A stretch of DNA of 64,000 nucleotides from a virus. How positions within the stretch are numbered: the stretch's first letter is position 1; every line of letters starts with the position of its first letter. A model generated the notes under the pieces. It ran no database searches and was not told the origin of the DNA. It saw only the letters and a program-made list of their open reading frames with translations. The DNA lies in IMG/VR virus record IMGVR_UViG_3300035138_000032, positions 1 through 64,000 of that record; one strand, 5' to 3'. The translations under genes and the position numbers were made by a program. Positions 1 through 64,000 of the stretch are shown here, piece by piece.

Positions 1-110
1 AGCTTGTAGGGAGGCGATTTTCCACACTCAGAAGTAATTGAAATAATTGATGATTCAGCGGTGAATTTTTCGATGGGATTTATATAATAATATATAATAA
101 TATCATATAG

Positions 111-200
111 TTAGTATAGAGTAATTAGTATAGAGTAGTTAGTATAGAATAGTTAGTATAGTATTAGTTAGAATTATAGTTAATATAGAACCGGATAGAT
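111..200. repeat. 14-bp tandem repeat, AT-rich
   Basis: Four direct copies of a 14-bp unit starting TTAGTATAGA lie at 111, 125, 139 and 153 and decay into related sequence up to about 200. A 15-bp version of the same unit occurs at 14805-14894, so the family flanks the leftward gene block. Bases 1-110 show no supported gene: every frame is soon closed, and the stretch is probably the 3' flank of something outside the window. Confidence 0.7.
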
Positions 201-207
201 GTATATG

Positions 208-498
208 TTAAGTAAAGGGCATTCCATCTTCAATCATATGGGCTATTAATATATCCGGAGTTAAATCAATAGGTTTTATATTTGGTATAGTTAGCATATA
301 ATTTCGTTGCGCGCGAGTAAAATCAAATGATATTGCATGTTCTCTTATATATATAGCTATTACTCTATATTCAGGTAAATATTCCGCTATATATAATAAA
401 TTCAAATATTCTCTAGCGGAATAGCGCCTATCGAAGTCTATTATTGGCCGGCCCGGCCGCGGAATTTTCTTAGAATCAATGAAAGCTTGATTAGGCAT
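208..498 (-). CDS. Hypothetical protein, 96 aa
   Basis: Not recognised. The start at 498 follows GGAGG nine bases upstream and overlaps the stop of the preceding gene by 8 nt, so the two are co-transcribed and probably translationally coupled. The protein is mixed alpha/beta in appearance with several Tyr and Ile residues and no Cys motif, signal peptide or membrane segment. It is the last gene of the leftward block. Confidence 0.65.
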   Translation of the reverse strand: MPNQAFIDSKKIPRPGRPIIDFDRRYSAREYLNLLYIAEYLPEYRVIAIYIREHAISFDFTRAQRNYMLTIPNIKPIDLTPDILIAHMIEDGMPFT

Positions 499-814
499 TT
501 AGCATTTCCTCCATAGACCTATGAGAATGGGTTATCGTTATGGTGCCTATTATCCTAAATGATTCAGTATCTCCATATGTTACGTGGATAGAATCAATGA
601 ATCTTCTAAGGTGATTGCGTTTGTATATGTATCTTCTTAGTAATAATATATCATTTGTTAGTAATGGCATGTTAGAGAATACAGGTATATCAAGTATCGT
701 ACAGCTATAGGTTTTTCTGCTAAAATCAGCAGATTTTATCACAATTCGTTGTTTTTCTTGCAAAAATCGTTCATTTGGGTCCGATTTTGGTGATTTTGTG
801 GTTATTTTAGGCAT
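491..814 (-). CDS. Hypothetical protein, 107 aa
   Basis: Not recognised. The N-terminus is Lys/Ser-rich (MPKITTKSPKS), followed by a basic segment near residues 60-75 (RRYIYKRNHLRRF) that could touch nucleic acid. No strong ribosome binding site precedes the start. It overlaps the next gene by 8 nt. The start is the only in-frame ATG giving full length. Confidence 0.55.
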   Translation of the reverse strand: MPKITTKSPKSDPNERFLQEKQRIVIKSADFSRKTYSCTILDIPVFSNMPLLTNDILLLRRYIYKRNHLRRFIDSIHVTYGDTESFRIIGTITITHSHRSMEEMLNA

Positions 815-845
815 TTTATTGTATAATTTATTGATTTTGTTGTAT

Positions 846-1205
846 TTATTCGAAAGATAGACTTATTCCAGGTGGTTTTGTTCGTTCTATCAGTTCTCTT
901 ATTAGACGTTCCCTATACTCATCCGACGCGAGATTGTGAAAAGTACCTATATATAGTATTTTTTGATTGGTACCATGATAGTAAACTACGTCTCCTGCAA
1001 CATCTATAGTGATTTTACTAAGTGTAAGTATATATGGTAAAGCCTCTGTAATATTAATAATATAATTTAGAACTTCAGTGGTTATTGATTCTGTTGTGTA
1101 TATACCTACACCATGGGATATGTAATATAACTCTTCTCTTTTCAGCGATTTTTCTTTTAATTTGAATCGTCTATATGCTTTATTTGGGTCTATTCTTTTT
1201 TGCAT
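846..1205 (-). CDS. Hypothetical protein, 119 aa, divergent from the palindrome array
   Basis: Not recognised. The reading frame stays open through the tandem repeat to 1481, but that extension only translates the repeat. I place the start at 1205 (protein begins MQKRIDPNKAYRRF), just outside the array. The body is a soluble domain with a basic N-terminus and predicted beta strands (ITIDVAGDVVYY). It is transcribed away from the ribbon-helix-helix gene at 1466, with the 16-palindrome array between them, so both genes may share that control region. Confidence 0.6.
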   Translation of the reverse strand: MQKRIDPNKAYRRFKLKEKSLKREELYYISHGVGIYTTESITTEVLNYIINITEALPYILTLSKITIDVAGDVVYYHGTNQKILYIGTFHNLASDEYRERLIRELIERTKPPGISLSFE

Positions 1206-1245
1206 TTTCTCACTTGACAAATTGAAAAAAATGATTATGTTGTTT

Positions 1246-1446
1246 GTATACAAAATGTATACAAAATGTATACAAAATAAAATGTATACAAAATGTATAC
1301 AAAATAAAATGTATACAAAATGTATACAAAATAAAATGTATACAAAATGTATACAAAATAAAATGTATACAAAATGTATACAAAATGTATACAAAATAAA
1401 ATGTATACAAAATGTATACAAAATAAAATGTATACAAAATGTATAC
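1246..1446. promoter_or_regulatory. Array of 16 GTATAC palindromes (iteron or centromere-like)
   Basis: Sixteen copies of GTATAC in near-identical A/T flanks (ATGTATACAAA) begin at 1246, 1257, 1268, 1284, 1295, 1311, 1322, 1338, 1349, 1365, 1376, 1387, 1403, 1414, 1430 and 1441. The steps are 11 or 16 bp and mostly alternate, giving a 27-bp higher-order unit. The array fills the gap between a leftward gene and a ribbon-helix-helix gene 20 bp to the right. Ribbon-helix-helix proteins bind short palindromes or repeats cooperatively, so the array is probably this protein's binding site. Its role (operator, partition site or origin) is not shown. The open frames across it have repeat-only translations and are not genes. 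Confidence 0.85.
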
Positions 1447-1465
1447 AAAATGAAAGGACAAAAAG

Positions 1466-1633
1466 ATGTATAAAGAACCAAGACCTAAGGTTATGAGTTT
1501 CCGAGCTACTGAAGAGATGATGGACACTATTAAGGAGTTTGCCGCTGAATTAGATTGTAGTATCTCGGAAGCAATAAATAGAGCTATTGAGTATGGTATA
1601 CTATATTATTACTATAATAATAAAGAGAATTAA
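1466..1633 (+). CDS. Ribbon-helix-helix DNA-binding protein, 55 aa
   Basis: Too short for a routine ORF cut-off but well supported. The start has AAAGGA seven bases upstream. The protein has the fold's signature: a short strand with alternating residues (PKVMSFRAT), helix A (EEMMDTIKEFAAEL), a turn (DCS) and helix B (ISEAINRAIEYGILYYYY). This is the Arc/CopG/MetJ/omega class, which binds DNA as dimers with the strand in the major groove. The 16-palindrome array lies directly upstream, so it probably autoregulates and may also be a partition adaptor or copy-control protein. It is the only rightward gene in the left block and converges by 4 nt on the next gene. Confidence 0.8.
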   Translation: MYKEPRPKVMSFRATEEMMDTIKEFAAELDCSISEAINRAIEYGILYYYYNNKEN

Positions 1634-1803
1634 TATATTCTCCTTATTGTTGGTTCATAACCTATTTCTATCCTTATGTATTTCTTACAGTGTTCACAAA
1701 TAGATATGTGTCTTTTTGGTCTTTCTGTATTGATATATTCAATCGACATGTTTGAGTATTTATGTAGTTTACCACAATGAGGACATTTTATTTCTTGTTC
1801 CAT
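1630..1803 (-). CDS. Small zinc-ribbon protein, 57 aa
   Basis: The frame reads from ATG at 1803 with two CxxC knuckles, CPHCGK near residue 8 and CEHCKK near residue 36, typical of a zinc ribbon. Purine-rich AAGAAAAGA precedes the start. It overlaps the upstream gene by 16 nt and converges with the ribbon-helix-helix gene by 4 nt. Such small zinc ribbons are frequent in phages and usually of unknown function; nucleic-acid or protein binding is possible. Confidence 0.6.
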   Translation of the reverse strand: MEQEIKCPHCGKLHKYSNMSIEYINTERPKRHISICEHCKKYIRIEIGYEPTIRRIY

Positions 1804-2030
1804 TCTTTTCTTACATCAACTCCTTTTTTCCGGGCCTGTAGGCTGATATCTTCTTCAATAATTATTTCTTCTGATGGCCCGGCTTCAATTTCTTTCACCA
1901 CATCATCTAATATTTTGTGCATAAATTGTACTATAGTTTTCCAAGCGTAGGGAGAGAGGCGCCCATAACCTTTTGTTCCCTGCACCCATCTCCCACCGCC
2001 AGCTTTGTAACCATATTTATCCAGCTCCAT
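1788..2030 (-). CDS. Hypothetical protein, 80 aa
   Basis: Not recognised. The N-terminal third is Gly/Tyr/Trp-rich (YGYKAGGGRWVQGTKGYG), then a helix (WKTIVQFMHKILDDVVKEI) and an acidic segment, ending in a basic tail. It overlaps its neighbours by 14 and 16 nt. No clear ribosome binding site is visible, so translation probably depends on coupling. Confidence 0.55.
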   Translation of the reverse strand: MELDKYGYKAGGGRWVQGTKGYGRLSPYAWKTIVQFMHKILDDVVKEIEAGPSEEIIIEEDISLQARKKGVDVRKEWNKK

Positions 2031-2433
2031 GCGAATTTTTTCGACTAGTCGCTTCTGTATAATTAGTTCGTTGCTCAGCTTCAGTTACCCTTCTCTTTAA
2101 GTCATCTATCAAGTCAAATAAATATGCCGCGGCATCTATTCCTTTGTCGCCCGACACTCGCTTCATCAGTTCTTCTCTTACTTGGTTTTCTTCTTCCCCC
2201 AGTTCTATAAATTTCCAATTCCGTGGCGGTAATAAATACGTACAATTCTCGTCTGGTATGGTTATTAAAGTAGCTAGGCGATCATTCATACCTAACAAGC
2301 CCGGAGCTACATTAGAAGCAAACATATCTTTTACTTCTAAGACCACTTGTGAAATGTCACGTCTGGTCGTGTCATACTCTCCTCGGGCATACCAATTGCC
2401 TGCTGGTTCAAAATAATCCAGTATAATCTTCAT
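2017..2433 (-). CDS. Hypothetical protein, 138 aa
   Basis: Not recognised. It appears to be an alpha/beta N-terminal domain (MKIILDYFEPAGNWYARG) followed by a long charged helix near residues 85-125 that could form a coiled coil. The 4-nt ATGA overlap with the upstream gene and the 14-nt overlap downstream place it in a tight operon. Confidence 0.6.
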   Translation of the reverse strand: MKIILDYFEPAGNWYARGEYDTTRRDISQVVLEVKDMFASNVAPGLLGMNDRLATLITIPDENCTYLLPPRNWKFIELGEEENQVREELMKRVSGDKGIDAAAYLFDLIDDLKRRVTEAEQRTNYTEATSRKNSHGAG

Positions 2434-2834
2434 TTTATACTCACCAATTTGTTGGGTTTTCCTTCACGTTTTATGACTGCAAACTTGGCCGGTCCGAAGG
2501 GCGGAGGTACTACCGAAGAGCGTTCCATTATCTTTCTCATTGTAACTTTCCCTTTGATTCGAAGAGTTTGCCGAGATATCTCCTCCCCTTGATCATTATA
2601 AAATTCAGTTCCAACAGCAGTCATATATCCTTCTTCTAATTCCTCGCTGGTGATAAAGAATGGCTTTTCACCCTCTACTACAACAAGTGCGTGTTCATTT
2701 AGAAATCGTATTGCATTATCTATGATGTAGTCTTTTATCATCATAGGTGATCCAAGCTTCCGGTCCGTTGTGAGATTGCTTTCTCTAATGTGTTGCATTG
2801 TGTTACTATTATACCAATGTATTTTTATTTGCAT
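2430..2834 (-). CDS. Hypothetical protein, 134 aa
   Basis: Not recognised. The start at 2834 has GGAGG immediately upstream. The protein is soluble, with a basic C-terminal half (RIKGKVTMRKIMERS, KREGKPNKL). It is the first gene of the 208-2834 leftward operon and lies after a terminator that ends the SSB-like transcript. Confidence 0.65.
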   Translation of the reverse strand: MQIKIHWYNSNTMQHIRESNLTTDRKLGSPMMIKDYIIDNAIRFLNEHALVVVEGEKPFFITSEELEEGYMTAVGTEFYNDQGEEISRQTLRIKGKVTMRKIMERSSVVPPPFGPAKFAVIKREGKPNKLVSIK

Positions 2835-2879
2835 ACTTCCTCCGTGTCAAATAAAAACGGTTACTATTTATTAATGAAT

Positions 2880-2918
2880 AAAAAAACCCAGGTGAACCTC
2901 TAAATAAAGGTTCACCTG
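2880..2918 (-). terminator. Rho-independent terminator, leftward
   Basis: A perfect 11-bp inverted repeat (2889-2899 with 2908-2918, 8-nt loop) is followed, in the leftward direction, by seven T residues. It lies 43 nt after the stop of the gene at 2962 and should end the transcript of the 2962-5677 genes. Confidence 0.85.
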
Positions 2919-2961
2919 AGTATTACTTTAATCAATTATATTTATATATAAAATAAAATGA

Positions 2962-3762
2962 TTATACGCCCACCTGAAAGAATCTGGAGGGTTTCGGCTG
3001 ATCCACCGGTGTTCCAGTCTGCTTGGCCGCATTTAAGAGCGCTTGGATATCCACACCTGCGTTGGCATTTTCGACCGCCGCTCCTCCTGCCTGTGCCCGC
3101 AGCATTGTCATCAGCCCGGTCATGAGTTCATTCGTATTATTTCCATCGATCGCATTTCCTTTTCCCTGGAACGGACCGATACCGGCGCCTCTGGGTGTTT
3201 CCACGGTTGCATATCCATATACCGGTGAATTGGGATTGAATGGCATATTTCGGCGTTTTTCGAGCTCGGCCTGCCACTCCTGGTAATCAGCTGTTCCTGG
3301 CAGGTTCCACCCAATGGGCCTCTGGCCGGCCTGGATTTCCTCCAGGATATGTTTTTGTGATTCCGCACCGAATAGGATCCATCCGGGGATCATCTTAAAC
3401 CCGACTTTCTTGGTGGTGAGCGGGGTGCCGTCCGCTTTGGTCACCATCGTTCCCGGCTGTCCTTGTACGGTGCTGGGTTGAAATACCCGTCCATCATACA
3501 GCTGGGGCACACATACACAGGAGAAGTCTTTTCCCCTGCTCAGGCTTTTCGCGCCCACGTCGGCCATTTTGTTCCATACGGTAAAGTTGTAGACGTCCGC
3601 GCGTCCTCTTCCATCATTTTCCAGGCCGGGTAAGTTGCAGAATGCATCAATCATGAGTCGCTGGTTTACGTCCGTACCGTTTTTGCTGTGCGCCGGTATA
3701 TAGGTGGTGCGAATGGTCGATAATCCGACAAAGATACTTAACGCCATGCTTCTTGAAGCCAT
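2962..3762 (-). CDS. SSB-like OB-fold protein, 266 aa
   Basis: The start at 3762 is preceded by GGAGG eight bases upstream; the longer frame to 3831 has no such site. Residues about 1-160 follow the single-stranded-DNA-binding protein pattern: an initial strand (SIFVGLSTIRTTYIP), a VYNFTVWNKMADVGAKSL segment equivalent to the F.NVV.W.KLAE..A.YL block of SSB, then KDFSCVCVPQL. The C-terminal 100 residues are Ala/Gly/Asn-rich linker and end in FFQVGV, not the usual acidic DIPF tip. A canonical SSB is encoded separately at 11473, so this is probably a second, specialised ssDNA binder. Family assignment is by pattern only. Confidence 0.6.
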   Translation of the reverse strand: MASRSMALSIFVGLSTIRTTYIPAHSKNGTDVNQRLMIDAFCNLPGLENDGRGRADVYNFTVWNKMADVGAKSLSRGKDFSCVCVPQLYDGRVFQPSTVQGQPGTMVTKADGTPLTTKKVGFKMIPGWILFGAESQKHILEEIQAGQRPIGWNLPGTADYQEWQAELEKRRNMPFNPNSPVYGYATVETPRGAGIGPFQGKGNAIDGNNTNELMTGLMTMLRAQAGGAAVENANAGVDIQALLNAAKQTGTPVDQPKPSRFFQVGV

Positions 3763-3836
3763 AAGTTTTACCTCCGTAGTTTGTTGTTTTGGGTAGTTTG
3801 TAGTTGTGCGTAGGGGCCGACCTCGACCCAACGCGA

Positions 3837-4124
3837 TCAGAAATCGGTTAAGAGAAACTCAAATTCTTCTTCTGGTATTGGCTCACCCGTGTTCGGATTC
3901 TCGTGCGTTAGTGGGATATGGAATATTTCTTTTTGTCGCTCCCGTTCGCATGCCTCTACTTTTCTCACTTTCATTGTTGTATAATCATATAATACGAGGC
4001 AGGGGTCTCCGATTTTTAGTGTCTCGTGTTGGGGAAGCCTAAGTGTACTTCCTGTGGGTAGCTGCACTTTGAGCAGTCCCACGTTTCCGGTAACGACGCC
4101 TTTTAGCGCCGTAACGGTGATCAT
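3837..4124 (-). CDS. Hypothetical protein, 95 aa, small beta-rich domain
   Basis: The start at 4124 overlaps the stop of the 518-aa gene as ATGA, so the two are coupled; the frame upstream of it lies inside that gene. The sequence begins MITVTALKGVVTGNVG and reads as a small beta barrel with Gly-turns and IGDPCLVLYDY, ending in an acidic tail (PEEEFEFLLTDF). Function is unknown; an OB- or SH3-like fold would fit. Confidence 0.6.
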   Translation of the reverse strand: MITVTALKGVVTGNVGLLKVQLPTGSTLRLPQHETLKIGDPCLVLYDYTTMKVRKVEACERERQKEIFHIPLTHENPNTGEPIPEEEFEFLLTDF

Positions 4125-5677
4125 TGCACGGTTTCGTAGACATTGTCCACGATTTTTACGGCGCATTTTTCGTTGAACGTTGATCCGGCGCCTGCTTCAT
4201 CTCTGAACACCCATGCAATGATATGCCCCTGGCTTGCCTGGGCGGCATATTGTGTGAGCGCTCCATTGGCATTTTTCTTGTACGGATTCTGTGTCAGAAA
4301 CGATCTCAATACCTTGTTTCCGCCAAGATTTAGGGCCAGTTTGTATCCAACGATACCGCTTTTGGGAAATACCAAACCTGTTACTGCGCCGTTGAATGGC
4401 AATTCCGTTGCGGATTGTGTGTTTTCGATGGTGTAGCTCTGATATGACACAATCACGCCTTCGGCGCCGTATCGTTTGACAATTTCGCTCAAATCCACCG
4501 GATGGGCGATGGCCGGGATGTTTCCAAAGTGAAACGTATTGGTAGCGGGATTCTTTTTCCAGCCACAGTTCACGAACATGTGGTGGTACAGTTTTAGCCA
4601 TACTTCTTTCAGGAACGCCGGCAACATTTCCGTTGCGATGGTCGGCGCCGCACCCATTGTCACTGTTGATCCTGCTACTTCGTTGGGCAGTGGTACCTCA
4701 AACGGATTCGCATTTTCTTTGGGAGTGCTCGGTGCGTTTGTATTGACCGGTGTAGGGGGTACAGGCTGTGTACCCGTTCCGGCCAACATTGCCGTAATCT
4801 TGTTCAGGTAGTCTTGGGTAATTGCCGGTTCCGGTGTTTCTTCATCGACCTTTACTTCAGCGGTTCCGGCCACGGCTGGTTCCTGAACTTCGACTGATAC
4901 CGGTTTATCCACCACTTCGTGTACCTGTTCACCGTTCTCCAGATGGCCCTCGAGATTCACCGCTGTTACTTCTTGTTCCCACGCTTCCTCATCATTGGTG
5001 TAAGCCATTTTGATGAATTCACGTAGCGTTGTACAGCTTTTGGGGCCATCTTCGTAAACCACGCCATTGGCCAACTGGTCTTTGGCTTTGATCACCCAGG
5101 GCAGGTCTTTGGTGTCTTCACCGATGAATAAATCCATGAGCTCAACGCCGATGTACCCGAGGTCATCCGCCGGGATTTCGATGTCATACGTTTTGGCCAG
5201 GAATACCAGATCCGCCATTGCGTCGTTGTTGGCCGATTCTTCGAGTTCAACCGGTGCTTCCCTTTTTGCCTGTTCGTATATCGCTCTGTCCATCTGTGCG
5301 TTTTCGATGTGACTGATCTCATGTCCAATGGCCACTAATACATTCACCCAGATGATCCCGGCCAGTCCGAGGTTCACGTCCCCGCCGGCCGCAATCACTT
5401 TGGCATCTTCCATGCATTTCGCCAGGTTAATCACGATGGCGTCCACGTCCTCGTGGGCCATTCCGATGTTTCCTTCCGGATAATTGTCTTTCCGGAACAT
5501 CACCAACCGCGGCGGGTAATCCTTGTGTCGATCCAACAGCGCGCAGAGTAATCCGGTCATTTTGTCTCCGACCAGTTCCGCGCCGACGATCATTGTACCG
5601 CCCTTTGTGATGATGAATTCCTCGATCTCGGTTTCAACTTTCTTTTCTTGCTGTACTGCTGTTGCTACTTCATTCAT
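4121..5677 (-). CDS. Putative zinc metalloprotease-like protein (HEISH), 518 aa
   Basis: Residues 119-123 are HEISH inside a hydrophobic helix (WVNVLVAIGHEISHIENA), the zinc-peptidase HExxH motif. About 30 residues later NNDAMADLVFLA is placed like the third-ligand helix of gluzincins, with Asp where Glu is usual. Residues about 265-345 are a Pro/Thr/Val-rich linker. The C-terminal domain (about 350-518) is separate and unrecognised. The start has GGAGGG about six bases upstream. The gene is co-transcribed with the SSB-like gene, so it may act on DNA-bound proteins, but no substrate can be inferred. It could also be a non-catalytic scaffold. Confidence 0.5.
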   Translation of the reverse strand: MNEVATAVQQEKKVETEIEEFIITKGGTMIVGAELVGDKMTGLLCALLDRHKDYPPRLVMFRKDNYPEGNIGMAHEDVDAIVINLAKCMEDAKVIAAGGDVNLGLAGIIWVNVLVAIGHEISHIENAQMDRAIYEQAKREAPVELEESANNDAMADLVFLAKTYDIEIPADDLGYIGVELMDLFIGEDTKDLPWVIKAKDQLANGVVYEDGPKSCTTLREFIKMAYTNDEEAWEQEVTAVNLEGHLENGEQVHEVVDKPVSVEVQEPAVAGTAEVKVDEETPEPAITQDYLNKITAMLAGTGTQPVPPTPVNTNAPSTPKENANPFEVPLPNEVAGSTVTMGAAPTIATEMLPAFLKEVWLKLYHHMFVNCGWKKNPATNTFHFGNIPAIAHPVDLSEIVKRYGAEGVIVSYQSYTIENTQSATELPFNGAVTGLVFPKSGIVGYKLALNLGGNKVLRSFLTQNPYKKNANGALTQYAAQASQGHIIAWVFRDEAGAGSTFNEKCAVKIVDNVYETVQ

Positions 5678-5747
5678 AATCCCTCCTGTCTTGTTGTTAA
5701 CGTTAACATGTTAGCCTTGCGCTAGGACCTCTATCGCATAACGGTCC

Positions 5748-5774
5748 AGAGAAACAATGCAATGAACCGATCTA
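5748..5774 (-). promoter_or_regulatory. Recurrent leader motif Y, copy 1 (divergent)
   Basis: Written on the plus strand, AGAGAAAC is followed by a spacer and CGATCT. Four better copies lie upstream of the genes at 6862, 7772, 8016 and 10556. Here the motif sits 71 bases upstream of the 518-aa gene start, the same distance as copy 2. Function is unknown. Confidence 0.5.
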
Positions 5775-5791
5775 CGCCACATAAATTTGTA

Positions 5792-6046
5792 TTATACCTC
5801 CTTGTGTTTCATGAGTTCTTCCCAAGCCTTTCCCTCACCGCGTCTGAACTTTGATGCCTGACGTTTTGTGGGCGCTATTCCAGATGCCATGCATGCGTTA
5901 ATGAACGATGTGTTCTCCTTAGCAAAAATTGCGTTTGATTCCGGCTCTTGGGTTTTTGGTTTTCGCACTGTAAATTCGAGTTTTTTCTTTATTGATTCTA
6001 TGGCCATTTCCGATAATAAGTCCACTATTTGTGATAATGTTGCCAT
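5792..6046 (-). CDS. Hypothetical basic protein, 84 aa
   Basis: Not recognised. GGAGGATATT precedes the ATG at 6046. An amphipathic N-terminal helix (LSQIVDLLSEMAIESIKKKL) is followed by a Lys/Arg-rich C-terminal half (APTKRQASKFRRGEGKAW), so nucleic-acid binding is possible. It lies between the two-element leader of the metalloprotease-like gene and the repeat protein at 6098. Confidence 0.6.
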   Translation of the reverse strand: MATLSQIVDLLSEMAIESIKKKLEFTVRKPKTQEPESNAIFAKENTSFINACMASGIAPTKRQASKFRRGEGKAWEELMKHKEV

Positions 6047-6097
6047 AATATCCTCCCTAATTTATTTGTCGTGTAGTCTCTTCCTCATGACCACATG

Positions 6098-6862
6098 TTA
6101 ACTCGGAATATCTCTGAGCCAGAGCTTGATATATTTCTCATCAACAACCCGATCACGCATAACCTCTCGATTACCGATGTCCCTGGCCCACCAATAAGCC
6201 CATCTCGACTCGGTGACTCTATCTCTCATTATTTCTTCATCACCGATATGCCTGGCCCAATAAAAAGCCCATCCTGACTCGGTGATCCGATCTCTCATGA
6301 TTTTCCTATCACCGATAAACTTGGCCCAGTTATAAGCCCATCTCGACTCGGTGACTCTATCTCTCATTATTTCTTCATCACCGATATGCCTGGCCCAATA
6401 AAAAGCCCATTCTGACTCGGTGACTTTATTTCGCATGATCTCTTTATCGCCGATAAACCTGGCCCAGCGATAAGCCCATTCTGATTCAACAACTTTATCA
6501 CGCATGACTTCTTTATCACCGATATCCCTGGCCCAATAATAAGCCCATCCTGACTCGGTGATCCGATCTCTCATGATTTTCCTATCACCGATAAACTTGG
6601 CCCAGTTATAAGCCCAATACGATTCAGTGATTTTCTCACACATGATCTTTCGATCACCGATATTCCTGGCCCATCGATAAGCCCATTCTGAATTGATTTC
6701 AATATCTTTGATTACCTCGAGAACAATTTTACGAAATGGTTTTAGCTCTTTCATAATTTCGTCGAAACACTTATCTTCATCCTCAAATATATCTACTACG
6801 TCCTCCGGCAGTTTGCCAGAGAACAATTCTTTTGCCAGTTTTCTTTGTTCTTTGTAATTCAT
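6098..6862 (-). CDS. WAY-WAR-IGD 23-residue repeat protein, 254 aa (paralog 1)
   Basis: A capped N-terminal region (MNYKEQRKLAKELFSGKLPE, acidic EDEDKCFDEI) leads into eight tandem 23-residue repeats of consensus ES.WAY.WAR.IGD..IMRDRVT, then a degenerate ninth ending in WLRDIPS. Each unit looks like a helix-turn-helix hairpin, so the protein is probably an alpha solenoid. The start has AAGGAGG just upstream. Paralogs are at 9430 (same size) and 12747 (remnant). The repeat resembles other short helical repeat families in phages and eukaryotic viruses only in style; I do not recognise a named family. A binding or scaffolding role is inference. Confidence 0.75.
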   Translation of the reverse strand: MNYKEQRKLAKELFSGKLPEDVVDIFEDEDKCFDEIMKELKPFRKIVLEVIKDIEINSEWAYRWARNIGDRKIMCEKITESYWAYNWAKFIGDRKIMRDRITESGWAYYWARDIGDKEVMRDKVVESEWAYRWARFIGDKEIMRNKVTESEWAFYWARHIGDEEIMRDRVTESRWAYNWAKFIGDRKIMRDRITESGWAFYWARHIGDEEIMRDRVTESRWAYWWARDIGNREVMRDRVVDEKYIKLWLRDIPS

Positions 6863-6892
6863 TGAAACCTCCTTGTATGTTTTTCCGGCAAC

Positions 6893-6957
6893 GGAGCTTG
6901 ACCTCGTCCAGCGGCTTCCAAAGGGGCAGTCGAGAGAAACGAATCCTCTGATCTGTT
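6893..6957 (-). promoter_or_regulatory. Leader motifs Y (copy 2) and X (degenerate) upstream of the repeat protein
   Basis: AGAGAAAC at 6933 with TGATCTGTT at 6949 is the Y motif; GAGCTTGACCTCGTCCAGCG at about 6895 is a diverged X element. Both lie between the macro-domain gene and the start at 6862, so they are in the 5' leader of paralog 1. Confidence 0.5.
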
Positions 6958-6963
6958 TTTACC

Positions 6964-7404
6964 TTATGCCCTGTGTTCCACGAGGGTATGGTTCAAGCCA
7001 TTGAGTTGCTCATCGATGATCTTCGAAATAATGTTCCAATCACCTCCTCCAATGCGTGGGTATCCGATTCGTTTGTGTGGAAACATTACTCCGACTGCAG
7101 CGAAGGCTGTTTCAATCGCGCTGTAGTTGGTTTGCAGTCTTTTACCATAGCCAAATTGTGTATAGGCATTGATAATGGTAATGTCGTGGCCATTTCTGTT
7201 GACAGTAGCCTGTGTGAACGATCCTAATTTGTTCATATCACCTCGGACCGTTCTCTGATCTGCCGACCAAGCTTCTGGAAAGTTAATGCGAATTTGATTT
7301 GCAAAACCAGCTCCCATGGTATTGAAACAGTTGCATCCATGTACAATAAGATTGAACGTTCCTGTCAGCGCGAGGCTGATTAAATCGCCTTTGATTATTC
7401 TCAT
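6964..7404 (-). CDS. Macro-domain (ADP-ribose-binding) protein, 146 aa
   Basis: The sequence follows the macro domain from start to end: IIKGDLI near residues 3-9, NLIVHGCNCFNTMGAGFA near 18-35 (adenine and ribose loop), and IGYPRIGGGDW near 112-122 (phosphate loop). Length matches a stand-alone macro domain. Members bind ADP-ribose or hydrolyse ADP-ribosyl groups, including ADP-ribose-1''-phosphate from RNA repair. In a phage it could remove host-imposed ADP-ribosylation or clear RNA-repair products; which one is inference. It overlaps the upstream gene at 7401 by 4 nt (ATGA), suggesting a functional pair. Confidence 0.8.
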   Translation of the reverse strand: MRIIKGDLISLALTGTFNLIVHGCNCFNTMGAGFANQIRINFPEAWSADQRTVRGDMNKLGSFTQATVNRNGHDITIINAYTQFGYGKRLQTNYSAIETAFAAVGVMFPHKRIGYPRIGGGDWNIISKIIDEQLNGLNHTLVEHRA

Positions 7405-7772
7405 GATCTTATTCTCCTGTCCAGTAAGGCGGCATCCCCATTGTGTTTAATCCACCATTGGACCCAAGTAATGGGTGTGTTATTGTTTATGAGTGCTTTT
7501 AATACTGCGTGTCTGAGATTTGGTTGTCGGCCTGAGTATATTACCATATCTTCAAAGTCGCCATTTTTAATCATCTCAAGGAGTTCTTCATTCAGGGTTC
7601 CTCGCAGCATTCTCCTTGCCAAGCGCTTCTGTTTTTTTATCTCCTTCTCCGCGTCTTGTTTGATGTTCTTGATACTTGTGGTGATTTTGCCGGCGACGTT
7701 AATTAAGAGTTCATCTCCGAGTTGAATGGACGCAGTGAATTTGTTATTTTCGATTTGAAATGAAAGCTTCAT
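7401..7772 (-). CDS. Hypothetical protein, 123 aa, coupled to the macro-domain gene
   Basis: Not recognised. It starts as a beta-rich segment (MKLSFQIENNKFTASIQLGD), continues as a Lys-rich helix (KNIKQDAEKEIKKQKRLARR) and ends with a domain containing TWVQWWIKHNGDAALLDRR. AGGAGG lies upstream. Its stop overlaps the macro-domain start, so the two are translated together. Confidence 0.6.
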   Translation of the reverse strand: MKLSFQIENNKFTASIQLGDELLINVAGKITTSIKNIKQDAEKEIKKQKRLARRMLRGTLNEELLEMIKNGDFEDMVIYSGRQPNLRHAVLKALINNNTPITWVQWWIKHNGDAALLDRRIRS

Positions 7773-7810
7773 TCTATTACCTCCTGTTTCTGTTATCAGA
7801 GAACGGTAGT

Positions 7811-7836
7811 ATAGAAACCGTCCTCCGATCTGTTCT
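7811..7836 (-). promoter_or_regulatory. Leader motif Y, copy 3
   Basis: ATAGAAAC at 7811 is followed by CTCCGATCTGTTCTC. It lies 39 bases upstream of the start at 7772. Arms ACGGT and ACCGT around it can also pair as a hairpin. Confidence 0.5.
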
Positions 7837-7851
7837 CAGCACCTGGTCTGT

Positions 7852-8016
7852 TCATTCACCTCCCAGACATTTTGTGTAACCGACTGATCTCAGGAATAAG
7901 TACTTTGCCCATTCCTTATAGACACTGATGGAAGCAGCACGTGTAGCATACGGCCGATGTTTTGTGTGGTCGTTAAGGTATGGATCGCAGGCTGCTTTGC
8001 ATTGGTCAGTGTTCAT
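7852..8016 (-). CDS. Hypothetical small protein, 54 aa
   Basis: Read from ATG at 8016 with AGGAGG eight bases upstream to TGA at 7852. The peptide begins MNTDQCKAACDPYLNDHT and is basic and aromatic in its second half (SVYKEWAKYLFLRSVGYTK), with three Cys. It is supported by the ribosome site and by its place between two leader motifs. Function unknown. Confidence 0.6.
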   Translation of the reverse strand: MNTDQCKAACDPYLNDHTKHRPYATRAASISVYKEWAKYLFLRSVGYTKCLGGE

Positions 8017-8069
8017 GTTAATTACCTCCTGGTGTTTGTTTATATGTTAATGATCAAAATTACAGTAAT

Positions 8070-8106
8070 AGAGAAACTGATCAGCAGTTCATTCTCTGAT
8101 CTATTC
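8070..8106 (-). promoter_or_regulatory. Leader motif Y, copy 4
   Basis: AGAGAAAC at 8070, then TTCTCTGATCTATTC to 8106. AGAGAA and TTCTCT can pair as a stem around a loop of about 20 nt. It lies 54 bases upstream of the start at 8016. Confidence 0.5.
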
Positions 8107-8119
8107 AGTGTATACGCCA

Positions 8120-8236
8120 TCACAGTAGTGCTACGCCTACGGCCAGTATAAGTCCAAGCCAGCGATCACATTTACCATCACGTACTTCATAGGCGATGAT
8201 GACGCAGGTAACAATTTTTGCAATTAGGATTCCCAT
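8120..8236 (-). CDS. Small membrane peptide, 38 aa
   Basis: ATG at 8236 has AGGAGG about seven bases upstream; TGA at 8120. The sequence has two hydrophobic stretches (ILIAKIVTCVIIAY and WLGLILAVGVALL) around a charged turn (EVRDGKCDR), so it should span the membrane as a hairpin. Small phage membrane peptides often modify host envelope functions, but nothing specific is indicated. Confidence 0.55.
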   Translation of the reverse strand: MGILIAKIVTCVIIAYEVRDGKCDRWLGLILAVGVALL

Positions 8237-8253
8237 GTTATTCACCTCCTGCT

Positions 8254-8285
8254 ACAAGTTTAACCTCAGCCAGCAGCTTCCGAGG
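8254..8285 (-). promoter_or_regulatory. Leader element X, copy 1
   Basis: A 32-bp element (plus strand ACAAGTTTAACCTCAGCCAG then CAGCTTCCGAGG) with copies at 10267 and 13664. CCTC and GAGG at its ends pair, with a short inner stem. It is immediately upstream of the AGGAGG of the membrane peptide. Confidence 0.55.
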
Positions 8286-8365
8286 AGCCCGGTTTTCCTG
8301 GGACTTCCGAAATTTTTTCCAGTTCTATTCATAGAGGTAGTTTTTAGGGGCAGGGCACCCGGTTG

Positions 8366-8746
8366 TTATACTTCCACTATTACTTGACACTTTGTAATAT
8401 CAAACACCTTTATGAATCCCCTGTCGTCACTCAGCACAAGATTAAGTTGGTCTGAATACCAGCCATTGTTGTGGCCATAGCCAGGAATACGCACAGGGAA
8501 GCCTGCCAATGGGATTAAAGCAATGCCATACCCCTCTATTCGTTCAAAGAATCCATCAGACGTTAAGTCGAACTCAAGTCCTTCGAAGTCTGCAATAGTC
8601 AAGTCTGCGAAACTTAAATAATGCGATTCGCAACAAAATTGACTATTGTCAGAGATTAAATATTCACTATGGTCAGAGGTTAAAACCACCCCATTGTCAA
8701 ACTCCAAAGATTCATCGTCGATCTTAACAACCTTAACTTTATCCAT
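8366..8746 (-). CDS. Hypothetical phage protein (HSEY..CCESHYLSF type), 126 aa
   Basis: Start placed at 8746, preceded by GGGAGGAATA; the longer frame runs into the neighbouring gene. The central segment LTSDHSEYLI...CCESHYLSFADL recalls a widespread phage family of unknown function with paired Cys after a His (DUF7448-like, from memory). The rest is beta-rich with VLSDDRGFIKVFDI near the C-terminus. Confidence 0.6.
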   Translation of the reverse strand: MDKVKVVKIDDESLEFDNGVVLTSDHSEYLISDNSQFCCESHYLSFADLTIADFEGLEFDLTSDGFFERIEGYGIALIPLAGFPVRIPGYGHNNGWYSDQLNLVLSDDRGFIKVFDITKCQVIVEV

Positions 8747-8789
8747 ATCTATTCCTCCCGTTCTTGCCGCAAAATTTTCACGATTTCTC

Positions 8790-9383
8790 CTACTGACAGT
8801 TCGCGCCTCTTTGGTGGGAACGCTTTGTAGCGCACAGCGCCTGGCAGGCGTGTGCCCTGTTTTTATGACCCCCAAAGGCTTCCCCGCAGTACTGGCACTG
8901 CCACCCAATCGGCGTCCACTTTATATTGGACGTCTCTGCTACGTCCTTCATCAGCTCTTGCAGCTTCTGAAAGTAAAGGTCTTTCACTACGAACATAATT
9001 CTTCGTAGCAATTTCTTTAATAGGTCATGCTGCGGCCATCGATCGTTATAATCCAGGTAGCCAGCGGCCAATGCCGCATACCTGGCTATTTTGACTTCTG
9101 GTGCCGAATACTTTATTCCTTCCTGGCTATACGAACGGCCCTTCTTTTTCCAATATTTTTGTGGCCATCTTTCATCACACACCACAAACCCCGCAGCAAA
9201 CCCGGCCACCTCCAGTGCCTCCTTGTTGACACCCGCAAACTTCCTTGCTACCCTCACAGCCCATTCCACTTGTTGGGCTGGGCTTAAAAGTAACAGTTTG
9301 GCGGACATGAGATCTTCCATTGTACCATAATTGATATCTTGTAATTTTTCCACGCAGTCTATGTGTGGGTTTAAATTTTTCAT
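8790..9383 (-). CDS. Hypothetical helical protein with C-terminal C2H2 finger, 197 aa
   Basis: Residues about 35-125 contain two similar helical segments ending in DERWPQ and NDRWPQ (AAGFVVCDERWP, AAGYLDYNDRWP). Residues about 160-185 form CQYCGEAFGGHKNRAHAC, a C2H2-type zinc finger, suggesting nucleic-acid binding. AGGAAGG precedes the start, just after a GC-rich hairpin. Confidence 0.65.
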   Translation of the reverse strand: MKNLNPHIDCVEKLQDINYGTMEDLMSAKLLLLSPAQQVEWAVRVARKFAGVNKEALEVAGFAAGFVVCDERWPQKYWKKKGRSYSQEGIKYSAPEVKIARYAALAAGYLDYNDRWPQHDLLKKLLRRIMFVVKDLYFQKLQELMKDVAETSNIKWTPIGWQCQYCGEAFGGHKNRAHACQALCATKRSHQRGANCQ

Positions 9384-9398
9384 GATTTAATCCTTCCT

Positions 9399-9416
9399 GC
9401 CCCGGTTTCCCGGGGC
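9399..9416 (-). promoter_or_regulatory. GC-rich leader hairpin with GAAA loop
   Basis: On the leftward transcript GCCCCGG pairs with CCGGGGC around a GAAA tetraloop, placed right before the AGGAAGG of the gene starting at 9383. A related hairpin precedes the gene starting at 13597, and both follow the sequence ATAACACAATCA. Confidence 0.6.
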
Positions 9417-9429
9417 GGTTATGATTGTG

Positions 9430-10239
9430 TTATACCACACAGCCAGTGGCTAGTTTCTTTCTCATAATCCCGTGATAACTTGGGATGCTCCCGAGCCAGA
9501 GTTCGACATGTTTTTTATCAGTGACCCTATCACGCATGGCTTTCCTATCACCGATGTTCATGGCCCACCAAAAAGCCCATTCTGATTCGGTGACTTTATT
9601 TCGCATGATTTTCCTATCACCAATATCCCTGGCCCAGCGATAAGCCCAATACGATTCAGTGACCCGATCGCGCATGATCTCTTTGTCACCAATATTCTTG
9701 GCCCATTTATAAGCCCACTCTGACTCGGTGACCCGATCACGCATGACTTCTTTATCACCAATATCCCTGGCCCATCGATAAGCCCATCCTGACTCGGTGA
9801 CCCGATCACGCATGACTTTTCTATCACCAATATTCTTGGCCCATTTATAAGCCCACTCTGACTCGGTGACCCGATCACGCATGACTTCTTTATCACCAAT
9901 ATCCCTGGCCCATCGATAAGCCCATCCTGACTCGGTGATCCGATCTCTCATGATTTTCCTATCACCAATCCACCTGGCCCAGCGATAAGCCCATTCTGAT
10001 TCAGTGACTCTATCACGCATGACTCCCTTATCACCAATAAGCCTGGCCCAATAATAAGCCCATTCTGAGGGAATTTCGATATTCTTGATCACTTCAAGAA
10101 CAATTTCCCGGAACGGTTTCAGTTTTTCCAGGATAGCACCGAAACACTCATCTTCATCTTCAAATACTTTTACCACATCACTCGGCAGTTTGCCGGAAAA
10201 TAGTTCTTTTGCAAATTTTCTTTGTTCTTTGTAATTCAT
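9430..10239 (-). CDS. WAY-WAR-IGD 23-residue repeat protein, 269 aa (paralog 2)
   Basis: Same architecture as the gene at 6098: identical opening MNYKEQRK, acidic cap, then eight units of ES.WAY.WAR.IGD..VMRDRVT and a degenerate last unit ending WLGSIPS. It continues 15 residues further (YHGIMRKKLATGCVV) into sequence related to intergenic element X, so its original stop may have been lost. Units 3 and 5 are identical and several DNA units are near-identical, a sign of recent repeat duplication. AAGGAGG precedes the start. Confidence 0.75.
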   Translation of the reverse strand: MNYKEQRKFAKELFSGKLPSDVVKVFEDEDECFGAILEKLKPFREIVLEVIKNIEIPSEWAYYWARLIGDKGVMRDRVTESEWAYRWARWIGDRKIMRDRITESGWAYRWARDIGDKEVMRDRVTESEWAYKWAKNIGDRKVMRDRVTESGWAYRWARDIGDKEVMRDRVTESEWAYKWAKNIGDKEIMRDRVTESYWAYRWARDIGDRKIMRNKVTESEWAFWWAMNIGDRKAMRDRVTDKKHVELWLGSIPSYHGIMRKKLATGCVV

Positions 10240-10266
10240 TGAAACCTCCTTGTCTCATGTTATGCC

Positions 10267-10298
10267 ACAAGTTTAACCTCAGCCAGTGGCATCCGAGG
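10267..10298 (-). promoter_or_regulatory. Leader element X, copy 2
   Basis: Differs from copy 3 (13664) by no base over 32 bp. GCC and GGC form an inner stem, CCTC and GAGG an outer one. Located between the gene ending at 10308 and the repeat protein starting at 10239. Confidence 0.6.
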
Positions 10299-10307
10299 AG
10301 TTGGTTA

Positions 10308-10556
10308 TCATTTAATGGTGCAGATGAGTCCATCCGGAAATGTGTTGTGGAAATCAGTGTTTAACTTCGCACCGATGGTATTGCCACTCTTCATGATTCG
10401 TGATTTCATGTGTATGGGCAAGTCGACAAAGTCAAGCCGAACCTCTGTGTAGCTAGATGGTTCTATCCTGTCCGGTTTCGATAAAAGTTTCAATAAAGCA
10501 TCAATTTTCTTGTTGGCTTCCACCAACATAATCTCCATTGGTGTTAATCTTGACAT
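10308..10556 (-). CDS. Hypothetical protein, 82 aa
   Basis: Not recognised. An N-terminal amphipathic helix (MEIMLVEANKKIDALLKLL) is followed by a short domain with DFVDLPIHMKSRIMKSGNTI. AAGGGGATTATT precedes the start at 10556. It lies between leader motif Y and element X. Confidence 0.6.
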   Translation of the reverse strand: MSRLTPMEIMLVEANKKIDALLKLLSKPDRIEPSSYTEVRLDFVDLPIHMKSRIMKSGNTIGAKLNTDFHNTFPDGLICTIK

Positions 10557-10586
10557 AATAATCCCCTTTCTTCAAAAAGCAGTTAA

Positions 10587-10614
10587 AGAGAAACGATGGA
10601 GCTCTGATCTGTTC
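10587..10614 (-). promoter_or_regulatory. Leader motif Y, copy 5
   Basis: AGAGAAAC at 10587, then GCTCTGATCTGTTC to 10614, the best-conserved copy together with that at 6933. It is 31 bases upstream of the start at 10556. Confidence 0.55.
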
Positions 10615-10626
10615 GTTTGTATTAAT

Positions 10627-10827
10627 TTACTGACACTGGGCTGCTTCTTCTGGGAATAATCCATTCTCATCCAATTCCTCCCCGCATTCATCACAGAATA
10701 ACTCATTAGGATTTACTGCGCGTTTAGGTCTGGTTCCAGAAGCCGTATGTTCGTCAGATTGGTTATATGATACAACCTGTCTTCCACAACATGGACAATA
10801 TTTTTTAATAAGATTACCTCCTCTCAT
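10627..10827 (-). CDS. Zinc-ribbon protein, 66 aa
   Basis: The start at 10827 overlaps the stop of the next upstream gene as ATGA, with AGGAGG 13 bases before it. Two knuckles, CPCCGR near residue 11 and CDECGEE near residue 45, form a zinc ribbon. The C-terminus is acidic. Coupled with the transglutaminase-like gene; function unknown. Confidence 0.65.
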   Translation of the reverse strand: MRGGNLIKKYCPCCGRQVVSYNQSDEHTASGTRPKRAVNPNELFCDECGEELDENGLFPEEAAQCQ

Positions 10828-11249
10828 ATTGAATTTAGATCCTCCATTAGTAAACGGTCGCATTCATGATGAGGGCCTACCATATCAGCCCCAAACCATT
10901 CCCTTGCCCTATTGGTATCTGGAATGACCATCTCACCGCACCATATACACTTGCCAGTTGGAAAATCCTCCTCTTCGAGGGGATCGTTGGGATAACAAAA
11001 CCCATTATCGTATTGGTGAGCTGTAGGGTCCACTACAAGATTATCTTCGGTGAAGCACCAACAATGCCCCTCAAATAGGTCTTGGATTCCAACCAGTCGA
11101 AGTTCCGGAAACCTCTCTACCATCTTTTTGGAGTAATGCACACATGAACCTATCACTTTTTTACCGTCGGCCGGAACATTACTGTTAATCCAATCTTGGT
11201 ACATCACCGCTTTGTTTGGGTCGATGCGTGAATCTACATAACCTATCAT
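10824..11249 (-). CDS. Putative papain/transglutaminase-like protein, 141 aa
   Basis: The start at 11249 follows AAAGGAGG. Residues about 35-85 show the order of a Cys-His-Asp triad: GSCVHYSKKMVERFP (Cys), GHCWCFTEDN (His) and VVDPTAHQYDNG (Asp, with a Gln), as in transglutaminase-like folds. Downstream CIWCGEM and HHECD form a zinc-binding tail. Candidate activities are peptide or isopeptide cleavage or protein deamidation. The assignment rests on motif order only. Confidence 0.5.
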   Translation of the reverse strand: MIGYVDSRIDPNKAVMYQDWINSNVPADGKKVIGSCVHYSKKMVERFPELRLVGIQDLFEGHCWCFTEDNLVVDPTAHQYDNGFCYPNDPLEEEDFPTGKCIWCGEMVIPDTNRAREWFGADMVGPHHECDRLLMEDLNSI

Positions 11250-11294
11250 AATACCTCCTTTCTTTATGTTGTCTATGTATTTAATCAACCATTC

Positions 11295-11319
11295 GGAAGA
11301 CGGATATACTCCGCCTTCC
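11295..11319 (-). promoter_or_regulatory. Hairpin in a 223-base non-coding gap
   Basis: GGAAGGCGGA pairs with TCCGTCTTCC (10 bp, one G-U) around a 5-nt loop; no T tract follows, so it is not a standard terminator. It is the only structure I see between the SSB stop (11473) and the next start (11249). The 63-codon leftward frame here has no ribosome site and is not called. Confidence 0.45.
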
Positions 11320-11472
11320 TATGTGATTAATTAAAAGCTGAGAAGCTGAATTTTTTAATCCTGGAATCTTCTGGTTTGCCCAAGGTGCTTGTAGGGCGGT
11401 CGTCATTCCAATAATGGACCAGTGACAATGATTCTCTTTCAGGATCGGGGGGCCTAGTGAGGTCTGAAACAC

Positions 11473-12018
11473 CTATGCACCAGGAATATCAGTATACACA
11501 TCCACGGGCGGAAGATCATAGTCCGGAGGCTCACTGGGATTCGCATATTGCTGTTGTACCCCATACGGAAGTGGTACATGGCTACTCTGTGCCCCTTGCG
11601 TATATGCCCTGGGGTCTCCGTATGCATTCTCCGTGGGTCTCTTGTCAAGATAATTGATGAACGCGGCCTGTATCTCATGGGCGTATCTCTTGGCCATGAC
11701 GGGCTGATTATTGGCGTAGCAGATGACATTCCCATTCGCATCCTTGACCGCTCCCAAGAATTCCCTGGTTTCATATCGCCCCCTCACGAGCACATGACTG
11801 CCCTTGTGAAGGTACTTGGCGGCATTCTCCGCGTCGGCATTCCAACATACCACTGTATGTCGGTCAACCTTCTCACGAGGTTGTCCGGTGGTCTTGTCTT
11901 TCCATCTCCTGTTCGTATAAACCCTGAGGTTGCAAACGGGAATGTTGTTTTTGGTGTATCTTAATTCCGGGTCTGCGGCCAGATGTCCAACAACCAAAGC
12001 TTCGTTAATGTCTGACAT
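11473..12018 (-). CDS. ssb: Single-stranded DNA-binding protein (SSB), 181 aa
   Basis: The OB-fold of bacterial SSB is clear: NEALVVGHLAADPELRYTKN near residues 5-24, VCNLRVYTNRRW, a VDRHTVVCWNADAENAAKYL segment and GSHVLVRGRYETREF. The last ~55 residues are a Pro/Gln/Tyr-rich tail ending DLPPVDVYTDIPGA, which resembles the acidic DIPF tip but lacks the terminal Phe. It should coat ssDNA during phage replication and recombination. Start at 12018 has AAGGA eight bases upstream; the ATG ten codons earlier has none. Confidence 0.9.
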   Translation of the reverse strand: MSDINEALVVGHLAADPELRYTKNNIPVCNLRVYTNRRWKDKTTGQPREKVDRHTVVCWNADAENAAKYLHKGSHVLVRGRYETREFLGAVKDANGNVICYANNQPVMAKRYAHEIQAAFINYLDKRPTENAYGDPRAYTQGAQSSHVPLPYGVQQQYANPSEPPDYDLPPVDVYTDIPGA

Positions 12019-12092
12019 AGTAATGTCCTTTCTGCCCGGCTTGGGCATAACAATGACCGATTCAGCGTTCCCCTTGATCGGCGTATATTGGT

Positions 12093-12407
12093 TTAGAAAT
12101 TCTTAAATGTACCGTTTACCTCTACCCACCCTGGCGACATATACCTGTAGCCACATTTGACACAGACGTGAATCTTGTGGCGTAAGTCGGGTTTTCGAAT
12201 AAATTTGATCATATGCCCATCTCCGCAGGCGGGGCAGGTAAATTCCATTATCATCCTTTTACCAGGCACCAGAAATGGCGCACAGCCAAATTTCTTCGCG
12301 CGCTGAACAATGTCGTACACGCTGGGCTTACCATTGGGGTATATCCCGAGCAGATACGGATTCTCCATGACGTTCTTTTTTACACTGGTTTTGTTGTTTG
12401 AATGCAT
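12093..12407 (-). CDS. Zinc-ribbon protein, 104 aa
   Basis: CPACGDGHMIKF near residue 58 and CVKCGYRYM near 82 form a zinc ribbon; the N-terminal half has an amphipathic segment (SVYDIVQRAKKFG). AGGAGGGTTT precedes the start. In its leader AGGTTAA and TTAACCT (12436-12453) form a 7-bp hairpin. Probably a nucleic-acid-associated protein; function unknown. Confidence 0.65.
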   Translation of the reverse strand: MHSNNKTSVKKNVMENPYLLGIYPNGKPSVYDIVQRAKKFGCAPFLVPGKRMIMEFTCPACGDGHMIKFIRKPDLRHKIHVCVKCGYRYMSPGWVEVNGTFKNF

Positions 12408-12469
12408 AAACCCTCCTTTTCTGTATGTGCTACCAAGGTTAACTTTTTAACCTAAGCAGCGGTTCATTT

Positions 12470-12754
12470 TTATACATGTATGTCTATCAGGTTTCCATTT
12501 GGTGAATTTCTGGAATGTATAACGTTTATAGCAAACACATTCTTTCCAGCGGAGTTTTTACCATCAGCCACTCTTCCAGAAGCCTCAATATAATCGTTTT
12601 CCTTGAATAGCTTCCGGAATATGTTTACCACTGCTTCACCAATAATGACGGCAGGGATAATATACACCCTACTTTCAATAATCACTTCACACATTGATTC
12701 TGATACTACATCAATGCTTGTAACGTAGCCGCAAATTCTAACCCTTTCATACAC
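12470..12754 (-). CDS. OB-fold nucleic-acid-binding protein, 94 aa
   Basis: GTG start at 12754 with AAGGAGG five bases upstream; the longer ATG frame at 12793 lies inside the preceding gene. Strand pattern (VRICGYVTSIDVV, CEVIIESRVYIIP, NDYIEASGRVADGK, NVFAINVIHS) fits a small OB-fold, the third in this block. It probably binds single-stranded nucleic acid. Assignment is by pattern. Confidence 0.55.
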   Translation of the reverse strand: MYERVRICGYVTSIDVVSESMCEVIIESRVYIIPAVIIGEAVVNIFRKLFKENDYIEASGRVADGKNSAGKNVFAINVIHSRNSPNGNLIDIHV

Positions 12755-12983
12755 GATAACCTCCTTTCGGGATGTTCCTGAGCCCTTGATCACTAAGATT
12801 CATGAACCACCAATAAGGCCACATCGATTCAGTAACTCGATCATGCATAATTTCTTTATTATCACCGATGCGCGATACCCAGTAATAAGCCCATTCTGTT
12901 TCAGTGGTTCTGTACTTTAAAGGTCTTTTCACCGGAGCCCTGTTAAACACCCTACCAAATAACTTTTTTACAAAATTAATCAT
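12747..12983 (-). CDS. WAY-WAR-IGD repeat remnant, 78 aa (paralog 3)
   Basis: Start at 12983 follows AAGGAGGGTATT. A basic amphipathic N-terminus (MINFVKKLFGRVFNRAPVKR) replaces the acidic cap of the longer paralogs; it is followed by one full unit (ETEWAYYWVSRIGDNKEIM) and one decayed unit (ESMWPYWWFMNLSD). It looks like a shortened relative that may have gained membrane or nucleic-acid affinity, or may be decaying. Confidence 0.6.
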   Translation of the reverse strand: MINFVKKLFGRVFNRAPVKRPLKYRTTETEWAYYWVSRIGDNKEIMHDRVTESMWPYWWFMNLSDQGLRNIPKGGYRV

Positions 12984-13022
12984 AATACCCTCCTTGTATT
13001 TGGTTGTTATTAGTATAATTCC

Positions 13023-13056
13023 AAAAAAACGGGGTAGAAGCAAAAGCTCCTACCCC
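13023..13056 (-). terminator. Rho-independent terminator, leftward (type GGGGTAG)
   Basis: CTACCCC and GGGGTAG arms with an inner AGC/GCT pair, then C and seven T residues in the leftward direction. Two near-copies end other short transcripts at 13963 and 14181. Confidence 0.85.
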
Positions 13057-13067
13057 ATAATACTAAA

Positions 13068-13180
13068 AACTCCACACACGAGCACCGTTTTTTGCCCACG
13101 TGAAAAGAAGCAAACCGAGCCACTAAACAAGGCCCGCCGCCTTGAGAGCGCTGGCTAACCCGCTCTCAAGTTTTGGAGTT
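13068..13180 (-). ncRNA. Candidate structured 3' UTR RNA
   Basis: Right after the stop of the gene at 13179 the leftward transcript can close AACTCCA (13174-13180) with TGGAGTT (13068-13074), enclosing a perfect 10-bp hairpin at 13141-13170 (10-nt loop) and a GGGCC/GGCTC stem. It ends just before the terminator at 13023. This could be a small RNA or a stabilising 3' structure; no family is recognised. Confidence 0.4.
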
Positions 13181-13415
13181 ACTTTCTGTAATATCTTGAG
13201 TAATTGGGTCTGTAAACCCACCTACCATTCCGGAAGTCGAGGATGCCGAGATTGTAAATCATGATCTCCTCTTCCTCGGTGAGTTTACGGCCGGGGCAAT
13301 GTGTGGTTAGCGTTCCTTCAAATCCATTACACACTGTGCAATATCCCAAACCACCATCACAGAATCGGCAATACGGCTTGCCGCATTTACATTCGAAGTA
13401 TGAGTGTTCAGCCAT
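13179..13415 (-). CDS. Cys-rich zinc-binding protein, 78 aa
   Basis: ATG at 13415 has AGGAGG six bases upstream. The first 45 residues hold CKCGKPYCRFC, GYCTVC and a later HCPG, enough for two zinc sites (a treble-clef or RING-like cluster). The C-terminus is basic and aromatic (WVYRPNYSRYYRK). Function unknown. Confidence 0.65.
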   Translation of the reverse strand: MAEHSYFECKCGKPYCRFCDGGLGYCTVCNGFEGTLTTHCPGRKLTEEEEIMIYNLGILDFRNGRWVYRPNYSRYYRK

Positions 13416-13417
13416 TG

Positions 13418-13597
13418 TCAACCTCCTTTCCTGTTACAAGCAGCCTCATGTTCAGTGAGGCGGTCATAGTAGAATTGGGCTTTAGCCCAAAACCTCTTGG
13501 AGCCCTCCATATTGCCGTCGGTTTCGGCAGTCTGGGCAGCCTCCATGAATCTATAGCACATACTTTCAAGCCTGTGCTTTTCTTTTAGATGATTCAT
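13418..13597 (-). CDS. Hypothetical helical protein, 59 aa
   Basis: The ATG at 13597 (MNHLKEKHRLESMCYRF) is preferred to the TTG two codons upstream. GAGAGG lies ten bases before it. Predicted all-helical and charged. Its leader holds the GC-rich hairpin 13614-13645 and element X. It is two bases upstream of the start of the next gene. Confidence 0.55.
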   Translation of the reverse strand: MNHLKEKHRLESMCYRFMEAAQTAETDGNMEGSKRFWAKAQFYYDRLTEHEAACNRKGG

Positions 13598-13613
13598 AGC
13601 CAATATCCTCTCT

Positions 13614-13695
13614 GCCCCGGGTAACCGGACTGCGCCCCGGGGCGGTTGTGATTGTGTTATGCCACAAGTTTAACCTCAGCCAGTGGCATCCGAGG
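13614..13695 (-). promoter_or_regulatory. Leader with GC-rich hairpin and element X, copy 3
   Basis: Element X occupies 13664-13695. Downstream on the leftward transcript come ATAACACAATCACAACC and a long GC-rich hairpin (arms GCCCCGGG and CCCGGGGC), then the ribosome site. The same order occurs, shortened, before the gene starting at 9383. Confidence 0.55.
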
Positions 13696-13705
13696 TAGTG
13701 CTTTA

Positions 13706-13918
13706 TTAGTTTTCTACCATCCAGGCAGCCATCTCGTCGATGACGTGCTGGGGGGCATTGGTGTAATCCGCCAGAAAGCACGGAATACACAGAACGGGCC
13801 CCTTCTCATAACGACGAAGGTGCTTATTCTTGGTACTTTCGCCGCAGTGCTCGCAACGGCCCGGGCCATCCTCACCGATGCTGTAGTTCTTGTATTGAAG
13901 CTGTTCTAATGTACTCAT
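13706..13918 (-). CDS. Zinc-ribbon protein, 70 aa
   Basis: CEHCGES near residue 22 and CIPCFL near 44 form a zinc ribbon, followed by a C-terminal helix (HVIDEMAAWMVEN). AAGGAGGGTGGTATT precedes the start, 40 bases after the terminator at 13963. A single-gene transcription unit; function unknown. Confidence 0.65.
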   Translation of the reverse strand: MSTLEQLQYKNYSIGEDGPGRCEHCGESTKNKHLRRYEKGPVLCIPCFLADYTNAPQHVIDEMAAWMVEN

Positions 13919-13962
13919 AATACCACCCTCCTTTACTGTATTAGTTTGTAAGTTATACTATC

Positions 13963-14003
13963 AAAAAAACGGGGTAGAAGTACATAATACGTACCTCTAC
14001 CCC
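13963..14003 (-). terminator. Rho-independent terminator, leftward
   Basis: A 13-base arm at 13971-13983 pairs with 13991-14003 (one mismatch), followed leftward by C-free T7. It ends the 41-aa gene at 14010. Confidence 0.85.
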
Positions 14004-14009
14004 TCCGGG

Positions 14010-14135
14010 TTAGATGATGCGGAACTTCTTTCTATACTCTTCTCTTTCCTTCTTGGCCTCTTCGGCCTCTTTCCTAACCCGAGCATGGGAATCCAACTTT
14101 CTGTTTTCTTCTTCTTTTCTCTTTAATCTAATCAT
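14010..14135 (-). CDS. Small highly charged protein, 41 aa
   Basis: ATG at 14135 with AAAGGAG seven bases upstream; TAA at 14010. Almost entirely Lys/Arg/Glu (MIRLKRKEEENRKLD, EEAKKEREEYRKKF), so a single long helix. The isolated unit has its own terminators on both sides. The rightward frame over it is a shadow. Confidence 0.6.
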   Translation of the reverse strand: MIRLKRKEEENRKLDSHARVRKEAEEAKKEREEYRKKFRII

Positions 14136-14180
14136 GATTTACTCCTTTCTTATTTTGGGTTATTGTGTTATGTTCATATC

Positions 14181-14215
14181 AAAAAAACGGGGTAGAGACA
14201 CAGAGTCCCTACCCC
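14181..14215 (-). terminator. Rho-independent terminator, leftward
   Basis: GGGGTAG (14189-14195) pairs with CTACCCC (14209-14215), with inner GAC/GTC, followed leftward by T7. It ends the gene at 14222. Confidence 0.85.
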
Positions 14216-14221
14216 ACAGTC

Positions 14222-14488
14222 TTAGATTCTCCAATGTTTGATTACTTTCTTGAGAACGGCTGTCGGATTATCCGTCCCATAGACATCTACGGGGCACTCA
14301 TAATACTCACTCCAGTGCTCCCGGATTTTCGCCATCCCCAGCCGCTCCAGCAGCCGGGTTTGGTTTTTGTGTATCCGGCCGATTTTGTATACACCGGCCA
14401 CCGTCCATGACGACTCAATCTTCTGCAGTTCTTTATTAAGGGCTGCCATTTCTTCTCTAATTTTTTTGTATCTCTGCAAATTTTTCAT
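14222..14488 (-). CDS. Hypothetical protein, 88 aa, first gene of leftward block
   Basis: Start at 14488 (MKNLQRYKKIRE) with AAAGGAG seven bases upstream. An N-terminal charged coiled-coil helix (about residues 1-28) leads into a domain with TVAGVYKIGRIHKNQTRLLERLG and a C-terminus WRI. The leader carries CCCGG/CCGGG arms around GTATAC. Function unknown. Confidence 0.6.
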   Translation of the reverse strand: MKNLQRYKKIREEMAALNKELQKIESSWTVAGVYKIGRIHKNQTRLLERLGMAKIREHWSEYYECPVDVYGTDNPTAVLKKVIKHWRI

Positions 14489-14804
14489 AATTACTCCTTT
14501 CAATACCCCGGTAGTATACCCCCGGGTCGTCAATGTGTTAGATGTCCATTAAGAACACCCCCCTGCATTATTTTACCTCTCGGCAAGGGTCGAATGAGGT
14601 CAATTTGTCATTTAACGAGTCAAATCGAGTAAAACACTCATTTACCAAAAAATCCAAGAAATGGATATAAAAACTCATAAAGGGAGGGGGGCTATAATAA
14701 CAAATACAAATACATATAACTCCTCTCATATATAGGGTCCCCCTTACAATCAATTTGGTCCCATAAAACAGTTCGACCATGATATATGTAGTAATACTAT
14801 ATAG

Positions 14805-14894
14805 TTAGTATAGAATCAATTAGTATAGAATCAATTAGTATAGAATCAATTAGTATAGAATCAGTTACCATAGAGTTAATTAGCACAGCATAGA
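14805..14894. repeat. 15-bp tandem repeat
   Basis: Four good copies of TTAGTATAGAATCAA start at 14805, 14820, 14835 and 14850, then two decayed copies. The same core (TTAGTATAGA) repeats every 14 bp at 111-166. Confidence 0.8.
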
Positions 14895-14978
14895 ACTATC
14901 CATATTACCTTATATATAATTTGTCCGGGGTTCTAAAAACAAATCGACCATAATAAATTAGAATAAACAAACCTCCAT

Positions 14979-15054
14979 TTTAATAGGAACGGAGTGAATA
15001 TTAAAATGGCTTTAATAGGAACGGAGTGAATATTAAAATGGCTTTAATAGGAAC
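14979..15054. repeat. 32-bp direct repeat with internal inverted repeat
   Basis: Two perfect 32-bp units (14979-15010, 15011-15042) and a 12-bp partial third. CATTTTAATA before and TATTAAAATG inside each unit form a perfect 10-bp inverted repeat around GGAACGGAGTGAA. It lies 50 bases upstream of the first rightward gene and may be an operator or attenuator. Confidence 0.7.
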
Positions 15055-15103
15055 TATGAACTACCGGATTTAATTTCGAGCTTAAAAGGAGAAGTCGACC
15101 CTT

Positions 15104-15295
15104 ATGGTTGAAGTTAATATCTCAGTGAAAGCTGAAAATGACATTGACCTACCAAATCTTCTAAATCACATCATGAGAGAGATCATTGACACAGAATACA
15201 GGCTATCAGAAATGAACTCAAAAAGAAGGGTAGACCTGAACTGGGTGTATTTAGATGAGGGTAAGTACCAGTGGGCTAAAAACTATCACAATTAA
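15104..15295 (+). CDS. Hypothetical protein, 63 aa
   Basis: Not recognised. AAAAGGAG lies about 12 bases before the ATG. It begins MVEVNISVKAENDIDLPNLL, a strand then a helix, with a basic centre. First rightward gene, followed by a weak hairpin (CTTCC/GGAAG near 15330). Confidence 0.5.
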   Translation: MVEVNISVKAENDIDLPNLLNHIMREIIDTEYRLSEMNSKRRVDLNWVYLDEGKYQWAKNYHN

Positions 15296-15369
15296 TACAG
15301 ACTAAGATATTATACTAACTAAAAAACTTCCTCGTGGGGGAAGATGGGATAGAGTTTTTAAAAACATAT

Positions 15370-15399
15370 TTGACAAATCCAGAAAAATGATTATATTAT
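15370..15399 (+). promoter_or_regulatory. Sigma-70-type promoter
   Basis: TTGACA at 15370 and TATATT at 15392 (16-bp spacer; TATTAT at 18 bp is also possible). The block TTGACAAAT...TTATATTAT recurs at 22902, which supports both. It should drive the rightward small-gene operon. Confidence 0.75.
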
Positions 15400-15435
15400 A
15401 TTAGGATAAAATAACATCAAATAAAGGATACCAAA

Positions 15436-15603
15436 ATGAATAAAGTCAAAGAACTGGAAAAGGACATATTAGAATTGATTAGTAAATTTAACAGAGAAAC
15501 AAATTTAATACCTACCAATATAAAACTTGATATAGCAAACCGTAAAGGCCATAAAGCCATATTAGGTTGTTATATTGACGTAATAAAGAACGAGAGGGTA
15601 TAG
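15436..15603 (+). CDS. Hypothetical protein, 55 aa
   Basis: Short gene with AAAGGATACCAAA before ATG, directly downstream of the promoter at 15370. A charged helix (MNKVKELEKDILELISKF) leads into NIKLDIANRKGHKAILGCYIDV, a strand pair. Ends one base before the ribosome site of the next gene. Confidence 0.65.
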   Translation: MNKVKELEKDILELISKFNRETNLIPTNIKLDIANRKGHKAILGCYIDVIKNERV

Positions 15604-15615
15604 GAGGAATAAATA

Positions 15616-15894
15616 ATGAGTACGACTATGGAATTAAATGACGCGGATTGCGCTTTGGTAATTGAAAAAGATCTGACTACCAAATTATATCTACCTAAGA
15701 TGGATGAAGAGACCTTGATAAATAGGAATGACAACGCTAATATATTCTATATTGTTACTCTTTTATCATTAATAAACGATTCTGAGGAATTTCAAGAATT
15801 AATTGAGACAGAAATGACTAAACTGATGGAACGAGATCATGATTGCTCTTGCGGGGGTAATTGCGGAGAGGAGTGTGAGTGCAAAAATGGATAA
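15616..15894 (+). CDS. Hypothetical acidic protein with Cys-rich tail, 92 aa
   Basis: AGGAGG nine bases upstream. Acidic alpha-helical body, then a C-terminal cluster CSCGGNCGEECECKNG that could bind metal. Overlaps the next gene by 8 nt. Function unknown. Confidence 0.65.
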   Translation: MSTTMELNDADCALVIEKDLTTKLYLPKMDEETLINRNDNANIFYIVTLLSLINDSEEFQELIETEMTKLMERDHDCSCGGNCGEECECKNG

Positions 15895-16171
15895 AGAGAC
15901 ATTTGTAAAAGAACTTAAAAATTTAATTGATATACTATCGGATGAGTTTTCAGAATATCTACCAGATGACATAGCCAACATTGACCTGGAGCTTAAATTA
16001 ATCAGAACTGTACCTGGAAGTCCGATTGAAATAAGTGGTGGTTTGTCTGATAAAGAATTAGATATTTATGTACCACAAAAATCGATGGAGATAGGCGACG
16101 GCAGAATGGCCTACGGTGTGTTGGATAATACAGGTAAATATAACAAAGGATTATCGATAGTTATAGATTAA
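15887..16171 (+). CDS. Hypothetical protein, 94 aa
   Basis: Start chosen at MDKETFVKELKNLID, since the upstream part of the frame overlaps the preceding gene's Cys-rich tail. N-terminal helix then beta strands (IDLELKLIRTVPGSPIEIS, ELDIYVPQ). Same style as the next gene, suggesting a small paralogous group. Confidence 0.6.
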   Translation: MDKETFVKELKNLIDILSDEFSEYLPDDIANIDLELKLIRTVPGSPIEISGGLSDKELDIYVPQKSMEIGDGRMAYGVLDNTGKYNKGLSIVID

Positions 16172-16188
16172 ATAAAGGACAGCGGAAA

Positions 16189-16428
16189 ATGAAAGAAGTA
16201 AATATTAACTATTTACCGGAAACAACTAAACAAGCCATACGTAACGAATTACAACTACTGTTGCCTAAGTTTGAAGCATCAGATTCAGCTACAGCAAGTG
16301 GGGCTTTTGGAAGAACAAAGTACGAAGTAAGTGGTGATACAGTAAAAATTACAGTTCCTATATACAATAAAAAATACGAAATTATAATTGTTAATACAAC
16401 TATAGACGAGTTAAAAAAATGGATATAG
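16189..16428 (+). CDS. Hypothetical protein, 79 aa
   Basis: AAAGGACAGCGGAAA precedes ATG. Helix plus beta hairpins (KYEVSGDTVKITVPIYNKKYEIIIV). Overlaps the next membrane gene by 10 nt. Function unknown. Confidence 0.65.
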   Translation: MKEVNINYLPETTKQAIRNELQLLLPKFEASDSATASGAFGRTKYEVSGDTVKITVPIYNKKYEIIIVNTTIDELKKWI

Positions 16429-16601
16429 CTGTTCTATTAGATAGTTATCTTACTATAGATAACATTATTAAATATACACAAGCTATACTACTATTTTTAG
16501 TTATGTGGAATTTGTGGGGCAACAGTTATATAAGGAAGAAGCTATCAATGTCACCCGAAAAGTATAACAAAATCGTAAAGAATTTATCGTGGCCCAAATA
16601 G
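16419..16601 (+). CDS. Single-pass membrane protein, 60 aa
   Basis: Residues about 17-36 (IIKYTQAILLFLVMWNLWG) form one membrane segment, followed by a basic tail (YIRKKLSMSPEKYNKIVKNL). No clear ribosome site; translation is probably coupled to the upstream gene. Function unknown. Confidence 0.6.
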   Translation: MDIAVLLDSYLTIDNIIKYTQAILLFLVMWNLWGNSYIRKKLSMSPEKYNKIVKNLSWPK

Positions 16602-16612
16602 AGGAGGTATTT

Positions 16613-16855
16613 ATGTTGCGTCAGCAGATTTTAAAACGTTTTTACAAAGGGGAAGAAGATCATGGATACTGGTGGATAGATCCTTCCACAGGTGATTTAA
16701 AATTCACAAAGAATCCTAATGAAATAGAACTTGTTTCATTGTTTAAGTATTCTTCTAATGCATCATGTAAATGGTGGCATATCAGATGTGAATTAGATTG
16801 GTATAGGATGAGAAAAGAATATAAAAGACTTAGAATTGAGTGCAATAAGGGCTAG
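16613..16855 (+). CDS. Hypothetical protein, 80 aa
   Basis: ATG at 16613 has GAGGAGG six bases upstream, better than the GTG at 16589. Rich in Trp and basic residues (HGYWWIDPSTGDLKF, CKWWHIRCELDWYRMRKEYKRLR). Function unknown. Confidence 0.65.
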   Translation: MLRQQILKRFYKGEEDHGYWWIDPSTGDLKFTKNPNEIELVSLFKYSSNASCKWWHIRCELDWYRMRKEYKRLRIECNKG

Positions 16856-16857
16856 GG

Positions 16858-17022
16858 TTGTTTTCCCGCCCGCGAAAATTTTTCAGAATCTTAGTTAATA
16901 TTATATTGGTAGCATGTCTTATACCAGCTTGTTATGTTAGATGTATCTTTCAGGAAACCAAATATATATGGGCTATATTAGTGTGCACAATACTAACTAT
17001 GGTTTTATTCAGAGAGCCATGA
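16858..17022 (+). CDS. Possible small membrane protein, 54 aa (TTG start)
   Basis: A TTG-started frame with AAGG upstream encodes a basic N-terminus (LFSRPRKFFR) and two hydrophobic segments (ILVNIILVACLIPACYV, YIWAILVCTILTMVLF). The pattern is convincing for a two-pass peptide but the start is weak. Bases 17023-17136 contain only tiny frames (15 and 18 codons) that I do not call. Confidence 0.4.
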   Translation: MFSRPRKFFRILVNIILVACLIPACYVRCIFQETKYIWAILVCTILTMVLFREP

Positions 17023-17136
17023 ATAAAAACAGTCACGGTCGTGGTAGGGTTCTCTATACGAATTAGATAAATGATGGTCGTATATGTATGAAAGATAGCG
17101 ACGAATTTGAAAAACAAAAACAGGTGGTGATGCATA

Positions 17137-17469
17137 ATGAGTAATAAAATTGGATTATTACGAGGCATTATACACGGAATCAAAAATCTTTTGTTGTGGT
17201 TTAAAATCATTTGGGCTGATAGACATTACGATAATTTATTTATATTCAGGATACTTAAGTTTAAATTCATATTAACTGCTGGCTTTTTTTATAAACATAG
17301 TATAAGTATTGATTCAATTAAAATCGCGAAAGACATAGAATTATGTATATTTTTGCTTGACAGAATAATAAAGAATGATTATATTAAAGATGGTAAAAGG
17401 ACTAAACACAAAGATATAGAATTACTCTGTGAAATACTGAAAAGGGAATTACCAAATTGGTGGGACTAG
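17137..17469 (+). CDS. Hypothetical phage protein (LLDRIIK..WWD type), 110 aa
   Basis: Helical, basic N-terminus, then HYDNLFIFRILKFKF and CIFLLDRIIKNDYIKDGK, ending NWWD. I recall this arrangement in small proteins of many phages, all without known function. GGTGGTG lies before the ATG. Confidence 0.65.
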   Translation: MSNKIGLLRGIIHGIKNLLLWFKIIWADRHYDNLFIFRILKFKFILTAGFFYKHSISIDSIKIAKDIELCIFLLDRIIKNDYIKDGKRTKHKDIELLCEILKRELPNWWD

Positions 17470-17562
17470 ATGAAACTAAAAACAATCGATATATTACAAA
17501 TAACTCTAATAATAATATCAGTAACTTTATTGTTTGCTGCATCTTTCATTGAATCTTTTTAA
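17470..17562 (+). CDS. Tiny membrane peptide, 30 aa
   Basis: Starts directly after the previous stop (TAGATG). MKLKTIDILQ is followed by one hydrophobic segment (ITLIIISVTLLFAASFI). Very short but tightly packed between two real genes. Confidence 0.45.
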   Translation: MKLKTIDILQITLIIISVTLLFAASFIESF

Positions 17563-17571
17563 GGGGGACAA

Positions 17572-17949
17572 GTGGGAAATTACGATAATGTAATTTGTAA
17601 GTATCCGTTACCTAATACAAAAAAAGAAATTCAAGATTCCATATTCCAAACAAAATCACTGGACTGTAATTTTGAAGATTACACTATTACAGAAGATGGC
17701 TGTTTGATTAGAAATGAGTTTGTATTAGAACTTGTTCCTGAGGAGCAAAGATATTACTACGGAAAACCAGAGTGGAACGAACATAAATTATCTAAGTTGG
17801 TAGGCAGTTTAAAAAAAGTACCAACAAAAGACGTAAGGATACAATACAATGGTGTACTCGACATAATAACATGTATAGATCATAAATGTTTCAGTTACTA
17901 TATTTATTTTAATAACGGTAAATTAGAAAGCTTGGAAATAATTATTTAA
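17572..17949 (+). CDS. Hypothetical phage protein (CKYPLP..FQTKSLDC type), 125 aa
   Basis: GTG start preceded by AAGGGGGACAA. The opening (YDNVICKYPLPN, FQTKSLDCNFEDYTITEDG) is a pattern I have seen in many phage and bacterial small proteins of unknown function; two Cys (residues ~8 and 32) are conserved in that set as I remember it. The rest is beta-rich. Confidence 0.65.
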   Translation: MGNYDNVICKYPLPNTKKEIQDSIFQTKSLDCNFEDYTITEDGCLIRNEFVLELVPEEQRYYYGKPEWNEHKLSKLVGSLKKVPTKDVRIQYNGVLDIITCIDHKCFSYYIYFNNGKLESLEIII

Positions 17950-17960
17950 GGAGCGGTTAT

Positions 17961-18254
17961 ATGCCAGAACTATACGATTATTTTGTGACAGAAAACATAA
18001 TTGATACAATAGTGTCAAAAGTAATGGAAATATATACCAAAATATCTGAAAAAGACATAGAAGCATTCAAAACAATAATAAAAAACATATTAAATAGCTA
18101 TACGTTCAGCTGTAATGAAGAATTACATATGTGTGAGTATACACAAAAGTATATGGATAGATTGCACGATAATCTATCTGATTTAATTGTAAAATACATA
18201 CTTGCCTCAATAAATATATATATGTTAAATAAAGAACTTGATAAGGAACACTAA
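17961..18254 (+). CDS. Hypothetical protein, 97 aa
   Basis: AAGGAGCGGTTAT precedes ATG. All-helical, acidic, with two Cys near the middle (CNEELHMC). Function unknown. Confidence 0.6.
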   Translation: MPELYDYFVTENIIDTIVSKVMEIYTKISEKDIEAFKTIIKNILNSYTFSCNEELHMCEYTQKYMDRLHDNLSDLIVKYILASINIYMLNKELDKEH

Positions 18255-18255
18255 A

Positions 18256-18453
18256 ATGAGTATGATGGATTACCTAGAAGAGCTAACCAAAGAAGAGGTA
18301 TCAGAGCAACTAGTAATAGCTATGGAGACTAAGGAATTATTTGAAAACAAACTAAGAGAACTTAACTTGGTTATATTAGTACTTAATTATTACTTAAGGA
18401 CAGGTGTTGTTTTAGAGCCATGGGCAATAGGCTTGAATATAGAGGAAGAATAA
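18256..18453 (+). CDS. Hypothetical protein, 65 aa
   Basis: ATG at 18256 follows AAGGA; the in-frame TTG upstream overlaps the previous gene and is not used. Acidic helix (MMDYLEELTKEEVSEQL) then a short helical domain ending GLNIEEE. Function unknown. Confidence 0.6.
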   Translation: MSMMDYLEELTKEEVSEQLVIAMETKELFENKLRELNLVILVLNYYLRTGVVLEPWAIGLNIEEE

Positions 18454-18488
18454 TAAATTAACCTTTATTTAAATAGATGGAGTTAAAA

Positions 18489-18782
18489 ATGCCTTATATA
18501 GAAAAATTAAAAAGAGATAGTTTTAAAAATGACATCGGTTCCCTTGCCGAAAAAATCCAAAATAAAGGGGATCTGAATTATGTAATTTGCGAATTAGTTG
18601 GACAATTAATACTGAAGACAAGAATAGGCTATACACAAATATCAGAATGGATAGACGCCGTTAACGGCGCCGAAAGAGAACTAACAAGAAGGATACTTGA
18701 TCCTTATGAAGATATTAAAAAGAATGATAACGAAGATGTGCCTAGTTTTATTGACATTCTTAGTAGTATTAACACCACATGA
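18489..18782 (+). CDS. DUF6899-like phage protein, 97 aa
   Basis: Opening MPYIEKLKR, central KGDLNYVICELVGQLI and closing YEDIKKNDNEDV match, from memory, the DUF6899 family common in phages: a short all-helical protein of unknown function. Start at 18489 follows GGAGTTAAAA. Confidence 0.75.
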   Translation: MPYIEKLKRDSFKNDIGSLAEKIQNKGDLNYVICELVGQLILKTRIGYTQISEWIDAVNGAERELTRRILDPYEDIKKNDNEDVPSFIDILSSINTT

Positions 18783-18813
18783 TACATATTCAAATGATTT
18801 AATTAATTCAGAA

Positions 18814-19119
18814 ATGAATACCGATCCTGATTATTTGAAATACACTGAGACCACGTTAAACGGACCCGAAAAAGAAATCATAACTATGTGTAAATATTTT
18901 GTGGGCAATGATGAGTACAAAGTAAGAAAATGTTCTCTAACTCAAGTATATGGTTCTCAAAAAACTTACAAGCTATTATTAGAACTTTCTAATAAAGAAC
19001 AAGAATCGGAAATAATAGATAATATAATTAATGAGAGATTTTTCGGTGGTTATGTTTTTGATTTTGTTAATCTCCATAAAGATATCCTAAATTACTTAAA
19101 GGAGAAAAACGGTGACTGA
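18814..19119 (+). CDS. Hypothetical protein, 101 aa (start uncertain)
   Basis: The frame extends back to 18706, where the translation looks like a signal peptide (KMCLVLLTFLVVLTP) but overlaps the DUF6899-like gene by 77 nt. I place the start at MNTDPDYLKYTE, although no strong ribosome site is seen there. The body is a soluble alpha/beta domain (CSLTQVYGSQKTYKLLLELS). Ends inside the start region of the next gene. Confidence 0.5.
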   Translation: MNTDPDYLKYTETTLNGPEKEIITMCKYFVGNDEYKVRKCSLTQVYGSQKTYKLLLELSNKEQESEIIDNIINERFFGGYVFDFVNLHKDILNYLKEKNGD

Positions 19120-19384
19120 CACATTACTATACGGGATTGGAATTGGTTGTGTAATCGGATTCTTATTCAGTATTTTGGTATTGGACAAGATCTACAGAGA
19201 ATCGAGTAAGAAAATGGTTGATGCTATATACGAAGAATATACCAAAATATTAAAAGTATTTACAAACAAAATCGATACTTATGGAAATAAATTACGCGCA
19301 TATGAAGAAAAACTAAGTTATTACGAAAACGAGGAAAAGGAAAATGAAGGAAACGATTTATCTAATAGGGCAGATATCAGTTGA
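19112..19384 (+). CDS. Membrane-anchored coiled-coil protein, 90 aa
   Basis: GTG start with AAGGAG eight bases upstream. Residues 5-25 (LLYGIGIGCVIGFLFSILVL) form a membrane anchor, followed by a long charged helix (about 35-85). This layout resembles spanin-like or membrane-scaffold peptides; no lipobox is present. Confidence 0.6.
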   Translation: MTDTLLYGIGIGCVIGFLFSILVLDKIYRESSKKMVDAIYEEYTKILKVFTNKIDTYGNKLRAYEEKLSYYENEEKENEGNDLSNRADIS

Positions 19385-19904
19385 TAAACCAGAAAGTTAC
19401 GAATGGAGAAAAAACATAAGACGATGTTTTGCTGGAAATCCAGATTGGTGTATTATAGATCCATGTAATAATGGGTTCAACAATATGGTATTAAAAAACA
19501 ACGGTAAAGATGATAAACGACTGAAGGTCTATAAAACAAAGGGTATTGAGCTGTTAGTACCAAAGGACTGTTCTTATGTTATGAGAAGTACCATGGCTAT
19601 TTGTAATATGAATCAATATGACGAGAAAAAACCGATAATTGGAACATTTTTCGAATTAGCGTGGTATTATCTTAATCCAGATAAAACGGTAATAGGATTC
19701 TATGATGGCAATCCAGAAGACGATGTGAATTGTAATCATCCATTTGTTAAAAGCACAGTTGATGTGTGGGTTAAAAATGAATATGAGGCCGCTAAATTAG
19801 CTTATTATTATTATCAAGATGTTTATATAGAAGAACCTACATTTGAAGAATACAGAATGGTTAAAGAGGATTTGGAAAATTGTGATTTGGGTAAAGTAGA
19901 ATAA
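19344..19904 (+). CDS. Nucleoside deoxyribosyltransferase-like protein, 186 aa
   Basis: N-terminal IYLIGQISVDKPESYEWRKN matches the opening YL.G.I...WR of nucleoside 2-deoxyribosyltransferase-fold proteins; later GTFFELAWYYLNPDKTVIG holds the conserved Glu region, and residues 80-92 the S/M loop. Members exchange or cleave bases on (deoxy)nucleosides or nucleotides, fitting phage nucleotide salvage or modified-base metabolism. Overlaps the previous gene by 41 nt and has GGAAAAGGAAA before ATG. Confidence 0.65.
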   Translation: MKETIYLIGQISVDKPESYEWRKNIRRCFAGNPDWCIIDPCNNGFNNMVLKNNGKDDKRLKVYKTKGIELLVPKDCSYVMRSTMAICNMNQYDEKKPIIGTFFELAWYYLNPDKTVIGFYDGNPEDDVNCNHPFVKSTVDVWVKNEYEAAKLAYYYYQDVYIEEPTFEEYRMVKEDLENCDLGKVE

Positions 19905-19918
19905 AAGGAGTATGCACT

Positions 19919-20152
19919 ATGGTAACACTTATGTTAAAGTGTTATAGATGTGGTAAAGAAAGCTCTCATGATATTACAAACACTGCACTTAGTGATGATT
20001 TAATAACTAAATTTAGATATAAATATATATATACTGGGGAAAAAAATGTACTAATCTGTTTTAACTGCGAAAAAAAGTTAAGAGAGCTCAAAGACACCTT
20101 AGAAGGGCATCGACAAAAAGAAATACATGGCTTTTTTGAGGAAAAAAAGTAA
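19919..20152 (+). CDS. Zinc-finger protein, 77 aa
   Basis: CYRCGK near residue 8 and CFNCEK near 48 make a zinc knuckle pair, followed by a charged helix. AAAGGAG precedes ATG. First of three consecutive overlapping genes of this type (19919, 20152, 20352), probably related by duplication. Confidence 0.65.
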   Translation: MVTLMLKCYRCGKESSHDITNTALSDDLITKFRYKYIYTGEKNVLICFNCEKKLRELKDTLEGHRQKEIHGFFEEKK

Positions 20153-20355
20153 TGGCCTTTAATGTGACATTTGAAACAGTAAAGAACATTGAACTGAAAT
20201 TAAAAGGAATCCCTTGGCGTTGTAATAAATGCAGATGTGAAGATGAGATTTTATTAAAAATAAATATTGATTACGACACATTAATAATATGTAAAAAATG
20301 TCTATTAGAAGGCAATTCACTTGTAATTGAAAAAGAAAAGGAATTATATAGATGA
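20152..20355 (+). CDS. Zinc-finger protein, 67 aa
   Basis: Starts within the previous stop (TAATGG). CNKCRCED near residue 24 and CKKCLLEG near 47 give the same two-knuckle pattern as its neighbours. Function unknown. Confidence 0.65.
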   Translation: MAFNVTFETVKNIELKLKGIPWRCNKCRCEDEILLKINIDYDTLIICKKCLLEGNSLVIEKEKELYR

Positions 20356-20561
20356 GATTTGAAGCAATAAATAATCCAAGAAAAGACAACGGTGACTTTG
20401 GTGATGCTTCTTGTCATATATGTAAAACATATAGCGGAGCTTATATAAAAATAAATGACTCAATAATATGTAAAGGTTGTTTGTTAGCCTTTGTAGATGT
20501 TATAGATAAAACTATCTTAAACTACACTGTTAGGAAGGGTAAACTATTACATGGTAGATAA
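20352..20561 (+). CDS. Zinc-finger protein, 69 aa
   Basis: Overlaps the previous gene by 4 nt (ATGA). CHICKTY near residue 21 and CKGCLLA near 41. A hairpin CCTCAT/ATGAGG at 20583-20600 follows the gene. Confidence 0.65.
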   Translation: MRFEAINNPRKDNGDFGDASCHICKTYSGAYIKINDSIICKGCLLAFVDVIDKTILNYTVRKGKLLHGR

Positions 20562-20642
20562 CATCATGGTCGAATAAACTAACCTCATATATTTATGAGG
20601 GTCTATGTTTAAACTAAATCAGTGTGCCAATTGAGGGATGAC

Positions 20643-20810
20643 ATGGGTACTACAAAAGAATGGACCAATGAGTTTATTGAAGAAATAAATAAAACTATTG
20701 CTCGAGGTAACGTCGATAAAGATGTTTTAGAGCTCATGAAAGAGCTTCTAAAGGACTCAAAGGTCCAAACCAGTATCATAGCATACTTTGAAAGTTTGAA
20801 GGGGATATAG
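20643..20810 (+). CDS. Hypothetical helical protein, 55 aa
   Basis: ATG at 20643 (MGTTKEWTNEF) is preferred because GAGGGATGAC lies before it. All-helical and charged. Function unknown. Confidence 0.6.
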   Translation: MGTTKEWTNEFIEEINKTIARGNVDKDVLELMKELLKDSKVQTSIIAYFESLKGI

Positions 20811-20829
20811 GTCAAATAAGGAGGTATAA

Positions 20830-21039
20830 ATGAGGCGTAAAGAGTGGAGTCATAGTGACGAAAAGAAACTTATGGATAACTATGATAAATGCACCATTAA
20901 AGAATTAGAAATTATGTTCCCTGGTAGATCTAGGGAAAGCATAAATAATAAAATAAAAAGACTCAAAAGAGCTGGAAGATTAGCGGGAGGTAAAACCGAG
21001 GAAACAATAAAGAGGGCTTACGAACAAAGAGAACTATAA
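20830..21039 (+). CDS. Myb/SANT-like DNA-binding protein, 69 aa
   Basis: WSHSDEKKLMDNYDK, TIKELEIMFPGRS and INNKIKRLKRAGRL reproduce the three-helix Myb/SANT pattern (W, TI.EL...FPGRS, KI.RLK) seen in many phage transcription-factor-like proteins. AAGGAGG precedes ATG. Probably a phage or host gene regulator; target unknown. Confidence 0.75.
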   Translation: MRRKEWSHSDEKKLMDNYDKCTIKELEIMFPGRSRESINNKIKRLKRAGRLAGGKTEETIKRAYEQREL

Positions 21040-21061
21040 TATTAACATTTCGGAGGTCATT

Positions 21062-21310
21062 ATGATAGAAAGAGACCCGTTAGAAGGATCGATTTGTTCC
21101 TCTTGTATACACATGTTAGAAAGAATTATCATACCGCTTGATAATAAAGACTATGGTATAGATACAGAAACATTTGAATCTGAAGGAGATGTGGTTTACA
21201 AACACAGGCTGTGTATGGAAACCGCTCTTGACCTAGACCATATAGTGTTAAGATGTTCTTGTTACGAACCTAAAGATAAAGGAAATTGCCTACTAAAAAT
21301 TGACCGATAG
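21062..21310 (+). CDS. Hypothetical Cys-rich phage protein, 82 aa
   Basis: CSSCIHMLERIIIPLDNKDY, then LDLDHIVLRCSCYEP. I recall this Cys arrangement with the DLDH(I/V)VL.C motif from numerous phage proteins without known function. Likely zinc-binding. CGGAGG precedes ATG. Confidence 0.65.
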   Translation: MIERDPLEGSICSSCIHMLERIIIPLDNKDYGIDTETFESEGDVVYKHRLCMETALDLDHIVLRCSCYEPKDKGNCLLKIDR

Positions 21311-21312
21311 AC

Positions 21313-22092
21313 ATGGTTGTATTAAAAACTGAATCACAAATTAATAAAATAAGAAATGCCTGTAGAATTACTGCTGCATACCTACAACTAGTAATTGACA
21401 TTACCTCAAAAACGGCGGGGGTAACCACCAATGAATTAGACAAATTAGGAGAAATATTTGCTAATGATTATGGTGGTTTACCTGCATTCAAAGGATATCA
21501 TGGCTTTCCTAATTCCATATGCGCATCAATAAACAATGAGGTGATACATGGAATACCGTCCGATAAACCACTAGAGGAAGGTGATATACTTAGTGTAGAT
21601 TACGGTGTATTATTGGATGGTTATTATAGTGATTCGGCTATAACTGTTCCAATAGGCGAGGTTAGTTACGAAGCCGAAAAATTAATAAAAATTGGCCAAG
21701 AATGCTTATATAACGGGATAGCAAATCTACAAAAAGGCCGACGACTGAATAAAATATCCCACAGTATACAAATACACGCTGAATCAAACGGTTTTAATGT
21801 GGTTAGAGAATTTGTAGGTCATGGATTAGGTATGGATCTACATGAAGAACCACAAGTATATAATTTCACAGACAAACCCAATGAGGGGTTGGTGTTGGAA
21901 CAAGGTATAGTGTTAGCTATAGAACCTATGATAGTAGAGGGATCCAATAGACTTGAGGTTGTGGATAACGGATGGACAGTAAGAACTGTAGATAAAAAAT
22001 TAGCAGCGCATTGGGAACACACAGTAGCGCTAACTGAAGCTGGGCCGGAAATTTTGACTTTAAGAGAAGGCGAGGATTATAAGGAGAATTAA
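21313..22092 (+). CDS. map: Methionine aminopeptidase, type I, 259 aa
   Basis: Full-length type I MetAP. Metal ligands are visible: the two Asp in VDYGVLLDGYYSDS, His in FVGHGLGMDLHEEP, Glu in LAIEPMIVEG and Glu in HWEHTVALTE; the substrate His is in EVIHGIP. It removes N-terminal Met from new proteins. A phage copy could speed maturation of phage proteins or bypass loss of the host enzyme. It starts two bases after the previous stop and carries the ribosome site of the next gene in its last codons. Confidence 0.93.
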   Translation: MVVLKTESQINKIRNACRITAAYLQLVIDITSKTAGVTTNELDKLGEIFANDYGGLPAFKGYHGFPNSICASINNEVIHGIPSDKPLEEGDILSVDYGVLLDGYYSDSAITVPIGEVSYEAEKLIKIGQECLYNGIANLQKGRRLNKISHSIQIHAESNGFNVVREFVGHGLGMDLHEEPQVYNFTDKPNEGLVLEQGIVLAIEPMIVEGSNRLEVVDNGWTVRTVDKKLAAHWEHTVALTEAGPEILTLREGEDYKEN

Positions 22093-22542
22093 ATGAAAGA
22101 CAATCAATTTGTAGTGGTGGGTTATAGTTTATTAGACAATGATGAATATAGAAAAATAATGACCTCAAGAAAGGGAATGGAGCTAACATATTATTGGCTT
22201 AGGAGAAATGTTGTTAGAGCACCCATGAGGAATGTGTACGGAAAAGAAGTTTACGAGCAATATTTTTTGAAGGGGTACTTAGCTGCGAGTATAGGCGAAG
22301 AACAACTGGCTCAAGATTTATTTATTTCAAGGCATTGTGTTAGAGATAATTTAAGAGATCTGGAAAAAAATGGTATAATAAAAATAAAAGAATTGAAAAC
22401 CAAAACACGTGGCGACGGTGCACAGAAGAAACAGAAAGTATATGTTTTGGGTAAATGGATGAGCGAAACTGATGCAAAAGGTAGAGAAAAATACGCTCAA
22501 TTTTACTACGCCATCGATGCTGTGGAAAAACCATTTTCCTAA
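22093..22542 (+). CDS. Winged-helix DNA-binding protein, 149 aa
   Basis: Residues about 60-105 (LAASIGEEQLAQDLFISR, CVRDNLRDLEKNGIIKI) form a winged helix-turn-helix as found in replication-initiation and phage regulatory proteins, followed by a basic segment and KVYVLGKW. AAGGAG lies upstream. The 3' end runs into direct repeats and a palindrome (22541-22582), which may be its binding site. Confidence 0.65.
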   Translation: MKDNQFVVVGYSLLDNDEYRKIMTSRKGMELTYYWLRRNVVRAPMRNVYGKEVYEQYFLKGYLAASIGEEQLAQDLFISRHCVRDNLRDLEKNGIIKIKELKTKTRGDGAQKKQKVYVLGKWMSETDAKGREKYAQFYYAIDAVEKPFS

Positions 22543-22582
22543 AATGCACAGAAAACTTTCCCAAAATGCACAGAAATTTCTG
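22541..22582. promoter_or_regulatory. Direct repeats and 12-bp palindrome after the winged-helix gene
   Basis: AAAATGCACAGAAA occurs at 22541 and 22563 (22-bp step), and CAGAAATTTCTG at 22571 is a perfect palindrome. A further repeat GAATAATAGAAGTT follows (about 22601 and 22618). Candidate binding sites; not proven. Confidence 0.5.
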
Positions 22583-22645
22583 TACCTGGCAGGACATTTA
22601 GGAATAATAGAAGTTACGAATAATAGAAGTTTGAATAAAACTACT

Positions 22646-22689
22646 ATGCAGTCGGTTTTTCTAAAACCTCCTGCAGTGAATTTTTTTTT
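22646..22689 (+). terminator. Rho-independent terminator
   Basis: TGCAG (22647-22651) and GGTTTT pair with AAAACC and CTGCA (22671-22675), then T9 at 22681. It ends the 15,400-22,542 operon. A 51-codon frame that runs through it is therefore not called. Confidence 0.8.
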
Positions 22690-22721
22690 AAAACAATAAC
22701 CTGATTCAGAAAGGTACTTTT

Positions 22722-22913
22722 ATGTTCGAATTAAATTTCGTAAATTTTATATCAGAAACTGCATCAGATAAATTTTATTCAGTTGTCTTCGACAACAAAC
22801 TATTTTATGCCTCGGTCGAAAAGATCACAGGGTTGATTAAGTTTAATTCTTATGCAGATTACGCCGATCAGCTGCGAATAGAAAAGATTTTAACAGATTA
22901 CTTGACAAATTGA
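22722..22913 (+). CDS. Hypothetical protein, 63 aa
   Basis: GAAAGGTACTTTT precedes ATG. Small alpha/beta domain (FYSVVFDNKLFYASVEK, DQLRIEKILTDYL). Its last codons contain the -35 of the next promoter. Function unknown. Confidence 0.6.
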   Translation: MFELNFVNFISETASDKFYSVVFDNKLFYASVEKITGLIKFNSYADYADQLRIEKILTDYLTN

Positions 22914-22929
22914 TAATGTGTATTATATT
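22902..22929 (+). promoter_or_regulatory. Sigma-70-type promoter
   Basis: TTGACA at 22902, 16-bp spacer, TATATT at 22924, in the same context as the promoter at 15370. A hairpin CCCCGA/TCGGGG (about 22966-22985) follows within the leader. Confidence 0.65.
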
Positions 22930-22990
22930 ATTTTTGAAAGGAATGAACAACTTTAGCCGCAATCCCCGAACGATGCTCGGGGCTATGCTC

Positions 22991-23018
22991 TTGACAGATA
23001 GAATTTAGTTTTTATTAT
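22991..23018 (+). promoter_or_regulatory. Sigma-70-type promoter
   Basis: TTGACA at 22991 and TATTAT at 23013 (16-bp spacer), 19 bases before the start at 23037. It probably drives the ClpP-actin-lysin operon. Confidence 0.65.
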
Positions 23019-23036
23019 TGATTTTGGAGAAACCTT

Positions 23037-23306
23037 ATGATAGTTAGAGAATTAAAACTTAAACCCAACGAAAGTCAAACTGCCAACAACCAAAGGAAAG
23101 GTAGAAGGAAAATAGTGGTGGATGGTGGACTATATTATTATTTCATAAAAGGCTCACCAGACCACTGGTATGACTATGATGTGGGTAACATAACTATATA
23201 CTCAGCAGAGTCAGGGAGGTACTATGCTGAGCATTTTGAAAAATTGTCTATTACCCCAAAATATGTTGAAAACATTATTAGAGAACAATTTTTAAGGGAG
23301 AATTAA
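23037..23306 (+). CDS. Hypothetical protein, 89 aa
   Basis: Not recognised. A basic N-terminus (RELKLKPNESQTANNQRKGRR) leads into beta strands (KIVVDGGLYYYFIKG, VGNITIYSAESG). Starts 19 bases after the promoter -10 and ends one base before the ClpP start, in the same operon. Confidence 0.6.
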   Translation: MIVRELKLKPNESQTANNQRKGRRKIVVDGGLYYYFIKGSPDHWYDYDVGNITIYSAESGRYYAEHFEKLSITPKYVENIIREQFLREN

Positions 23307-23307
23307 A

Positions 23308-23892
23308 ATGTCAGTTCCGTACGTTATTGAAAAAGGCACGAATGGTCATGAAAAGATCTACGACCTGTATTCCAGACTACTCAAAGACAGAATTGTTTTT
23401 ATACGCGGTCTGATAGGTGAGGGTTTTGCTGATTCTATTGTCGCCCAACTTTTATTTCTTGAATCGGCCTCAGCAGAGAAGGACATCTATATGTATATTA
23501 ATAGCCCAGGCGGTAGTGTTAATGAAATGATGGGTGTGTTTGATGCTATGCAGTATATAAAACCTGATATAGTCACGCTGGGTTATGGTAAGTGTATGAG
23601 TGCTGGCTCTTTTTTGTTGGCAGCAGGTACTAAGGGAAAGAGGTACGCTCTTCCAAACACAAATATTATGATACATGAGTTATCTAGTGGTATCAAAGGT
23701 AAGTATAGTGAGTTAAAGAATTACCACAAACATCTGGAGGGATTGCATGCTAAAATGGCCAACTATTATGTGGAATTTACCGGCCAGAAATTGAGTAAGA
23801 TAAAGAAAGATATGGAATATGATAATTTCATGACTGCGGAAGAGGCCAAGGAATACGGTCTCATAGATGAAGTTCAGTATAGCAGGAAATAA
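23308..23892 (+). CDS. clpP: ClpP-type serine protease subunit, 194 aa
   Basis: Clear ClpP fold: YINSPGGSVNEMMGVFDAM, then GKCMSAGSFLLAAG with the catalytic Ser, IMIHELSSG with the catalytic His, and MEYDNFMTAEEAKEYGLID with the catalytic Asp. Length equals cellular ClpP. The oxyanion-loop residues differ from the usual GQAASMG. It may assemble with host ClpX/ClpA or with the host ring. Because a separate prohead protease exists at 37760, this ClpP probably acts on regulatory or host proteins. AGGGAG precedes ATG. Confidence 0.92.
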   Translation: MSVPYVIEKGTNGHEKIYDLYSRLLKDRIVFIRGLIGEGFADSIVAQLLFLESASAEKDIYMYINSPGGSVNEMMGVFDAMQYIKPDIVTLGYGKCMSAGSFLLAAGTKGKRYALPNTNIMIHELSSGIKGKYSELKNYHKHLEGLHAKMANYYVEFTGQKLSKIKKDMEYDNFMTAEEAKEYGLIDEVQYSRK

Positions 23893-23894
23893 TT

Positions 23895-24611
23895 ATGATT
23901 TATAGAAAACAACATGTTAAATCTGATGGTCGTCGTTTAAATAGAAGTGGCCCACGTGATATGCAGGCCCGTACCTCATCAGGTTCTGATTCAGAGGTAA
24001 TAGAGATGTTGACGAATGAGTTAACGAGTCTTAAAGCTGAGCTTATTAATCTTAAAAGAGCCTCTTCAACCAGTGAAGCCCCTAATAAGAATTTCTATTC
24101 ACCTGAGCAGGTGGATGAGGAGATAAGAAAGGCTGTAAGTTCTGCAATAGCTGATGTGTCTAAAGGCGACAAAGATATGGCCATTAGGATAAGTGAATAT
24201 AAATCTAATCTATCAGAAATGAGGGCCGCTAATGATAATATTAACAGACTTTACAGCGCCGTGTTAAAGGAAAACAGTCAATTAAAAGAGAAGTTATCTA
24301 AATTAGAGGCTGATGTCGGTGAGTTGGTTGAGTTAAGGCAGCAAGTATCAGTGTTAAAGCAGGACTTAATAGGTAAACAAGAGGTTATAGATGTTTTGAA
24401 GGCCAAACCTGCGGTTATAGATAGTTACAACAACACCTCCGTTGAGGATTCCCAAAGACCACAGATGGAGCAGGTATTTGTTGACCCGTTAGATGATACC
24501 TCTGGAGACGGGCTTAAACCATCAATAAGTGTTGAAACAATCCTTAAAGAGGACACGGTGGATGACAAAGTGGATAAATTAAGGGATTTGTTAGGGAAGT
24601 CTTTACGATAA
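23895..24611 (+). CDS. Coiled-coil protein, 238 aa
   Basis: Residues about 30-60 and 95-165 are heptad-rich (LKEKLSKLEADVGELVELRQ). The N-terminus is basic (KSDGRRLNRSGPRDMQAR) and the C-terminus acidic, ending KLRDLLGKSLR. It sits between ClpP and the actin-like gene, two bases after ClpP, so it may be an adaptor for one of them. No known family. Confidence 0.6.
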   Translation: MIYRKQHVKSDGRRLNRSGPRDMQARTSSGSDSEVIEMLTNELTSLKAELINLKRASSTSEAPNKNFYSPEQVDEEIRKAVSSAIADVSKGDKDMAIRISEYKSNLSEMRAANDNINRLYSAVLKENSQLKEKLSKLEADVGELVELRQQVSVLKQDLIGKQEVIDVLKAKPAVIDSYNNTSVEDSQRPQMEQVFVDPLDDTSGDGLKPSISVETILKEDTVDDKVDKLRDLLGKSLR

Positions 24612-24633
24612 TATATTTAAGGAGATAATAATT

Positions 24634-25635
24634 ATGGATGTTAATGGAATTGGTGTTGATGTTGGTACTAACATGTTAGTTTCGGCAAGAGTCAACACTG
24701 AGGGTAAACCGATGTTTAAGATGGCTCGCGATGCTTTCTATCGTATTGTTCCAAAGAGCGATGTTAATCGTAATAGTATTAGGAAAGCCATAGAAAAGCG
24801 AGGGTTTAATTTTATAGAAGATTCAGACGGATCGTTCGTAGTAGTAGGCGAAGAAGCACTTGAAACAGCTATTGAAAGAAATGATGTGGCTAAAAGGCCG
24901 TTAAGGAGGGGAGTTATATCACCTAAGGAAAAAGACTCATTACCTATGTTAAAACTATTGCTTGAGAGTTTGATAGGTAAGGGCGACGGCGAAACAAAAT
25001 TGGTCTATTCAGTGCCAGCAAAACCAATAGACGGTGATTTTGATATTGTGTACCATACTGAAATGATGGGTACTTATTTAAGAGGGATGGGTTATTCTGC
25101 TCAGCCGATAAACGAGGCATTTGCTATAGCTCTTAGTGAGTTGTTAGACGAGGGTTTAACAGGTATATGTTTGAGCTTCGGCGCCGGTATGGTTAATACT
25201 TCAGTAATCCACCAGGGAGATCCTCTCGTTGAGTTTAGTACGACTAAGGCTGGTGATTTTATTGATATGTCAGTAGGTAATGCTCTTGACATATCACCTA
25301 GTATAGTGCAGTTAGAAAAAGAATCTGGTGTGGATTTAGATAAGCACACGTCTAAAATAATGGAAGCTGTGTCTGTTTACTATAATAGTGTCATAGAGTA
25401 TACTATAAGAAATATAGCGTATGAACTTAAACAGCGCGAGAAATCCCTTCCTATCTTTAGGGAGGAGGTTTCTTTGGTTGTATCTGGCGGTCTCACATTG
25501 GCTAAGGGATTTAATAACAGAATTAGGACAATTCTTAATAAAGTCGATTTCCCCATCAAAATAGGTGATGTAAGAAAGGCTGTCGATCCTATGACAGCCG
25601 TTGCTAATGGTGCACTTTTAGCGGCCAGATTATAG
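24634..25635 (+). CDS. Actin-like ATPase (ParM/MreB superfamily), 333 aa
   Basis: Actin-fold motifs in order: phosphate-1 GIGVDVGTNMLVSAR (residues 5-19), connect-1 PINEAFAIALSE, phosphate-2 LSFGAGMVNTSVI and adenosine motif VVSGGLTLAKGF. The Asp normally preceding the phosphate-2 glycines is replaced (SFGAG), which may alter hydrolysis. Such proteins form filaments that segregate plasmids or position phage DNA. AAGGAGATAATAATT precedes ATG. The ribbon-helix-helix protein at 1466 with its palindrome array is a candidate DNA adaptor. Confidence 0.75.
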   Translation: MDVNGIGVDVGTNMLVSARVNTEGKPMFKMARDAFYRIVPKSDVNRNSIRKAIEKRGFNFIEDSDGSFVVVGEEALETAIERNDVAKRPLRRGVISPKEKDSLPMLKLLLESLIGKGDGETKLVYSVPAKPIDGDFDIVYHTEMMGTYLRGMGYSAQPINEAFAIALSELLDEGLTGICLSFGAGMVNTSVIHQGDPLVEFSTTKAGDFIDMSVGNALDISPSIVQLEKESGVDLDKHTSKIMEAVSVYYNSVIEYTIRNIAYELKQREKSLPIFREEVSLVVSGGLTLAKGFNNRIRTILNKVDFPIKIGDVRKAVDPMTAVANGALLAARL

Positions 25636-25647
25636 TAAATAATGTAA

Positions 25648-25684
25648 CCTCTTGTTTAATTAGAGTAAAGTAAATCATAAGAGG
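25648..25684 (+). promoter_or_regulatory. Hairpin that may mask the lysin ribosome site
   Basis: CCTCTT at 25648 can pair with AAGAGG at 25679, the start of the lysin's own AAGAGGGGAT ribosome site. The element AATAATGTAACCT overlaps its left arm. A delaying control of lysin translation is inferred. Confidence 0.4.
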
Positions 25685-25697
25685 GGATGGTATTGTA

Positions 25698-26345
25698 ATG
25701 TTTAATAGAGAGACATTTTATACTCATATACGACCTATGTTCGGTGGTAAGCTTAAACAAAAGCAGGTCGATGGTTTTAATGCTATATTAGATTATTGGG
25801 AAAACGATGTAGAACGGTTGTCGGATTATGAGGACTCCTATGTTGTAGAGTTCCAGTGGTTGGCCTATATCTTAGCCACAGTACATCATGAGACGGCTAA
25901 AACCATACAACCAATAAAGGAGTATGGTAATAACGATTATTTTCATAGAATGTATGACATAGATGGCGAACGACCTCATGTAGCAACTAGACTAGGTAAT
26001 GTAGAGCCTGGTGATGGGGTCAAGTACGCTGGCCGTGGTTTTGTACAACTTACCGGTCGTCGTAATTACGCATTCTGGTCAGATGCCCTGGGTATTGATT
26101 TGATCGGTAATCCTGACATGGCTATGGATTTAGTAGTTGCTAGAGAAATTCTTATTATAGGTATGATAGATGGTACCTTCACTGGTCGAAAATTATCTAC
26201 GTATTTTGGTGATGATAAAACTGATTGGCGCAATGCGAGAAAAATAATAAACGGTCTTGATAAAGCAGATCTGATAGCCGGCTATGGTGAGGGTTATTTT
26301 GATGTTTTAGTGCGCGCGGATAACAGGTTTGACTTAATAATATAA
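25698..26345 (+). CDS. Endolysin, GH19 (chitinase/lysozyme-like), 215 aa
   Basis: Central signature ILATVHHETAKTIQPIKEYG with the catalytic Glu (HHET) and second acid (KEYG), then YAGRGFVQLTGRRNY, as in GH19-type phage muramidases. Length fits a single catalytic domain; no signal peptide, transmembrane segment or cell-wall-binding domain is visible, so release needs a holin. It cuts peptidoglycan glycan strands at lysis. A homing endonuclease gene begins on its stop codon. Confidence 0.85.
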   Translation: MFNRETFYTHIRPMFGGKLKQKQVDGFNAILDYWENDVERLSDYEDSYVVEFQWLAYILATVHHETAKTIQPIKEYGNNDYFHRMYDIDGERPHVATRLGNVEPGDGVKYAGRGFVQLTGRRNYAFWSDALGIDLIGNPDMAMDLVVAREILIIGMIDGTFTGRKLSTYFGDDKTDWRNARKIINGLDKADLIAGYGEGYFDVLVRADNRFDLII

Positions 26346-27940
26346 TGTTTAAAAAGCTAACATATGATTTTGTAAAAAGAAGTTTTGAGGAAAACGGATA
26401 TAAATTACTTTCTAAAGAGTATATTAATTCTTCTTCCAAGTTAGAATATGAATGTCCTAATGGACATAGACGTGGCATTACTTGGAATAAATGGAACGCC
26501 GGTAGACGGTGTCCTTATTGTTCCGAAAACAGTAGAGTATATGGTAGGGATATAGAATATATAAGAAGAGTTTTTGCCAAAGAGGGGTACACTCTTTTAA
26601 GCACTGAATATATATCTTGCGATACAAAACTTGAATATATTTGTCCTAATGGTCATATATACACAACGTCGTGGGATTCGTGGACTTCTAAGGGTAATAG
26701 GTGCGCTTTGTGCTCTAAAAATATCAAACCAACTATAGAGGAAGTAAAAGAGGCTTTCAAAACTAATGGGTATGTCTTATTAGAGGATAGTTATAAAAAC
26801 GCTAATACAAAGATGAGATATAAGTGTCCTAAAGGACATGAGGGTTATATTACGTGGGGTTATTGGAATAATAACTCTACTGAAAGATGCCCTATATGTT
26901 CTGGTAAATGTATACATAGTATAGAGTATATAAAGTCAGAGTTTGAGAAAGAGGGTTATAAGCTTTTAATTAAGGAATACAAAAACGGCAAGCAAAAATT
27001 AAAATATATTTGTCCAGATGGTCATAAACATTCAATAACTTGGAATAGGTGGCAGCAAGGCCAGAGGTGCTATAAGTGTTCTTTTAGTGGTACCTCTAAT
27101 GGTGAACAAAGTCTATTAAATTATCTGAGAGCTAATTTGGAATACGATATTATTGAAAGGGATAGAACCCTAATTTCTCCACAGGAATTAGATATTGTAA
27201 TCCCGGAAAAAAAATTAGCCATAGAATACTGTGGCCTCTATTGGCACTCCGAACTAGCTGGAAAAGACAAAAATTATCATCTTAATAAATTAAAAGCCTG
27301 CGAAGAAAAAGGATATAGGTTATTAACTATTTTTGAGGATGAATTTATTAATAAAAAGGATATTGTTAATAGTACTTTAAATAGTATTATTGGTTTTGGA
27401 GATTGTGAGGTTATTTACGCCCGTGATTGTGAGATAAAGGAAGTTAGCCCGGGTGTAATAAAAGAATTTTGTGAAAAAAATCATTTACAAGGTTATGATA
27501 ATGTATCGTCTGCTAGATTAGGTGCTTTTTATTGCAATAAACTTGTTGGTGTTATGTCTTTTAGTAAATTACCAATGGCTAATGAACAAGAGAATGTTTG
27601 GGAATTACATAGATTTTGTTCAAAATTAAATTATGAAATTATTGGAATTGAGTCTAAGTTATTAAATTACTTTGAAAATAATTGTAGTTGGAAATCGATT
27701 TTTTCATATTCAGATCTCAGGTGGTGTGATGGTGGTTTATACGAGATAATGGGGTTCACTTGTATAGGTAATACCAAACCAGATTATTGGTATTTTAAGA
27801 AGTTAAACAGAAAACATAGGTCTAGTATGGAGAAGTTAAAAAACGAACCGGCCGCTGAGCGGCAAATTCGTAAATCCCAAGGTCGTAATATAATTTGGGA
27901 TTGCGGAAATAAAAAATTTATCAAGGAGAATTGTAAATAG
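26345..27940 (+). CDS. Free-standing homing endonuclease, zinc fingers plus Vsr/EDxHD-like nuclease, 531 aa
   Basis: Four N-terminal repeats of about 60 residues (GYKLLSKEYINSSSKLEYEC, PNGHRRGITW, RRCPYC) each carry Cys ligands of a treble-clef finger. Residues about 260-345 form the nuclease: GEQSLLNYLR, QELDIVIPEKKLAIEYCG, YWHSE, as in Vsr/EDxHD-type homing enzymes such as I-Bth0305I. The C-terminal ~170 residues (HLQG, LHRFCSKLNYEIIGIESKL, SYSDLRW) recall a GNAT/Mom-like fold. A relative lies at 44553. The start overlaps the lysin stop (TAATG). Confidence 0.75.
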   Translation: MFKKLTYDFVKRSFEENGYKLLSKEYINSSSKLEYECPNGHRRGITWNKWNAGRRCPYCSENSRVYGRDIEYIRRVFAKEGYTLLSTEYISCDTKLEYICPNGHIYTTSWDSWTSKGNRCALCSKNIKPTIEEVKEAFKTNGYVLLEDSYKNANTKMRYKCPKGHEGYITWGYWNNNSTERCPICSGKCIHSIEYIKSEFEKEGYKLLIKEYKNGKQKLKYICPDGHKHSITWNRWQQGQRCYKCSFSGTSNGEQSLLNYLRANLEYDIIERDRTLISPQELDIVIPEKKLAIEYCGLYWHSELAGKDKNYHLNKLKACEEKGYRLLTIFEDEFINKKDIVNSTLNSIIGFGDCEVIYARDCEIKEVSPGVIKEFCEKNHLQGYDNVSSARLGAFYCNKLVGVMSFSKLPMANEQENVWELHRFCSKLNYEIIGIESKLLNYFENNCSWKSIFSYSDLRWCDGGLYEIMGFTCIGNTKPDYWYFKKLNRKHRSSMEKLKNEPAAERQIRKSQGRNIIWDCGNKKFIKENCK

Positions 27941-27941
27941 T

Positions 27942-28157
27942 ATGGAACGTTATATTGGTAGTGTTAGATGGTTTAGTAATCCTAGAGGTTATGGGTTTGT
28001 GCAGATAGATGGTGATCCGAAAGCTAAGGATTATTTTGTGCATTATAGTCACGTAGATATGGAGGGTTACAAGACCCTCACAGAAGGACAAAAGGTGTCT
28101 TTTACGTTGGTTGAGTCTGAACGCGGTATTCAGGCTCGTGAAGTTAGGCCGGAGTAG
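27942..28157 (+). CDS. Cold-shock-domain protein, 71 aa
   Basis: Single CSD of standard length: VRWFSNPRGYGFVQID (RNP1) and KDYFVHYSHVD (RNP2), ending GIQAREVRP. It binds single-stranded RNA or DNA and may act as an RNA chaperone or antiterminator. It starts one base after the homing endonuclease stop. Confidence 0.92.
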   Translation: MERYIGSVRWFSNPRGYGFVQIDGDPKAKDYFVHYSHVDMEGYKTLTEGQKVSFTLVESERGIQAREVRPE

Positions 28158-28159
28158 GT

Positions 28160-28573
28160 GTGAGTATGGTATTGGCTGAGGTCTTAGTAGAAATGGGCAG
28201 TTTAAAAAAGAAAATAAACCAATTGAGTACATGTTTGGATGATATGATAGGATCCAATCAGGAGTTAGAGGACGCTGTTATAACTATGTTGTTATCATTA
28301 CTTGATAAATATAGAAGCCATCTTATATTGGTTAATAAGGTTAATAATGATGTCACAGTCTCCATTGGTGGTTCGGAAGTAAGTCTGGCTAATGCTGTGA
28401 TTATTGCTAATACCATAAAGAAAAAAATAAATGTTTTGGACTCTCTTATAGAGAATAAAGATGTGTTGTTTGATGTGTTCAGTTTAATTTCGAATAGAGA
28501 TAAGTTGTTGGAGGAATACACCACTATTAAAAACAACCTACGTATGATTGAGTGGAGAACGGAAATTGATTAA
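28160..28573 (+). CDS. DIP1984-like helical protein, 137 aa
   Basis: GTG start. LAEVLVEMGSLKKKINQLST, LILVNKVNNDVTVSIGGSEV and the ending NNLRMIEWRTEID parallel the DIP1984 family as I remember it (L..a...L...I.R.L, L...IN.TN..t, IQ..NW.TEL). That family is all-helical and of unknown function. The match is by eye and moderate. Confidence 0.5.
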   Translation: MSMVLAEVLVEMGSLKKKINQLSTCLDDMIGSNQELEDAVITMLLSLLDKYRSHLILVNKVNNDVTVSIGGSEVSLANAVIIANTIKKKINVLDSLIENKDVLFDVFSLISNRDKLLEEYTTIKNNLRMIEWRTEID

Positions 28574-28808
28574 GCGGGCGTGGGCAAAATTCAATGGTTT
28601 GGATATAGAATGTGTATGTAATGAGGATAATAGGAAGTGTGATTCGCATGATTGTAAAGAGTATGTAATTAAATTTATCGAAGTTGACAGAAAAAGCGAT
28701 ATAGATGATGCAGTGATGCATCTAAAAAACGAATCTACACATCTTAGACAACAGATAAAGAAATTTCAAAGTAAAATAAGTAGTGATATTAAAAAATTCA
28801 AAATTTAA
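28566..28808 (+). CDS. Hypothetical protein, 80 aa (TTG start)
   Basis: No ATG is available; the TTG at 28566 follows GGAGAACGGAAA and overlaps the previous gene by 8 nt, preferred to the TTG at 28548. Cys/His residues (CVCNEDNRKCDSHDCKEY) near the N-terminus suggest metal binding; the C-terminal half is a coiled coil. Function unknown. Confidence 0.5.
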   Translation: MIKRAWAKFNGLDIECVCNEDNRKCDSHDCKEYVIKFIEVDRKSDIDDAVMHLKNESTHLRQQIKKFQSKISSDIKKFKI

Positions 28809-28824
28809 TTGATAAGGATACTAC

Positions 28825-28962
28825 ATGGCAAAGAAAGAAGACGATGTATTAAAAAGACGTGATGAAATAATAAAGAGAAATAAAAAAGAGCACGATAAAT
28901 TTATTAATAATGCTTACAGAAAAACTTACAAAAAAATTTTGAAGATAATGAGTAGTAACTGA
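28825..28962 (+). CDS. Small basic protein, 45 aa
   Basis: AAGGATACTAC precedes ATG at 28825; TGA at 28962. Strongly basic, one or two helices (MAKKEDDVLKRRDEIIKR, YRKTYKKILKIM). Probably binds nucleic acid; function unknown. Confidence 0.6.
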   Translation: MAKKEDDVLKRRDEIIKRNKKEHDKFINNAYRKTYKKILKIMSSN

Positions 28963-28981
28963 CGGAAAAGGGGAATTTAAA

Positions 28982-29569
28982 ATGGCTTTATTTGCGATTT
29001 CGGGCAAGGCCCGCTCTGGAAAAGATGCGTTTGCTGAAATGCTTGCGGAAGAACTTAATAAATTAGCTTATCCGCCATATGTTTTAATGGCGTTTGCTAC
29101 TGAGCTTAAGCGTAGATGCCAGGATGCTTTTGGACTATCGTGGGAACAGTTGTGGGGTAATGAAAAAGAAACTCCAGACAAAAGATATCCGTTATCTTCT
29201 AGTGATGGTTATTGGTGCGGTAGAACTATAATGCAGGAATTTGGGGAGTGGTATAGAACAGTTGATAATGAGTATTGGACCAGGATTTTATTCGATGTGA
29301 TAAAAGAAAAGGATTACAAAAATGTTATAATAACCGATTTACGATATAAATCCGAGGCTTCGTATATTACCAGACATGGTGGACTTCTAATTAGGATAAA
29401 TCGTGATGGTAGAGATGTTATTACTAATTCTACACACGCTTCAGAAACAGGACTGGATGATTATAAATTTGATGTAGAGGTCTCTAATGATGGAACTTTA
29501 GAAGATCTACGGCGCTCAGCCAAAGATGTTTTGGATATACTTTCCAATACACTTATTAAATATAAATAA
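28982..29569 (+). CDS. Deoxynucleoside monophosphate kinase, 195 aa
   Basis: P-loop AISGKARSGKDAFAEMLAEE at residues 5-24, then TELKRRCQDAFGL, a central RTIMQEFGEWYR and NVIITDLRYKSEASYI (Walker B-like), the layout of T4-type dNMP kinase. It phosphorylates dNMPs to dNDPs for phage DNA synthesis. Start follows AAGGGGAATTTAAA. Confidence 0.82.
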   Translation: MALFAISGKARSGKDAFAEMLAEELNKLAYPPYVLMAFATELKRRCQDAFGLSWEQLWGNEKETPDKRYPLSSSDGYWCGRTIMQEFGEWYRTVDNEYWTRILFDVIKEKDYKNVIITDLRYKSEASYITRHGGLLIRINRDGRDVITNSTHASETGLDDYKFDVEVSNDGTLEDLRRSAKDVLDILSNTLIKYK

Positions 29570-29579
29570 GGAGATTAAA

Positions 29580-29843
29580 ATGGCAGCTAAAAAAATGAAT
29601 TTTTCAATAGACCCGGATAGTGTAGTATTTTCCACTATTAGTAAGAGTAAGGATGGTTATAATTATGCCAGGGTAGTTTGTAAGATGGGTGATAATGCCT
29701 ATATGAGCGTTAACTATGAGTGGGAAGGAAAAGACATCCCTGATTTTGCTATGAATCTTATGGGTTTTATGCAGGCTAATAAACTGGAAAATAGTGATAA
29801 AGAAGTAGCTATGGTTGACCTCATAAAGGCTAATAAGGATTAG
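29580..29843 (+). CDS. Hypothetical protein, 87 aa
   Basis: ATG at 29580 follows AAGGAGATTAAA; the longer frame overlaps the kinase. Beta-rich N-terminal half (YNYARVVCKMGDNAYMSVNY) and a helical C-terminus. Function unknown. Confidence 0.65.
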   Translation: MAAKKMNFSIDPDSVVFSTISKSKDGYNYARVVCKMGDNAYMSVNYEWEGKDIPDFAMNLMGFMQANKLENSDKEVAMVDLIKANKD

Positions 29844-29875
29844 GTTATTAAGTTTCAAAAGAATAAACTTGTAAA

Positions 29876-29885
29876 GGGGGGGGGG
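29876..29885 (+). repeat. Ten-guanine tract in a ribosome-binding region
   Basis: Ten consecutive G lie eight to seventeen bases upstream of the ATG at 29893 (TAAAG10TTAGTTT). The tract forms the Shine-Dalgarno element and could vary in length by slippage. Length should be confirmed in raw reads. Confidence 0.8.
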
Positions 29886-29892
29886 TTAGTTT

Positions 29893-30150
29893 ATGCCTAT
29901 AGATATATCAGAATATGCATCTCCGCGCTGGGTCAAAATGCGTGAGCGATACCCTTGGGTTACAGATAGAAACTATAACTATAAAAATTTGACTATAACT
30001 CCGGGCTCTATTGCTGCAAGACATAATTGTGATGCAGTCAGAGGGGATGGTTGGAAAGCCCCGGGCTATAACCCAAATCATAACTCAATAAGGACTGAGC
30101 CTCTGAGGACTGGTGTTGATACAACTAGTCAACAGTTCAAACCTTATTGA
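29893..30150 (+). CDS. Hypothetical protein, 85 aa
   Basis: Not recognised. Tyr/Trp/Pro-rich, low in secondary structure (ASPRWVKMRERYPWVTD, GDGWKAPGYNPNHNSI). Possibly a structural or assembly peptide. Its expression may depend on the poly-G tract just upstream. Confidence 0.6.
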   Translation: MPIDISEYASPRWVKMRERYPWVTDRNYNYKNLTITPGSIAARHNCDAVRGDGWKAPGYNPNHNSIRTEPLRTGVDTTSQQFKPY

Positions 30151-30167
30151 TATAAAAGGAATTTTTA

Positions 30168-30737
30168 ATGGTTGACGATAAATTTAGGGATGAGGTCTTT
30201 GCTGACCAGTTGGAGCTTATTTTCAGCGTTGTGATAAGAGAGTTCACTCGTCTTTGTTTACATGCTGCACCGGAATATTTTTTTATTGACTGCCCGGCAT
30301 CTTCATCTGGCAAGTTTCATCCTATAGACGAGCTAGGTCCTGATGGCACTATATTACATACAAAGAAGGTGTTTACAGTAGCATATCAGATGTGTCGTAG
30401 TCTTGAATGTGAAAGTAGTAGGGATGAGATACTGTCGGCGTGTATTATACATGATCTCAGGAAGCAGGGTATAGATAAGACTGGTCATACTATGAGAAAT
30501 CATCCAGCTCTGGCCGCTGATTTGGTTAGTGAGGTACAAGAGGCTACACAGATGCTATGTGAAAAATCATATAATATTATAAGAAACGCCTGTGGATATC
30601 ATTACGGTCCGTGGAGCGTAAGGCCCTGGAAAAAGGATTTAAGAACTTATACTCCTGAGGAACTTACTGTCTATCTATCTGATTATATAGCCAGTAAGCG
30701 CGAAATTCATGTGGATTGTAGACGAAAGTTTTATTAA
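30168..30737 (+). CDS. HD-domain phosphohydrolase, 189 aa
   Basis: Metal motifs in order: HTKKVFTVAYQMC (first His), ACIIHDLRKQG (HD), NHPALAADLV, GYHYGPWS and YLSDYIASKRE (final Asp), as in HD-family nucleotidases and phosphodiesterases. Likely acts on nucleotides or small phosphoesters; exact substrate unknown. AAAGGAATTTTTA precedes ATG. Confidence 0.75.
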   Translation: MVDDKFRDEVFADQLELIFSVVIREFTRLCLHAAPEYFFIDCPASSSGKFHPIDELGPDGTILHTKKVFTVAYQMCRSLECESSRDEILSACIIHDLRKQGIDKTGHTMRNHPALAADLVSEVQEATQMLCEKSYNIIRNACGYHYGPWSVRPWKKDLRTYTPEELTVYLSDYIASKREIHVDCRRKFY

Positions 30738-30751
30738 GGTGTTACGTAGTA

Positions 30752-31138
30752 TTTAGTAGATAGTAGATAGTATATAAATCGAGGAGGAAGTAGACATGAT
30801 ATTGAAGATAAGAAGATATGATAATAACCAGAAATGGTGGATTTTAGATGACATAAGAAAAATAAGTATATCAGAGCCTATAATTACTGGTAAGTATCCA
30901 ATTATAGAGGAAAATCCTGATATACTGATATTTGACACAAAGTCAATGTGTGATTGTGACGGTATAGAAAATCAATGTTCTGATTGCAAACGTCACATTA
31001 TATTGATTTGTAGATTAAGTAACGGAGAAGAATTTTCTGTTATATTCGATACTATTGCTTTTTTATTGAATGATAATGGAAAAACCGTAGAAAAAATAGT
31101 AGCCAATTATTAATCTAATTAATCTACTATCTACTAAA
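30752..31138. repeat. 17-bp inverted repeat flanking one gene
   Basis: TTTAGTAGATAGTAGAT at 30752-30768 is perfectly inverted at 31122-31138, with the gene 30796-31113 between. No target-site duplication or transposase is seen, so a mobile cassette is not shown. The right arm could also stabilise a 3' end. Confidence 0.7.
30796..31113 (+). CDS. Hypothetical protein, 105 aa, between inverted repeats
   Basis: GAGGAGG precedes ATG. A basic/aromatic N-terminus (ILKIRRYDNNQKWWILDD) is followed by CDCDGIENQCSDCKRH, a likely metal site, and beta strands (IILICRLSNGEEFSVIF). Function unknown. The 17-bp inverted repeats lie 27 bases before and 8 bases after it. Confidence 0.65.
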   Translation: MILKIRRYDNNQKWWILDDIRKISISEPIITGKYPIIEENPDILIFDTKSMCDCDGIENQCSDCKRHIILICRLSNGEEFSVIFDTIAFLLNDNGKTVEKIVANY

Positions 31139-31181
31139 ACAAAGGAAGAGGTAAAGAAAAAAAGAAGTTTGAGGATTGTAT

Positions 31182-31505
31182 ATGATGAATAATGAATTTA
31201 TAAAAGATATAACCAAAGGCGTGAAACAAACCTCTTTGAATCAAGAACTACCACCGGGCTCGCCAAGACGTTATGAGCCAGCCGTCGGTATTGGTAAACA
31301 CAACGAAATGATACACAGAGAGAGTAAGAGGTCGGATTCTAAGAACCTACCATTTAGTTTTAGGAAACCCCCTAAAGCTAGGGGTCGCCAAACTTATGTA
31401 TGTTGTGATAGTTGCGGATATATAATTTCAGCTACTACGGTTACAGTAGGGATGGTTTGTCCCGAATGTAAAAAATTCTCGAGTGTCACAGAAGTGGAGG
31501 AATAG
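31182..31505 (+). CDS. Hypothetical protein with C-terminal zinc ribbon, 107 aa
   Basis: ATG at 31182 follows GAGGATTGTAT. A disordered, charged N-terminal two-thirds (PPGSPRRYEPAVGIGKHNE, RKPPKARGRQ) leads to CDSCGYIIS...CPECKKF, a zinc ribbon near residues 74-95. Function unknown. Confidence 0.65.
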   Translation: MMNNEFIKDITKGVKQTSLNQELPPGSPRRYEPAVGIGKHNEMIHRESKRSDSKNLPFSFRKPPKARGRQTYVCCDSCGYIISATTVTVGMVCPECKKFSSVTEVEE

Positions 31506-31506
31506 A

Positions 31507-31938
31507 ATGGGTAATGGAAAAAGGGGCCGGCCAGTTGGTTTTAAGTTAAGCGAATTGAGTCGACGTGCGATAAGTGAGTCAAAGAAAGGCCAGAGGCATA
31601 AACAGGAAACCAGGGATAAAATTTCGAATTCCTTAATAATTTATTTTAAGAAGAAAAACCCGCTGTCGGACGAATTAGCAAATATGTATTGTGATGACGT
31701 TGATTTTCCAGATGTGTGTTTATGGATGGAGAATAACAAGGACAAATTGGATGAAGTTAATGATGTCATGACTTTAAAGGGTTTAAGAAATGCCAATCGT
31801 ATTGAGTTGTCAGTGGGGGCGGATATAGAATATTTTAGTCATGATATTACTCCAGAGTTATTGGTTTTATTTTTGGAGCAATGCGGGTTGATGAATGTAG
31901 ATCCAGAGGAATATTTCGATGATATGGGATATTACTAA
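31507..31938 (+). CDS. Hypothetical protein with NUMOD3-like N-terminus, 143 aa
   Basis: ATG at 31507 follows GTGGAGGAATAGA. The first 45 residues (RGRPVGFKLSELSRRAISES, KKGQRHKQETRDKISNSL) resemble NUMOD3 DNA-binding modules of homing endonucleases; no nuclease domain follows. The rest is acidic and helical. Placement just before the terminase genes would also fit a packaging-site binding protein. Confidence 0.55.
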   Translation: MGNGKRGRPVGFKLSELSRRAISESKKGQRHKQETRDKISNSLIIYFKKKNPLSDELANMYCDDVDFPDVCLWMENNKDKLDEVNDVMTLKGLRNANRIELSVGADIEYFSHDITPELLVLFLEQCGLMNVDPEEYFDDMGYY

Positions 31939-31940
31939 GT

Positions 31941-32450
31941 ATGGGTAGGAAGAAAGGTACAAAAAGATTAGTCAAAGAGATAATACCTGTTAACTCTGTA
32001 TTTAACGAAGAAGAGGCCGCGATGTATAAGGAATTTGTAGAGGTTTATATGGCAGATTTTGAGGACGAGGATTTATCGGCCAGCGATTTAGATGATGTTA
32101 TGGATTTAGCTAAAAATAGGGTACTTGAATATAGATTATTGAAATCTGTTAAGGATGAAGTTAATTCACAGATGGATATAGCTATGAGTTTAGAGAGAAT
32201 AAGAAAAGAAAACAAGGCATTTAAGGAGAACCTGGCCACTAGACGTAAGGATAGAATAAATCCCAATGAATATAAGGGGTTTTCTATAGTTGACTTAGCT
32301 GTAGCTTTTGATGATTTAAAGAAAGAGAAACTGAAAGAGAGAGTTAGACTCAATAAAGCGGAAGAATTAAAAGATCTTGAGAAAAGAAAGGATTACGTTG
32401 GTAATAGATATGATAAAGATGGTCCTAAAGAGAATGAGAATGAGGACTAA
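31941..32450 (+). CDS. Putative terminase small subunit, 169 aa
   Basis: Located 19 bases before the large terminase. A Lys-rich N-terminus, acidic helices (DEDLSASDLDDVMDLAKNRV) and a charged central coiled coil (SLERIRKENKAFKENLATRR) fit small terminase subunits, which bind the packaging site and regulate the motor. Position is the main evidence; sequence families of small terminases are too diverse to confirm. Confidence 0.5.
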   Translation: MGRKKGTKRLVKEIIPVNSVFNEEEAAMYKEFVEVYMADFEDEDLSASDLDDVMDLAKNRVLEYRLLKSVKDEVNSQMDIAMSLERIRKENKAFKENLATRRKDRINPNEYKGFSIVDLAVAFDDLKKEKLKERVRLNKAEELKDLEKRKDYVGNRYDKDGPKENENED

Positions 32451-32469
32451 TTAATAAGGAGAGGTAGTT

Positions 32470-35289
32470 ATGTCCGACATAATCATGGAGCAGGGTATGG
32501 AACTCATAGAATTTTATAGAGAAAATCCATGCATTGCTGCCTATGACCTGTTGCGTGTGGATTTAGCACCTATACAAAGGGCGGTCTTCGAGGATATGTG
32601 GTTTAAGAACTACGTTATAGCTATTTGTGGCCGTGGCGTAGGTAAGACTTTTATGTTAGGAACTTTATCTACTTTGAGTTGTATGCTGTACCCAGGATAT
32701 AGAGTAGGGTTAATTGGGCCCGTTTTCCGCCAAAGCAAGATGATCTTCAGTGAAGTTGAGAAACTTTACGCAAAATCCCCACTATTACGTGAAGCCTGTG
32801 AGAAGAGACCTACCAGGGGCTCTGATACCTGTTATTTAAGATTCAAGTCCGTAGGAGGTTGTAGTCCCTCATTTATCGAAGCGTTACCTTTGGGCGATGG
32901 CTGTATAACTTCTTGTAATTATTTGACATTTAGTGATAGATTTGGAAAAATAGATGACGCTCATGTTGATAATATAGATCACAATCACTATTTAGATAGA
33001 GAAGATATGGTGTGGTCTAATGGTGCTTTTAAGCTAACTGATAGATCTTTATGTAATGGTATAAAAAATACTATCAAAATTAAGACCAAAAAAGGTTTTG
33101 AAAGCGAAGGTACGCCTAATCATGAGTTTAAAGTAGTCAGAGGCGGTGAGATAGTTTGGTGTAGATTTGATGCTATGGTAGTTGGGGATCGTGTATTAAT
33201 AGATCGAACTAAACGGTGGCATAGTGGACATACTGATGTGACAAAGGAACAGGCTTATTCTTTGGGTTTATTAGTTGCTGGGTGTGATTCATCTATAGTT
33301 AATTCGTGGTTATGTGATACGTTTGGTTTATCTAAAGTTAAAACTATAGACAAATCCATACCAAAAGTTATATTATGTTCAAGCAGGGATGTTATGTCAT
33401 CTTTTATAAGAGGATTGATGGACGGTGATGGTTCTATTTCGGATAAAGGTGATAGAATTATTTTTACAAATACTTCAAAAGAATTAGTTGGCCAATTACA
33501 ATATATCTTACTACATTATGGTATTGTTGCAAAGTTGAGTAAAAAGCCCGAATGTAACTCAAATTGGAATGTGTGTTATACATTAGATATTACTGGTACT
33601 AATGTTGATTTATATATGAAAGAAATAGGTTTTGGTTTATCCAGAAAAACCAATAAATACATTCATAGAGATACATATAACCATTATGATACTGTACCAA
33701 TTGACATACATATGGTAATTGATTTTGTTAATGAATATCATTACAAAGGCTTCGATGGTTGTAGAAAATGCCCCGATATAGTCCCCAGCAAACTGATTAG
33801 TAGAAAAGACTTATCTTTTGCATTATGTGATGATTTATTATATAAATATGGACATATTGATGATAGTAGAATAGACATAATACGCAGATTAAATAATACT
33901 AATATATATTATGATGAAATAATAGAAATTACTGATGGAGAAGCGTGTACATATGATATTCATGTACCAGACGGTAATGAATACTGTGCAAATGGTTTTT
34001 TCAGTCATAATAGTAAGATCCGTGGTTCACGTTTCTATCTTATAGTAGTGGACGAGTTAGCTCAAGTCCCAGACCAAGTATTGGATATGGTTGTTAGACC
34101 TATGGGCGCCACAACACTCGAACCAATGGAAAATGTTAGGAGATTACAGCGGCAAGAAAAATTGATTAAGTTAGGACTAGCTACAGAGGATGATTTTGAA
34201 GATGGTAAAATTAATAAAATGGTAATGACTTCATCAGGGTTTTATAAGTTCAATCATATGTGGCGTAGAATGAAAGACTATTGGCGGCAAATGGAGCTTC
34301 ACGGTGAAGAATCTCAATATAAAGTTTGGCAGGTACCTTATTGGGATTTACCAAATGGATTTCTTGATGAGAATAATATAAAGGAGGCGGAACGTATAAT
34401 GTCTTCCGCTGAATTTAGTATGGAATACGAAGCCGCGATGGTATCTGATTCAGAGGGATTTTTCAAAGCTTCCGTGTTGGAGTCTTGTACCGGATCTTTT
34501 GGTTTGGAGGTCCGTGGTGAGCCAGGAGCCGAATATGTTGTTGGTGTAGACCCAAGTCAGGGAGGTAGTGCGAGTTGCGGTGTAGTAATCGTAAGGCTGG
34601 GTAATCCAAATGTGCTTGTTAATGTGTTGGAATTGAAGGGTAAGACCACACAGGAATTAACAATGACAGTACAGGCTATCTGTGAGTCCTATAATGTTGT
34701 TAGGATTTTCATGGATAAGGGCGGCGGTGGTAATGCTATAATGGACTTATTAGAAGAAGGCTATAATAGTAAGGAACCGATAATAGATCGCTCGGATAAA
34801 GATAAGGTAACTTTGAAGGGCCGCCATATACTTGAGATGGTTAATTTTAATCCGACATGGATAACTGATGCTAATTTTACTACTCTAGCTATGTTGGAAG
34901 ATAAGAAGTTATTATTTCCAGAGACCCCTGTTGATGGTGTCTCTGTACTTGATAAGATTTACAAAAACATTTTGACTTTAAAGAAGCAAATGTTGAATAT
35001 AGTTGTAACACAGACTGGCTCCGGCGCTCTGCATTTTGATACACCTAAGAAGGGGCAGAATAAGGATTTATATTCAGCCATGATTCTAGCTGCTCATGGT
35101 TGTAAGCTCGTGGCCCGTGAATTGGAGGGCGATCCTGAACCACTGTTATACCAGACAGGGGGTTATGTACAAGAGCGTAAACCTAATGCCCCTTGGCATT
35201 TTCTAGGAGCTCATAGTTCACCTGGTACTACAGTGCTTGATGGTTTATTAGGACATGCTATATTAAAAAATAAGCGTATAATTAAATAA
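32470..35289 (+). CDS. terL: Terminase large subunit with intein, 939 aa (569 aa after splicing)
   Basis: N-extein: Q-motif region (DLAPIQRAVFEDMWFKNY) and Walker A GRGVGKT at residues 54-60. An intein interrupts at residue 145. C-extein: Walker B and catalytic Glu in YLIVVDELAQ, coupling motif VMTSSG, then RNase H-type nuclease with Asp in VVGVDPSQGG, IFMDKGGGG and KDLYSAMILAAHG. It cuts concatemers and pumps DNA into the prohead. AAGGAGAGGTAGTT precedes ATG. The insertion (GDG/SKIRGSRF) sits in the ATPase core, so packaging depends on protein splicing. Confidence 0.95.
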   Translation: MSDIIMEQGMELIEFYRENPCIAAYDLLRVDLAPIQRAVFEDMWFKNYVIAICGRGVGKTFMLGTLSTLSCMLYPGYRVGLIGPVFRQSKMIFSEVEKLYAKSPLLREACEKRPTRGSDTCYLRFKSVGGCSPSFIEALPLGDGCITSCNYLTFSDRFGKIDDAHVDNIDHNHYLDREDMVWSNGAFKLTDRSLCNGIKNTIKIKTKKGFESEGTPNHEFKVVRGGEIVWCRFDAMVVGDRVLIDRTKRWHSGHTDVTKEQAYSLGLLVAGCDSSIVNSWLCDTFGLSKVKTIDKSIPKVILCSSRDVMSSFIRGLMDGDGSISDKGDRIIFTNTSKELVGQLQYILLHYGIVAKLSKKPECNSNWNVCYTLDITGTNVDLYMKEIGFGLSRKTNKYIHRDTYNHYDTVPIDIHMVIDFVNEYHYKGFDGCRKCPDIVPSKLISRKDLSFALCDDLLYKYGHIDDSRIDIIRRLNNTNIYYDEIIEITDGEACTYDIHVPDGNEYCANGFFSHNSKIRGSRFYLIVVDELAQVPDQVLDMVVRPMGATTLEPMENVRRLQRQEKLIKLGLATEDDFEDGKINKMVMTSSGFYKFNHMWRRMKDYWRQMELHGEESQYKVWQVPYWDLPNGFLDENNIKEAERIMSSAEFSMEYEAAMVSDSEGFFKASVLESCTGSFGLEVRGEPGAEYVVGVDPSQGGSASCGVVIVRLGNPNVLVNVLELKGKTTQELTMTVQAICESYNVVRIFMDKGGGGNAIMDLLEEGYNSKEPIIDRSDKDKVTLKGRHILEMVNFNPTWITDANFTTLAMLEDKKLLFPETPVDGVSVLDKIYKNILTLKKQMLNIVVTQTGSGALHFDTPKKGQNKDLYSAMILAAHGCKLVARELEGDPEPLLYQTGGYVQERKPNAPWHFLGAHSSPGTTVLDGLLGHAILKNKRIIK
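32902..34011 (+). mobile_element. Intein with LAGLIDADG endonuclease, 370 aa
   Basis: First residue Cys (CITSCNYLTFSDRFGKI, block A), block B with TPNHEF, two dodecapeptide-like segments (YSLGLLVAGCDSS and SFIRGLMDGDGSI), block F YDIHVPDGNEYCANG and terminal FFSHN, then Ser as +1 residue. All splicing residues are present, so it should excise itself and ligate the terminase. The endonuclease domain can home into intein-less terminase alleles; the first dodecapeptide looks altered (Ala-Gly-Cys-Asp). Confidence 0.93.
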
Positions 35290-35350
35290 TAAACTAACCT
35301 TCTATTTATTAGAGAACTACACTAAGGATATGGTCGTGGGGAGGTGTACT

Positions 35351-35707
35351 ATGTCTGATGATGAAGTTCGTATGTGTAATTGTAATAAAACATGTCTTAT
35401 ATGCGGAGGCTTGAAGAAGATAGAATTATCCATCTTTGATAGAACCTTTTGGGATCTGTGGATACAAAAACTTTTACGTAATTTTGCTTCTATGAAATTT
35501 CAGTGGTTACTGTTTTTGTATGCTCCTACCGTGTGGGGTATGTTCCATATTATGCCCGGAACTAATGAGCCATGGATCTCTGCTTCGATAGGATTGGGGT
35601 TCTTAGGTGGCGGTTTTGTTACATTAGCGCTAGGACGTATCTACGCTAAGACAAAACTTAGAGAAAATGGTAATGATTCTCATGATGAATTAGATACAGA
35701 CCAATAA
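35351..35707 (+). CDS. Two-pass membrane protein, 118 aa (holin candidate)
   Basis: ATG at 35351 with GGAGG five bases upstream. N-terminal CNCNKTCLICGG could bind zinc; then two membrane segments (FQWLLFLYAPTVWGMF and WISASIGLGFLGGGFVTLAL) and a charged C-terminal tail. A holin role is possible from topology, but its position beside packaging genes, away from the lysin, leaves it uncertain. Confidence 0.6.
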   Translation: MSDDEVRMCNCNKTCLICGGLKKIELSIFDRTFWDLWIQKLLRNFASMKFQWLLFLYAPTVWGMFHIMPGTNEPWISASIGLGFLGGGFVTLALGRIYAKTKLRENGNDSHDELDTDQ

Positions 35708-35718
35708 GGAGATATGTA

Positions 35719-35910
35719 ATGACTGAAGAAAATAAGGATTTTCAACCAGGTCCTTGGTGGGCTACAGTATCTGGTGCAGGCACACCAAATGCCTCAGTAC
35801 CTTCTTGGGCCGATGATTATACAAGGCATAGAATTGGCAGGGAAACCACTTTTGCTGATATGGATTCTGTAATAGGTAGAAAAGAAAGTATTCAGGATGT
35901 TAATCCGTAA
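35719..35910 (+). CDS. Hypothetical protein, 63 aa
   Basis: AAGGAGATATGTA precedes ATG. Low-complexity, Trp/Pro/Gly-containing (FQPGPWWATVSGAG, VPSWADDYTRHRIG), probably unfolded alone. Position before portal suggests an assembly accessory; function unknown. Confidence 0.6.
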   Translation: MTEENKDFQPGPWWATVSGAGTPNASVPSWADDYTRHRIGRETTFADMDSVIGRKESIQDVNP

Positions 35911-35921
35911 AGGGAATATAA

Positions 35922-37742
35922 ATGGATATTAATAAAGTTACAAAAGAGTTACAAGAGAAATACCCCGACGTGGGCATAAAATCTATATCCGTGGATGAGG
36001 CCTCCGGTAAGTCTACTTTTTATTTGGATCCTAAACCAAAAACCCTTGCATTTCTAGAAAGAGGTGGTATTGTTCCAAAGGCCTTTAAAGATAAGGCCGC
36101 TGTAATTAACAGGGACCTATTGGACAGAAACTTTCTTGATCTTGCTAAAAAAGATCCCTTATCACAGACCCCAAAAGAACAATTTAAAAACGCTATTAAT
36201 TACTACCACACAGTTCCAGAGATAGGGAGTTCGACTAATATATTAGCAGGGCTTTCGTCTAAGGGGTTCGAGCATGATATAGACGATGAAAAAATAAAAA
36301 GTTTTTTCGATGTGTGGGCATTTGATGTTAGATTCCATGAGGTACTTGATTGGATTTTTTTAGACTTCTTTAAATACGGGCATGTGACAACTTATAAAGT
36401 ATTAGCCAAATACGAGCCTCGTGTATCTCATTTATCACCGATACCAGGCCAAAAACTCAAGAAAAGTACTGGCCAAATAGAATCAGCAGCAAAGAAAAAC
36501 ATATGGTCAAAAGGCCACCTGCCCGTAGGATACACTGTACTAAATCCGGAATTAGTAAATATCTCAGGAAACTTGTTGTTTGATAAGGTAAGTGTCAAAC
36601 TAACGCCGCCTACTGAATTAACTGAATTACTAAAAAAACCGCCAGCTGAGTTAACTGAGGATGAGAAGGCATTAATAAAATCTCTACCTTCTGACTTAAG
36701 ATCCGCCGCTGAACAAGGTAAGGAATTTCAATTAGATCCACGTCTTGTAGGTTTTGTAACTTATAGAAAAATGCCTTATGAGCGATACGCTAAACCACGC
36801 TCATTTAAATTATTTGACAGTGTTGAATATAAAAAGGCTTTAAGGGATGCTGATCTAAGCACACTAGATGGTATAACTAATTATATATTAAAAATTACGA
36901 TAGGTAGTGACGAATATCCAGTCGTTACACAGACTGAGTTAGAGGCTGTGTCCCAGTTATTTAATACATCTGGTAAGTCTTTTAATGTGGTTTGGAATCA
37001 TACTCTAAGTGTGGAAAAAATAGTTTCCCCTGAGATAGGCGAGGTTTTGGGTAAAGAAAAATATGCTCAGGTAAATGATGATATTTCTGCAGGTATAGGA
37101 GTACCTAGAGCTCTAATAGATGGTATGGGCGATAGTATGAATCCATCGCAAGCTCAACTGGCCTTAAAGGGTATACAAGAAGAAATAGACTATGCTCGCC
37201 GTCAGGTTACTAGGTGGATATATGGTGAATATAGACAGATAGCCGAGGCTATGGGTTTTGATAGATTCCCTAAAATTAGATGGGATGATAGTGTACTTAA
37301 AGACACAATAATGTATATGAATATTATGTCTCAGCTGGTAGATAGGAGGATGATGAGTTACCGCACCGCGCTTGAGGAGATTGGTTTTGATTATCCTAAT
37401 GAATTAGCCAATATGGAAGAAGAGTTCGATCTTGTAGATTCAGGAATATTTGGTATAATAGGATCTCCTTGGCAACAATCCAAGGTACAAGCAGAACAGA
37501 AAGGTCCTACTGGATCACCGTCTAATGGAAGGCCTACAGGTAAGCCAGCCAAAACTAAACAACCACAAAGTCCAGATAAAAAGAATAGTACGAAAGTGAA
37601 AAAGACTACTAAACCACAAACCACCCCGTCCCAAAAAACTGCTTCATTAACTGATGTGGTAAAAGATATGACAGATGAAGTCTTTACAGAATTTATCTTG
37701 GAATTAGCTAAATTAAGAAATGAAAACGATGAGGATGAGTAA
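35922..37742 (+). CDS. Portal protein, 606 aa
   Basis: Placed between terminase and protease genes, of typical portal length. Residues about 100-170 (INYYHTVPEIGSSTNILAGL, VWAFDVRFHEVLDWIFLDFF) match the portal wing, followed by a stem with GVPRALIDGMGDSMNPSQAQ and a long helix. The last 110 residues are a Lys/Pro/Gln/Thr-rich extension ending in an acidic helix. It forms the dodecameric vertex for DNA entry and the tail. The rather divergent sequence makes this partly positional. Confidence 0.82.
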   Translation: MDINKVTKELQEKYPDVGIKSISVDEASGKSTFYLDPKPKTLAFLERGGIVPKAFKDKAAVINRDLLDRNFLDLAKKDPLSQTPKEQFKNAINYYHTVPEIGSSTNILAGLSSKGFEHDIDDEKIKSFFDVWAFDVRFHEVLDWIFLDFFKYGHVTTYKVLAKYEPRVSHLSPIPGQKLKKSTGQIESAAKKNIWSKGHLPVGYTVLNPELVNISGNLLFDKVSVKLTPPTELTELLKKPPAELTEDEKALIKSLPSDLRSAAEQGKEFQLDPRLVGFVTYRKMPYERYAKPRSFKLFDSVEYKKALRDADLSTLDGITNYILKITIGSDEYPVVTQTELEAVSQLFNTSGKSFNVVWNHTLSVEKIVSPEIGEVLGKEKYAQVNDDISAGIGVPRALIDGMGDSMNPSQAQLALKGIQEEIDYARRQVTRWIYGEYRQIAEAMGFDRFPKIRWDDSVLKDTIMYMNIMSQLVDRRMMSYRTALEEIGFDYPNELANMEEEFDLVDSGIFGIIGSPWQQSKVQAEQKGPTGSPSNGRPTGKPAKTKQPQSPDKKNSTKVKKTTKPQTTPSQKTASLTDVVKDMTDEVFTEFILELAKLRNENDEDE

Positions 37743-37759
37743 AGTTAGGGAGAATCCAA

Positions 37760-38899
37760 ATGGAAAAATTTTATATAGAGGCTGATATCAGGTTGGAAGA
37801 AACCACGGATGAATTGTTTGAGGCTGCGGCAGCTGTAATAGAATTACCAAGGTCTGAGGACAAGCAACCAGATTTACAGTATTTTTCTGCAGTGTTTGTT
37901 TCGGCCGGAGCTAATTTAAACCATGCATATTTCTTACCGTCTGAGTTGGTGCGAGCTAAGGACACTATAGTTAGTAAAGCCTTGGATATAGAGCATAGTG
38001 AAGATGAGATAATAGGTCATATCTATGATAGAGCCTTTGTGGACGGTAACCATAAACGTCTAGATCTAACTGAATTGTCTAATAAAGAGGAAGGCAGTAT
38101 AAATACTGAGAATAGTGATATGCATGTGGTGATAGCCGGTGTAGTGTACAAAAATAGATTTCCGGGTGTAGCAAAAGAAATAGCCGACGGCTCTTGGAAA
38201 GTTTCAATGGAATGTTATTTTTCTGATTACGACGTTAAGGTAGGTGATTTGGTACTTTCACGTAAAGAGGCTGAAGCTATGGGACTGGCTAGTACTGACA
38301 GATTTTTTGGTAAGTTGGCTAAAGTAATGCGTGACGGTAAGGAAATAGCTGATGGTGTTATAGAGCGTGTTCTAAGGAATATAACATTTTCCGGGTGCGG
38401 AATAGTTAAAAACCCAGCAAATCCGTCCTCTGTAATATTAGAGACAGCTAGTGAAAAAGAACATAATACTGAGTGTAAAGAAGTAGTTATATTAAATTAC
38501 AGTGTAATAGACCATGATAATAAACTAACCTCTAATAAGATAGATGAGAATGACTCTGTAATTACAGACCCTTCTGACACACAACCCGATTTAAACAGTG
38601 TGGAAGAAGAAAATTCAGCGGCCCAGCCTAATGATGTTGGGATATGTGTTAATTACAAACGCCGACTTGATACTGGTGAAGAGAACAGTAACAAGGAGGA
38701 TTGGTGTACAGCTTACGATAAAAAATGCACGTCATTTTCTCGTGACACAACTGATCCAGATTGTATGAGGCATGAGATAAAGGCGGCCGCGGCCGTTATT
38801 ATTAGAGACATGTTAAATAGAGCCAATAAATTTGATAATAGAAAAGAGTTAACTAAAAAATTAAATAATCTTTTGGATGTAGCCAAGAAGTTGAATTAG
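37760..38899 (+). CDS. Prohead maturation protease, 379 aa
   Basis: The N-terminal ~235 residues follow phage prohead serine proteases: DIEHSEDEIIGHIYD (catalytic His region), GSWKVSMECYFSDYDV (catalytic Ser) and ITFSGCGIVKNPANPSSVI. The C-terminal part is an acidic linker and a helical segment (MRHEIKAAAAVIIRDML), perhaps an internal scaffold piece. It cleaves capsid and scaffold proteins during head maturation. Contains AATAAACTAACCT at 38519. Confidence 0.75.
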   Translation: MEKFYIEADIRLEETTDELFEAAAAVIELPRSEDKQPDLQYFSAVFVSAGANLNHAYFLPSELVRAKDTIVSKALDIEHSEDEIIGHIYDRAFVDGNHKRLDLTELSNKEEGSINTENSDMHVVIAGVVYKNRFPGVAKEIADGSWKVSMECYFSDYDVKVGDLVLSRKEAEAMGLASTDRFFGKLAKVMRDGKEIADGVIERVLRNITFSGCGIVKNPANPSSVILETASEKEHNTECKEVVILNYSVIDHDNKLTSNKIDENDSVITDPSDTQPDLNSVEEENSAAQPNDVGICVNYKRRLDTGEENSNKEDWCTAYDKKCTSFSRDTTDPDCMRHEIKAAAAVIIRDMLNRANKFDNRKELTKKLNNLLDVAKKLN

Positions 38900-38951
38900 A
38901 AGCTGCTCGACACGAGGCAGTTAAAACTAGATCGTAGAGGAGGTTTTTATT

Positions 38952-39359
38952 ATGCCAAGTATAAACATTGGACAACAGGGTTTACTTAAGAGTATTCCGA
39001 AAATTACTCGTATAAATGGTGATGACGCACTAGCCGTTATTTATCGTAATATGGGTAATAACCATGCGTATCCTTTCGTATGGGCAGAAACAGTTACATT
39101 TAGTGGGGCTGGTACCGTTACATTGGTTAGTGGGGTTAAGTTTCATGGTATGGCCGCTGCTACTTACTGTAAAGTAACGCTTGGTCCTCAAGCGTCGGGT
39201 ATGAATCCGTATGTTACTAAGGATACTGGTACTAACAAAATTAGTATCACCTCTAGTGCGGCTGGTTCCTGTGATGTAATGGTTATGATGGGAGTTAGTC
39301 CTGATGTTAGCACAATGGCTTGTCGCGGTAATACTGGCGCTGCCCAGTCGTTACCGTAA
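38952..39359 (+). CDS. Putative head decoration protein, 135 aa
   Basis: GAGGAGGTTTTTATT precedes ATG. Small beta-rich Thr/Gly/Ala protein (ETVTFSGAGTVTLVSGVKFH, TNKISITSSAAGSCDVMV) in the head block between protease and scaffold. A trimeric decoration or minor capsid role is inferred from position and composition. Confidence 0.5.
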   Translation: MPSINIGQQGLLKSIPKITRINGDDALAVIYRNMGNNHAYPFVWAETVTFSGAGTVTLVSGVKFHGMAAATYCKVTLGPQASGMNPYVTKDTGTNKISITSSAAGSCDVMVMMGVSPDVSTMACRGNTGAAQSLP

Positions 39360-39460
39360 TCTTTTTTTGTTTTAGGTACTTGGAAAAGGTATAGATGAAT
39401 TAAATTTATTCAGGTTGGAAAAATAAATATCTCATTAAAATTTATAGGAGGTATTACTCT

Positions 39461-40147
39461 ATGAGTGATGAACTGAAAAAAGATGTGGAGAGGCTTGTTA
39501 CTGAAATTTTTTCTCAGAAAGAGGAAGAAGCACAGAGAGCTGAAACCGAGAGGGCTCTCAACAAATCCGCTGAAGCTATCTCCCAGTTAACAGAATCCTT
39601 GGAGGCTAAAAATACCGAATTGGAAGAGGTTGCTGGTACCATCGAGAGTTTGAATAGTAAAATTGACGAGTTGACTTCTGAGCTTGAGGCGGCTAAGAAG
39701 GAAACCGAAGAGAAGGCTAATAAACTCACTGAAGCGGAGACTTTAATTGATAATATGAATAAAGACAAAGCTGCTGAGATCAGAATGAATGAATTGGTTA
39801 GTGTTGGTGTAGCTCTCTCTGATAAGAAGACTCAGTCTGCTAAGGTTAGAGAGATGAGTGATGAGGAATTTGCTTCTTATAAAGAAGAGTTGACTTCTAT
39901 AAGGGCAGCGGTTGAGGCCGAATTGGCTAAGAAACCCGTTGACTCTGTGGTTGTCGAACCGACTCCGAATACACCTACAGTGGAAGACGCTAATGCAGAT
40001 GGTGATTCAGATGATTTGGCTCCTGCTAATGTAGACCCAAATCTTACTGCATCAGCAGCTATGAATTTAGAAGTGAAAACTGATGACAGCTTCCTGTCAA
40101 AGTACGCTGAATTAGGCAAGGCTATGGCAGCGAAGATGAAAAATTAG
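39461..40147 (+). CDS. Scaffolding protein, 228 aa
   Basis: Acidic, helical: a long N-terminal coiled coil (about residues 10-115; LEAKNTELEEVAGTIESLNS), a charged Pro/Asp linker and a C-terminal helix (SKYAELGKAMAAKMKN), the usual layout of phage scaffold/core proteins that bind the capsid through the C-terminal helix. It should be removed by the protease at 37760. Confidence 0.75.
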   Translation: MSDELKKDVERLVTEIFSQKEEEAQRAETERALNKSAEAISQLTESLEAKNTELEEVAGTIESLNSKIDELTSELEAAKKETEEKANKLTEAETLIDNMNKDKAAEIRMNELVSVGVALSDKKTQSAKVREMSDEEFASYKEELTSIRAAVEAELAKKPVDSVVVEPTPNTPTVEDANADGDSDDLAPANVDPNLTASAAMNLEVKTDDSFLSKYAELGKAMAAKMKN

Positions 40148-40168
40148 AAATAAGGAGGAACTGGGGGT

Positions 40169-40816
40169 ATGTTTAGTCCAAGACATCCTGTTGTTTTAAA
40201 TCAATTTTGTAGTTACGGGGCACAGACAGCCACATCTACTGGCGGCGTTGGCGCTGTAGTAGCTTATGCTGGTTCCGTTGTTTATCTTGATTCTTCAGCT
40301 GCAAATCAGGACGCTATCGTCTATAAAATGGCGCATGGTGTTACTGCCACGCCATTTGGGATCGCTATGCAGAAGGTCAAGACTGGGTATCACCAAGTAC
40401 ATCCTACTGGTTTTATGATGCCCGGTGATTTGGGGTCTAGTGATGTGCTTGCCCAGCCGGATTACGATAGTAATGGTGATATCCAGGGTACCAAAGAGGC
40501 ACCTTTGGGTGTCGCTCATCTTGGTATTTGGGATACCGTGCATTATACTTGTGACATGACAGCGAGTGTTATTCAAACTGGCGATAATATGAAACCAGGT
40601 GACGCGTTGTATGTTGCGGCCGATGAGGCTAAGCTGACTAATAATAGTACTGATGTTTCCGTAGGTACAGCTTCCACAGATAAGGCTAATGGGTCTTATA
40701 TCGATGGTCAGACTACAGCTGTGGGTATATGTATGAAGGGAGCCAGTTTGGCTAAGTGTCAGGCTAATTTTAACAACACAACTCTATATCCGATAAGGGT
40801 AAAGCTGTTGGTGTAA
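40169..40816 (+). CDS. Putative capsid decoration/structural protein, 215 aa
   Basis: Beta-rich with PGDALYVAADEAKLTNN, a pattern like DUF2190-type capsid decoration proteins, preceded by GVGAVVAYAGSVVYLD. AAGGAGGAACTGGGGGT precedes ATG. Located directly before the major capsid gene. The assignment is by style and position. Confidence 0.55.
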   Translation: MFSPRHPVVLNQFCSYGAQTATSTGGVGAVVAYAGSVVYLDSSAANQDAIVYKMAHGVTATPFGIAMQKVKTGYHQVHPTGFMMPGDLGSSDVLAQPDYDSNGDIQGTKEAPLGVAHLGIWDTVHYTCDMTASVIQTGDNMKPGDALYVAADEAKLTNNSTDVSVGTASTDKANGSYIDGQTTAVGICMKGASLAKCQANFNNTTLYPIRVKLLV

Positions 40817-40880
40817 GTTTTAATGGGATTAAAGCACTCTATAGTGCTTCCTAAACTAATTAAATTTGGAGGAGTTGAAT

Positions 40881-41051
40881 ATGGAACTCAAAGAAATGCA
40901 GGAATTATTTAAAGCCACTGCTGAGATTGGCCCCGCTGGTGAGGCCGCTTTTAAGGCATTTGCTGCTGCTATCACAACTCCTATCCTTCAGAAATTAGAG
41001 CTGGATTCGATTATGCGAGGAATGTTTGCTACTGAACGGTTGGCACCGGGT
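40881..41051 (+). CDS. Major capsid protein, exon 1
   Basis: 57 whole codons, ending ERLAPG. GGGU at its 3' end can pair with GCCC in the intron (41060 region), giving the U-G wobble at the splice site. Without splicing the frame stops at 41072. Confidence 0.8.
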
Positions 41052-44000
41052 AAATTTTTGTGCCCCGCGTAGTTGGGAGACTACGTAGTAAACCTAACTA
41101 TATGCTGGAAACTCCTAAAGCTGTTCTTTACTGATAACGTAATAAAAAGGAAGATAAAATGGATAATCATGCAGATAACTTTATTATTAGTACTAATTAT
41201 ATAGCTGGTTTAGTGGATAGTGATTTTGGTGTTTATATAAGTAGATTTTATCCTAGAGGTAAATTACGATTAAGTCCGTGTATACAATTCGTTAATACTA
41301 ATTTTGGTTTGATTGAGTTGTGTCACAAATACTTAGATGATAATGATATAAACCATCATATAAGATTCAGGAAGGCTACAGTAGGTAAGGATAAAAAAGA
41401 GCTCACTATAAATAGACTTATTAAATGTATAGAGTTCGCGGACTTGGTGGTAGGTTGTAGTGTTGTTAGAAAACCTCAATTAGAAATAATTAGGGAATTC
41501 TGTGTTGACAGACTACATTATGTTTATGAATGTGGCTGGAAACAAAATAATACACCTTACACTGATTACCAGAAGAAATTATATGATGAGTTGTTAAATT
41601 TGAATCTTAACTATAATTATGATAATGGTAATAGAAATTACACTGCCTCTTGGTTGGCCGGTATGATAGACGGTGATGGTTCGGTATGTTTTGTTGTTAC
41701 TGAAAACAAAAAAAGTGAGTATGAATTAGTCAATGGGGATATTAGAGAATATTATCATACGCGTGTTATACCAACTATAGATATAACTACTGGATCTGAT
41801 ACTAATCGGAATAACATAATCACTATTTTTGATAATTTGGATATTAAGTATTCTATTAGAACTACTAAGTCTAAGGCCAAGAAAAGATTAGGTAAAAATA
41901 AAAAGAAATACTATTACAATCTATACATTAGGTCTTATGATGATATAGAAAAGTTCTTGTTGTATGTTAAGGATAAATTATATGCCAAACGTAGACAAGC
42001 TATACTGATGTTAGAGTACTTAGAATTAAAAAAGAATAACAAATTCAATACTGACGAAGTTTTCGATATAGTAAATAAAGTAAAGTTTTTAAACAATAAT
42101 CCTAATAATAAAGACATCTCAGAGACTACACGTTAGGTACCTTTATAGGTAATAATATAGTCCGAACTGTATGGAGACATACAGAGGTTATCTCGCGATA
42201 GCCCGCCTGAAATAAAAAAAATTCCAGGTCAAAAAGTAACAGAATGGCTCAAGCCGTTTATCCCGTAAATTGTTGCGTTTCGTAATAGTAATATTACGTC
42301 AAAATCCCCTTAATTGCTGGAAAGCCCTAAAGCTTTTTATACTGATATAGTAATAATTAAAAAGATATATGGGTAATCAGCAGCGTGTAAAAAGCGTTCA
42401 ACGACCAGGCTTTTATAGCCGTAGGCTTCAAGTGAAGCCGAAATTGGGGAAACCCTTAGAAGGGTTTTGATATGGTCTCATCTTTATGGAAACATAAAGC
42501 AGTTTCTTTGTGAAACGACATGTATTTAACGAATACATGTGAAGATATTGAGCAGAAGACTTCGAGATTCCCGTGTGGGTGTTACCGGGACTCGGTTATA
42601 TGGCTCAGAATTTCATTGAAGGTATAGGTGAAGAGGTTTACGTGCCTACGTTTAATATTAACGCGTCGGCACAGTGGAAGATTACTTATGCTCGTGATTC
42701 TCGTATTGATATTGCACAGCGTTCGGCCGCTAAGGTGGCCAAGGAATTGGCAGATTATGAGGAAGAGTAAACACACATGCTCCTTTATATAGTGATATAT
42801 AAAGCAAACTATGAATATGCTGGAAACTCTCGTTAGGTCATAGGTACTAGTCAATGTACAGTAAAAACCCTATGAATAGAGACAATCAGCAGAAATGGAG
42901 AACTTATGATTATAGAAAGAGATATCTTAAAAAATACATTTAAAGGGAATATATTTGAAACAGCTGTAGAGTTGAGAGTATCTATACAAACTGTTATGGC
43001 ATCGCTTAAAAAACACGATATGACATTTATTAAACCAAAACATATATATGGAGAATTAAAAAGAACTGATTTTTCTGATTTTCAAAAAAGTCTTTTGATA
43101 GGTAGTGTATTAGGCGATGGTCATATAGAGAAAAGATCACATTTAAAAAATGCATTATTTAGAGAAGAGCACTCCACGGATCAAGTTGAATGGTTAAAAT
43201 GGAAATATAATAATTTAAAGCCGTTTACCACTTCAAATATGTGGAATAGAGATAGAGGAAAAAAGATGTGGATGCCTGATGGTAGGAGTAATAAAAAATT
43301 ATATAATATTCAGAAAGTGTATTCTATGTCTACCGGTGTTCATCCTTATTTAACTGAATTACACAAACTTTTTTACAAAAATAAAACCAAAATTCTGCCT
43401 AAAGAGTTTTTAATAAGTAATTTTAATATGGTTTCGTTAGCGGTCTTGATAGGTGATGACGGTAATTTTTGTGAAAATAGTCTTCGTTTTTGTACTGATA
43501 ATTTTAGTAAGGAAGAGGTATATTTTTTAGCAGATCTTTTTTCTAATTTTTATAACAGTAGAATTACTGTAAGACAGCAAGACAATAAATATAGGATAGT
43601 TTTTACTTATATTAAGCAGGATTTAAAGTTTTTTGATGGTATTAAGAATATATTACCTAAATGTATGCATCATAAAGTAACTCCAGTTCTCAACGAACAC
43701 CAAGTAGCTACTCATTGAGTAGAAGGTATGTTCTGAACTCCATGGAGACATGGAGAGGTTAAAAGAAATTTTAGCCCGCCTGAAAATAAATAATTTCAGG
43801 TCATAAAAGTAACAGAGTGGTGGTTGGAGAGTTATTATGCCAGCTTGTACATCGTCTTTTTCTGGTAAAGGTCTGTTAGGGTCCAGGCCTGCTCCGATTT
43901 ATGAAATCAACCCAGCTTCTACAGGAGCTGGATACCTTTCTAAGGAACTCATCAATAAAATGATGGTTGGTTTCAAGAGAGTAGGACGCCAGTTGACTGA

Positions 44001-44478
44001 TTTGTATATATCTCCTGAAGATGCGGCTGACATTCGTGAATGGACGGATACGGATATTGACCCCATTACACGGCGAGAAGTTTTCCAGGCGGCCGGAATG
44101 GGAGTTATTTGGAATGTGACAATGCATGAAGTTCAGCATCTTGGCGCCACTGGTCTTTATAACATAAATGGTTACGGATCTGAGTATGGTAAGTTTATTG
44201 CTGCTAGTGGAAATACTTACAATCAGTATACTCTTGATAATCCTAATTTGACCAATGCTGATGGTACCATTAATACGCTGGGCGAGACCCAGATTATAGG
44301 TTTTGACTCTACTGTCAATGATTCTCTTGTTATGCCTATTCGAAAGGAATATGAAGCATACGATGATCCTACTCTGCTTCGTTCTCAACAGCAAGGGTTT
44401 TTTGGATGGGCAGAGCTTGGATTCGCCTGTCTTGATCCGAGAATGCTAGGTATTGGAGTTATTGATAGAAGTCTGTAA
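40881..44478 (+). CDS. Major capsid protein, split gene (4 exons, 355 aa)
   Basis: Exons 40881-41051, 42247-42266, 42551-42768 and 43820-44478 join in frame (171+20+218+659 nt). The joined protein reads LAPGAQAVYPV / AEDFEIPVWVLPGLGY / DYEEECGWRVIMPACTS, continuous with a capsid family of this pattern as I remember it; later segments include PEDAADIREWTDTDIDP and YNINGYGSEYG. HK97-fold capsid proteins of this length are common. Each 5' junction is U followed by AAA and each intron ends in G, as group I splicing requires. ATG at 40881 has GGAGGAG upstream. The three introns occupy 70% of the locus. Confidence 0.85.
41052..42246 (+). ncRNA. Group I intron 1 (1195 nt)
   Basis: Core segments visible: P2 hairpin CGTAGT/ACTACG, then ATGCTGGAAACTCCTAAAGC near 41102, and after the internal gene GTCCGAACTGTATGGAGACA and AGCCCGCCTGAAA. 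The 3' end is GTAACAGAATG. Its 3' half is nearly the same as that of intron 3. Self-splicing ribozyme by inference. Confidence 0.8.
41159..42136 (+). CDS. LAGLIDADG homing endonuclease in capsid intron 1, 325 aa
   Basis: Two LAGLIDADG motifs, NYIAGLVDSDFGVY (about residues 12-25) and SWLAGMIDGDGSVCF (about 163-177), so a single-chain enzyme. AGGAAG precedes ATG. It should cut intron-less capsid alleles and spread the intron; such proteins can also aid splicing as maturases. Confidence 0.88.
   Translation: MDNHADNFIISTNYIAGLVDSDFGVYISRFYPRGKLRLSPCIQFVNTNFGLIELCHKYLDDNDINHHIRFRKATVGKDKKELTINRLIKCIEFADLVVGCSVVRKPQLEIIREFCVDRLHYVYECGWKQNNTPYTDYQKKLYDELLNLNLNYNYDNGNRNYTASWLAGMIDGDGSVCFVVTENKKSEYELVNGDIREYYHTRVIPTIDITTGSDTNRNNIITIFDNLDIKYSIRTTKSKAKKRLGKNKKKYYYNLYIRSYDDIEKFLLYVKDKLYAKRRQAILMLEYLELKKNNKFNTDEVFDIVNKVKFLNNNPNNKDISETTR
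42247..42266 (+). CDS. Major capsid protein, exon 2 (20 nt)
   Basis: Encodes AQAVYP and two bases of the Val codon completed by exon 3. It is the only stretch between the introns that supplies the missing AQAVYPV of the capsid sequence in the right phase. Confidence 0.7.
42267..42550 (+). ncRNA. Group I intron 2 (284 nt, no internal gene)
   Basis: Compact: hairpin GTAATA/TATTAC, ATTGCTGGAAAGCCCTAAAG near 42316, AATCAGCAGCG near 42377, several stems (AGGCTTC/GAAGCC, AAACCCTT/AAGGGTTT, TTTATGGAAACATAAA). It ends in G before AGCAGAAGAC. The proposed 5' pairing (CGU with GCG) is short, so this boundary is the least certain. Confidence 0.7.
42551..42768 (+). CDS. Major capsid protein, exon 3
   Basis: Starts with the last base of a Val codon, continues AEDFEIPVWVLPGLGYMAQN and ends DYEEE plus one base. 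GAGU at its end pairs with GCUC in intron 3. An ATG-initiated frame from 42573 is not the true start. Confidence 0.8.
42769..43819 (+). ncRNA. Group I intron 3 (1051 nt)
   Basis: Conserved GAATATGCTGGAAACTC near 42815, GACAATCAGCAG near 42882, and after the internal gene CTGAACTCCATGGAGACATG and AGCCCGCCTGAAAATAAATA, ending GTAACAGAGTG. The last ~100 bases parallel intron 1. Confidence 0.8.
42906..43718 (+). CDS. LAGLIDADG homing endonuclease in capsid intron 3, 270 aa
   Basis: Motifs LLIGSVLGDGHIEKR (about residues 61-75) and LAVLIGDDGNF (about 178-188) mark the LAGLIDADG_2-type family. The first ~45 residues look like a helix-turn-helix (ETAVELRVSIQTVMASLKKH). GGAGAACTT precedes ATG. Different subfamily from the enzyme in intron 1 although the intron ends match. 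Confidence 0.85.
   Translation: MIIERDILKNTFKGNIFETAVELRVSIQTVMASLKKHDMTFIKPKHIYGELKRTDFSDFQKSLLIGSVLGDGHIEKRSHLKNALFREEHSTDQVEWLKWKYNNLKPFTTSNMWNRDRGKKMWMPDGRSNKKLYNIQKVYSMSTGVHPYLTELHKLFYKNKTKILPKEFLISNFNMVSLAVLIGDDGNFCENSLRFCTDNFSKEEVYFLADLFSNFYNSRITVRQQDNKYRIVFTYIKQDLKFFDGIKNILPKCMHHKVTPVLNEHQVATH
43820..44478 (+). CDS. Major capsid protein, exon 4
   Basis: The first two bases complete a Cys codon; it then reads GWRVIMPACTSSFSGKGLL to the stop. The ATG at 43837 lies inside this exon. It holds most of the conserved capsid domain. Confidence 0.85.
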
Positions 44479-44489
44479 TTTTTGCTATA

Positions 44490-44539
44490 AAACAATACTT
44501 TATATACCCTCTAAACTTATGGTGTATAAAGTATTGTTT
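44490..44539 (+). terminator. Strong hairpin after the capsid gene
   Basis: A perfect 15-bp inverted repeat (44490-44504 with 44525-44539), loop 20 nt, arm ending GTTT. It lies 12 nt after the capsid stop. Few T residues follow, so it may end or stabilise the capsid mRNA. Confidence 0.6.
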
Positions 44540-44552
44540 AACTATTCTATTT

Positions 44553-46058
44553 ATGTACAAAGATAAGAAATGTCAATATAAACAGTGTGATAATATTTTT
44601 ACTCCTACTACAGGGAGTCAAAAGTATTGTTCATCCTGTGCTATTAAATCTAAACAGGAAAAGGACAGGCTAAGGTGGCGAGATCGTAACAGAGAGCTTA
44701 ATTGTTATAAAGAATATACAAGGTTATGTAAAATATGCGGTAAAGAGTTTAAAACATTTTATAAAAAGAAAATTTATTGTGGCTCAGAGAAGTGTGAAGC
44801 AGAACGTATTAGATTGAAAAATAAAAATTATCATGAAAAAAGAGATCATGATTATATGATAGGGAAAGGTAGAAGTTATTATAGAAAAAATAAAGCTTCT
44901 ATTTTATTAAAGAAAGCCGCAGTATATAGAAAAAATAATAAAAATGTAAAGAGATATAAAAATAAAATACACATTCATAATATTGATTATATACGAAACT
45001 ATGTTGAAGAGCGCGGTTACCAATTACTTTCAAAAGAATATTTAAATAGTAAAAGTAAAATTAAATTAAAGTGTCCTAATGGGCATACTTGGAAAACAAC
45101 TTTTCATAATTTTAGAGATGCTAATAGCAGGGGAGAGATCATTACTGGGGCTAGATGTATTACATGTTATTTGAACAATAATTATACGTCCAAACCTGAA
45201 CAGAAAATTCGTGATTTTTTTAAGGAACATCACCCCAATATAAAATGTCTATATAATGATAGAACTGTAATAGGACCAAAAGAATTAGATTTGTATTTTC
45301 CTTCTAATAAAGTTGCTGTTGAGGTTTGCGGTTTATACTGGCATTCCGAAAATCTTGGTAATACTGATAGAAATTATCATTATGAAAAGATGGTAGCTTG
45401 TTTTAATAATGGAGTGAGACTAATAACGGTTTTTGAAGACGAGATCTATAATAAGTTTGATATTGTAATTTCTAGGATCTGCCAGGCATTGGGAATTATT
45501 AAACATAAGGTCTTTGCAAGAAATTGCGACGTTAGAGAGATTTCTGCTAATGAAGCTAATGGGTTTTTTGAAAAGAATCATTTACAAGGAAAGTCAAATA
45601 GTGTAAAGGCTTGGGGACTGTTTAATAATAACAAGTTAATTGCAGCATGTGGTGTAGGTAATTTATTAAGAAAACGTATATCAAATAAAAATGTATTAGA
45701 GTTGAAAAGATTCTGTTCTTTGATAAATTATACTGTTGTAGGTGGAGCAAACAAACTATTTAAGCACGTAGTTATGTATGCAAAGAAATTAGGATATGAT
45801 GAGATAAGGTCCTACTGTGATATGAGGTATGCTAATATTTTTAATGTGGTATATGATATATTAGGTTTTAAATTACTGACTTTAACTAAATATACACCAC
45901 ATCATTTTAAATCCGGTATAAGATATAGGAATTTCTCTTTGAGAAAGATTGCTGTAGAACGTGAGTCAGGTAAAACTGAATTTGAATTGAGAAAAGCTCA
46001 AGGTTATGATAGGATTTGGGATTGCGGCCACAGAACTTATGTTTATAGAATTATCTAA
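44553..46058 (+). CDS. Free-standing homing endonuclease, Vsr/EDxHD-like, 501 aa
   Basis: N-terminal zinc fingers (CQYKQCDNIFTPTTGSQKYC, CKICGKEF) and one GYQLLSKEYLNSKSKIKLKC repeat as in the gene at 26345; the nuclease has KPEQKIRDFF, KELDLYFPSNKVAVEVCG and YWHSEN; the C-terminal region has NHLQG and LKRFCSLINYTVVGGANKL. It is inserted directly after the capsid gene. No ribosome site is seen, and translation may be low. Likely target is the capsid gene region (inference). Confidence 0.72.
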   Translation: MYKDKKCQYKQCDNIFTPTTGSQKYCSSCAIKSKQEKDRLRWRDRNRELNCYKEYTRLCKICGKEFKTFYKKKIYCGSEKCEAERIRLKNKNYHEKRDHDYMIGKGRSYYRKNKASILLKKAAVYRKNNKNVKRYKNKIHIHNIDYIRNYVEERGYQLLSKEYLNSKSKIKLKCPNGHTWKTTFHNFRDANSRGEIITGARCITCYLNNNYTSKPEQKIRDFFKEHHPNIKCLYNDRTVIGPKELDLYFPSNKVAVEVCGLYWHSENLGNTDRNYHYEKMVACFNNGVRLITVFEDEIYNKFDIVISRICQALGIIKHKVFARNCDVREISANEANGFFEKNHLQGKSNSVKAWGLFNNNKLIAACGVGNLLRKRISNKNVLELKRFCSLINYTVVGGANKLFKHVVMYAKKLGYDEIRSYCDMRYANIFNVVYDILGFKLLTLTKYTPHHFKSGIRYRNFSLRKIAVERESGKTEFELRKAQGYDRIWDCGHRTYVYRII

Positions 46059-46082
46059 CCGCTTATTGTATAGAAGGCGTTT

Positions 46083-46397
46083 ATGAATTCATTTTTAGAA
46101 ATCATATGTTTGGTTATATTTATAGAGGCTGTTACTAATATAATAAGTAAATCTGAGTTATTTAGTCCGTTCAGGGCTTTTTTATTAAGAAACAGTAAAA
46201 ACAAATTTATAGAGTTTGCACATTCTATAATAGAATGTCCTTATTGTTTGTCAGTATGGATGGGTTTGTTCTCTATGAATATGTTTTATTTTTACAGACA
46301 TAATCTATTACATGATGTTTTTATTTGGTTTATGTTTGCTATTATTTTACATAGACTATCTAATATACTTCATTATCTTATAGATAAATTACAATAA
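46083..46397 (+). CDS. Membrane protein with CPYC motif (DUF1360-like), 104 aa
   Basis: Hydrophobic N-terminus (FLEIICLVIFIEAVTNII), central HSIIECPYCLSVWMGLFSMN, then another hydrophobic stretch. The CPYC(L/T).VW motif between membrane segments resembles DUF1360 phage membrane proteins from memory. Function unknown. Confidence 0.55.
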   Translation: MNSFLEIICLVIFIEAVTNIISKSELFSPFRAFLLRNSKNKFIEFAHSIIECPYCLSVWMGLFSMNMFYFYRHNLLHDVFIWFMFAIILHRLSNILHYLIDKLQ

Positions 46398-46446
46398 AAG
46401 AAAAGGTCAAGGTTACATTAATTTTTGTTATAAAGGAGAAGAGATT

Positions 46447-46929
46447 ATGAATGGTTATGTTAAGAATATGACACACCTCTGGGCACACACTATGAAAAGA
46501 ACAATTGGCCCAGGATCCACTGTTCCCTTGAACGAGTTATATGAACAGTATGGTGAAAAGCATGGTTTAGAAGATGGGGAAGAATTTATTAATTGGCTTA
46601 GAAATGTAAAACTCAGAGATAGTAGTAAATGGCAGATATTTAAAGAAGACGACACAGTTTATGAAGAGGAAGTTAATATATCCATAAATAAGCCTAATAC
46701 TGAAAAATTTAAAGAATATGTTCCGCCGGTAGTTTCTACTACAGATATGAGCGTTGAAGGACTTGTGGAACTTTCAGTAAGGAAGGCCCGTGAAATAGTA
46801 CCTAAAATAAGCGACGTACAGTTGTTAAAGTATGCTGAAAATATTGCCAAACAACGAGCAAATAAGGATAGTTTAAGGCTTATCTTACTGCGTCGTATAA
46901 AAGAGCTATCTCACAGTACTATGAGATAA
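46447..46929 (+). CDS. Phage head-region protein, 160 aa
   Basis: Begins MNGYVKNMTHLWAHTMKRTI, GPGSTVPLNELYEQYGEKHG and EEFINWLRNVKL, a sequence pattern I recall from head/neck regions of many phages, function unknown. C-terminal helices follow (SVRKAREIVPKISDVQLLKY). AAGGAG precedes ATG. Confidence 0.6.
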   Translation: MNGYVKNMTHLWAHTMKRTIGPGSTVPLNELYEQYGEKHGLEDGEEFINWLRNVKLRDSSKWQIFKEDDTVYEEEVNISINKPNTEKFKEYVPPVVSTTDMSVEGLVELSVRKAREIVPKISDVQLLKYAENIAKQRANKDSLRLILLRRIKELSHSTMR

Positions 46930-46967
46930 ACCTCTTCGACTAAAATATAATCTTGGAGGATGAGTCG

Positions 46968-48269
46968 ATGGCTAGAAGTTTACTTAGGCAATTAGAACAA
47001 ATAAGAAATACTGGTACATACGATGATGGGGTTGTGTCAGTTAATACGTCTGCAATAGCTGAACCCACCACTTCTGGTACATTGGAAGGTGATATAAATG
47101 TTTTAAGAACGCTCTTGAAGCAGGTAAAGGGTAATACTAACTGGTATGATGACCCTGGAATGTACTTCGATCCCACTAATACAGACGCTGTTAATACAGT
47201 AACCAAACAAATGAGTTTAGCTAATATTAAAGGCAACACTCTAGATTCAAAAACTGTAATTATTGCTGTTAGTGATACTAATAGTAATAGTGGTTATACC
47301 GTATCCGGGACTTCTACAGGTGTTTTAATATCGCCTACAACAGCTACCTACGCTCTGCCTACTGATCGTAGAGGCCTACCTATTTTCAATAGCGTTACTA
47401 ATTCAGGTACTTATTATGATGAAGGTGGTTTAGATAATGTATGTAGGGTAGATATAATTAATACAGCTACGGATGGAGAAATCCAGGATACTTCCGGCTA
47501 TACAATCTATGGTAAACTTCACGATGGTGCTGATTTTAGTGGTTCAGGCGCCGGCAGCGATGTTTACATTAGATTCTATGCTAATGGTAGTACGTGCGAT
47601 CTTTCTAATGCTGTTGGTTATCCCACAAACATTTCCTTTGTTTATCCTTATAGGCGTAGAATGTCGGATGTAGCTGAATATGAATGGCTTAGGACTGATT
47701 TTGTGAGTTCATGGGAAGGTGATATTGTACTAATTGAGGATATTAGTAACTTATGGAGTTACACCGGAGCCTCGGATGGAGATGATAATCCCCAACCGTG
47801 GGATAATACTACAGCAAGTTATATTCTTCAAAGCAATCCTAGTGATTTGACATCAGCCATTAATGACTTGAATGATGGTGTTGGTTCTAGACTTTATTCT
47901 GAAGAAAATTATATTACTGATGGCTCTACAATTACAGCTGCTCTGGAGGCCCTCGACGTTGCCTTGCAGGACGTAGCTGATTCAGTTATAGCGTCTTCTG
48001 GCGACAAATATGTAGAGACCGCAGCTGTTAATATTAGTAAAAATGTAGAACACCCATTACCGTATTCAATAACATACACACCTAGTTCCACCGCAGGCCG
48101 TGAAGGAGCTAATATGGATGTTTATTTAGATGGTCAGTTGTTGGCCGCAGACACCGGTGTTAATGGTGTTAATGCTGATAGAGATTATGCCGAGACCACT
48201 GCATCCGGTATAACTTTTAGATTTAATGTACATGCTGATAGAAATATTACATATGTAGTAAGGCAATAA
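46968..48269 (+). CDS. Virion structural protein, 433 aa
   Basis: ATG at 46968 follows GGAGGATGAGTCG; the GTG/TTG-type extension is not needed. Helical start (MARSLLRQLEQIRNTGTYDD) then a long beta-rich, Thr/Ser/Gly-rich body and a final segment (TGITFRFNVHADRNITYVVRQ-like) as in fibre or neck proteins. Probably a head-tail or head-fibre component; exact role unknown. Confidence 0.55.
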   Translation: MARSLLRQLEQIRNTGTYDDGVVSVNTSAIAEPTTSGTLEGDINVLRTLLKQVKGNTNWYDDPGMYFDPTNTDAVNTVTKQMSLANIKGNTLDSKTVIIAVSDTNSNSGYTVSGTSTGVLISPTTATYALPTDRRGLPIFNSVTNSGTYYDEGGLDNVCRVDIINTATDGEIQDTSGYTIYGKLHDGADFSGSGAGSDVYIRFYANGSTCDLSNAVGYPTNISFVYPYRRRMSDVAEYEWLRTDFVSSWEGDIVLIEDISNLWSYTGASDGDDNPQPWDNTTASYILQSNPSDLTSAINDLNDGVGSRLYSEENYITDGSTITAALEALDVALQDVADSVIASSGDKYVETAAVNISKNVEHPLPYSITYTPSSTAGREGANMDVYLDGQLLAADTGVNGVNADRDYAETTASGITFRFNVHADRNITYVVRQ

Positions 48270-48291
48270 TAATTAAAGGCGTGGAGGAATA

Positions 48292-48651
48292 ATGTTACAG
48301 GACAGGGCAGAACGAAATAAATTAAGGCAAGTGATAAACACCGCTGAAGACAAAGGTGTTTTGGGTAAAGATGAGGTAGGGTTTGTAATAACATTGTTAG
48401 ACCGTTTCAGACAGGATATAGATGTTAAAGTCAAACAGGTTCATATGATCCAAGGTGAAATAAATCAACTTAGATTAAATGAAAAGACTATTATAAACCT
48501 TATAGAAAATATGGTGGCTTCTGCTGAAAGAGATCTCGCGCGACAGGAAACAGCTAAAAAGCTAAGGGAAGTAAGAGATAATAAAGACGAGAGTCTTTCG
48601 ACCGCCGCCGCAATAGGTAATGACAAAAAAGATGTAGATATTGAAAAATAA
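48292..48651 (+). CDS. Coiled-coil protein, 119 aa
   Basis: GTGGAGGAATA precedes ATG. Almost wholly helical with heptads (VKQVHMIQGEINQLRLNEKT). A similar coiled-coil gene lies at 51913. Such proteins may be tail-fibre chaperones or fibre shafts; inferred. Confidence 0.6.
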   Translation: MLQDRAERNKLRQVINTAEDKGVLGKDEVGFVITLLDRFRQDIDVKVKQVHMIQGEINQLRLNEKTIINLIENMVASAERDLARQETAKKLREVRDNKDESLSTAAAIGNDKKDVDIEK

Positions 48652-48664
48652 ATTAAAGGGTGTG

Positions 48665-48743
48665 TAAAATGGCCGATATTTGAAGTGGTTTACCTTATCG
48701 ATTATTAAGATTGATGTAAACTTTTCATGTATTGGCCATTTTA
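48665..48743 (+). ncRNA. Nested stem structure in intergenic RNA
   Basis: Three nested stems: TAAAATGGCC/GGCCATTTTA (10 bp), GTTTAC/GTAAAC (6 bp) and ATCGAT/ATTGAT (6 bp, one G-U). It is followed by TTTTAAT and the next gene 15 bases later. A terminator or regulatory RNA between two fibre genes. Confidence 0.45.
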
Positions 48744-48758
48744 TTTTAATGTATTAAT

Positions 48759-49307
48759 ATGATAACGCTAAGAAGGCCGGGTTCTAGAATAACTTATGTT
48801 GGTAGTTCTTGTATAGAATTTGCTGATGAACTTATAGGCGTTAAGGATAATAATAATAAGATATTTTACACGGATAAAAGATATGTTCCGGGGAAAATAG
48901 ACCTTATTTATAATGGTCAGGTTTTAACTAATAATGATTTTATAGAGTCTGGTGATTACGAAGTAACCTTTAAGTATATAGCCCCACACCCAGAAGATTT
49001 AGTAGGCGCAATATATGAGATCGCTACAACTTCGGGGTTTGTTTATGAACATAATCACGATGATTTATACTATAGGAAGACAGGTTATAAGGTAAACCAA
49101 CCTGTAAGCGGTACTATAGATGATAATAACACGGTGTTTACATTGCATCATACACCGATTAACGATACGGTTCAGGTGTACTTAAATGGTTTGTTACAAG
49201 AACCAGGTAGTGGTAAGGATTATGTAATTTCAGGTAGAAACATAAATTTTGATTTACCTCCCGAGATTGATGATATTATACTTACGAGTTATATGATTGA
49301 TGTATAG
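48759..49307 (+). CDS. Tail-fibre-type protein, 182 aa
   Basis: C-terminal 70 residues contain TPINDTVQVYLNGLLQEPGS followed by a beta strand pair; the same module closes the proteins at 49340 and 52391. Central HNHDDLYYRKTGYKVNQ resembles fibre-tip HDDLYY repeats. No clear ribosome site. Probably an adhesion-complex subunit. Confidence 0.6.
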   Translation: MITLRRPGSRITYVGSSCIEFADELIGVKDNNNKIFYTDKRYVPGKIDLIYNGQVLTNNDFIESGDYEVTFKYIAPHPEDLVGAIYEIATTSGFVYEHNHDDLYYRKTGYKVNQPVSGTIDDNNTVFTLHHTPINDTVQVYLNGLLQEPGSGKDYVISGRNINFDLPPEIDDIILTSYMIDV

Positions 49308-49339
49308 TTTTAAAATAATATAAGGAGAAGTTAAAACCT

Positions 49340-51865
49340 ATGGCTACTAAAATTAGAGGCGCACAAATTAAAGATGCTCTTGCCGGCGCAGGTTTAATAA
49401 TGACTGACGGGGTTATGGCTGTTGGTTCAGGTACTGGTATTAGAGTTTATGATGATTATATAGAAACGTTGCCTTCCGAAATTGACCATGACTTACTACT
49501 TAATTATGTTGCTGATGAACATATAGCTCACTCTAGTGTCTCTATATCTACCGGTGGTATATTGACAGGTGGCGGTACTATAGCACAATCGAGGACTATT
49601 TCTTTATCGAGTTCTGATGTTGATCACGATCAAACAACTAATTTTGTTGCGGCCGAGCACATCAGATGGGATTTGACGGGCGCAGAGGATATTCATCCAG
49701 ATCGTATTGTAGCTTCTGGTATCGATCATGGAGGTCTGGCCAGCCTCGCTGATGATGATCACACACAATATTCTCTTGTAGATGGTGCTAGATCTTTTAC
49801 AAGTACTGTTGGTGGTATTACCCCTACAGATGATGCTCACTTAGCAACGAAGTGGTATGTCGACAATGGGATAGCTACAGCTACTGGTACATTGATAAGC
49901 GATCATGGCGAGTTAATTGGGTTAGATGATAATGACCATACTCAGTATGCTATGGGTGTTGCTGGAGCTCCCCTTTCTTATGCTTCTCAAACAGTAACAT
50001 TTAATTATGACAGCATTGATTTAGGTGTAAGCGGTACCGATCTTTATGTTAAAGATAGCGGTATTGATCATGACCAGACAACAAATTACGTTGCTGATGA
50101 GCATATTGCTCATTCTTCTGTGTCTATTACAGGTGGAGGTATTTTGTCTGGCGGTGGAGATATTACTTCAAGTAGATCCATATCACTTAGTCATTCCGGT
50201 GTTGATCACGATCAAACAACTAATTTTGTTGCGGCTGAGCACATCAGATGGGATTTGACGGGCGCAGAGGATATTCATCCTGATAGAATCACATCTTCGG
50301 GTGTTACTCAGTATGTAAATGATTTAGATCATGGTAGTTTGTCTGGTTTGTCTGATGACGACCACACTATGTATTCTAGAGCGGATGGTACTAGGCCTTT
50401 TACAAGTACCGTTGGGGGTATTACACCTGTTGCTACCTCAGATCTTACAACAAAGGGGTATGTTGATGGTTTAATTCAAGGTCTTGATTGGCAAGATTCA
50501 GTTTTAGATAGGGATCTTACAGCCCCACCTGCTTCTGGAACCAATGTAGGTGACAGGTATATTGTAGGAACTTCTGCTTCTGGTATTTGGGCAGGTCATG
50601 ATAATGAAATAGCTGAATGGAGCGGTGTTTCTTGGGATTTTGTAACTACTTCAGGTAACGAAGGGACAGCCACTTGGGTAGAAGATGAGGATAGGCTTTT
50701 GGTGTGGAACGGGACCTCCTGGGCCACGTTTGGTTCTAATATAGAGCACAATAATCTTATAGGTATACAAGGTGGTTCCTCCAACGAATATTATCATTTG
50801 TCTGCTACGGACTATGATGCTTTGGTTACATATCGTAGAGAAACCATAGAAGACTACGTAGGGGCTATGGTTAGTGGTACCGGTAGTAGTCAGACTAATA
50901 TTACTGTTTCCTATGATGATAGCGGCTCTGCTGCTGGTTTTTTAGATTTTAGCGTTAACACAGCTACAGATAGTGTACTTGGTGTGGCTTCATTTTCGGC
51001 CTCGGATTTTGATGTAACTTCAGGGGCTGTTAGTTTAGAAGACACTGTTCTTAAAGCCATAAACACTGAATCAGGCGCTTTAACTATAAGCAATCATACG
51101 GTTACTATCAGTGGTGGTGAAGGAATAGATGTAACTCACACTGGAACTACCATCAGTGTTGCAGGTGAAGATGCTTCTGATACTAATAAAGGCGTGGCTT
51201 CTTTTAACAGTGATGATTTTACGGTAACAGCAGGTAGTGTGGTTATTGCTACTGGCGGTGTGGATAATGTTCAATTAGCTAATAGTAGTTTAACAGTTAC
51301 AGCTGGTACTGGTATGATAGGTGGCGGTTCAGTATCTCTTGGCGGATCTACTACACTGAATGTGGGCGCTGGTGATGGTATTGATGTTTCTGCTTCTGGT
51401 GTAGCTGTTGACTATAAAGTTAACGATGGTCTTACTATAGATGCTACTGAGTTGACCATTGCTTATGATGATTCTACGATAGGTATCATAAGTAATTCCT
51501 TGGCCGTTAAAGATGCAGGTATAACAGAGGCTAAGTTGGATATAGCTAATAGTCCTTCCGATGGTTATTATCTCAAATATACCACAGCTAGTGGTATGCA
51601 GTGGACTAATATAACCGATGATACTGAGGCAGTTCTTGAGTCTGACATTAAGTTTGAGGATGAGTCTTCCAATTGTGATGGTGCTACTACTGAGTTTACT
51701 TTAGGGTTTACTCCTATCGCTAATTCTGTGCAGGTATTCTTAAACGGTCTATTACAACAAGAAGGTTCAGGTAATGACTATGAATTGTCCGGTACTACGG
51801 TGACGTTTAGTATGGCTCCTGAAACCAGTGACTTATTATTGATTTACTATATTGCTAATAATTAA
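49340..51865 (+). CDS. Large tail fibre protein, 841 aa
   Basis: Contains duplicated blocks (VADEHIAHSSVSI, NFVAAEHIRWDLTGAEDIHP, DDDHTQYS, STVGGITP) in two tandem copies, then a repetitive beta-rich shaft and a C-terminal VQVFLNGLLQQEGSGNDYEL module. Such fibres are trimeric. AAGGAGAAGTTAAAACCT precedes ATG. Role: host recognition or fibre assembly. Confidence 0.8.
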   Translation: MATKIRGAQIKDALAGAGLIMTDGVMAVGSGTGIRVYDDYIETLPSEIDHDLLLNYVADEHIAHSSVSISTGGILTGGGTIAQSRTISLSSSDVDHDQTTNFVAAEHIRWDLTGAEDIHPDRIVASGIDHGGLASLADDDHTQYSLVDGARSFTSTVGGITPTDDAHLATKWYVDNGIATATGTLISDHGELIGLDDNDHTQYAMGVAGAPLSYASQTVTFNYDSIDLGVSGTDLYVKDSGIDHDQTTNYVADEHIAHSSVSITGGGILSGGGDITSSRSISLSHSGVDHDQTTNFVAAEHIRWDLTGAEDIHPDRITSSGVTQYVNDLDHGSLSGLSDDDHTMYSRADGTRPFTSTVGGITPVATSDLTTKGYVDGLIQGLDWQDSVLDRDLTAPPASGTNVGDRYIVGTSASGIWAGHDNEIAEWSGVSWDFVTTSGNEGTATWVEDEDRLLVWNGTSWATFGSNIEHNNLIGIQGGSSNEYYHLSATDYDALVTYRRETIEDYVGAMVSGTGSSQTNITVSYDDSGSAAGFLDFSVNTATDSVLGVASFSASDFDVTSGAVSLEDTVLKAINTESGALTISNHTVTISGGEGIDVTHTGTTISVAGEDASDTNKGVASFNSDDFTVTAGSVVIATGGVDNVQLANSSLTVTAGTGMIGGGSVSLGGSTTLNVGAGDGIDVSASGVAVDYKVNDGLTIDATELTIAYDDSTIGIISNSLAVKDAGITEAKLDIANSPSDGYYLKYTTASGMQWTNITDDTEAVLESDIKFEDESSNCDGATTEFTLGFTPIANSVQVFLNGLLQQEGSGNDYELSGTTVTFSMAPETSDLLLIYYIANN

Positions 51866-51871
51866 TATAAC

Positions 51872-51895
51872 GGAGCGTATCGATAGATGCGCTCC
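51872..51895 (+). terminator. Hairpin between fibre genes
   Basis: GGAGCG pairs with CGCTCC around a 12-nt loop, followed by TTATTATAAGG. Weak T tract, so a terminator or processing hairpin with low certainty. Confidence 0.4.
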
Positions 51896-51912
51896 TTATT
51901 ATAAGGAAAAAT

Positions 51913-52356
51913 ATGAAACTTAAAGGTAAGGCGGTGGATAAACTTCCAACACATAAAAGAGAAAAAATGGAAAGAACTTTAGATAGAATGGAAAGAGTTA
52001 GGAGGAATGACAAAATGTTTTTACGTAAAACTATGGAAGAGAAGTTGTTGTGGGCAAGGGCTGAAAGGAACTTAGGTGTTGACACAGTAACTGGTTTGCG
52101 GAATCAAATTAAATCTATTGAAAATCAGATAGATAGAGTCCAAGAGCAGATGCTCAAATTGGACGGTATCATTTTGGTTTTGGAAGATATACTTGCAGCC
52201 GATAGAAAAGAAACAGAGATGTTAGCTAAACAAATTGAAGAACAATGTGAGAAAGTTGAAGATGGTATGAGTACAGACGAAGAATTAATACCTGAAGTTA
52301 ATAAAGAAAAGAAAGTAAGAAAAATACGAAAAAAAACTAAAAAAGAAGAAGATTAG
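51913..52356 (+). CDS. Coiled-coil protein, 147 aa
   Basis: Basic N-terminus (MKLKGKAVDKLPTHKREKME), long central coiled coil (IKSIENQIDRVQEQMLKLDG), basic tail (KVRKIRKKTKKEED). Possible fibre-assembly helper, as for the related gene at 48292. Confidence 0.6.
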   Translation: MKLKGKAVDKLPTHKREKMERTLDRMERVRRNDKMFLRKTMEEKLLWARAERNLGVDTVTGLRNQIKSIENQIDRVQEQMLKLDGIILVLEDILAADRKETEMLAKQIEEQCEKVEDGMSTDEELIPEVNKEKKVRKIRKKTKKEED

Positions 52357-52390
52357 GATTCAAGTAAAATATAAAGGATAATAAAAATAA

Positions 52391-53131
52391 ATGGCTACAG
52401 CAAACACAGCTATTCGTTCAGAGCAAATTCAGGCGGCCACCATATCTGGCGGGCATTTGGACACTTATAATTTACCAGTAGATGCTTATGTTATTAAGTG
52501 GAATGCTAGTCAGAATAAGATGGAGTGGGCCCCATTGGCAAGTCTGATTTCTAATGAAACCCCGTCTGGCGACGTTAATGGTACTAATGTTACTTTTACA
52601 TTGGGTAGCACACCAGTTACTGGTTCTGTAGAAGTTTATTTGAATGGTTTGTTACAAAAACCAGTTGGCGAGGATTATACTATTAATGGTCAGACTATTA
52701 CTTTTGTTGAAGCGCCCGAAACTAATGATCTTTTGTTAGCGTCATATCTAACTCAGGCTGGTTTGGCTGCCGGCGCTACTACTAAGTACCCTACTACTGT
52801 TGTTAGTTCCTCAGGTACGTATTCACCAACCAGTGATCAATATGCTTATACGTTTATTATGTCAGTTCCTGACGGAGGCGATTTAACTTTTAATCTTCCA
52901 TCAGTAGGGGCTAGTGACATAGGTGCCTGGTATAGATTTACAAAATCTCCCTCCTCCTCTGGTATTTTGACTATTCAGACTGCAGACAGCGACGTTATAG
53001 CTGACACTACTCCGGGAGGTACTATTTACAATGATACTGCCTCAGAGGTTTATGCTAACGTAACTATACAGCTGATATCAGCAACACAGTGGACTATAAC
53101 TGGGGCTCATGGTTCTTGGACTGCTACTTAG
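52391..53131 (+). CDS. Tail-fibre-type protein, 246 aa
   Basis: N-terminal AIRSEQIQAATISGGHLDTY-type lead, then the VEVYLNGLLQKPVGEDYTIN module shared with 48759 and 49340, then a beta-rich C-terminal domain (Ser/Thr/Gly). AAAGGATAATAAAAATAA precedes ATG. Confidence 0.65.
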   Translation: MATANTAIRSEQIQAATISGGHLDTYNLPVDAYVIKWNASQNKMEWAPLASLISNETPSGDVNGTNVTFTLGSTPVTGSVEVYLNGLLQKPVGEDYTINGQTITFVEAPETNDLLLASYLTQAGLAAGATTKYPTTVVSSSGTYSPTSDQYAYTFIMSVPDGGDLTFNLPSVGASDIGAWYRFTKSPSSSGILTIQTADSDVIADTTPGGTIYNDTASEVYANVTIQLISATQWTITGAHGSWTAT

Positions 53132-53175
53132 TTATAATAACAATAATTGATTGTTATCATTAAGGGAGGAAAAAA

Positions 53176-53940
53176 ATGTCAGGCATAGATGAATATACAG
53201 CTTTGATGCTTCACATGGATGGATCTGAAGACGGTGATTCTTCTATTTATGAGCATACTGTGGTAGCTAATGGTAGCCCTACATGGCAAGAAACACCGGC
53301 AAAATGGGGCAACTCAATATATTTTAAAGCTAGCGAACACGAATACCTGTCTGTGTCAGATCACCCTGTTTTTGCATTTGGAACACAGAAATTTACAATT
53401 GATTTTTGGGTTTATGGTAGGCCTAGTACTACTGGAGCATTTTATGCTCAGTATAACAATAGTGACCAAAGTAATAGAACAGCTATTAAGATGTACAATA
53501 CTACTACTGTTATGTTTTATATAATTTCAGGTGGTAATTATGCTTTTCGTATAATATCTGATGATGGTTTACCGGCCACCCAATGGAATCATATTGCAGT
53601 GGTTAGAAATGGGTTAACTACTAATGATTGGTATCTTTTTATAAATGGTCATAATGGTTCACCTACTATAGATTATGATCCATCCAGCAGTGTGCCTAAT
53701 TATGATCAAGGCCCGACTATTGGTTATTTCTATCATTCTGTACCCCAATATATGAGTAGTTATATGGATGAGTTGAGGGTGTCTGTAGGCATTGCTCGTT
53801 GGAAAAAAGATTTTACTCCGCCTATTAACCCTTATGATGAGTTTGTGGGTCCAGGGAACATTTTTGGTAAAGAGAGGGCCGGGGCTTTTACTTTCGGTTC
53901 TAAAGTTGATGATGTTTGGTATCTTGGTACTGATTCATAA
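53176..53940 (+). CDS. LamG/concanavalin-like lectin domain protein, 254 aa
   Basis: LamG jelly-roll pattern: FTIDFWVYGRPS, WNHIAVVRNGL..WYLFINGH and MDELRVSVGIARW. AAGGGAGGAAAAAA precedes ATG. Binds carbohydrate or surface polymers, so a receptor-binding subunit is likely. Confidence 0.8.
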   Translation: MSGIDEYTALMLHMDGSEDGDSSIYEHTVVANGSPTWQETPAKWGNSIYFKASEHEYLSVSDHPVFAFGTQKFTIDFWVYGRPSTTGAFYAQYNNSDQSNRTAIKMYNTTTVMFYIISGGNYAFRIISDDGLPATQWNHIAVVRNGLTTNDWYLFINGHNGSPTIDYDPSSSVPNYDQGPTIGYFYHSVPQYMSSYMDELRVSVGIARWKKDFTPPINPYDEFVGPGNIFGKERAGAFTFGSKVDDVWYLGTDS

Positions 53941-53951
53941 GGAGTAGATAA

Positions 53952-54308
53952 ATGGCAAGAAGTAGATTCACAGAAGACCAAGCATTAGATGCTGATTTCT
54001 TTTCAGAGGACGAGGCCGCCACTTTATCTGGTGTGTTACAGGCAGAGATTGATGCTAAACCAGATAATTTTTTGGACCTAGGTGACACGCCAGATAGTTA
54101 TACTGATAATTATTATTTAAGATTTACTGCTTCTGGTATAGAGGCGGCTGTTGTTACAGCTACATCAGAGTTTCCTAGATATTATATAGAGTCAGATATT
54201 ACTGTTTCAGTTAATGATTATGGTCAGTATGCTATAAGAGAGACTGGTTATATAGAGGTGGCGGGGACTCTTGAATTTGGTAACGGTGGGATGTTAATAA
54301 TAGTATAG
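53952..54308 (+). CDS. Fibre-associated protein, 118 aa
   Basis: Begins like the neighbouring fibres (MARSRFTEDQALDADFFSED) and ends in a short beta domain (GYIEVAGTLEFGNGGMLIIV). AAGGAGTAGATAA precedes ATG. Possibly a fibre tip or baseplate subunit. Confidence 0.55.
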   Translation: MARSRFTEDQALDADFFSEDEAATLSGVLQAEIDAKPDNFLDLGDTPDSYTDNYYLRFTASGIEAAVVTATSEFPRYYIESDITVSVNDYGQYAIRETGYIEVAGTLEFGNGGMLIIV

Positions 54309-54319
54309 GAGTATTAAAA

Positions 54320-57300
54320 ATGAGTAAAAGTGGACAAATAATAATACCATATGGCGATGCGCCAATGACGCCTAATAGCGGTAAGATAACTATATATGCT
54401 GATAATAATAAGGTGCCATATTACAAAGATGATGAAGGTAACGCATACCAATTGGCTCCAAGTGGTATTGTCACCGCGCATAACGAATTGACTGGACTAT
54501 CTGCTGATGATCATCCTCAATATCACAACGATGTTCGTGGAGATGCAAGGTATTATACACAAGCACAAGTGGATGCGTTTATAACATCAGTGTCTGGTAA
54601 TCCCGCCTTCATAGAGTTGACGGACACTCCTAACACATACCCATCTCATAATAATAATATATTAAGGGCCACTTCGTCTGGTATGGAATATTACGTGATG
54701 GATAGTAGTTGTCGTGTTGTTAATGTTTCTTCCTCTATTGGCTCTTCTTTAGGTGATGGTAGTTTTATTTTTCCTTTGGACACTATAGATAATGCTATTC
54801 AACATATAAAAGACATCGGTGTTTCAGGAACTAATTATGTAGTACAGCTATTTCCGGGTTATCATTACGTAGATTCTGTCATTGTAGACACACCACTAGT
54901 ACGCTCTATAATAGGCTTAGACAGTAATTCTACCTACATAAAACCTAATAGTTCAACACCAAACAGTTTTTTTAATATATATTATAAAACGGATTTATCT
55001 AATATAACAATAGATGCTACTGATTATCCATTGTTAGTTACTTCTTCTGGTTCGATTGGTATAAATGTTTTAGATGACAGCTATAATCAGGTCAATTTTG
55101 ACAGGATTTTTATATATGGTTTCAGAACTGGTTTTTATACTAATGTAGAATCAAATGTGTATATGAATGATTGTGATATACGGTCTGCCGGAACAGCTGT
55201 AAAAGTAGGCGCCGGTGCTTTATTTGATGCTGATAATATTTTTATAGAGGATTGTTGGGACAAGCACATTCATATATTTGGAAACGCTGAAGCCTATTTC
55301 GCTGATGCTGAAATGTGCTCTACAAATACGTTAAGCGGTACTGGTTTGTATGTAGAAGGTGATGACACTTATGTAGAGATTTTCGGCGGCACTAATATAT
55401 GGGGTTGCGATAAAGATCTGTATGTTAGAGACGCAGCAACGGTAAGAGTGGATGGTTGTGTGTTAGAAGAATCGGAAAGTTATCCATGTATAGAGCAATC
55501 TGGGGAATCGACTTTAATTATCATAAATTCTAGGGCCCCATTGAGTTCAGATAGCTTGTTAGTAGAGAACGATACTAGTGTTTATATCAACGCTTATGAT
55601 TCTGATAATTCAATTACTACTATAGGTAAAAGCGCGCCAAAAAATCAACCTCTCTTCAGCATTGCTACTGGAAATGTTAACAATCCTTATCTATCTTATG
55701 AGGATAACCATGATAATTTATATTCTGCCCTTGGTTTTGTAGTTCCGACAACAGGCTCTGGTTCCGAATTATTTGCATCCGCGACAGAAGGTCCAGCTTC
55801 TATAGCAGCGCATTCTATAGGCAATTCTGCTTGGGATAATGAATGTTCTATAAAATTAATGGGTGTGCAGACTGGTGTGGATAGGGGTTGGTACATTAAA
55901 AAATTATCTGGAGCGACGCCTCAACTATCTATTAAATACGTAGATGGAACCACCGCCTTTTATGCAAACCCAGATGGTTCTGTGGAGTTTAATTCGGGCG
56001 TTAGTATCAATAAGATCTTAGATGAAGATGATTTTGCGTCTAATGACCCTTCTGGGTTGGTTACACAACAATCTATATATACTTTTGTATCCACCACATC
56101 TGGTTCTATAAATAATGATATAATAAGTAATACTAATAACATAGCCATAAATGCTGCCAACATAACTACCGTGTCCAATACGGTCGATACTAATATAACT
56201 AATATAGCTACAAACACAAATAATATAAATATAAATGCTGATAATATAAGTGATAATGCCGATGATATAACAACATTATCAGGTCTTATAGATTTTTTTA
56301 GTGATCATGGTAATTTATATGGTAAATCCGATGATGATCATCCACAATACCATAATAATACAAGGGGCGATGCCCGGTATTATACACAAAGTCAAGTAGA
56401 TTCTATGATAGTTGATACTGCGTCTGGAGTGTCTTATGTAAATACAGATTGGAGTACTATTGATGTACAAGATGCTATAGATAAACTTACGGATTACACA
56501 GAAAATACACACGGCTCTGGTAGAATATCACCTGATGTGGTTTTAACGGTATCTGGCGGCCTGTCGCCGTATTTAATAGCACATGCTGGAGAAGGTTATA
56601 TAAATCACGGCGGTCTACATGAATATATATCTTGGGGCGAGGAGGTTGTTGATTTTACCTCTTATTCACAGGGTCTGTATTATGTTTATGTAGATACAAA
56701 TGGTGATGTGTTGACGTCATCCTCGGATCCAGGACTTATACAGGTTGTATCTTTAGGTTTATGTTATTATACTGGTACAGTCATAGGATTTGCGCAATCG
56801 TGTGGTTGTATAATAGAAAACTCTTTAAATAGAATTATTGATTATATGCATAATTTAGGGGTGTTTTTAATTTCAGATGGTGGTTTAGTACAGACTATGT
56901 CTGGGGAAACAAATAGGATTGTGTCGCCAGCCTGCTCAGCTCAAAACGGTACTGCAGTAGTAGCCATGCCCGAAGTGGACAGTGATGACGCTGCTTCAGC
57001 TAATTTTTATTGTATTTATACGTCTGTGGATGAGGACATGGAGGCCCTTGGTTATTTTGCATCTTCTGTAGGTTACAATGGTTCTATATTTACGGATAGG
57101 TGGAATGATGTTACTGCCTCTGGATCTGTACAATTAGCCGGTACATATACCTTTACTCAATATTCTAATACAGTTACAGTAGCGGGCAGCGTAGCTGATT
57201 TACATGTTGATGATTTTATATGGTATGGTACAGATACGGATTCTTATGCTACTCCAATAACTTCTATAGTGGGAAATACTATAACTTTAGAATCTATATA

Positions 57301-59383
57301 TGCTGGAACTGGGGGTACAGGGGCGGCTTTCGCTGATAAATCATTACCACGGGTACCTACAGGTAAATGGATTAAGCATTTAATTAGTAGAACTTTAGAT
57401 GGTTCTATGGAATTATTGGTTACTCAAACCTATTTTGATACGGAAGAGGATGCTCTGGCTGCCCCTGGCCCACAAATTCCTGAAGTTATAGAGAAATCAA
57501 ATATGAAGATGTCTTATGTGGTATGCTCTGGAACAGCCACTGATGTAAGCGATGGTTTAATTGATATACGTCCCCTACCATTCTATGCGAGGGAAGGTGG
57601 CGGTCAATCAGGTGGCGGGGCGAATGACCATGGCGCCCTTTCTGGTCTAAGTGATGACGATCATATACAATATAGTTTGGTAAATGGTAATAGAAATTTT
57701 ACCAGTAAAGTAGGGTATAGCTCACACCCAGGTTTTATGCTAGACACTGATATAGTAGATAAAAAATATGTTGATGATTCAATAAGTGGTTACACTACTG
57801 ACCATGGAGCTCTTTCTGGTCTCAGTGATGATGACCACACACAATATCACAACGATGCTCGCGGAGATGTTAGATATTATACCCAAAATCAAGTTGATAA
57901 TATATCTGGTACGTTAAATATAAAAATAGAGAATCGTTATACAGAGTCTGAAACCGATGCCTTATTGTCCGCTAAAGCCTCTTACTTGTTTAGTTCAAAT
58001 ACTTTTTCAGGTACTGGTAATGTTCATGCTGGAAATTTTTATGGCGATGGTTCTAATCTTACTGGTATATTGCATTCTTCTCTATCCGATATAGATCCAA
58101 ACCAGCACCATAATAGACTACATTCTATAACTTCAACATCAGACCATTCCGCAGGTAATTGGAGTTTGTTTTACTCTGATGGTTCAGGTCATATAAATGA
58201 ATTACCTATTGGTCAAAGCGGTTATGTGCTTACTTCGAGTGGGGTTTCTAATTTGCCTTATTGGTCAAGTGGATACGGTGATACACCGGTAGTTCAAATC
58301 AGGCGCTCCACTAATTACACACTAACAACTAGCTATACTAATGTACCATTCGACCTCACCGATGTTGAAAATGATTCTTCGGTTTTGGAACATAACGCTT
58401 CAAGTACGGAGCGTGTGGATATAAAAGTTTCCGGATTATATATGCTAACGTACTCCATAAATGTTGATTCTGGCTCCAGCTTCGATACCATAGATTTTAG
58501 GATGGTGGTCAACGGCACCACTGTGGTTGATGGAAGTGAAAAACAGATGACTAAATACTCTATAATAGAAAATATATCTAATAGTTGCTATGTAGATCTT
58601 ACTGCTGGGGATTATGTCACTGTTCAAGGGCAGATAGATGGTGGCACTAATTATGTGCTGTCGACCAGTATTTGTACCGTTAGTCGTGCGCAATCAATAA
58701 AAGGCGAAAAGGGTGACATAGGTACCCCAGGATCCGGAAGTACATTAGTGATACAAGATGAGGGTTCTAGCATAACCAGTACGCCTCATTCCGCATTAAA
58801 TTTTGTCGGATCTAATGTGTCCGTAGCTGATTCTGGCTCCGGAGTGGCTACTGTGACTATAAGCGCGGCAAGTGGCGGAATAGGTGTTAGCGATGAAGGT
58901 ATCCCGTTGAGCGGCGGTCCATTTACAACGTTAGATTTTACTGGGCAAATGGTAACAGCTACTAATGCAGGTAGTAATGTGGCTACTATAGATATTCCAT
59001 ATCCTATATTTGGTTCGTGGTATGGTTGGGGAGGTGATTCAAGCGAGTCTTACACTAATTCTACATCTTGGGTTAATAAGGTGTCCGTTAGTGTTCCGAC
59101 TGTGCCGATTGGTCATTATAGAATAGGATGGTATTTTGAATGGCGACTTAATAATGTTAATTATGATTTTAGGTCACAAATTCAAGTAGATAATACTGAT
59201 ACCGTTATGTCAATGAATGTAGAACCTAAAGACTCAGCATCTTATAGCCCAGTATCAGGCTTTGCTATATTGGAGTTTACTAGTGAGGCTTCCCACTCTA
59301 TAGATGTGGACTACTCAGTAGAAGCTGGTTTTACTAGTGGATATATAAGAAATGTGAGGATAGAATATTGGAGGGTAGCATAA
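54320..59383 (+). CDS. Very large tail fibre/tailspike protein, 1687 aa
   Basis: Repeated DDHPQYHNDVRGDARYYTQ, DDHPQYHNNTRGDARYYTQ and DDHTQYHNDARGDVRYYTQ modules separate a beta-helix-like region (about residues 130-430), an Asn/Ile-rich coiled stretch (about 590-660), a collagen-like GEKGDIGTPGSGS segment and a C-terminal beta domain. Likely a trimeric long fibre. Begins after GGAGTATTAAAA. Confidence 0.82.
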   Translation: MSKSGQIIIPYGDAPMTPNSGKITIYADNNKVPYYKDDEGNAYQLAPSGIVTAHNELTGLSADDHPQYHNDVRGDARYYTQAQVDAFITSVSGNPAFIELTDTPNTYPSHNNNILRATSSGMEYYVMDSSCRVVNVSSSIGSSLGDGSFIFPLDTIDNAIQHIKDIGVSGTNYVVQLFPGYHYVDSVIVDTPLVRSIIGLDSNSTYIKPNSSTPNSFFNIYYKTDLSNITIDATDYPLLVTSSGSIGINVLDDSYNQVNFDRIFIYGFRTGFYTNVESNVYMNDCDIRSAGTAVKVGAGALFDADNIFIEDCWDKHIHIFGNAEAYFADAEMCSTNTLSGTGLYVEGDDTYVEIFGGTNIWGCDKDLYVRDAATVRVDGCVLEESESYPCIEQSGESTLIIINSRAPLSSDSLLVENDTSVYINAYDSDNSITTIGKSAPKNQPLFSIATGNVNNPYLSYEDNHDNLYSALGFVVPTTGSGSELFASATEGPASIAAHSIGNSAWDNECSIKLMGVQTGVDRGWYIKKLSGATPQLSIKYVDGTTAFYANPDGSVEFNSGVSINKILDEDDFASNDPSGLVTQQSIYTFVSTTSGSINNDIISNTNNIAINAANITTVSNTVDTNITNIATNTNNININADNISDNADDITTLSGLIDFFSDHGNLYGKSDDDHPQYHNNTRGDARYYTQSQVDSMIVDTASGVSYVNTDWSTIDVQDAIDKLTDYTENTHGSGRISPDVVLTVSGGLSPYLIAHAGEGYINHGGLHEYISWGEEVVDFTSYSQGLYYVYVDTNGDVLTSSSDPGLIQVVSLGLCYYTGTVIGFAQSCGCIIENSLNRIIDYMHNLGVFLISDGGLVQTMSGETNRIVSPACSAQNGTAVVAMPEVDSDDAASANFYCIYTSVDEDMEALGYFASSVGYNGSIFTDRWNDVTASGSVQLAGTYTFTQYSNTVTVAGSVADLHVDDFIWYGTDTDSYATPITSIVGNTITLESIYAGTGGTGAAFADKSLPRVPTGKWIKHLISRTLDGSMELLVTQTYFDTEEDALAAPGPQIPEVIEKSNMKMSYVVCSGTATDVSDGLIDIRPLPFYAREGGGQSGGGANDHGALSGLSDDDHIQYSLVNGNRNFTSKVGYSSHPGFMLDTDIVDKKYVDDSISGYTTDHGALSGLSDDDHTQYHNDARGDVRYYTQNQVDNISGTLNIKIENRYTESETDALLSAKASYLFSSNTFSGTGNVHAGNFYGDGSNLTGILHSSLSDIDPNQHHNRLHSITSTSDHSAGNWSLFYSDGSGHINELPIGQSGYVLTSSGVSNLPYWSSGYGDTPVVQIRRSTNYTLTTSYTNVPFDLTDVENDSSVLEHNASSTERVDIKVSGLYMLTYSINVDSGSSFDTIDFRMVVNGTTVVDGSEKQMTKYSIIENISNSCYVDLTAGDYVTVQGQIDGGTNYVLSTSICTVSRAQSIKGEKGDIGTPGSGSTLVIQDEGSSITSTPHSALNFVGSNVSVADSGSGVATVTISAASGGIGVSDEGIPLSGGPFTTLDFTGQMVTATNAGSNVATIDIPYPIFGSWYGWGGDSSESYTNSTSWVNKVSVSVPTVPIGHYRIGWYFEWRLNNVNYDFRSQIQVDNTDTVMSMNVEPKDSASYSPVSGFAILEFTSEASHSIDVDYSVEAGFTSGYIRNVRIEYWRVA

Positions 59384-59384
59384 T

Positions 59385-60128
59385 ATGGAAGAATATACTT
59401 ATTCGGTTGATAATGACTTTCCTAATCAACAGGTCGATATAAATAGTTTTTCTGATGAAATAGTAGTATCAGATATAAGTATAACTTTGTCATACATAGT
59501 GGTAAATGGTGATGTGTGTAGTATGTTTTTTGTTGACTCATTAACGCAATCTGATGAAAGTTTATTGGGGTCTTTAGTAGCTGCACATACCGGCGAGGGC
59601 GTCTCCTGTAGTAGTTGTCAGATATCTATGGGTATCGCTCCTAAACAAGGAGACAAGATATGGTTTGACACAAATAGTGGCCTTATTTATTGTTATGATT
59701 TAATTAGAGAATCTTGGTTGAGTAGTAGTAAATATTACTTTTGCTATTCTAAAAAGGGCAAGTCCTCTGGTATGTATTTACCTGCTATTTTGGATAGTTC
59801 TTCTGTGAGCACTTATACATTATTGGATTCATACGAAGAGGTTAATAAGGTAAGTCTTGACGGTTACGCAGCAGCTCGTACCGCTACAATGACTGGTGTA
59901 TTTTGTAGAAGTCAGTTGGGGCAGGATGACATGACTTTCTACATAATGAGGAATGGTATCGTAGTGTATACTTTTAGTTATGATGGTTCTGGTTCATTAA
60001 GGTATTTGAATAATGATTTGAATATAGAAATAGAGCCTTATGACGAAATACAAGTTTATGTGGCCAGAAAAGGTCAGGGTGTAAGGAACACTTTTTGCAG
60101 AATAGAGATTTCTTGGAGGTATGAATAA
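59385..60128 (+). CDS. Virion fibre-region protein, 247 aa
   Basis: Starts one base after the giant fibre stop. Beta-rich, Ser/Tyr-rich; EGVSCSSCQISMGIAPKQGD near residue 75 and C-terminal strands (DEIQVYVARKGQGVRNTFCR). Likely a fibre tip component; function unknown. Confidence 0.6.
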   Translation: MEEYTYSVDNDFPNQQVDINSFSDEIVVSDISITLSYIVVNGDVCSMFFVDSLTQSDESLLGSLVAAHTGEGVSCSSCQISMGIAPKQGDKIWFDTNSGLIYCYDLIRESWLSSSKYYFCYSKKGKSSGMYLPAILDSSSVSTYTLLDSYEEVNKVSLDGYAAARTATMTGVFCRSQLGQDDMTFYIMRNGIVVYTFSYDGSGSLRYLNNDLNIEIEPYDEIQVYVARKGQGVRNTFCRIEISWRYE

Positions 60129-61123
60129 TGAGCCCAGATATTATAGTAACCAATACTACTTATAGTGGTATAGAGATAGAAGATTTGCATTATTTTATGA
60201 TACCAGTTTCTGGCACGGAGACATTGACAGATTATTTTAGTGCTGTTGAAATAGCTGGCTCCGATCATCTAATAAGCCTAGTGGCAGCAGGTGATTTAGT
60301 AGTTAATGACGGTATAGAGGACTTAACAAGCACTAATGGTATAAAATATTGTCTTGGTCAATTTAATGAGGTAAATTTATTTCAGGAAAATAGGGACAGA
60401 TCTGGAAAGCTACGTGTGCACCAGACATCTAGAAAGCTTGGTCTGAGAATAGCATGGACTGGCGCCGGTGACGACTCCTCTGATGTCACAAAAGTGTTTC
60501 ATGGCGAACCACTAACATTTGAATTTGTATCCGCAAGTGGTACAGAAATTATGTCAAAATACATAGATTTTAATATAATAGAAAATGAGACATGGCTTCA
60601 TGAGGGTTATTTGACTTGGAAGAATTGCCATTTTGAAAAGTTATCGTTACGTATGGTACCCAGAGTAACATCGATTACTGTAACATCAGGTACTAATTAC
60701 AATCTGTATGGTGGTTATCTGGTGGTGCCGGCTTATCCTGGGACCGGTACGGTAGATATAACTTCTGATATAACTGATCCTACTGCCGGCCTAGTTTATA
60801 TGCCTAATGACGATCTGGGGAATGAGCCTACCGCTTATTGGAATGCCGACTGGAACTCTACTACGAAAAAATTTGAAAATATATCTGCGGCACCTGAAGG
60901 AAACGGTAGATATAATATGTTCGCAGCTGAAGTGATTTTTGTTGAGTTTGTAAGTCAGATACCTTTACTTGAAAATGGATTTATAGCGTTAAATTCTTCT
61001 GATACAGATCAGATGGGTCAAGGTATGAGATTGCAAATGTTATTAGAGCCCGGCAATCATACTGAGGAGGAAACCGTAGGTATCGCATGTATTTTGTGTA
61101 TGCACAGAGATAAGAGTGTTTAA
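60128..61123 (+). CDS. Virion fibre-region protein, 331 aa
   Basis: Overlaps the previous stop (TAATG). Beta-rich with DHLISLVAAGDLVVNDGIED near residue 45, later YNLYGGYLVVPAYPGTGTV. Probably a fibre or receptor-binding subunit. Confidence 0.6.
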   Translation: MSPDIIVTNTTYSGIEIEDLHYFMIPVSGTETLTDYFSAVEIAGSDHLISLVAAGDLVVNDGIEDLTSTNGIKYCLGQFNEVNLFQENRDRSGKLRVHQTSRKLGLRIAWTGAGDDSSDVTKVFHGEPLTFEFVSASGTEIMSKYIDFNIIENETWLHEGYLTWKNCHFEKLSLRMVPRVTSITVTSGTNYNLYGGYLVVPAYPGTGTVDITSDITDPTAGLVYMPNDDLGNEPTAYWNADWNSTTKKFENISAAPEGNGRYNMFAAEVIFVEFVSQIPLLENGFIALNSSDTDQMGQGMRLQMLLEPGNHTEEETVGIACILCMHRDKSV

Positions 61124-61137
61124 ATAAGGAGGCCATT

Positions 61138-61806
61138 ATGAAGGTTCTATTAATGTCAGATTTTCATTTAGGTAGTCCTTTATTTAAATCAAGCGAAAAA
61201 ATAACTTCTTTATTAACCGCCTGCGCTTACGATTACATATTTTTGATTGGTGATTTAATAGATACTTGGGAGGGTAGCTTAAAAAATATAATCGAGAATA
61301 ATGCAGATTTAATAAATAAAATAAATAAATTAGATAACGTTATTATTATAAGAGGTAATCATGACCCGTCTAAGGAAGAGTTAAGTATTATTTTTTGCTG
61401 CGATGTTTTCGATAGTTACGAACTGTATTTGGATAATAAAAAAGCACTAATAACACATGGTTATGAATTTGATGACATGGTGATGAAGTATTCTTGGGCT
61501 GCCAAAACAGTTTATCCAATCCATTGGGTATCTGAAAGGCTCAATCTTAATTTAAAAGGACAGGTTAGGGAGCTCTACTGTTCGGTGGCAAGTAAGAGGG
61601 ATAAACCATACTATAAGGATCTTGTTCTGGCTATGGAAAGGAAACTAGTTGATAAATACCACGAATATGATTATGTCATAGTTGGGCATACACATTTACC
61701 TAAAATAACAGATATAGATGGTTGTTTGTATGTTAATTGTGGTGATTGGATTCATAACATGACTTGTGTGTTGTACGAAAATGGAACTTTTTCATTAGTG
61801 AGGTAG
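61138..61806 (+). CDS. Metallophosphoesterase (LpxH-like), 222 aa
   Basis: Calcineurin-type motifs: LLMSDFHLG (DxH), FLIGDLIDTW (GDxxD), IIRGNHDPS (GNHD), THGYEF and VGHTHLPKI (GHTH). The arrangement with HWVSERLN resembles LpxH/UDP-diacylglucosamine hydrolase-like enzymes, but a phage role is unknown (surface polymer or nucleotide processing). AAGGAGGCCATT precedes ATG. Confidence 0.85.
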   Translation: MKVLLMSDFHLGSPLFKSSEKITSLLTACAYDYIFLIGDLIDTWEGSLKNIIENNADLINKINKLDNVIIIRGNHDPSKEELSIIFCCDVFDSYELYLDNKKALITHGYEFDDMVMKYSWAAKTVYPIHWVSERLNLNLKGQVRELYCSVASKRDKPYYKDLVLAMERKLVDKYHEYDYVIVGHTHLPKITDIDGCLYVNCGDWIHNMTCVLYENGTFSLVR

Positions 61807-61811
61807 ATAAA

Positions 61812-62378
61812 ATGAAGACCATGAATAAAGTAATAAACTGGGTTGGTAATATACAAGTTTTTAAGTATCCTTTATTTATAGTGTGTGGAAAGACTTCCTA
61901 CAGAATTAATGGTATTGACCAAAGAGACATATTAAACACGCTTGAGCCTGGTGATATTCTTTTAAGGAGATATGATAGTTATATTAGTAATTGGATAATA
62001 AAGGGTTATTACAAGCATGCTGCCATTTACGTAGGTAACGGTAAAATTATTCACGTTATAGGCAAAGGAATTTGCGAAGAAGATATACTAACTTTTATGA
62101 GATGTGATGATATAGCCATTTTAAGACATGTAGATGTTGATAAAATAGACAAAGCCATTAAATTAGCGTATTTACAATTGGCCAGAAAAGTGGAATATGA
62201 TTTCGAGTTTGACAAAGACAATCCTAGCAAATTTTATTGTACTGAATTCACTGATTTTTGTTATGATTACCCCGTTAAATCTATGTTAACTGCTGATAGT
62301 AAATATATATTACCGGATGATTTTCTGGACTCGGGAGATTTTAGAGTTATTTGGGCCAAGAAAGGAAATATAGATTAA
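61812..62378 (+). CDS. YiiX-like papain-fold protein, 188 aa
   Basis: ATG at 61812 follows GAGGTAGATAAA. LEPGDILLRRYDSYIS, then KHAAIYVGNGKIIHVIGKG (His) and FYCTEFTDFCYDY (Cys) are the circularly permuted NlpC/P60-papain order of the YiiX/YaeF family. It may hydrolyse peptide, amide or lipid bonds in the host envelope or be part of a tail-tip hydrolase. Four genes of the fibre block lie around it. Confidence 0.72.
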   Translation: MKTMNKVINWVGNIQVFKYPLFIVCGKTSYRINGIDQRDILNTLEPGDILLRRYDSYISNWIIKGYYKHAAIYVGNGKIIHVIGKGICEEDILTFMRCDDIAILRHVDVDKIDKAIKLAYLQLARKVEYDFEFDKDNPSKFYCTEFTDFCYDYPVKSMLTADSKYILPDDFLDSGDFRVIWAKKGNID

Positions 62379-62392
62379 AAGGATATTAAAAA

Positions 62393-62923
62393 GTGATTAG
62401 AGTAGACAGGAATGAACAGTTTCCAATCACAGTGAATCTTATAGACGAGAGCGATGGTTCTGCTGTGGCAGGCCAAACAGTTTATTATGATATAAGACAT
62501 ACTAATGATTCACCACTATCACCTCCAGTAAATGGGCTACTTTCTGAATCTTTTGTTGGTTCTGGGATATACATAACTACCGAGAGTATATCTGAAGCCG
62601 GAAATTATAGAATATATGCTACATGTTCTGGATTTAATACCAATGTAGAAGGTTTAATTGTAAACGAAGAAAGTATTTACGAAGTAACAAAATCTACTCA
62701 TAATTACAATATATCTGTTGAGGATGTACTAAGGACTAATGTATCAGGCACATCCTCGCAGATAGCAAGGAATGTACCGATAGGTAAGACAGATTATCTT
62801 GTTACTTTGATAAAAGCAGATAGTGCTGTTGATTGGTCTAATCCGATTAGTTCAGGTACGGTATATGCCCACTATCGAAGTTTGAGTGAGGAGTTACCTT
62901 ATATGATGGGAGGGCCGTTATGA
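62393..62923 (+). CDS. Ig-like virion protein, 176 aa
   Basis: GTG start after AAAGGATATTAAAAA. Beta-sandwich pattern (FPITVNLIDESDGSAVAGQT, GNYRIYATCSGFN) as in Ig-like adhesion domains, then an N-rich C-terminal part. Likely a fibre or baseplate decoration. Confidence 0.55.
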   Translation: MIRVDRNEQFPITVNLIDESDGSAVAGQTVYYDIRHTNDSPLSPPVNGLLSESFVGSGIYITTESISEAGNYRIYATCSGFNTNVEGLIVNEESIYEVTKSTHNYNISVEDVLRTNVSGTSSQIARNVPIGKTDYLVTLIKADSAVDWSNPISSGTVYAHYRSLSEELPYMMGGPL

Positions 62924-63010
62924 TTTTGATTATTTAATAATGTTTAATGTTAAAAATATTTAGATAACCGATGGATAAAAAAGGAGCCGTTCGGATAGGT
63001 TAAGTCTCGA

Positions 63011-63478
63011 ATGGAAATTACGCTGTGTGGGGCACTAATGGAAATACGGACAATTTCATCTGTAGGTTATAGTTTTTGGTCCGCAGTTTGTGAGGAAACT
63101 GTTAGTAGTGGTGTTGGTGGCCATGGTTCTATAGAGTTAGAGGAGGGTTGGCAGCTTTGTGCTGTTCCTATACAATATGGATATTGGAGTAGCTCAACAC
63201 ATACACATGTGCATGATGACACTACTATAGCTAAATTTAAGAATTACATTTTGGATCAGATCGAAGACTTGTATGGCACTGTAAGTGGTGTAGAAGTAGC
63301 AAATACTTACACGGGAGATGCTCAGGCTTTTTATTCTTATGTGGTAGGTTCAACGCCAGAAAGCAGTTTTCATAACTTTCAACTTATATATGACGATTCA
63401 GGCAACCGAGAGATAGCTGGTTTTTGGATAAAGATTACTACTACAAGTGGTGTAGTTATCACTTGGGGAGAGAACTAA
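63011..63478 (+). CDS. Hypothetical virion protein, 155 aa
   Basis: Start at 63011 or, nine codons later, at MEIRTISSVGYSFWSAV. Beta-rich with WQLCAVPIQYGYWSS, HTHVHDD near residues 62-68 and a C-terminal strand pair. AGGTTAAGTCTCGA precedes the first ATG. Function unknown. Confidence 0.55.
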   Translation: MEITLCGALMEIRTISSVGYSFWSAVCEETVSSGVGGHGSIELEEGWQLCAVPIQYGYWSSSTHTHVHDDTTIAKFKNYILDQIEDLYGTVSGVEVANTYTGDAQAFYSYVVGSTPESSFHNFQLIYDDSGNREIAGFWIKITTTSGVVITWGEN

Positions 63479-64000
63479 ATGGCACTTAATATTACCTTTG
63501 ATGGTTATGTTTACTTAGATGATGAAAGTGTAAGTAATTCTAATGTATACTACAAAGCTTATTTCCATAAGGTAAATAGTGGCTCCTCGTCTTCCAAGTG
63601 GAATAATGTTAGAACGGTAGAGGCCACGGGTTACTGGAATTGTAATCTTGGTGATGGTGATTGGTTAACACAAGATGGAGGTGCTTCTTCTGGAGACAAA
63701 GTAATTATAGCTTTCTGGAGAGGTGGTTCAAGAATGGGAACTAATTGTTCTGTTCTCGATGAGTGGGCCGCTTTTGAAATAACCTTGGATGGGTCAAGTA
63801 CTTATACTAATCAAACCCAAGTGAAAGCTAATTTACTACCAGAATTGATTTGGAGCTTTCCAACTAATGGTCTAGTTGGTCAAACTTATTGGTCCACTAA
63901 TTCAAGTCATGATATCCATACATGGGATTGGATGGGTACTACAATGGGTCATTATTATATATGGAATAGTGAGCCTATTTACTTTGTAAACCATGTAAAC
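63479..64000 (+). CDS. Adhesin-like virion protein, N-terminal 174 aa (cut by window)
   Basis: ATG follows the previous stop directly, with GGGGAG eight bases upstream. Begins ALNITFDGYVYLDDESVSNS with WNNVRTVEATGYWNCNLGDG, the opening of beta-sandwich adhesion domains. No stop before the end of the window. Product and full length unknown. Confidence 0.65.
   Translation, partial: MALNITFDGYVYLDDESVSNSNVYYKAYFHKVNSGSSSSKWNNVRTVEATGYWNCNLGDGDWLTQDGGASSGDKVIIAFWRGGSRMGTNCSVLDEWAAFEITLDGSSTYTNQTQVKANLLPELIWSFPTNGLVGQTYWSTNSSHDIHTWDWMGTTMGHYYIWNSEPIYFVNHVN

What the first reader, a model, noticed from the sequence alone, without database searches (positions are those of the whole stretch)
1246..1633. 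Sixteen-copy GTATAC palindrome array next to a 55-residue ribbon-helix-helix protein
Seen: 16 palindromes at 11- or 16-bp steps between two divergent genes, immediately upstream of an RHH gene missed by length cut-offs. Known: RHH proteins such as CopG, omega and ParR bind tandem short sites, and R1 parC consists of 11-bp repeats. Inference: it is a DNA-binding switch, a centromere or an iteron origin. The alternation of one and one-and-a-half helical turns would set two geometries of dimers.
Basis: partly seen in the sequence, partly recalled or inferred. Interest (0 to 1): 0.75.

Follow-up and report, generated by a model that had tools for sequence, protein, structure and literature searches.

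The report
Phage RHH gene with leader array
A large bacterial virus carries sixteen identical copies of a short symmetrical DNA word between a promoter and a tiny DNA-binding-protein gene; related viruses keep the same arrangement in the same place but with a different word, so it is probably a self-regulating protein-DNA switch, and possibly a docking site for moving the viral DNA.

Summary
In detail: 16 perfect TGTATACA sites at 1245-1447 (nine 11-bp, six 16-bp steps) directly 5' of a 55-residue ribbon-helix-helix (RHH) gene, 1466-1633. The window is part of a 77-kb fragment of a large phage. No other such GTATAC array was found in the collections scanned. But three independent relatives that cover the syntenic spot (G010, G015, G024) each have a small RHH-like gene preceded by its own array, with different site words and spacing. 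In three of the four phages a TTGACA...TATAAT-like promoter abuts the array's far edge, so the sites fill the RHH gene's leader. Sites are largely confined to this locus, about 13.5 kb from another array that sits at the GC-skew minimum in the 238-kb relative. Best reading: an autoregulatory multi-site operator that also faces a divergent small-protein operon. A centromere role with the phage's Volactin-family actin is a live rival: phage AlpA-alpS is a close architectural precedent, but this RHH has no filament-binding tail and lies 23 kb from the actin gene. Binding and function are untested; the RHH assignment is firm here, moderate to weak in the relatives.

The parts
1214..1241 (+). Sigma70-like promoter TTGACA-16-TATGTT; predicted start of transcription falls at the first repeat
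   Evidence: 10 of 12 matches; perfect -35 promoters occur at 0.4% per 35 bp of strand, yet 3 of 4 such loci have one at the array edge
1245..1447 (.). Array of 16 perfect TGTATACA palindromes, steps 11 or 16 bp, filling the RHH gene's 5' leader
1466..1633 (+). 55-aa ribbon-helix-helix protein (Arc/CopG type), probable binder of the array
1234..1261 (-). Weak divergent promoter-like site (TATACA-16-CATAAT) whose -35 lies inside the first repeats
   Evidence: consensus match only, not above shuffle expectation
208..1205 (-). Divergent operon of three small proteins of unknown function (208-498, 491-814, 846-1205)
   Evidence: no Pfam match
108..189 (.). Second array (TTAGTATAGAG, 14-bp, about 6 copies) at the far end of the divergent operon; counterparts in G024 (L052:7202-7338) and G015 (L053:7863-8047)
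2962..3768 (-). SSB-like protein, conserved left-arm neighbour used for synteny
4121..5677 (-). HExxH metallopeptidase-like protein, conserved left-arm neighbour used for synteny
14805..14883 (.). Third array (TTAGTATAGAATCAA, 15-bp, about 5 copies) at the junction of the two divergent gene arms and the GC-skew switch; putative origin or early-promoter region
   Evidence: counterpart in G024 at 58578-58677, at that genome's skew minimum, and in G017 (L068:2543-2697)
24634..25635 (+). Volactin-family actin-like protein (candidate DNA-moving filament if the array is a centromere)
   Evidence: PF25216 E 1.2e-55; 25 related contigs, one of them identical
23895..24611 (+). Coiled-coil protein directly upstream of the actin gene in the relatives too; alternative actin partner

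Best explanation
It is an autoregulatory cassette: promoter, array of binding sites in the leader, RHH gene. SHOWN from sequence: the array, the promoter-like site abutting its distal edge, the RHH fold, the same order in relatives with different site words, and confinement of the sites to this locus. INFERRED: RHH dimers each sit on one TGTATACA, pack cooperatively along the roughly 200-bp array, and the resulting nucleoprotein stretch blocks transcription running from the promoter at its edge and occludes the divergent promoter. RHH level is thus held at a sharp threshold and the divergent small-protein operon is gated with it. The number and spacing of sites set the threshold. Protein and sites diverge together between phages, so each phage has a private recognition word.
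For: RHH fold of the window protein. Promoter-array-RHH order in G000, G010 and G015: TTGACA-16-TATGTT at -252, TTGACA-16-TATATT at -244, TTGACA-17-TATACT at -174, each array starting about 30 bp 3' of the -35 and ending 17-20 bp before the ATG. Background rate of such promoters is 0.4% per 35 bp. G024 has an RHH-like gene with a 5-6 site array in front. RHH-likeness of relatives: the G024 ORF hits the same Arc-like PHROGs 582/876 at 0.015/0.026; the low-confidence G010 model's best structural matches are mostly RHH proteins. Sites confined: 16 of 17 TGTATACAAAA in G000, 12 of 12 TATACCGAA in G010 within 1.6 kb, 4 of 5 AAATTAATGTA in G015's 234 kb. Known RHH regulators bind arrays over their own promoters (omega/ParB of pSM19035, PMC9499535).
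Against: No binding or expression data. Sixteen sites is far more than autorepression needs. Operators are usually at or upstream of the promoter, whereas here the sites are downstream and would act as a roadblock. G024 has no recognisable sigma70 promoter, and its site word is less confined (5 of 16). In G015 and G010 the RHH assignment rests on inspection and a weak model. In the other genomes site symmetry is no better than chance.
Confidence: 0.52

Rival explanations
1. Centromere-like site. The RHH coats the array to form a segrosome that ties phage DNA to the phage's own Volactin-family actin filaments (or to a host structure, as in motor-less StbA), positioning or segregating replicating genomes. 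Autoregulation would be a by-product, as in parMRC and alpAC.
For: Actin gene in the same genome and its relatives; one large array per genome, 13.5 kb from the putative origin array in both G000 and G024; RHH ParR proteins bind direct repeats and ParR/parC pairs diverge by family (PMC9426499); phage AlpA binds a region with 24 alpS repeats upstream of alpA and 110 bp downstream of its transcription start, a comparable leader position (PMC4446434).
Against: RHH is 55 aa and ends at helix 2, with no tail for an actin; the RHH proteins share no conserved segment although the actins are 60-80% identical; actin is 23 kb away and has its own conserved coiled-coil neighbour; G024 and G015 arrays have only 4-6 units; relatives were found through the actin, so co-occurrence is not independent evidence.
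Confidence: 0.25
2. Iteron-type replication origin or copy-control locus: the RHH or another initiator binds the array to open AT-rich DNA.
For: Very AT-rich direct repeats near SSB-like genes.
Against: No replication initiator recognised beside it; gene-strand and GC-skew switch at the array at 14805 (window) and 58.6 kb (G024), not here.
Confidence: 0.07
3. Orphan RHH antitoxin with its usual palindromic operator.
For: Structural neighbours include many RHH antitoxins; antitoxins autoregulate.
Against: No toxin-like gene in an operon with it; the next gene is convergent; 16-site leader arrays are not typical.
Confidence: 0.05
4. RNA-level control: the repeated palindromes fold in the leader RNA and regulate translation.
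For: Window leader MFE -60.9 against -20.7 for shuffles.
Against: Perfect palindromes fold trivially; leaders of G015 and G024 show no excess structure (z -1.3 and -0.1), so it is not the conserved property.
Confidence: 0.04

Closest known systems
AlpA-AlpC-alpS of Corynebacterium prophage CGP3 (PMC4446434, PMC5539076)
   Same: Phage; actin-like protein; many short repeats between the adaptor's transcription start and its gene
   Different: AlpA is not described as RHH, is co-transcribed with the actin gene, and repeats are TTAAnnG; here the RHH stands alone 23 kb from the actin
Omega (RHH ParB) and parS of plasmid pSM19035 (PMC9499535)
   Same: Small RHH protein; 7-10 tandem short sites overlapping its own and other promoters; regulation plus partition
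   Different: Sites are contiguous non-palindromic heptads at several promoters with a ParA partner; no ParA was noticed here and sites are at one locus, downstream of the promoter
ParMRC type II partition, ParR/parC (R1 11-bp, pB171 10-bp, pCW3 17-bp repeats; PMC9426499)
   Same: RHH binder, direct-repeat array, an actin in the genome, site words that differ between families
   Different: The actin gene is not adjacent; RHH lacks a filament-binding tail
StbA-stbDR of R388 (PMC3098194)
   Same: Single binder, 9-bp repeats spaced by 2 bp (11-bp period) around its own promoter, needed for plasmid positioning
   Different: Different protein, on a plasmid; the same motif also at other promoters
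CopG / Arc repressors
   Same: Fold and autoregulation by small RHH proteins
   Different: One or a few operators rather than 16 sites in the leader

Membership tests
Ribbon-helix-helix (MetJ/Arc/CopG) superfamily | Short beta strand followed by two helices | tested here: met
   AlphaFold helices 12-29 and 33-53 after an N-terminal stretch that cannot pair in a monomer model, pLDDT 87; PF01402 E 0.0011 (just under the cut-off, 19.2 against 20.5 bits); Arc, AmrZ, CdbA, CopG head the structural list
Ribbon-helix-helix (MetJ/Arc/CopG) superfamily | Dimer that binds DNA through the paired strands | not testable with these tools
   Only the monomer was modelled; no binding data
ParMRC (type II) partition | Direct-repeat array upstream | tested here: met
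ParMRC (type II) partition | Actin-like gene in the same operon as the RHH gene | tested here: not met
   Volactin-family gene is 23 kb away in a different transcription unit
ParMRC (type II) partition | RHH adaptor with C-terminal filament-binding region | tested here: not met
   Protein ends at residue 55, two residues after helix 2
ParMRC (type II) partition | Stabilises a plasmid | not testable with these tools
   needs an experiment
AlpAC-alpS phage segrosome | Repeats in the leader of the adaptor gene | tested here: met
   promoter-array-RHH order, compared with PMC4446434
AlpAC-alpS phage segrosome | Adaptor co-transcribed with actin gene | tested here: not met
RHH ParB/omega (type Ib) partition | ParA-type Walker ATPase partner in the same locus | tested here: inconclusive
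   None noticed among the neighbouring ORFs, but only part of the genome is held and no dedicated ParA search was run
Iteron replication origin | Initiator gene next to the iterons and skew switch at the site | tested here: not met
   No initiator recognised beside it; skew switch lies at the 14.8-kb array

The most novel reading that the evidence does not exclude
A viral centromere of a new type: a hypervariable, origin-proximal RHH-array segrosome on large phages that carry a Volactin-family actin encoded elsewhere in the genome, with private recognition words giving each phage its own incompatibility group.
Probability: 0.18. Interest if true: 0.75.

Novelty: new variant of a known kind. 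Interest (0 to 1): 0.45.

Why it matters
The layout (promoter, 100-200 bp of tandem sites, small RHH gene) is kept at one place in diverged large phages while the site word and the protein change almost completely. This is a natural series for studying how a DNA-binding protein and its site co-diverge. It also offers a concrete candidate for the missing DNA-docking partner of the phage Volactin-like actin, whose function is unknown. If only autoregulatory, it is still an unusually large leader-borne operator.

Tried and rejected
Exact 11/16 GTATAC triple pattern in IMG/VR and GTDB contigs: no hit. Direct DNA and protein searches with the RHH or the left-arm proteins in phages, plasmids and IMG/VR: nothing useful. 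The first nine actin relatives seemed to lack RHH and array, but synteny showed that none covers the spot, so this was not a fair test. The PF01402 six-frame search missed the RHH-like genes of the relatives; they were found by synteny and reading. MAFFT could not align the four RHH proteins sensibly. Foldseek for the G010 protein gave nothing useful. RNA-structure explanation rejected as the conserved property. A stoperator-like dispersed regulon was considered and rejected because sites are confined to the locus. Dyad symmetry of the relatives' sites was tested and is not above background.

Full report
WHAT IS THERE. Window 1245-1447 holds 16 perfect TGTATACA palindromes with nine 11-bp and six 16-bp steps. 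All sites and spacers are identical, which points to recent expansion or homogenisation of a 27-bp double unit. Simulated sequence of the same local composition never gives more than 3 GTATAC in 202 bp. A 55-aa RHH gene follows at 1466. A perfect -35 (TTGACA, 1214) with a 16-bp spacer and TATGTT precedes the array, so the array would be the leader of the RHH mRNA. A gene starting at 1205 runs the other way.

THE PROTEIN. PF01402 (E 0.0011, just below cut-off), PHROG 876 'transcriptional repressor' (1.7e-5) and NCBIfam aCcr1, an RHH regulator (2e-4, far below cut-off), all point to RHH. The AlphaFold model (pLDDT 87) has the two helices, and Arc, AmrZ, CdbA and CopG head the structural list, with low scores as expected for 55 residues.

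THE GENOME. The window belongs to a 77,388-bp IMG/VR record without end repeats. Relatives reach 234-238 kb, so it is probably a fragment. It has terminase, ClpP-type protease, two SSB-like genes and a Volactin-family actin (PF25216, E 1.2e-55). TTGACA/TATAAT-like promoters and Shine-Dalgarno sites suggest a bacterial host. One related contig was binned with a Candidatus Fermentibacteria genome, which is only a weak hint.

RELATIVES. The actin finds 25 contigs. Nine found first looked negative for RHH and array, but none of them covers the window's left arm at this spot. With the left-arm metallopeptidase-like and SSB-like genes as anchors, four records do: G010, G015, G024 and G023. G023 and G024 look near-identical here, so there are three independent cases. 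At the syntenic spot each has an array and a small RHH-like ORF. G010: ten T(A/T)(C/T)AC(C/T)GAAATAA sites, steps 17-26, ORF of 78 aa (L054:2116-2352). G015: five TTAATGTA sites, steps 26-27, ORF of 90 aa (L053:6266-6538). G024: five or six CACTGTAA sites, ORF of 57 aa (L052:5941-6114). G010 and G015 also have TTGACA-16/17-TATAAT-like promoters at the distal edge of the array. Such promoters occur once in about 8.6 kb of strand, 0.4% per 35 bp. The gene order SSB-like operon, convergent RHH, array, divergent small genes is kept in all. The site words differ in every genome, and the proteins are hardly alignable.

HOW SURE THE RELATIVES' RHH CALLS ARE. G024's ORF hits the same Arc-like PHROGs as the window protein, weakly (0.015, 0.026). 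G010's model is low confidence (pLDDT 56), yet most structural rows are RHH proteins, with Z 2.1-2.9. G015's is by inspection of its strand-helix-helix pattern only. The conclusion 'array plus small gene kept' is firmer than 'RHH gene kept'.

WHERE THE SITES ARE. They are largely confined to the locus: 16 of 17 TGTATACAAAA, 12 of 12 TATACCGAA in two clusters 1.3 kb apart in G010, 4 of 5 AAATTAATGTA in 234 kb of G015; CACTGTAA in G024 is 5 of 16, the rest scattered. In the whole 238-kb G024 the survey finds only three intergenic arrays. One is at 58.6 kb at the GC-skew minimum, the RHH array is at 72.2 kb, and one is at 73.2 kb. The window has the same three in the same order: 14805-14883, 1245-1447 and 108-189. 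The RHH array is about 13.5 kb from the skew-switch array in both.

READING. Autoregulation by a multi-site leader operator explains promoter placement, confinement, the divergent neighbour and the fold, and is an ordinary use of RHH proteins. What it does not explain well is the size of the array. A centromere-like role explains size and origin proximity, and has a close precedent in phage CGP3, where AlpA binds a region with 24 repeats located downstream of alpA's transcription start and links DNA to the actin AlpC (PMC4446434). Against it are the missing tail, the 23-kb distance from the actin, and the lack of any conserved RHH segment although the actins are 60-80% identical. The two readings are compatible, since parC, parS and alpS loci are usually both. 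I give autoregulation alone about one half and a centromere role about one quarter.

NOVELTY. Components and principle are known. The specific combination (leader array of private words with a stand-alone small RHH gene at a conserved place in large actin-bearing phages) was not found in the databases or papers searched. I rate it a new variant of a known kind.

Noticed in passing
window 108-189 and 14805-14883; G024 73215-73316 and 58578-58677; G017 L068:2543-2697: Conserved pair of other short-period arrays (TTAGTATA / TAGTATTA / AGTACTAA words) flanking the left arm; the inner one sits at the arm junction and GC-skew switch, a candidate origin or early-promoter array. From memory, TAGTATTA resembles the box bound by the archaeal RHH regulator aCcr1.
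   Followed up: partly
L054 533-635 (G010): Second cluster of the G010 RHH-type site (TTCGGTATA), mostly in the opposite orientation, about 1.3 kb from the main array, possibly for looping or control of another small gene.
   Followed up: partly
window 32470-35289: Terminase large subunit appears interrupted by an in-frame intein with an endonuclease-like part; relatives' best segments cover only about 430 residues.
   Followed up: no
window 26345-27940, 44553-46058; L009 5622-7178: Three paralogous large genes that look like homing-endonuclease-type proteins (zinc-ribbon-like repeats plus a nuclease-like C-terminus).
   Followed up: no
window 6098-6862 and 9430-10239: Two genes made of about 23-residue WAYRWARDIGD repeats (69-bp DNA repeats); the second is where the identical contig G001 breaks.
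   Followed up: no
window 24634-25635: Phage actin with strong match to the archaeal Volactin family; about 31% identical relatives in two huge uncultured phages (LR745208, LR756511).
   Followed up: partly
window 14979-15054: Perfect 32-bp repeat (2.4 copies) that carries a Shine-Dalgarno-like GGAACGGAG and an ATG.
   Followed up: no
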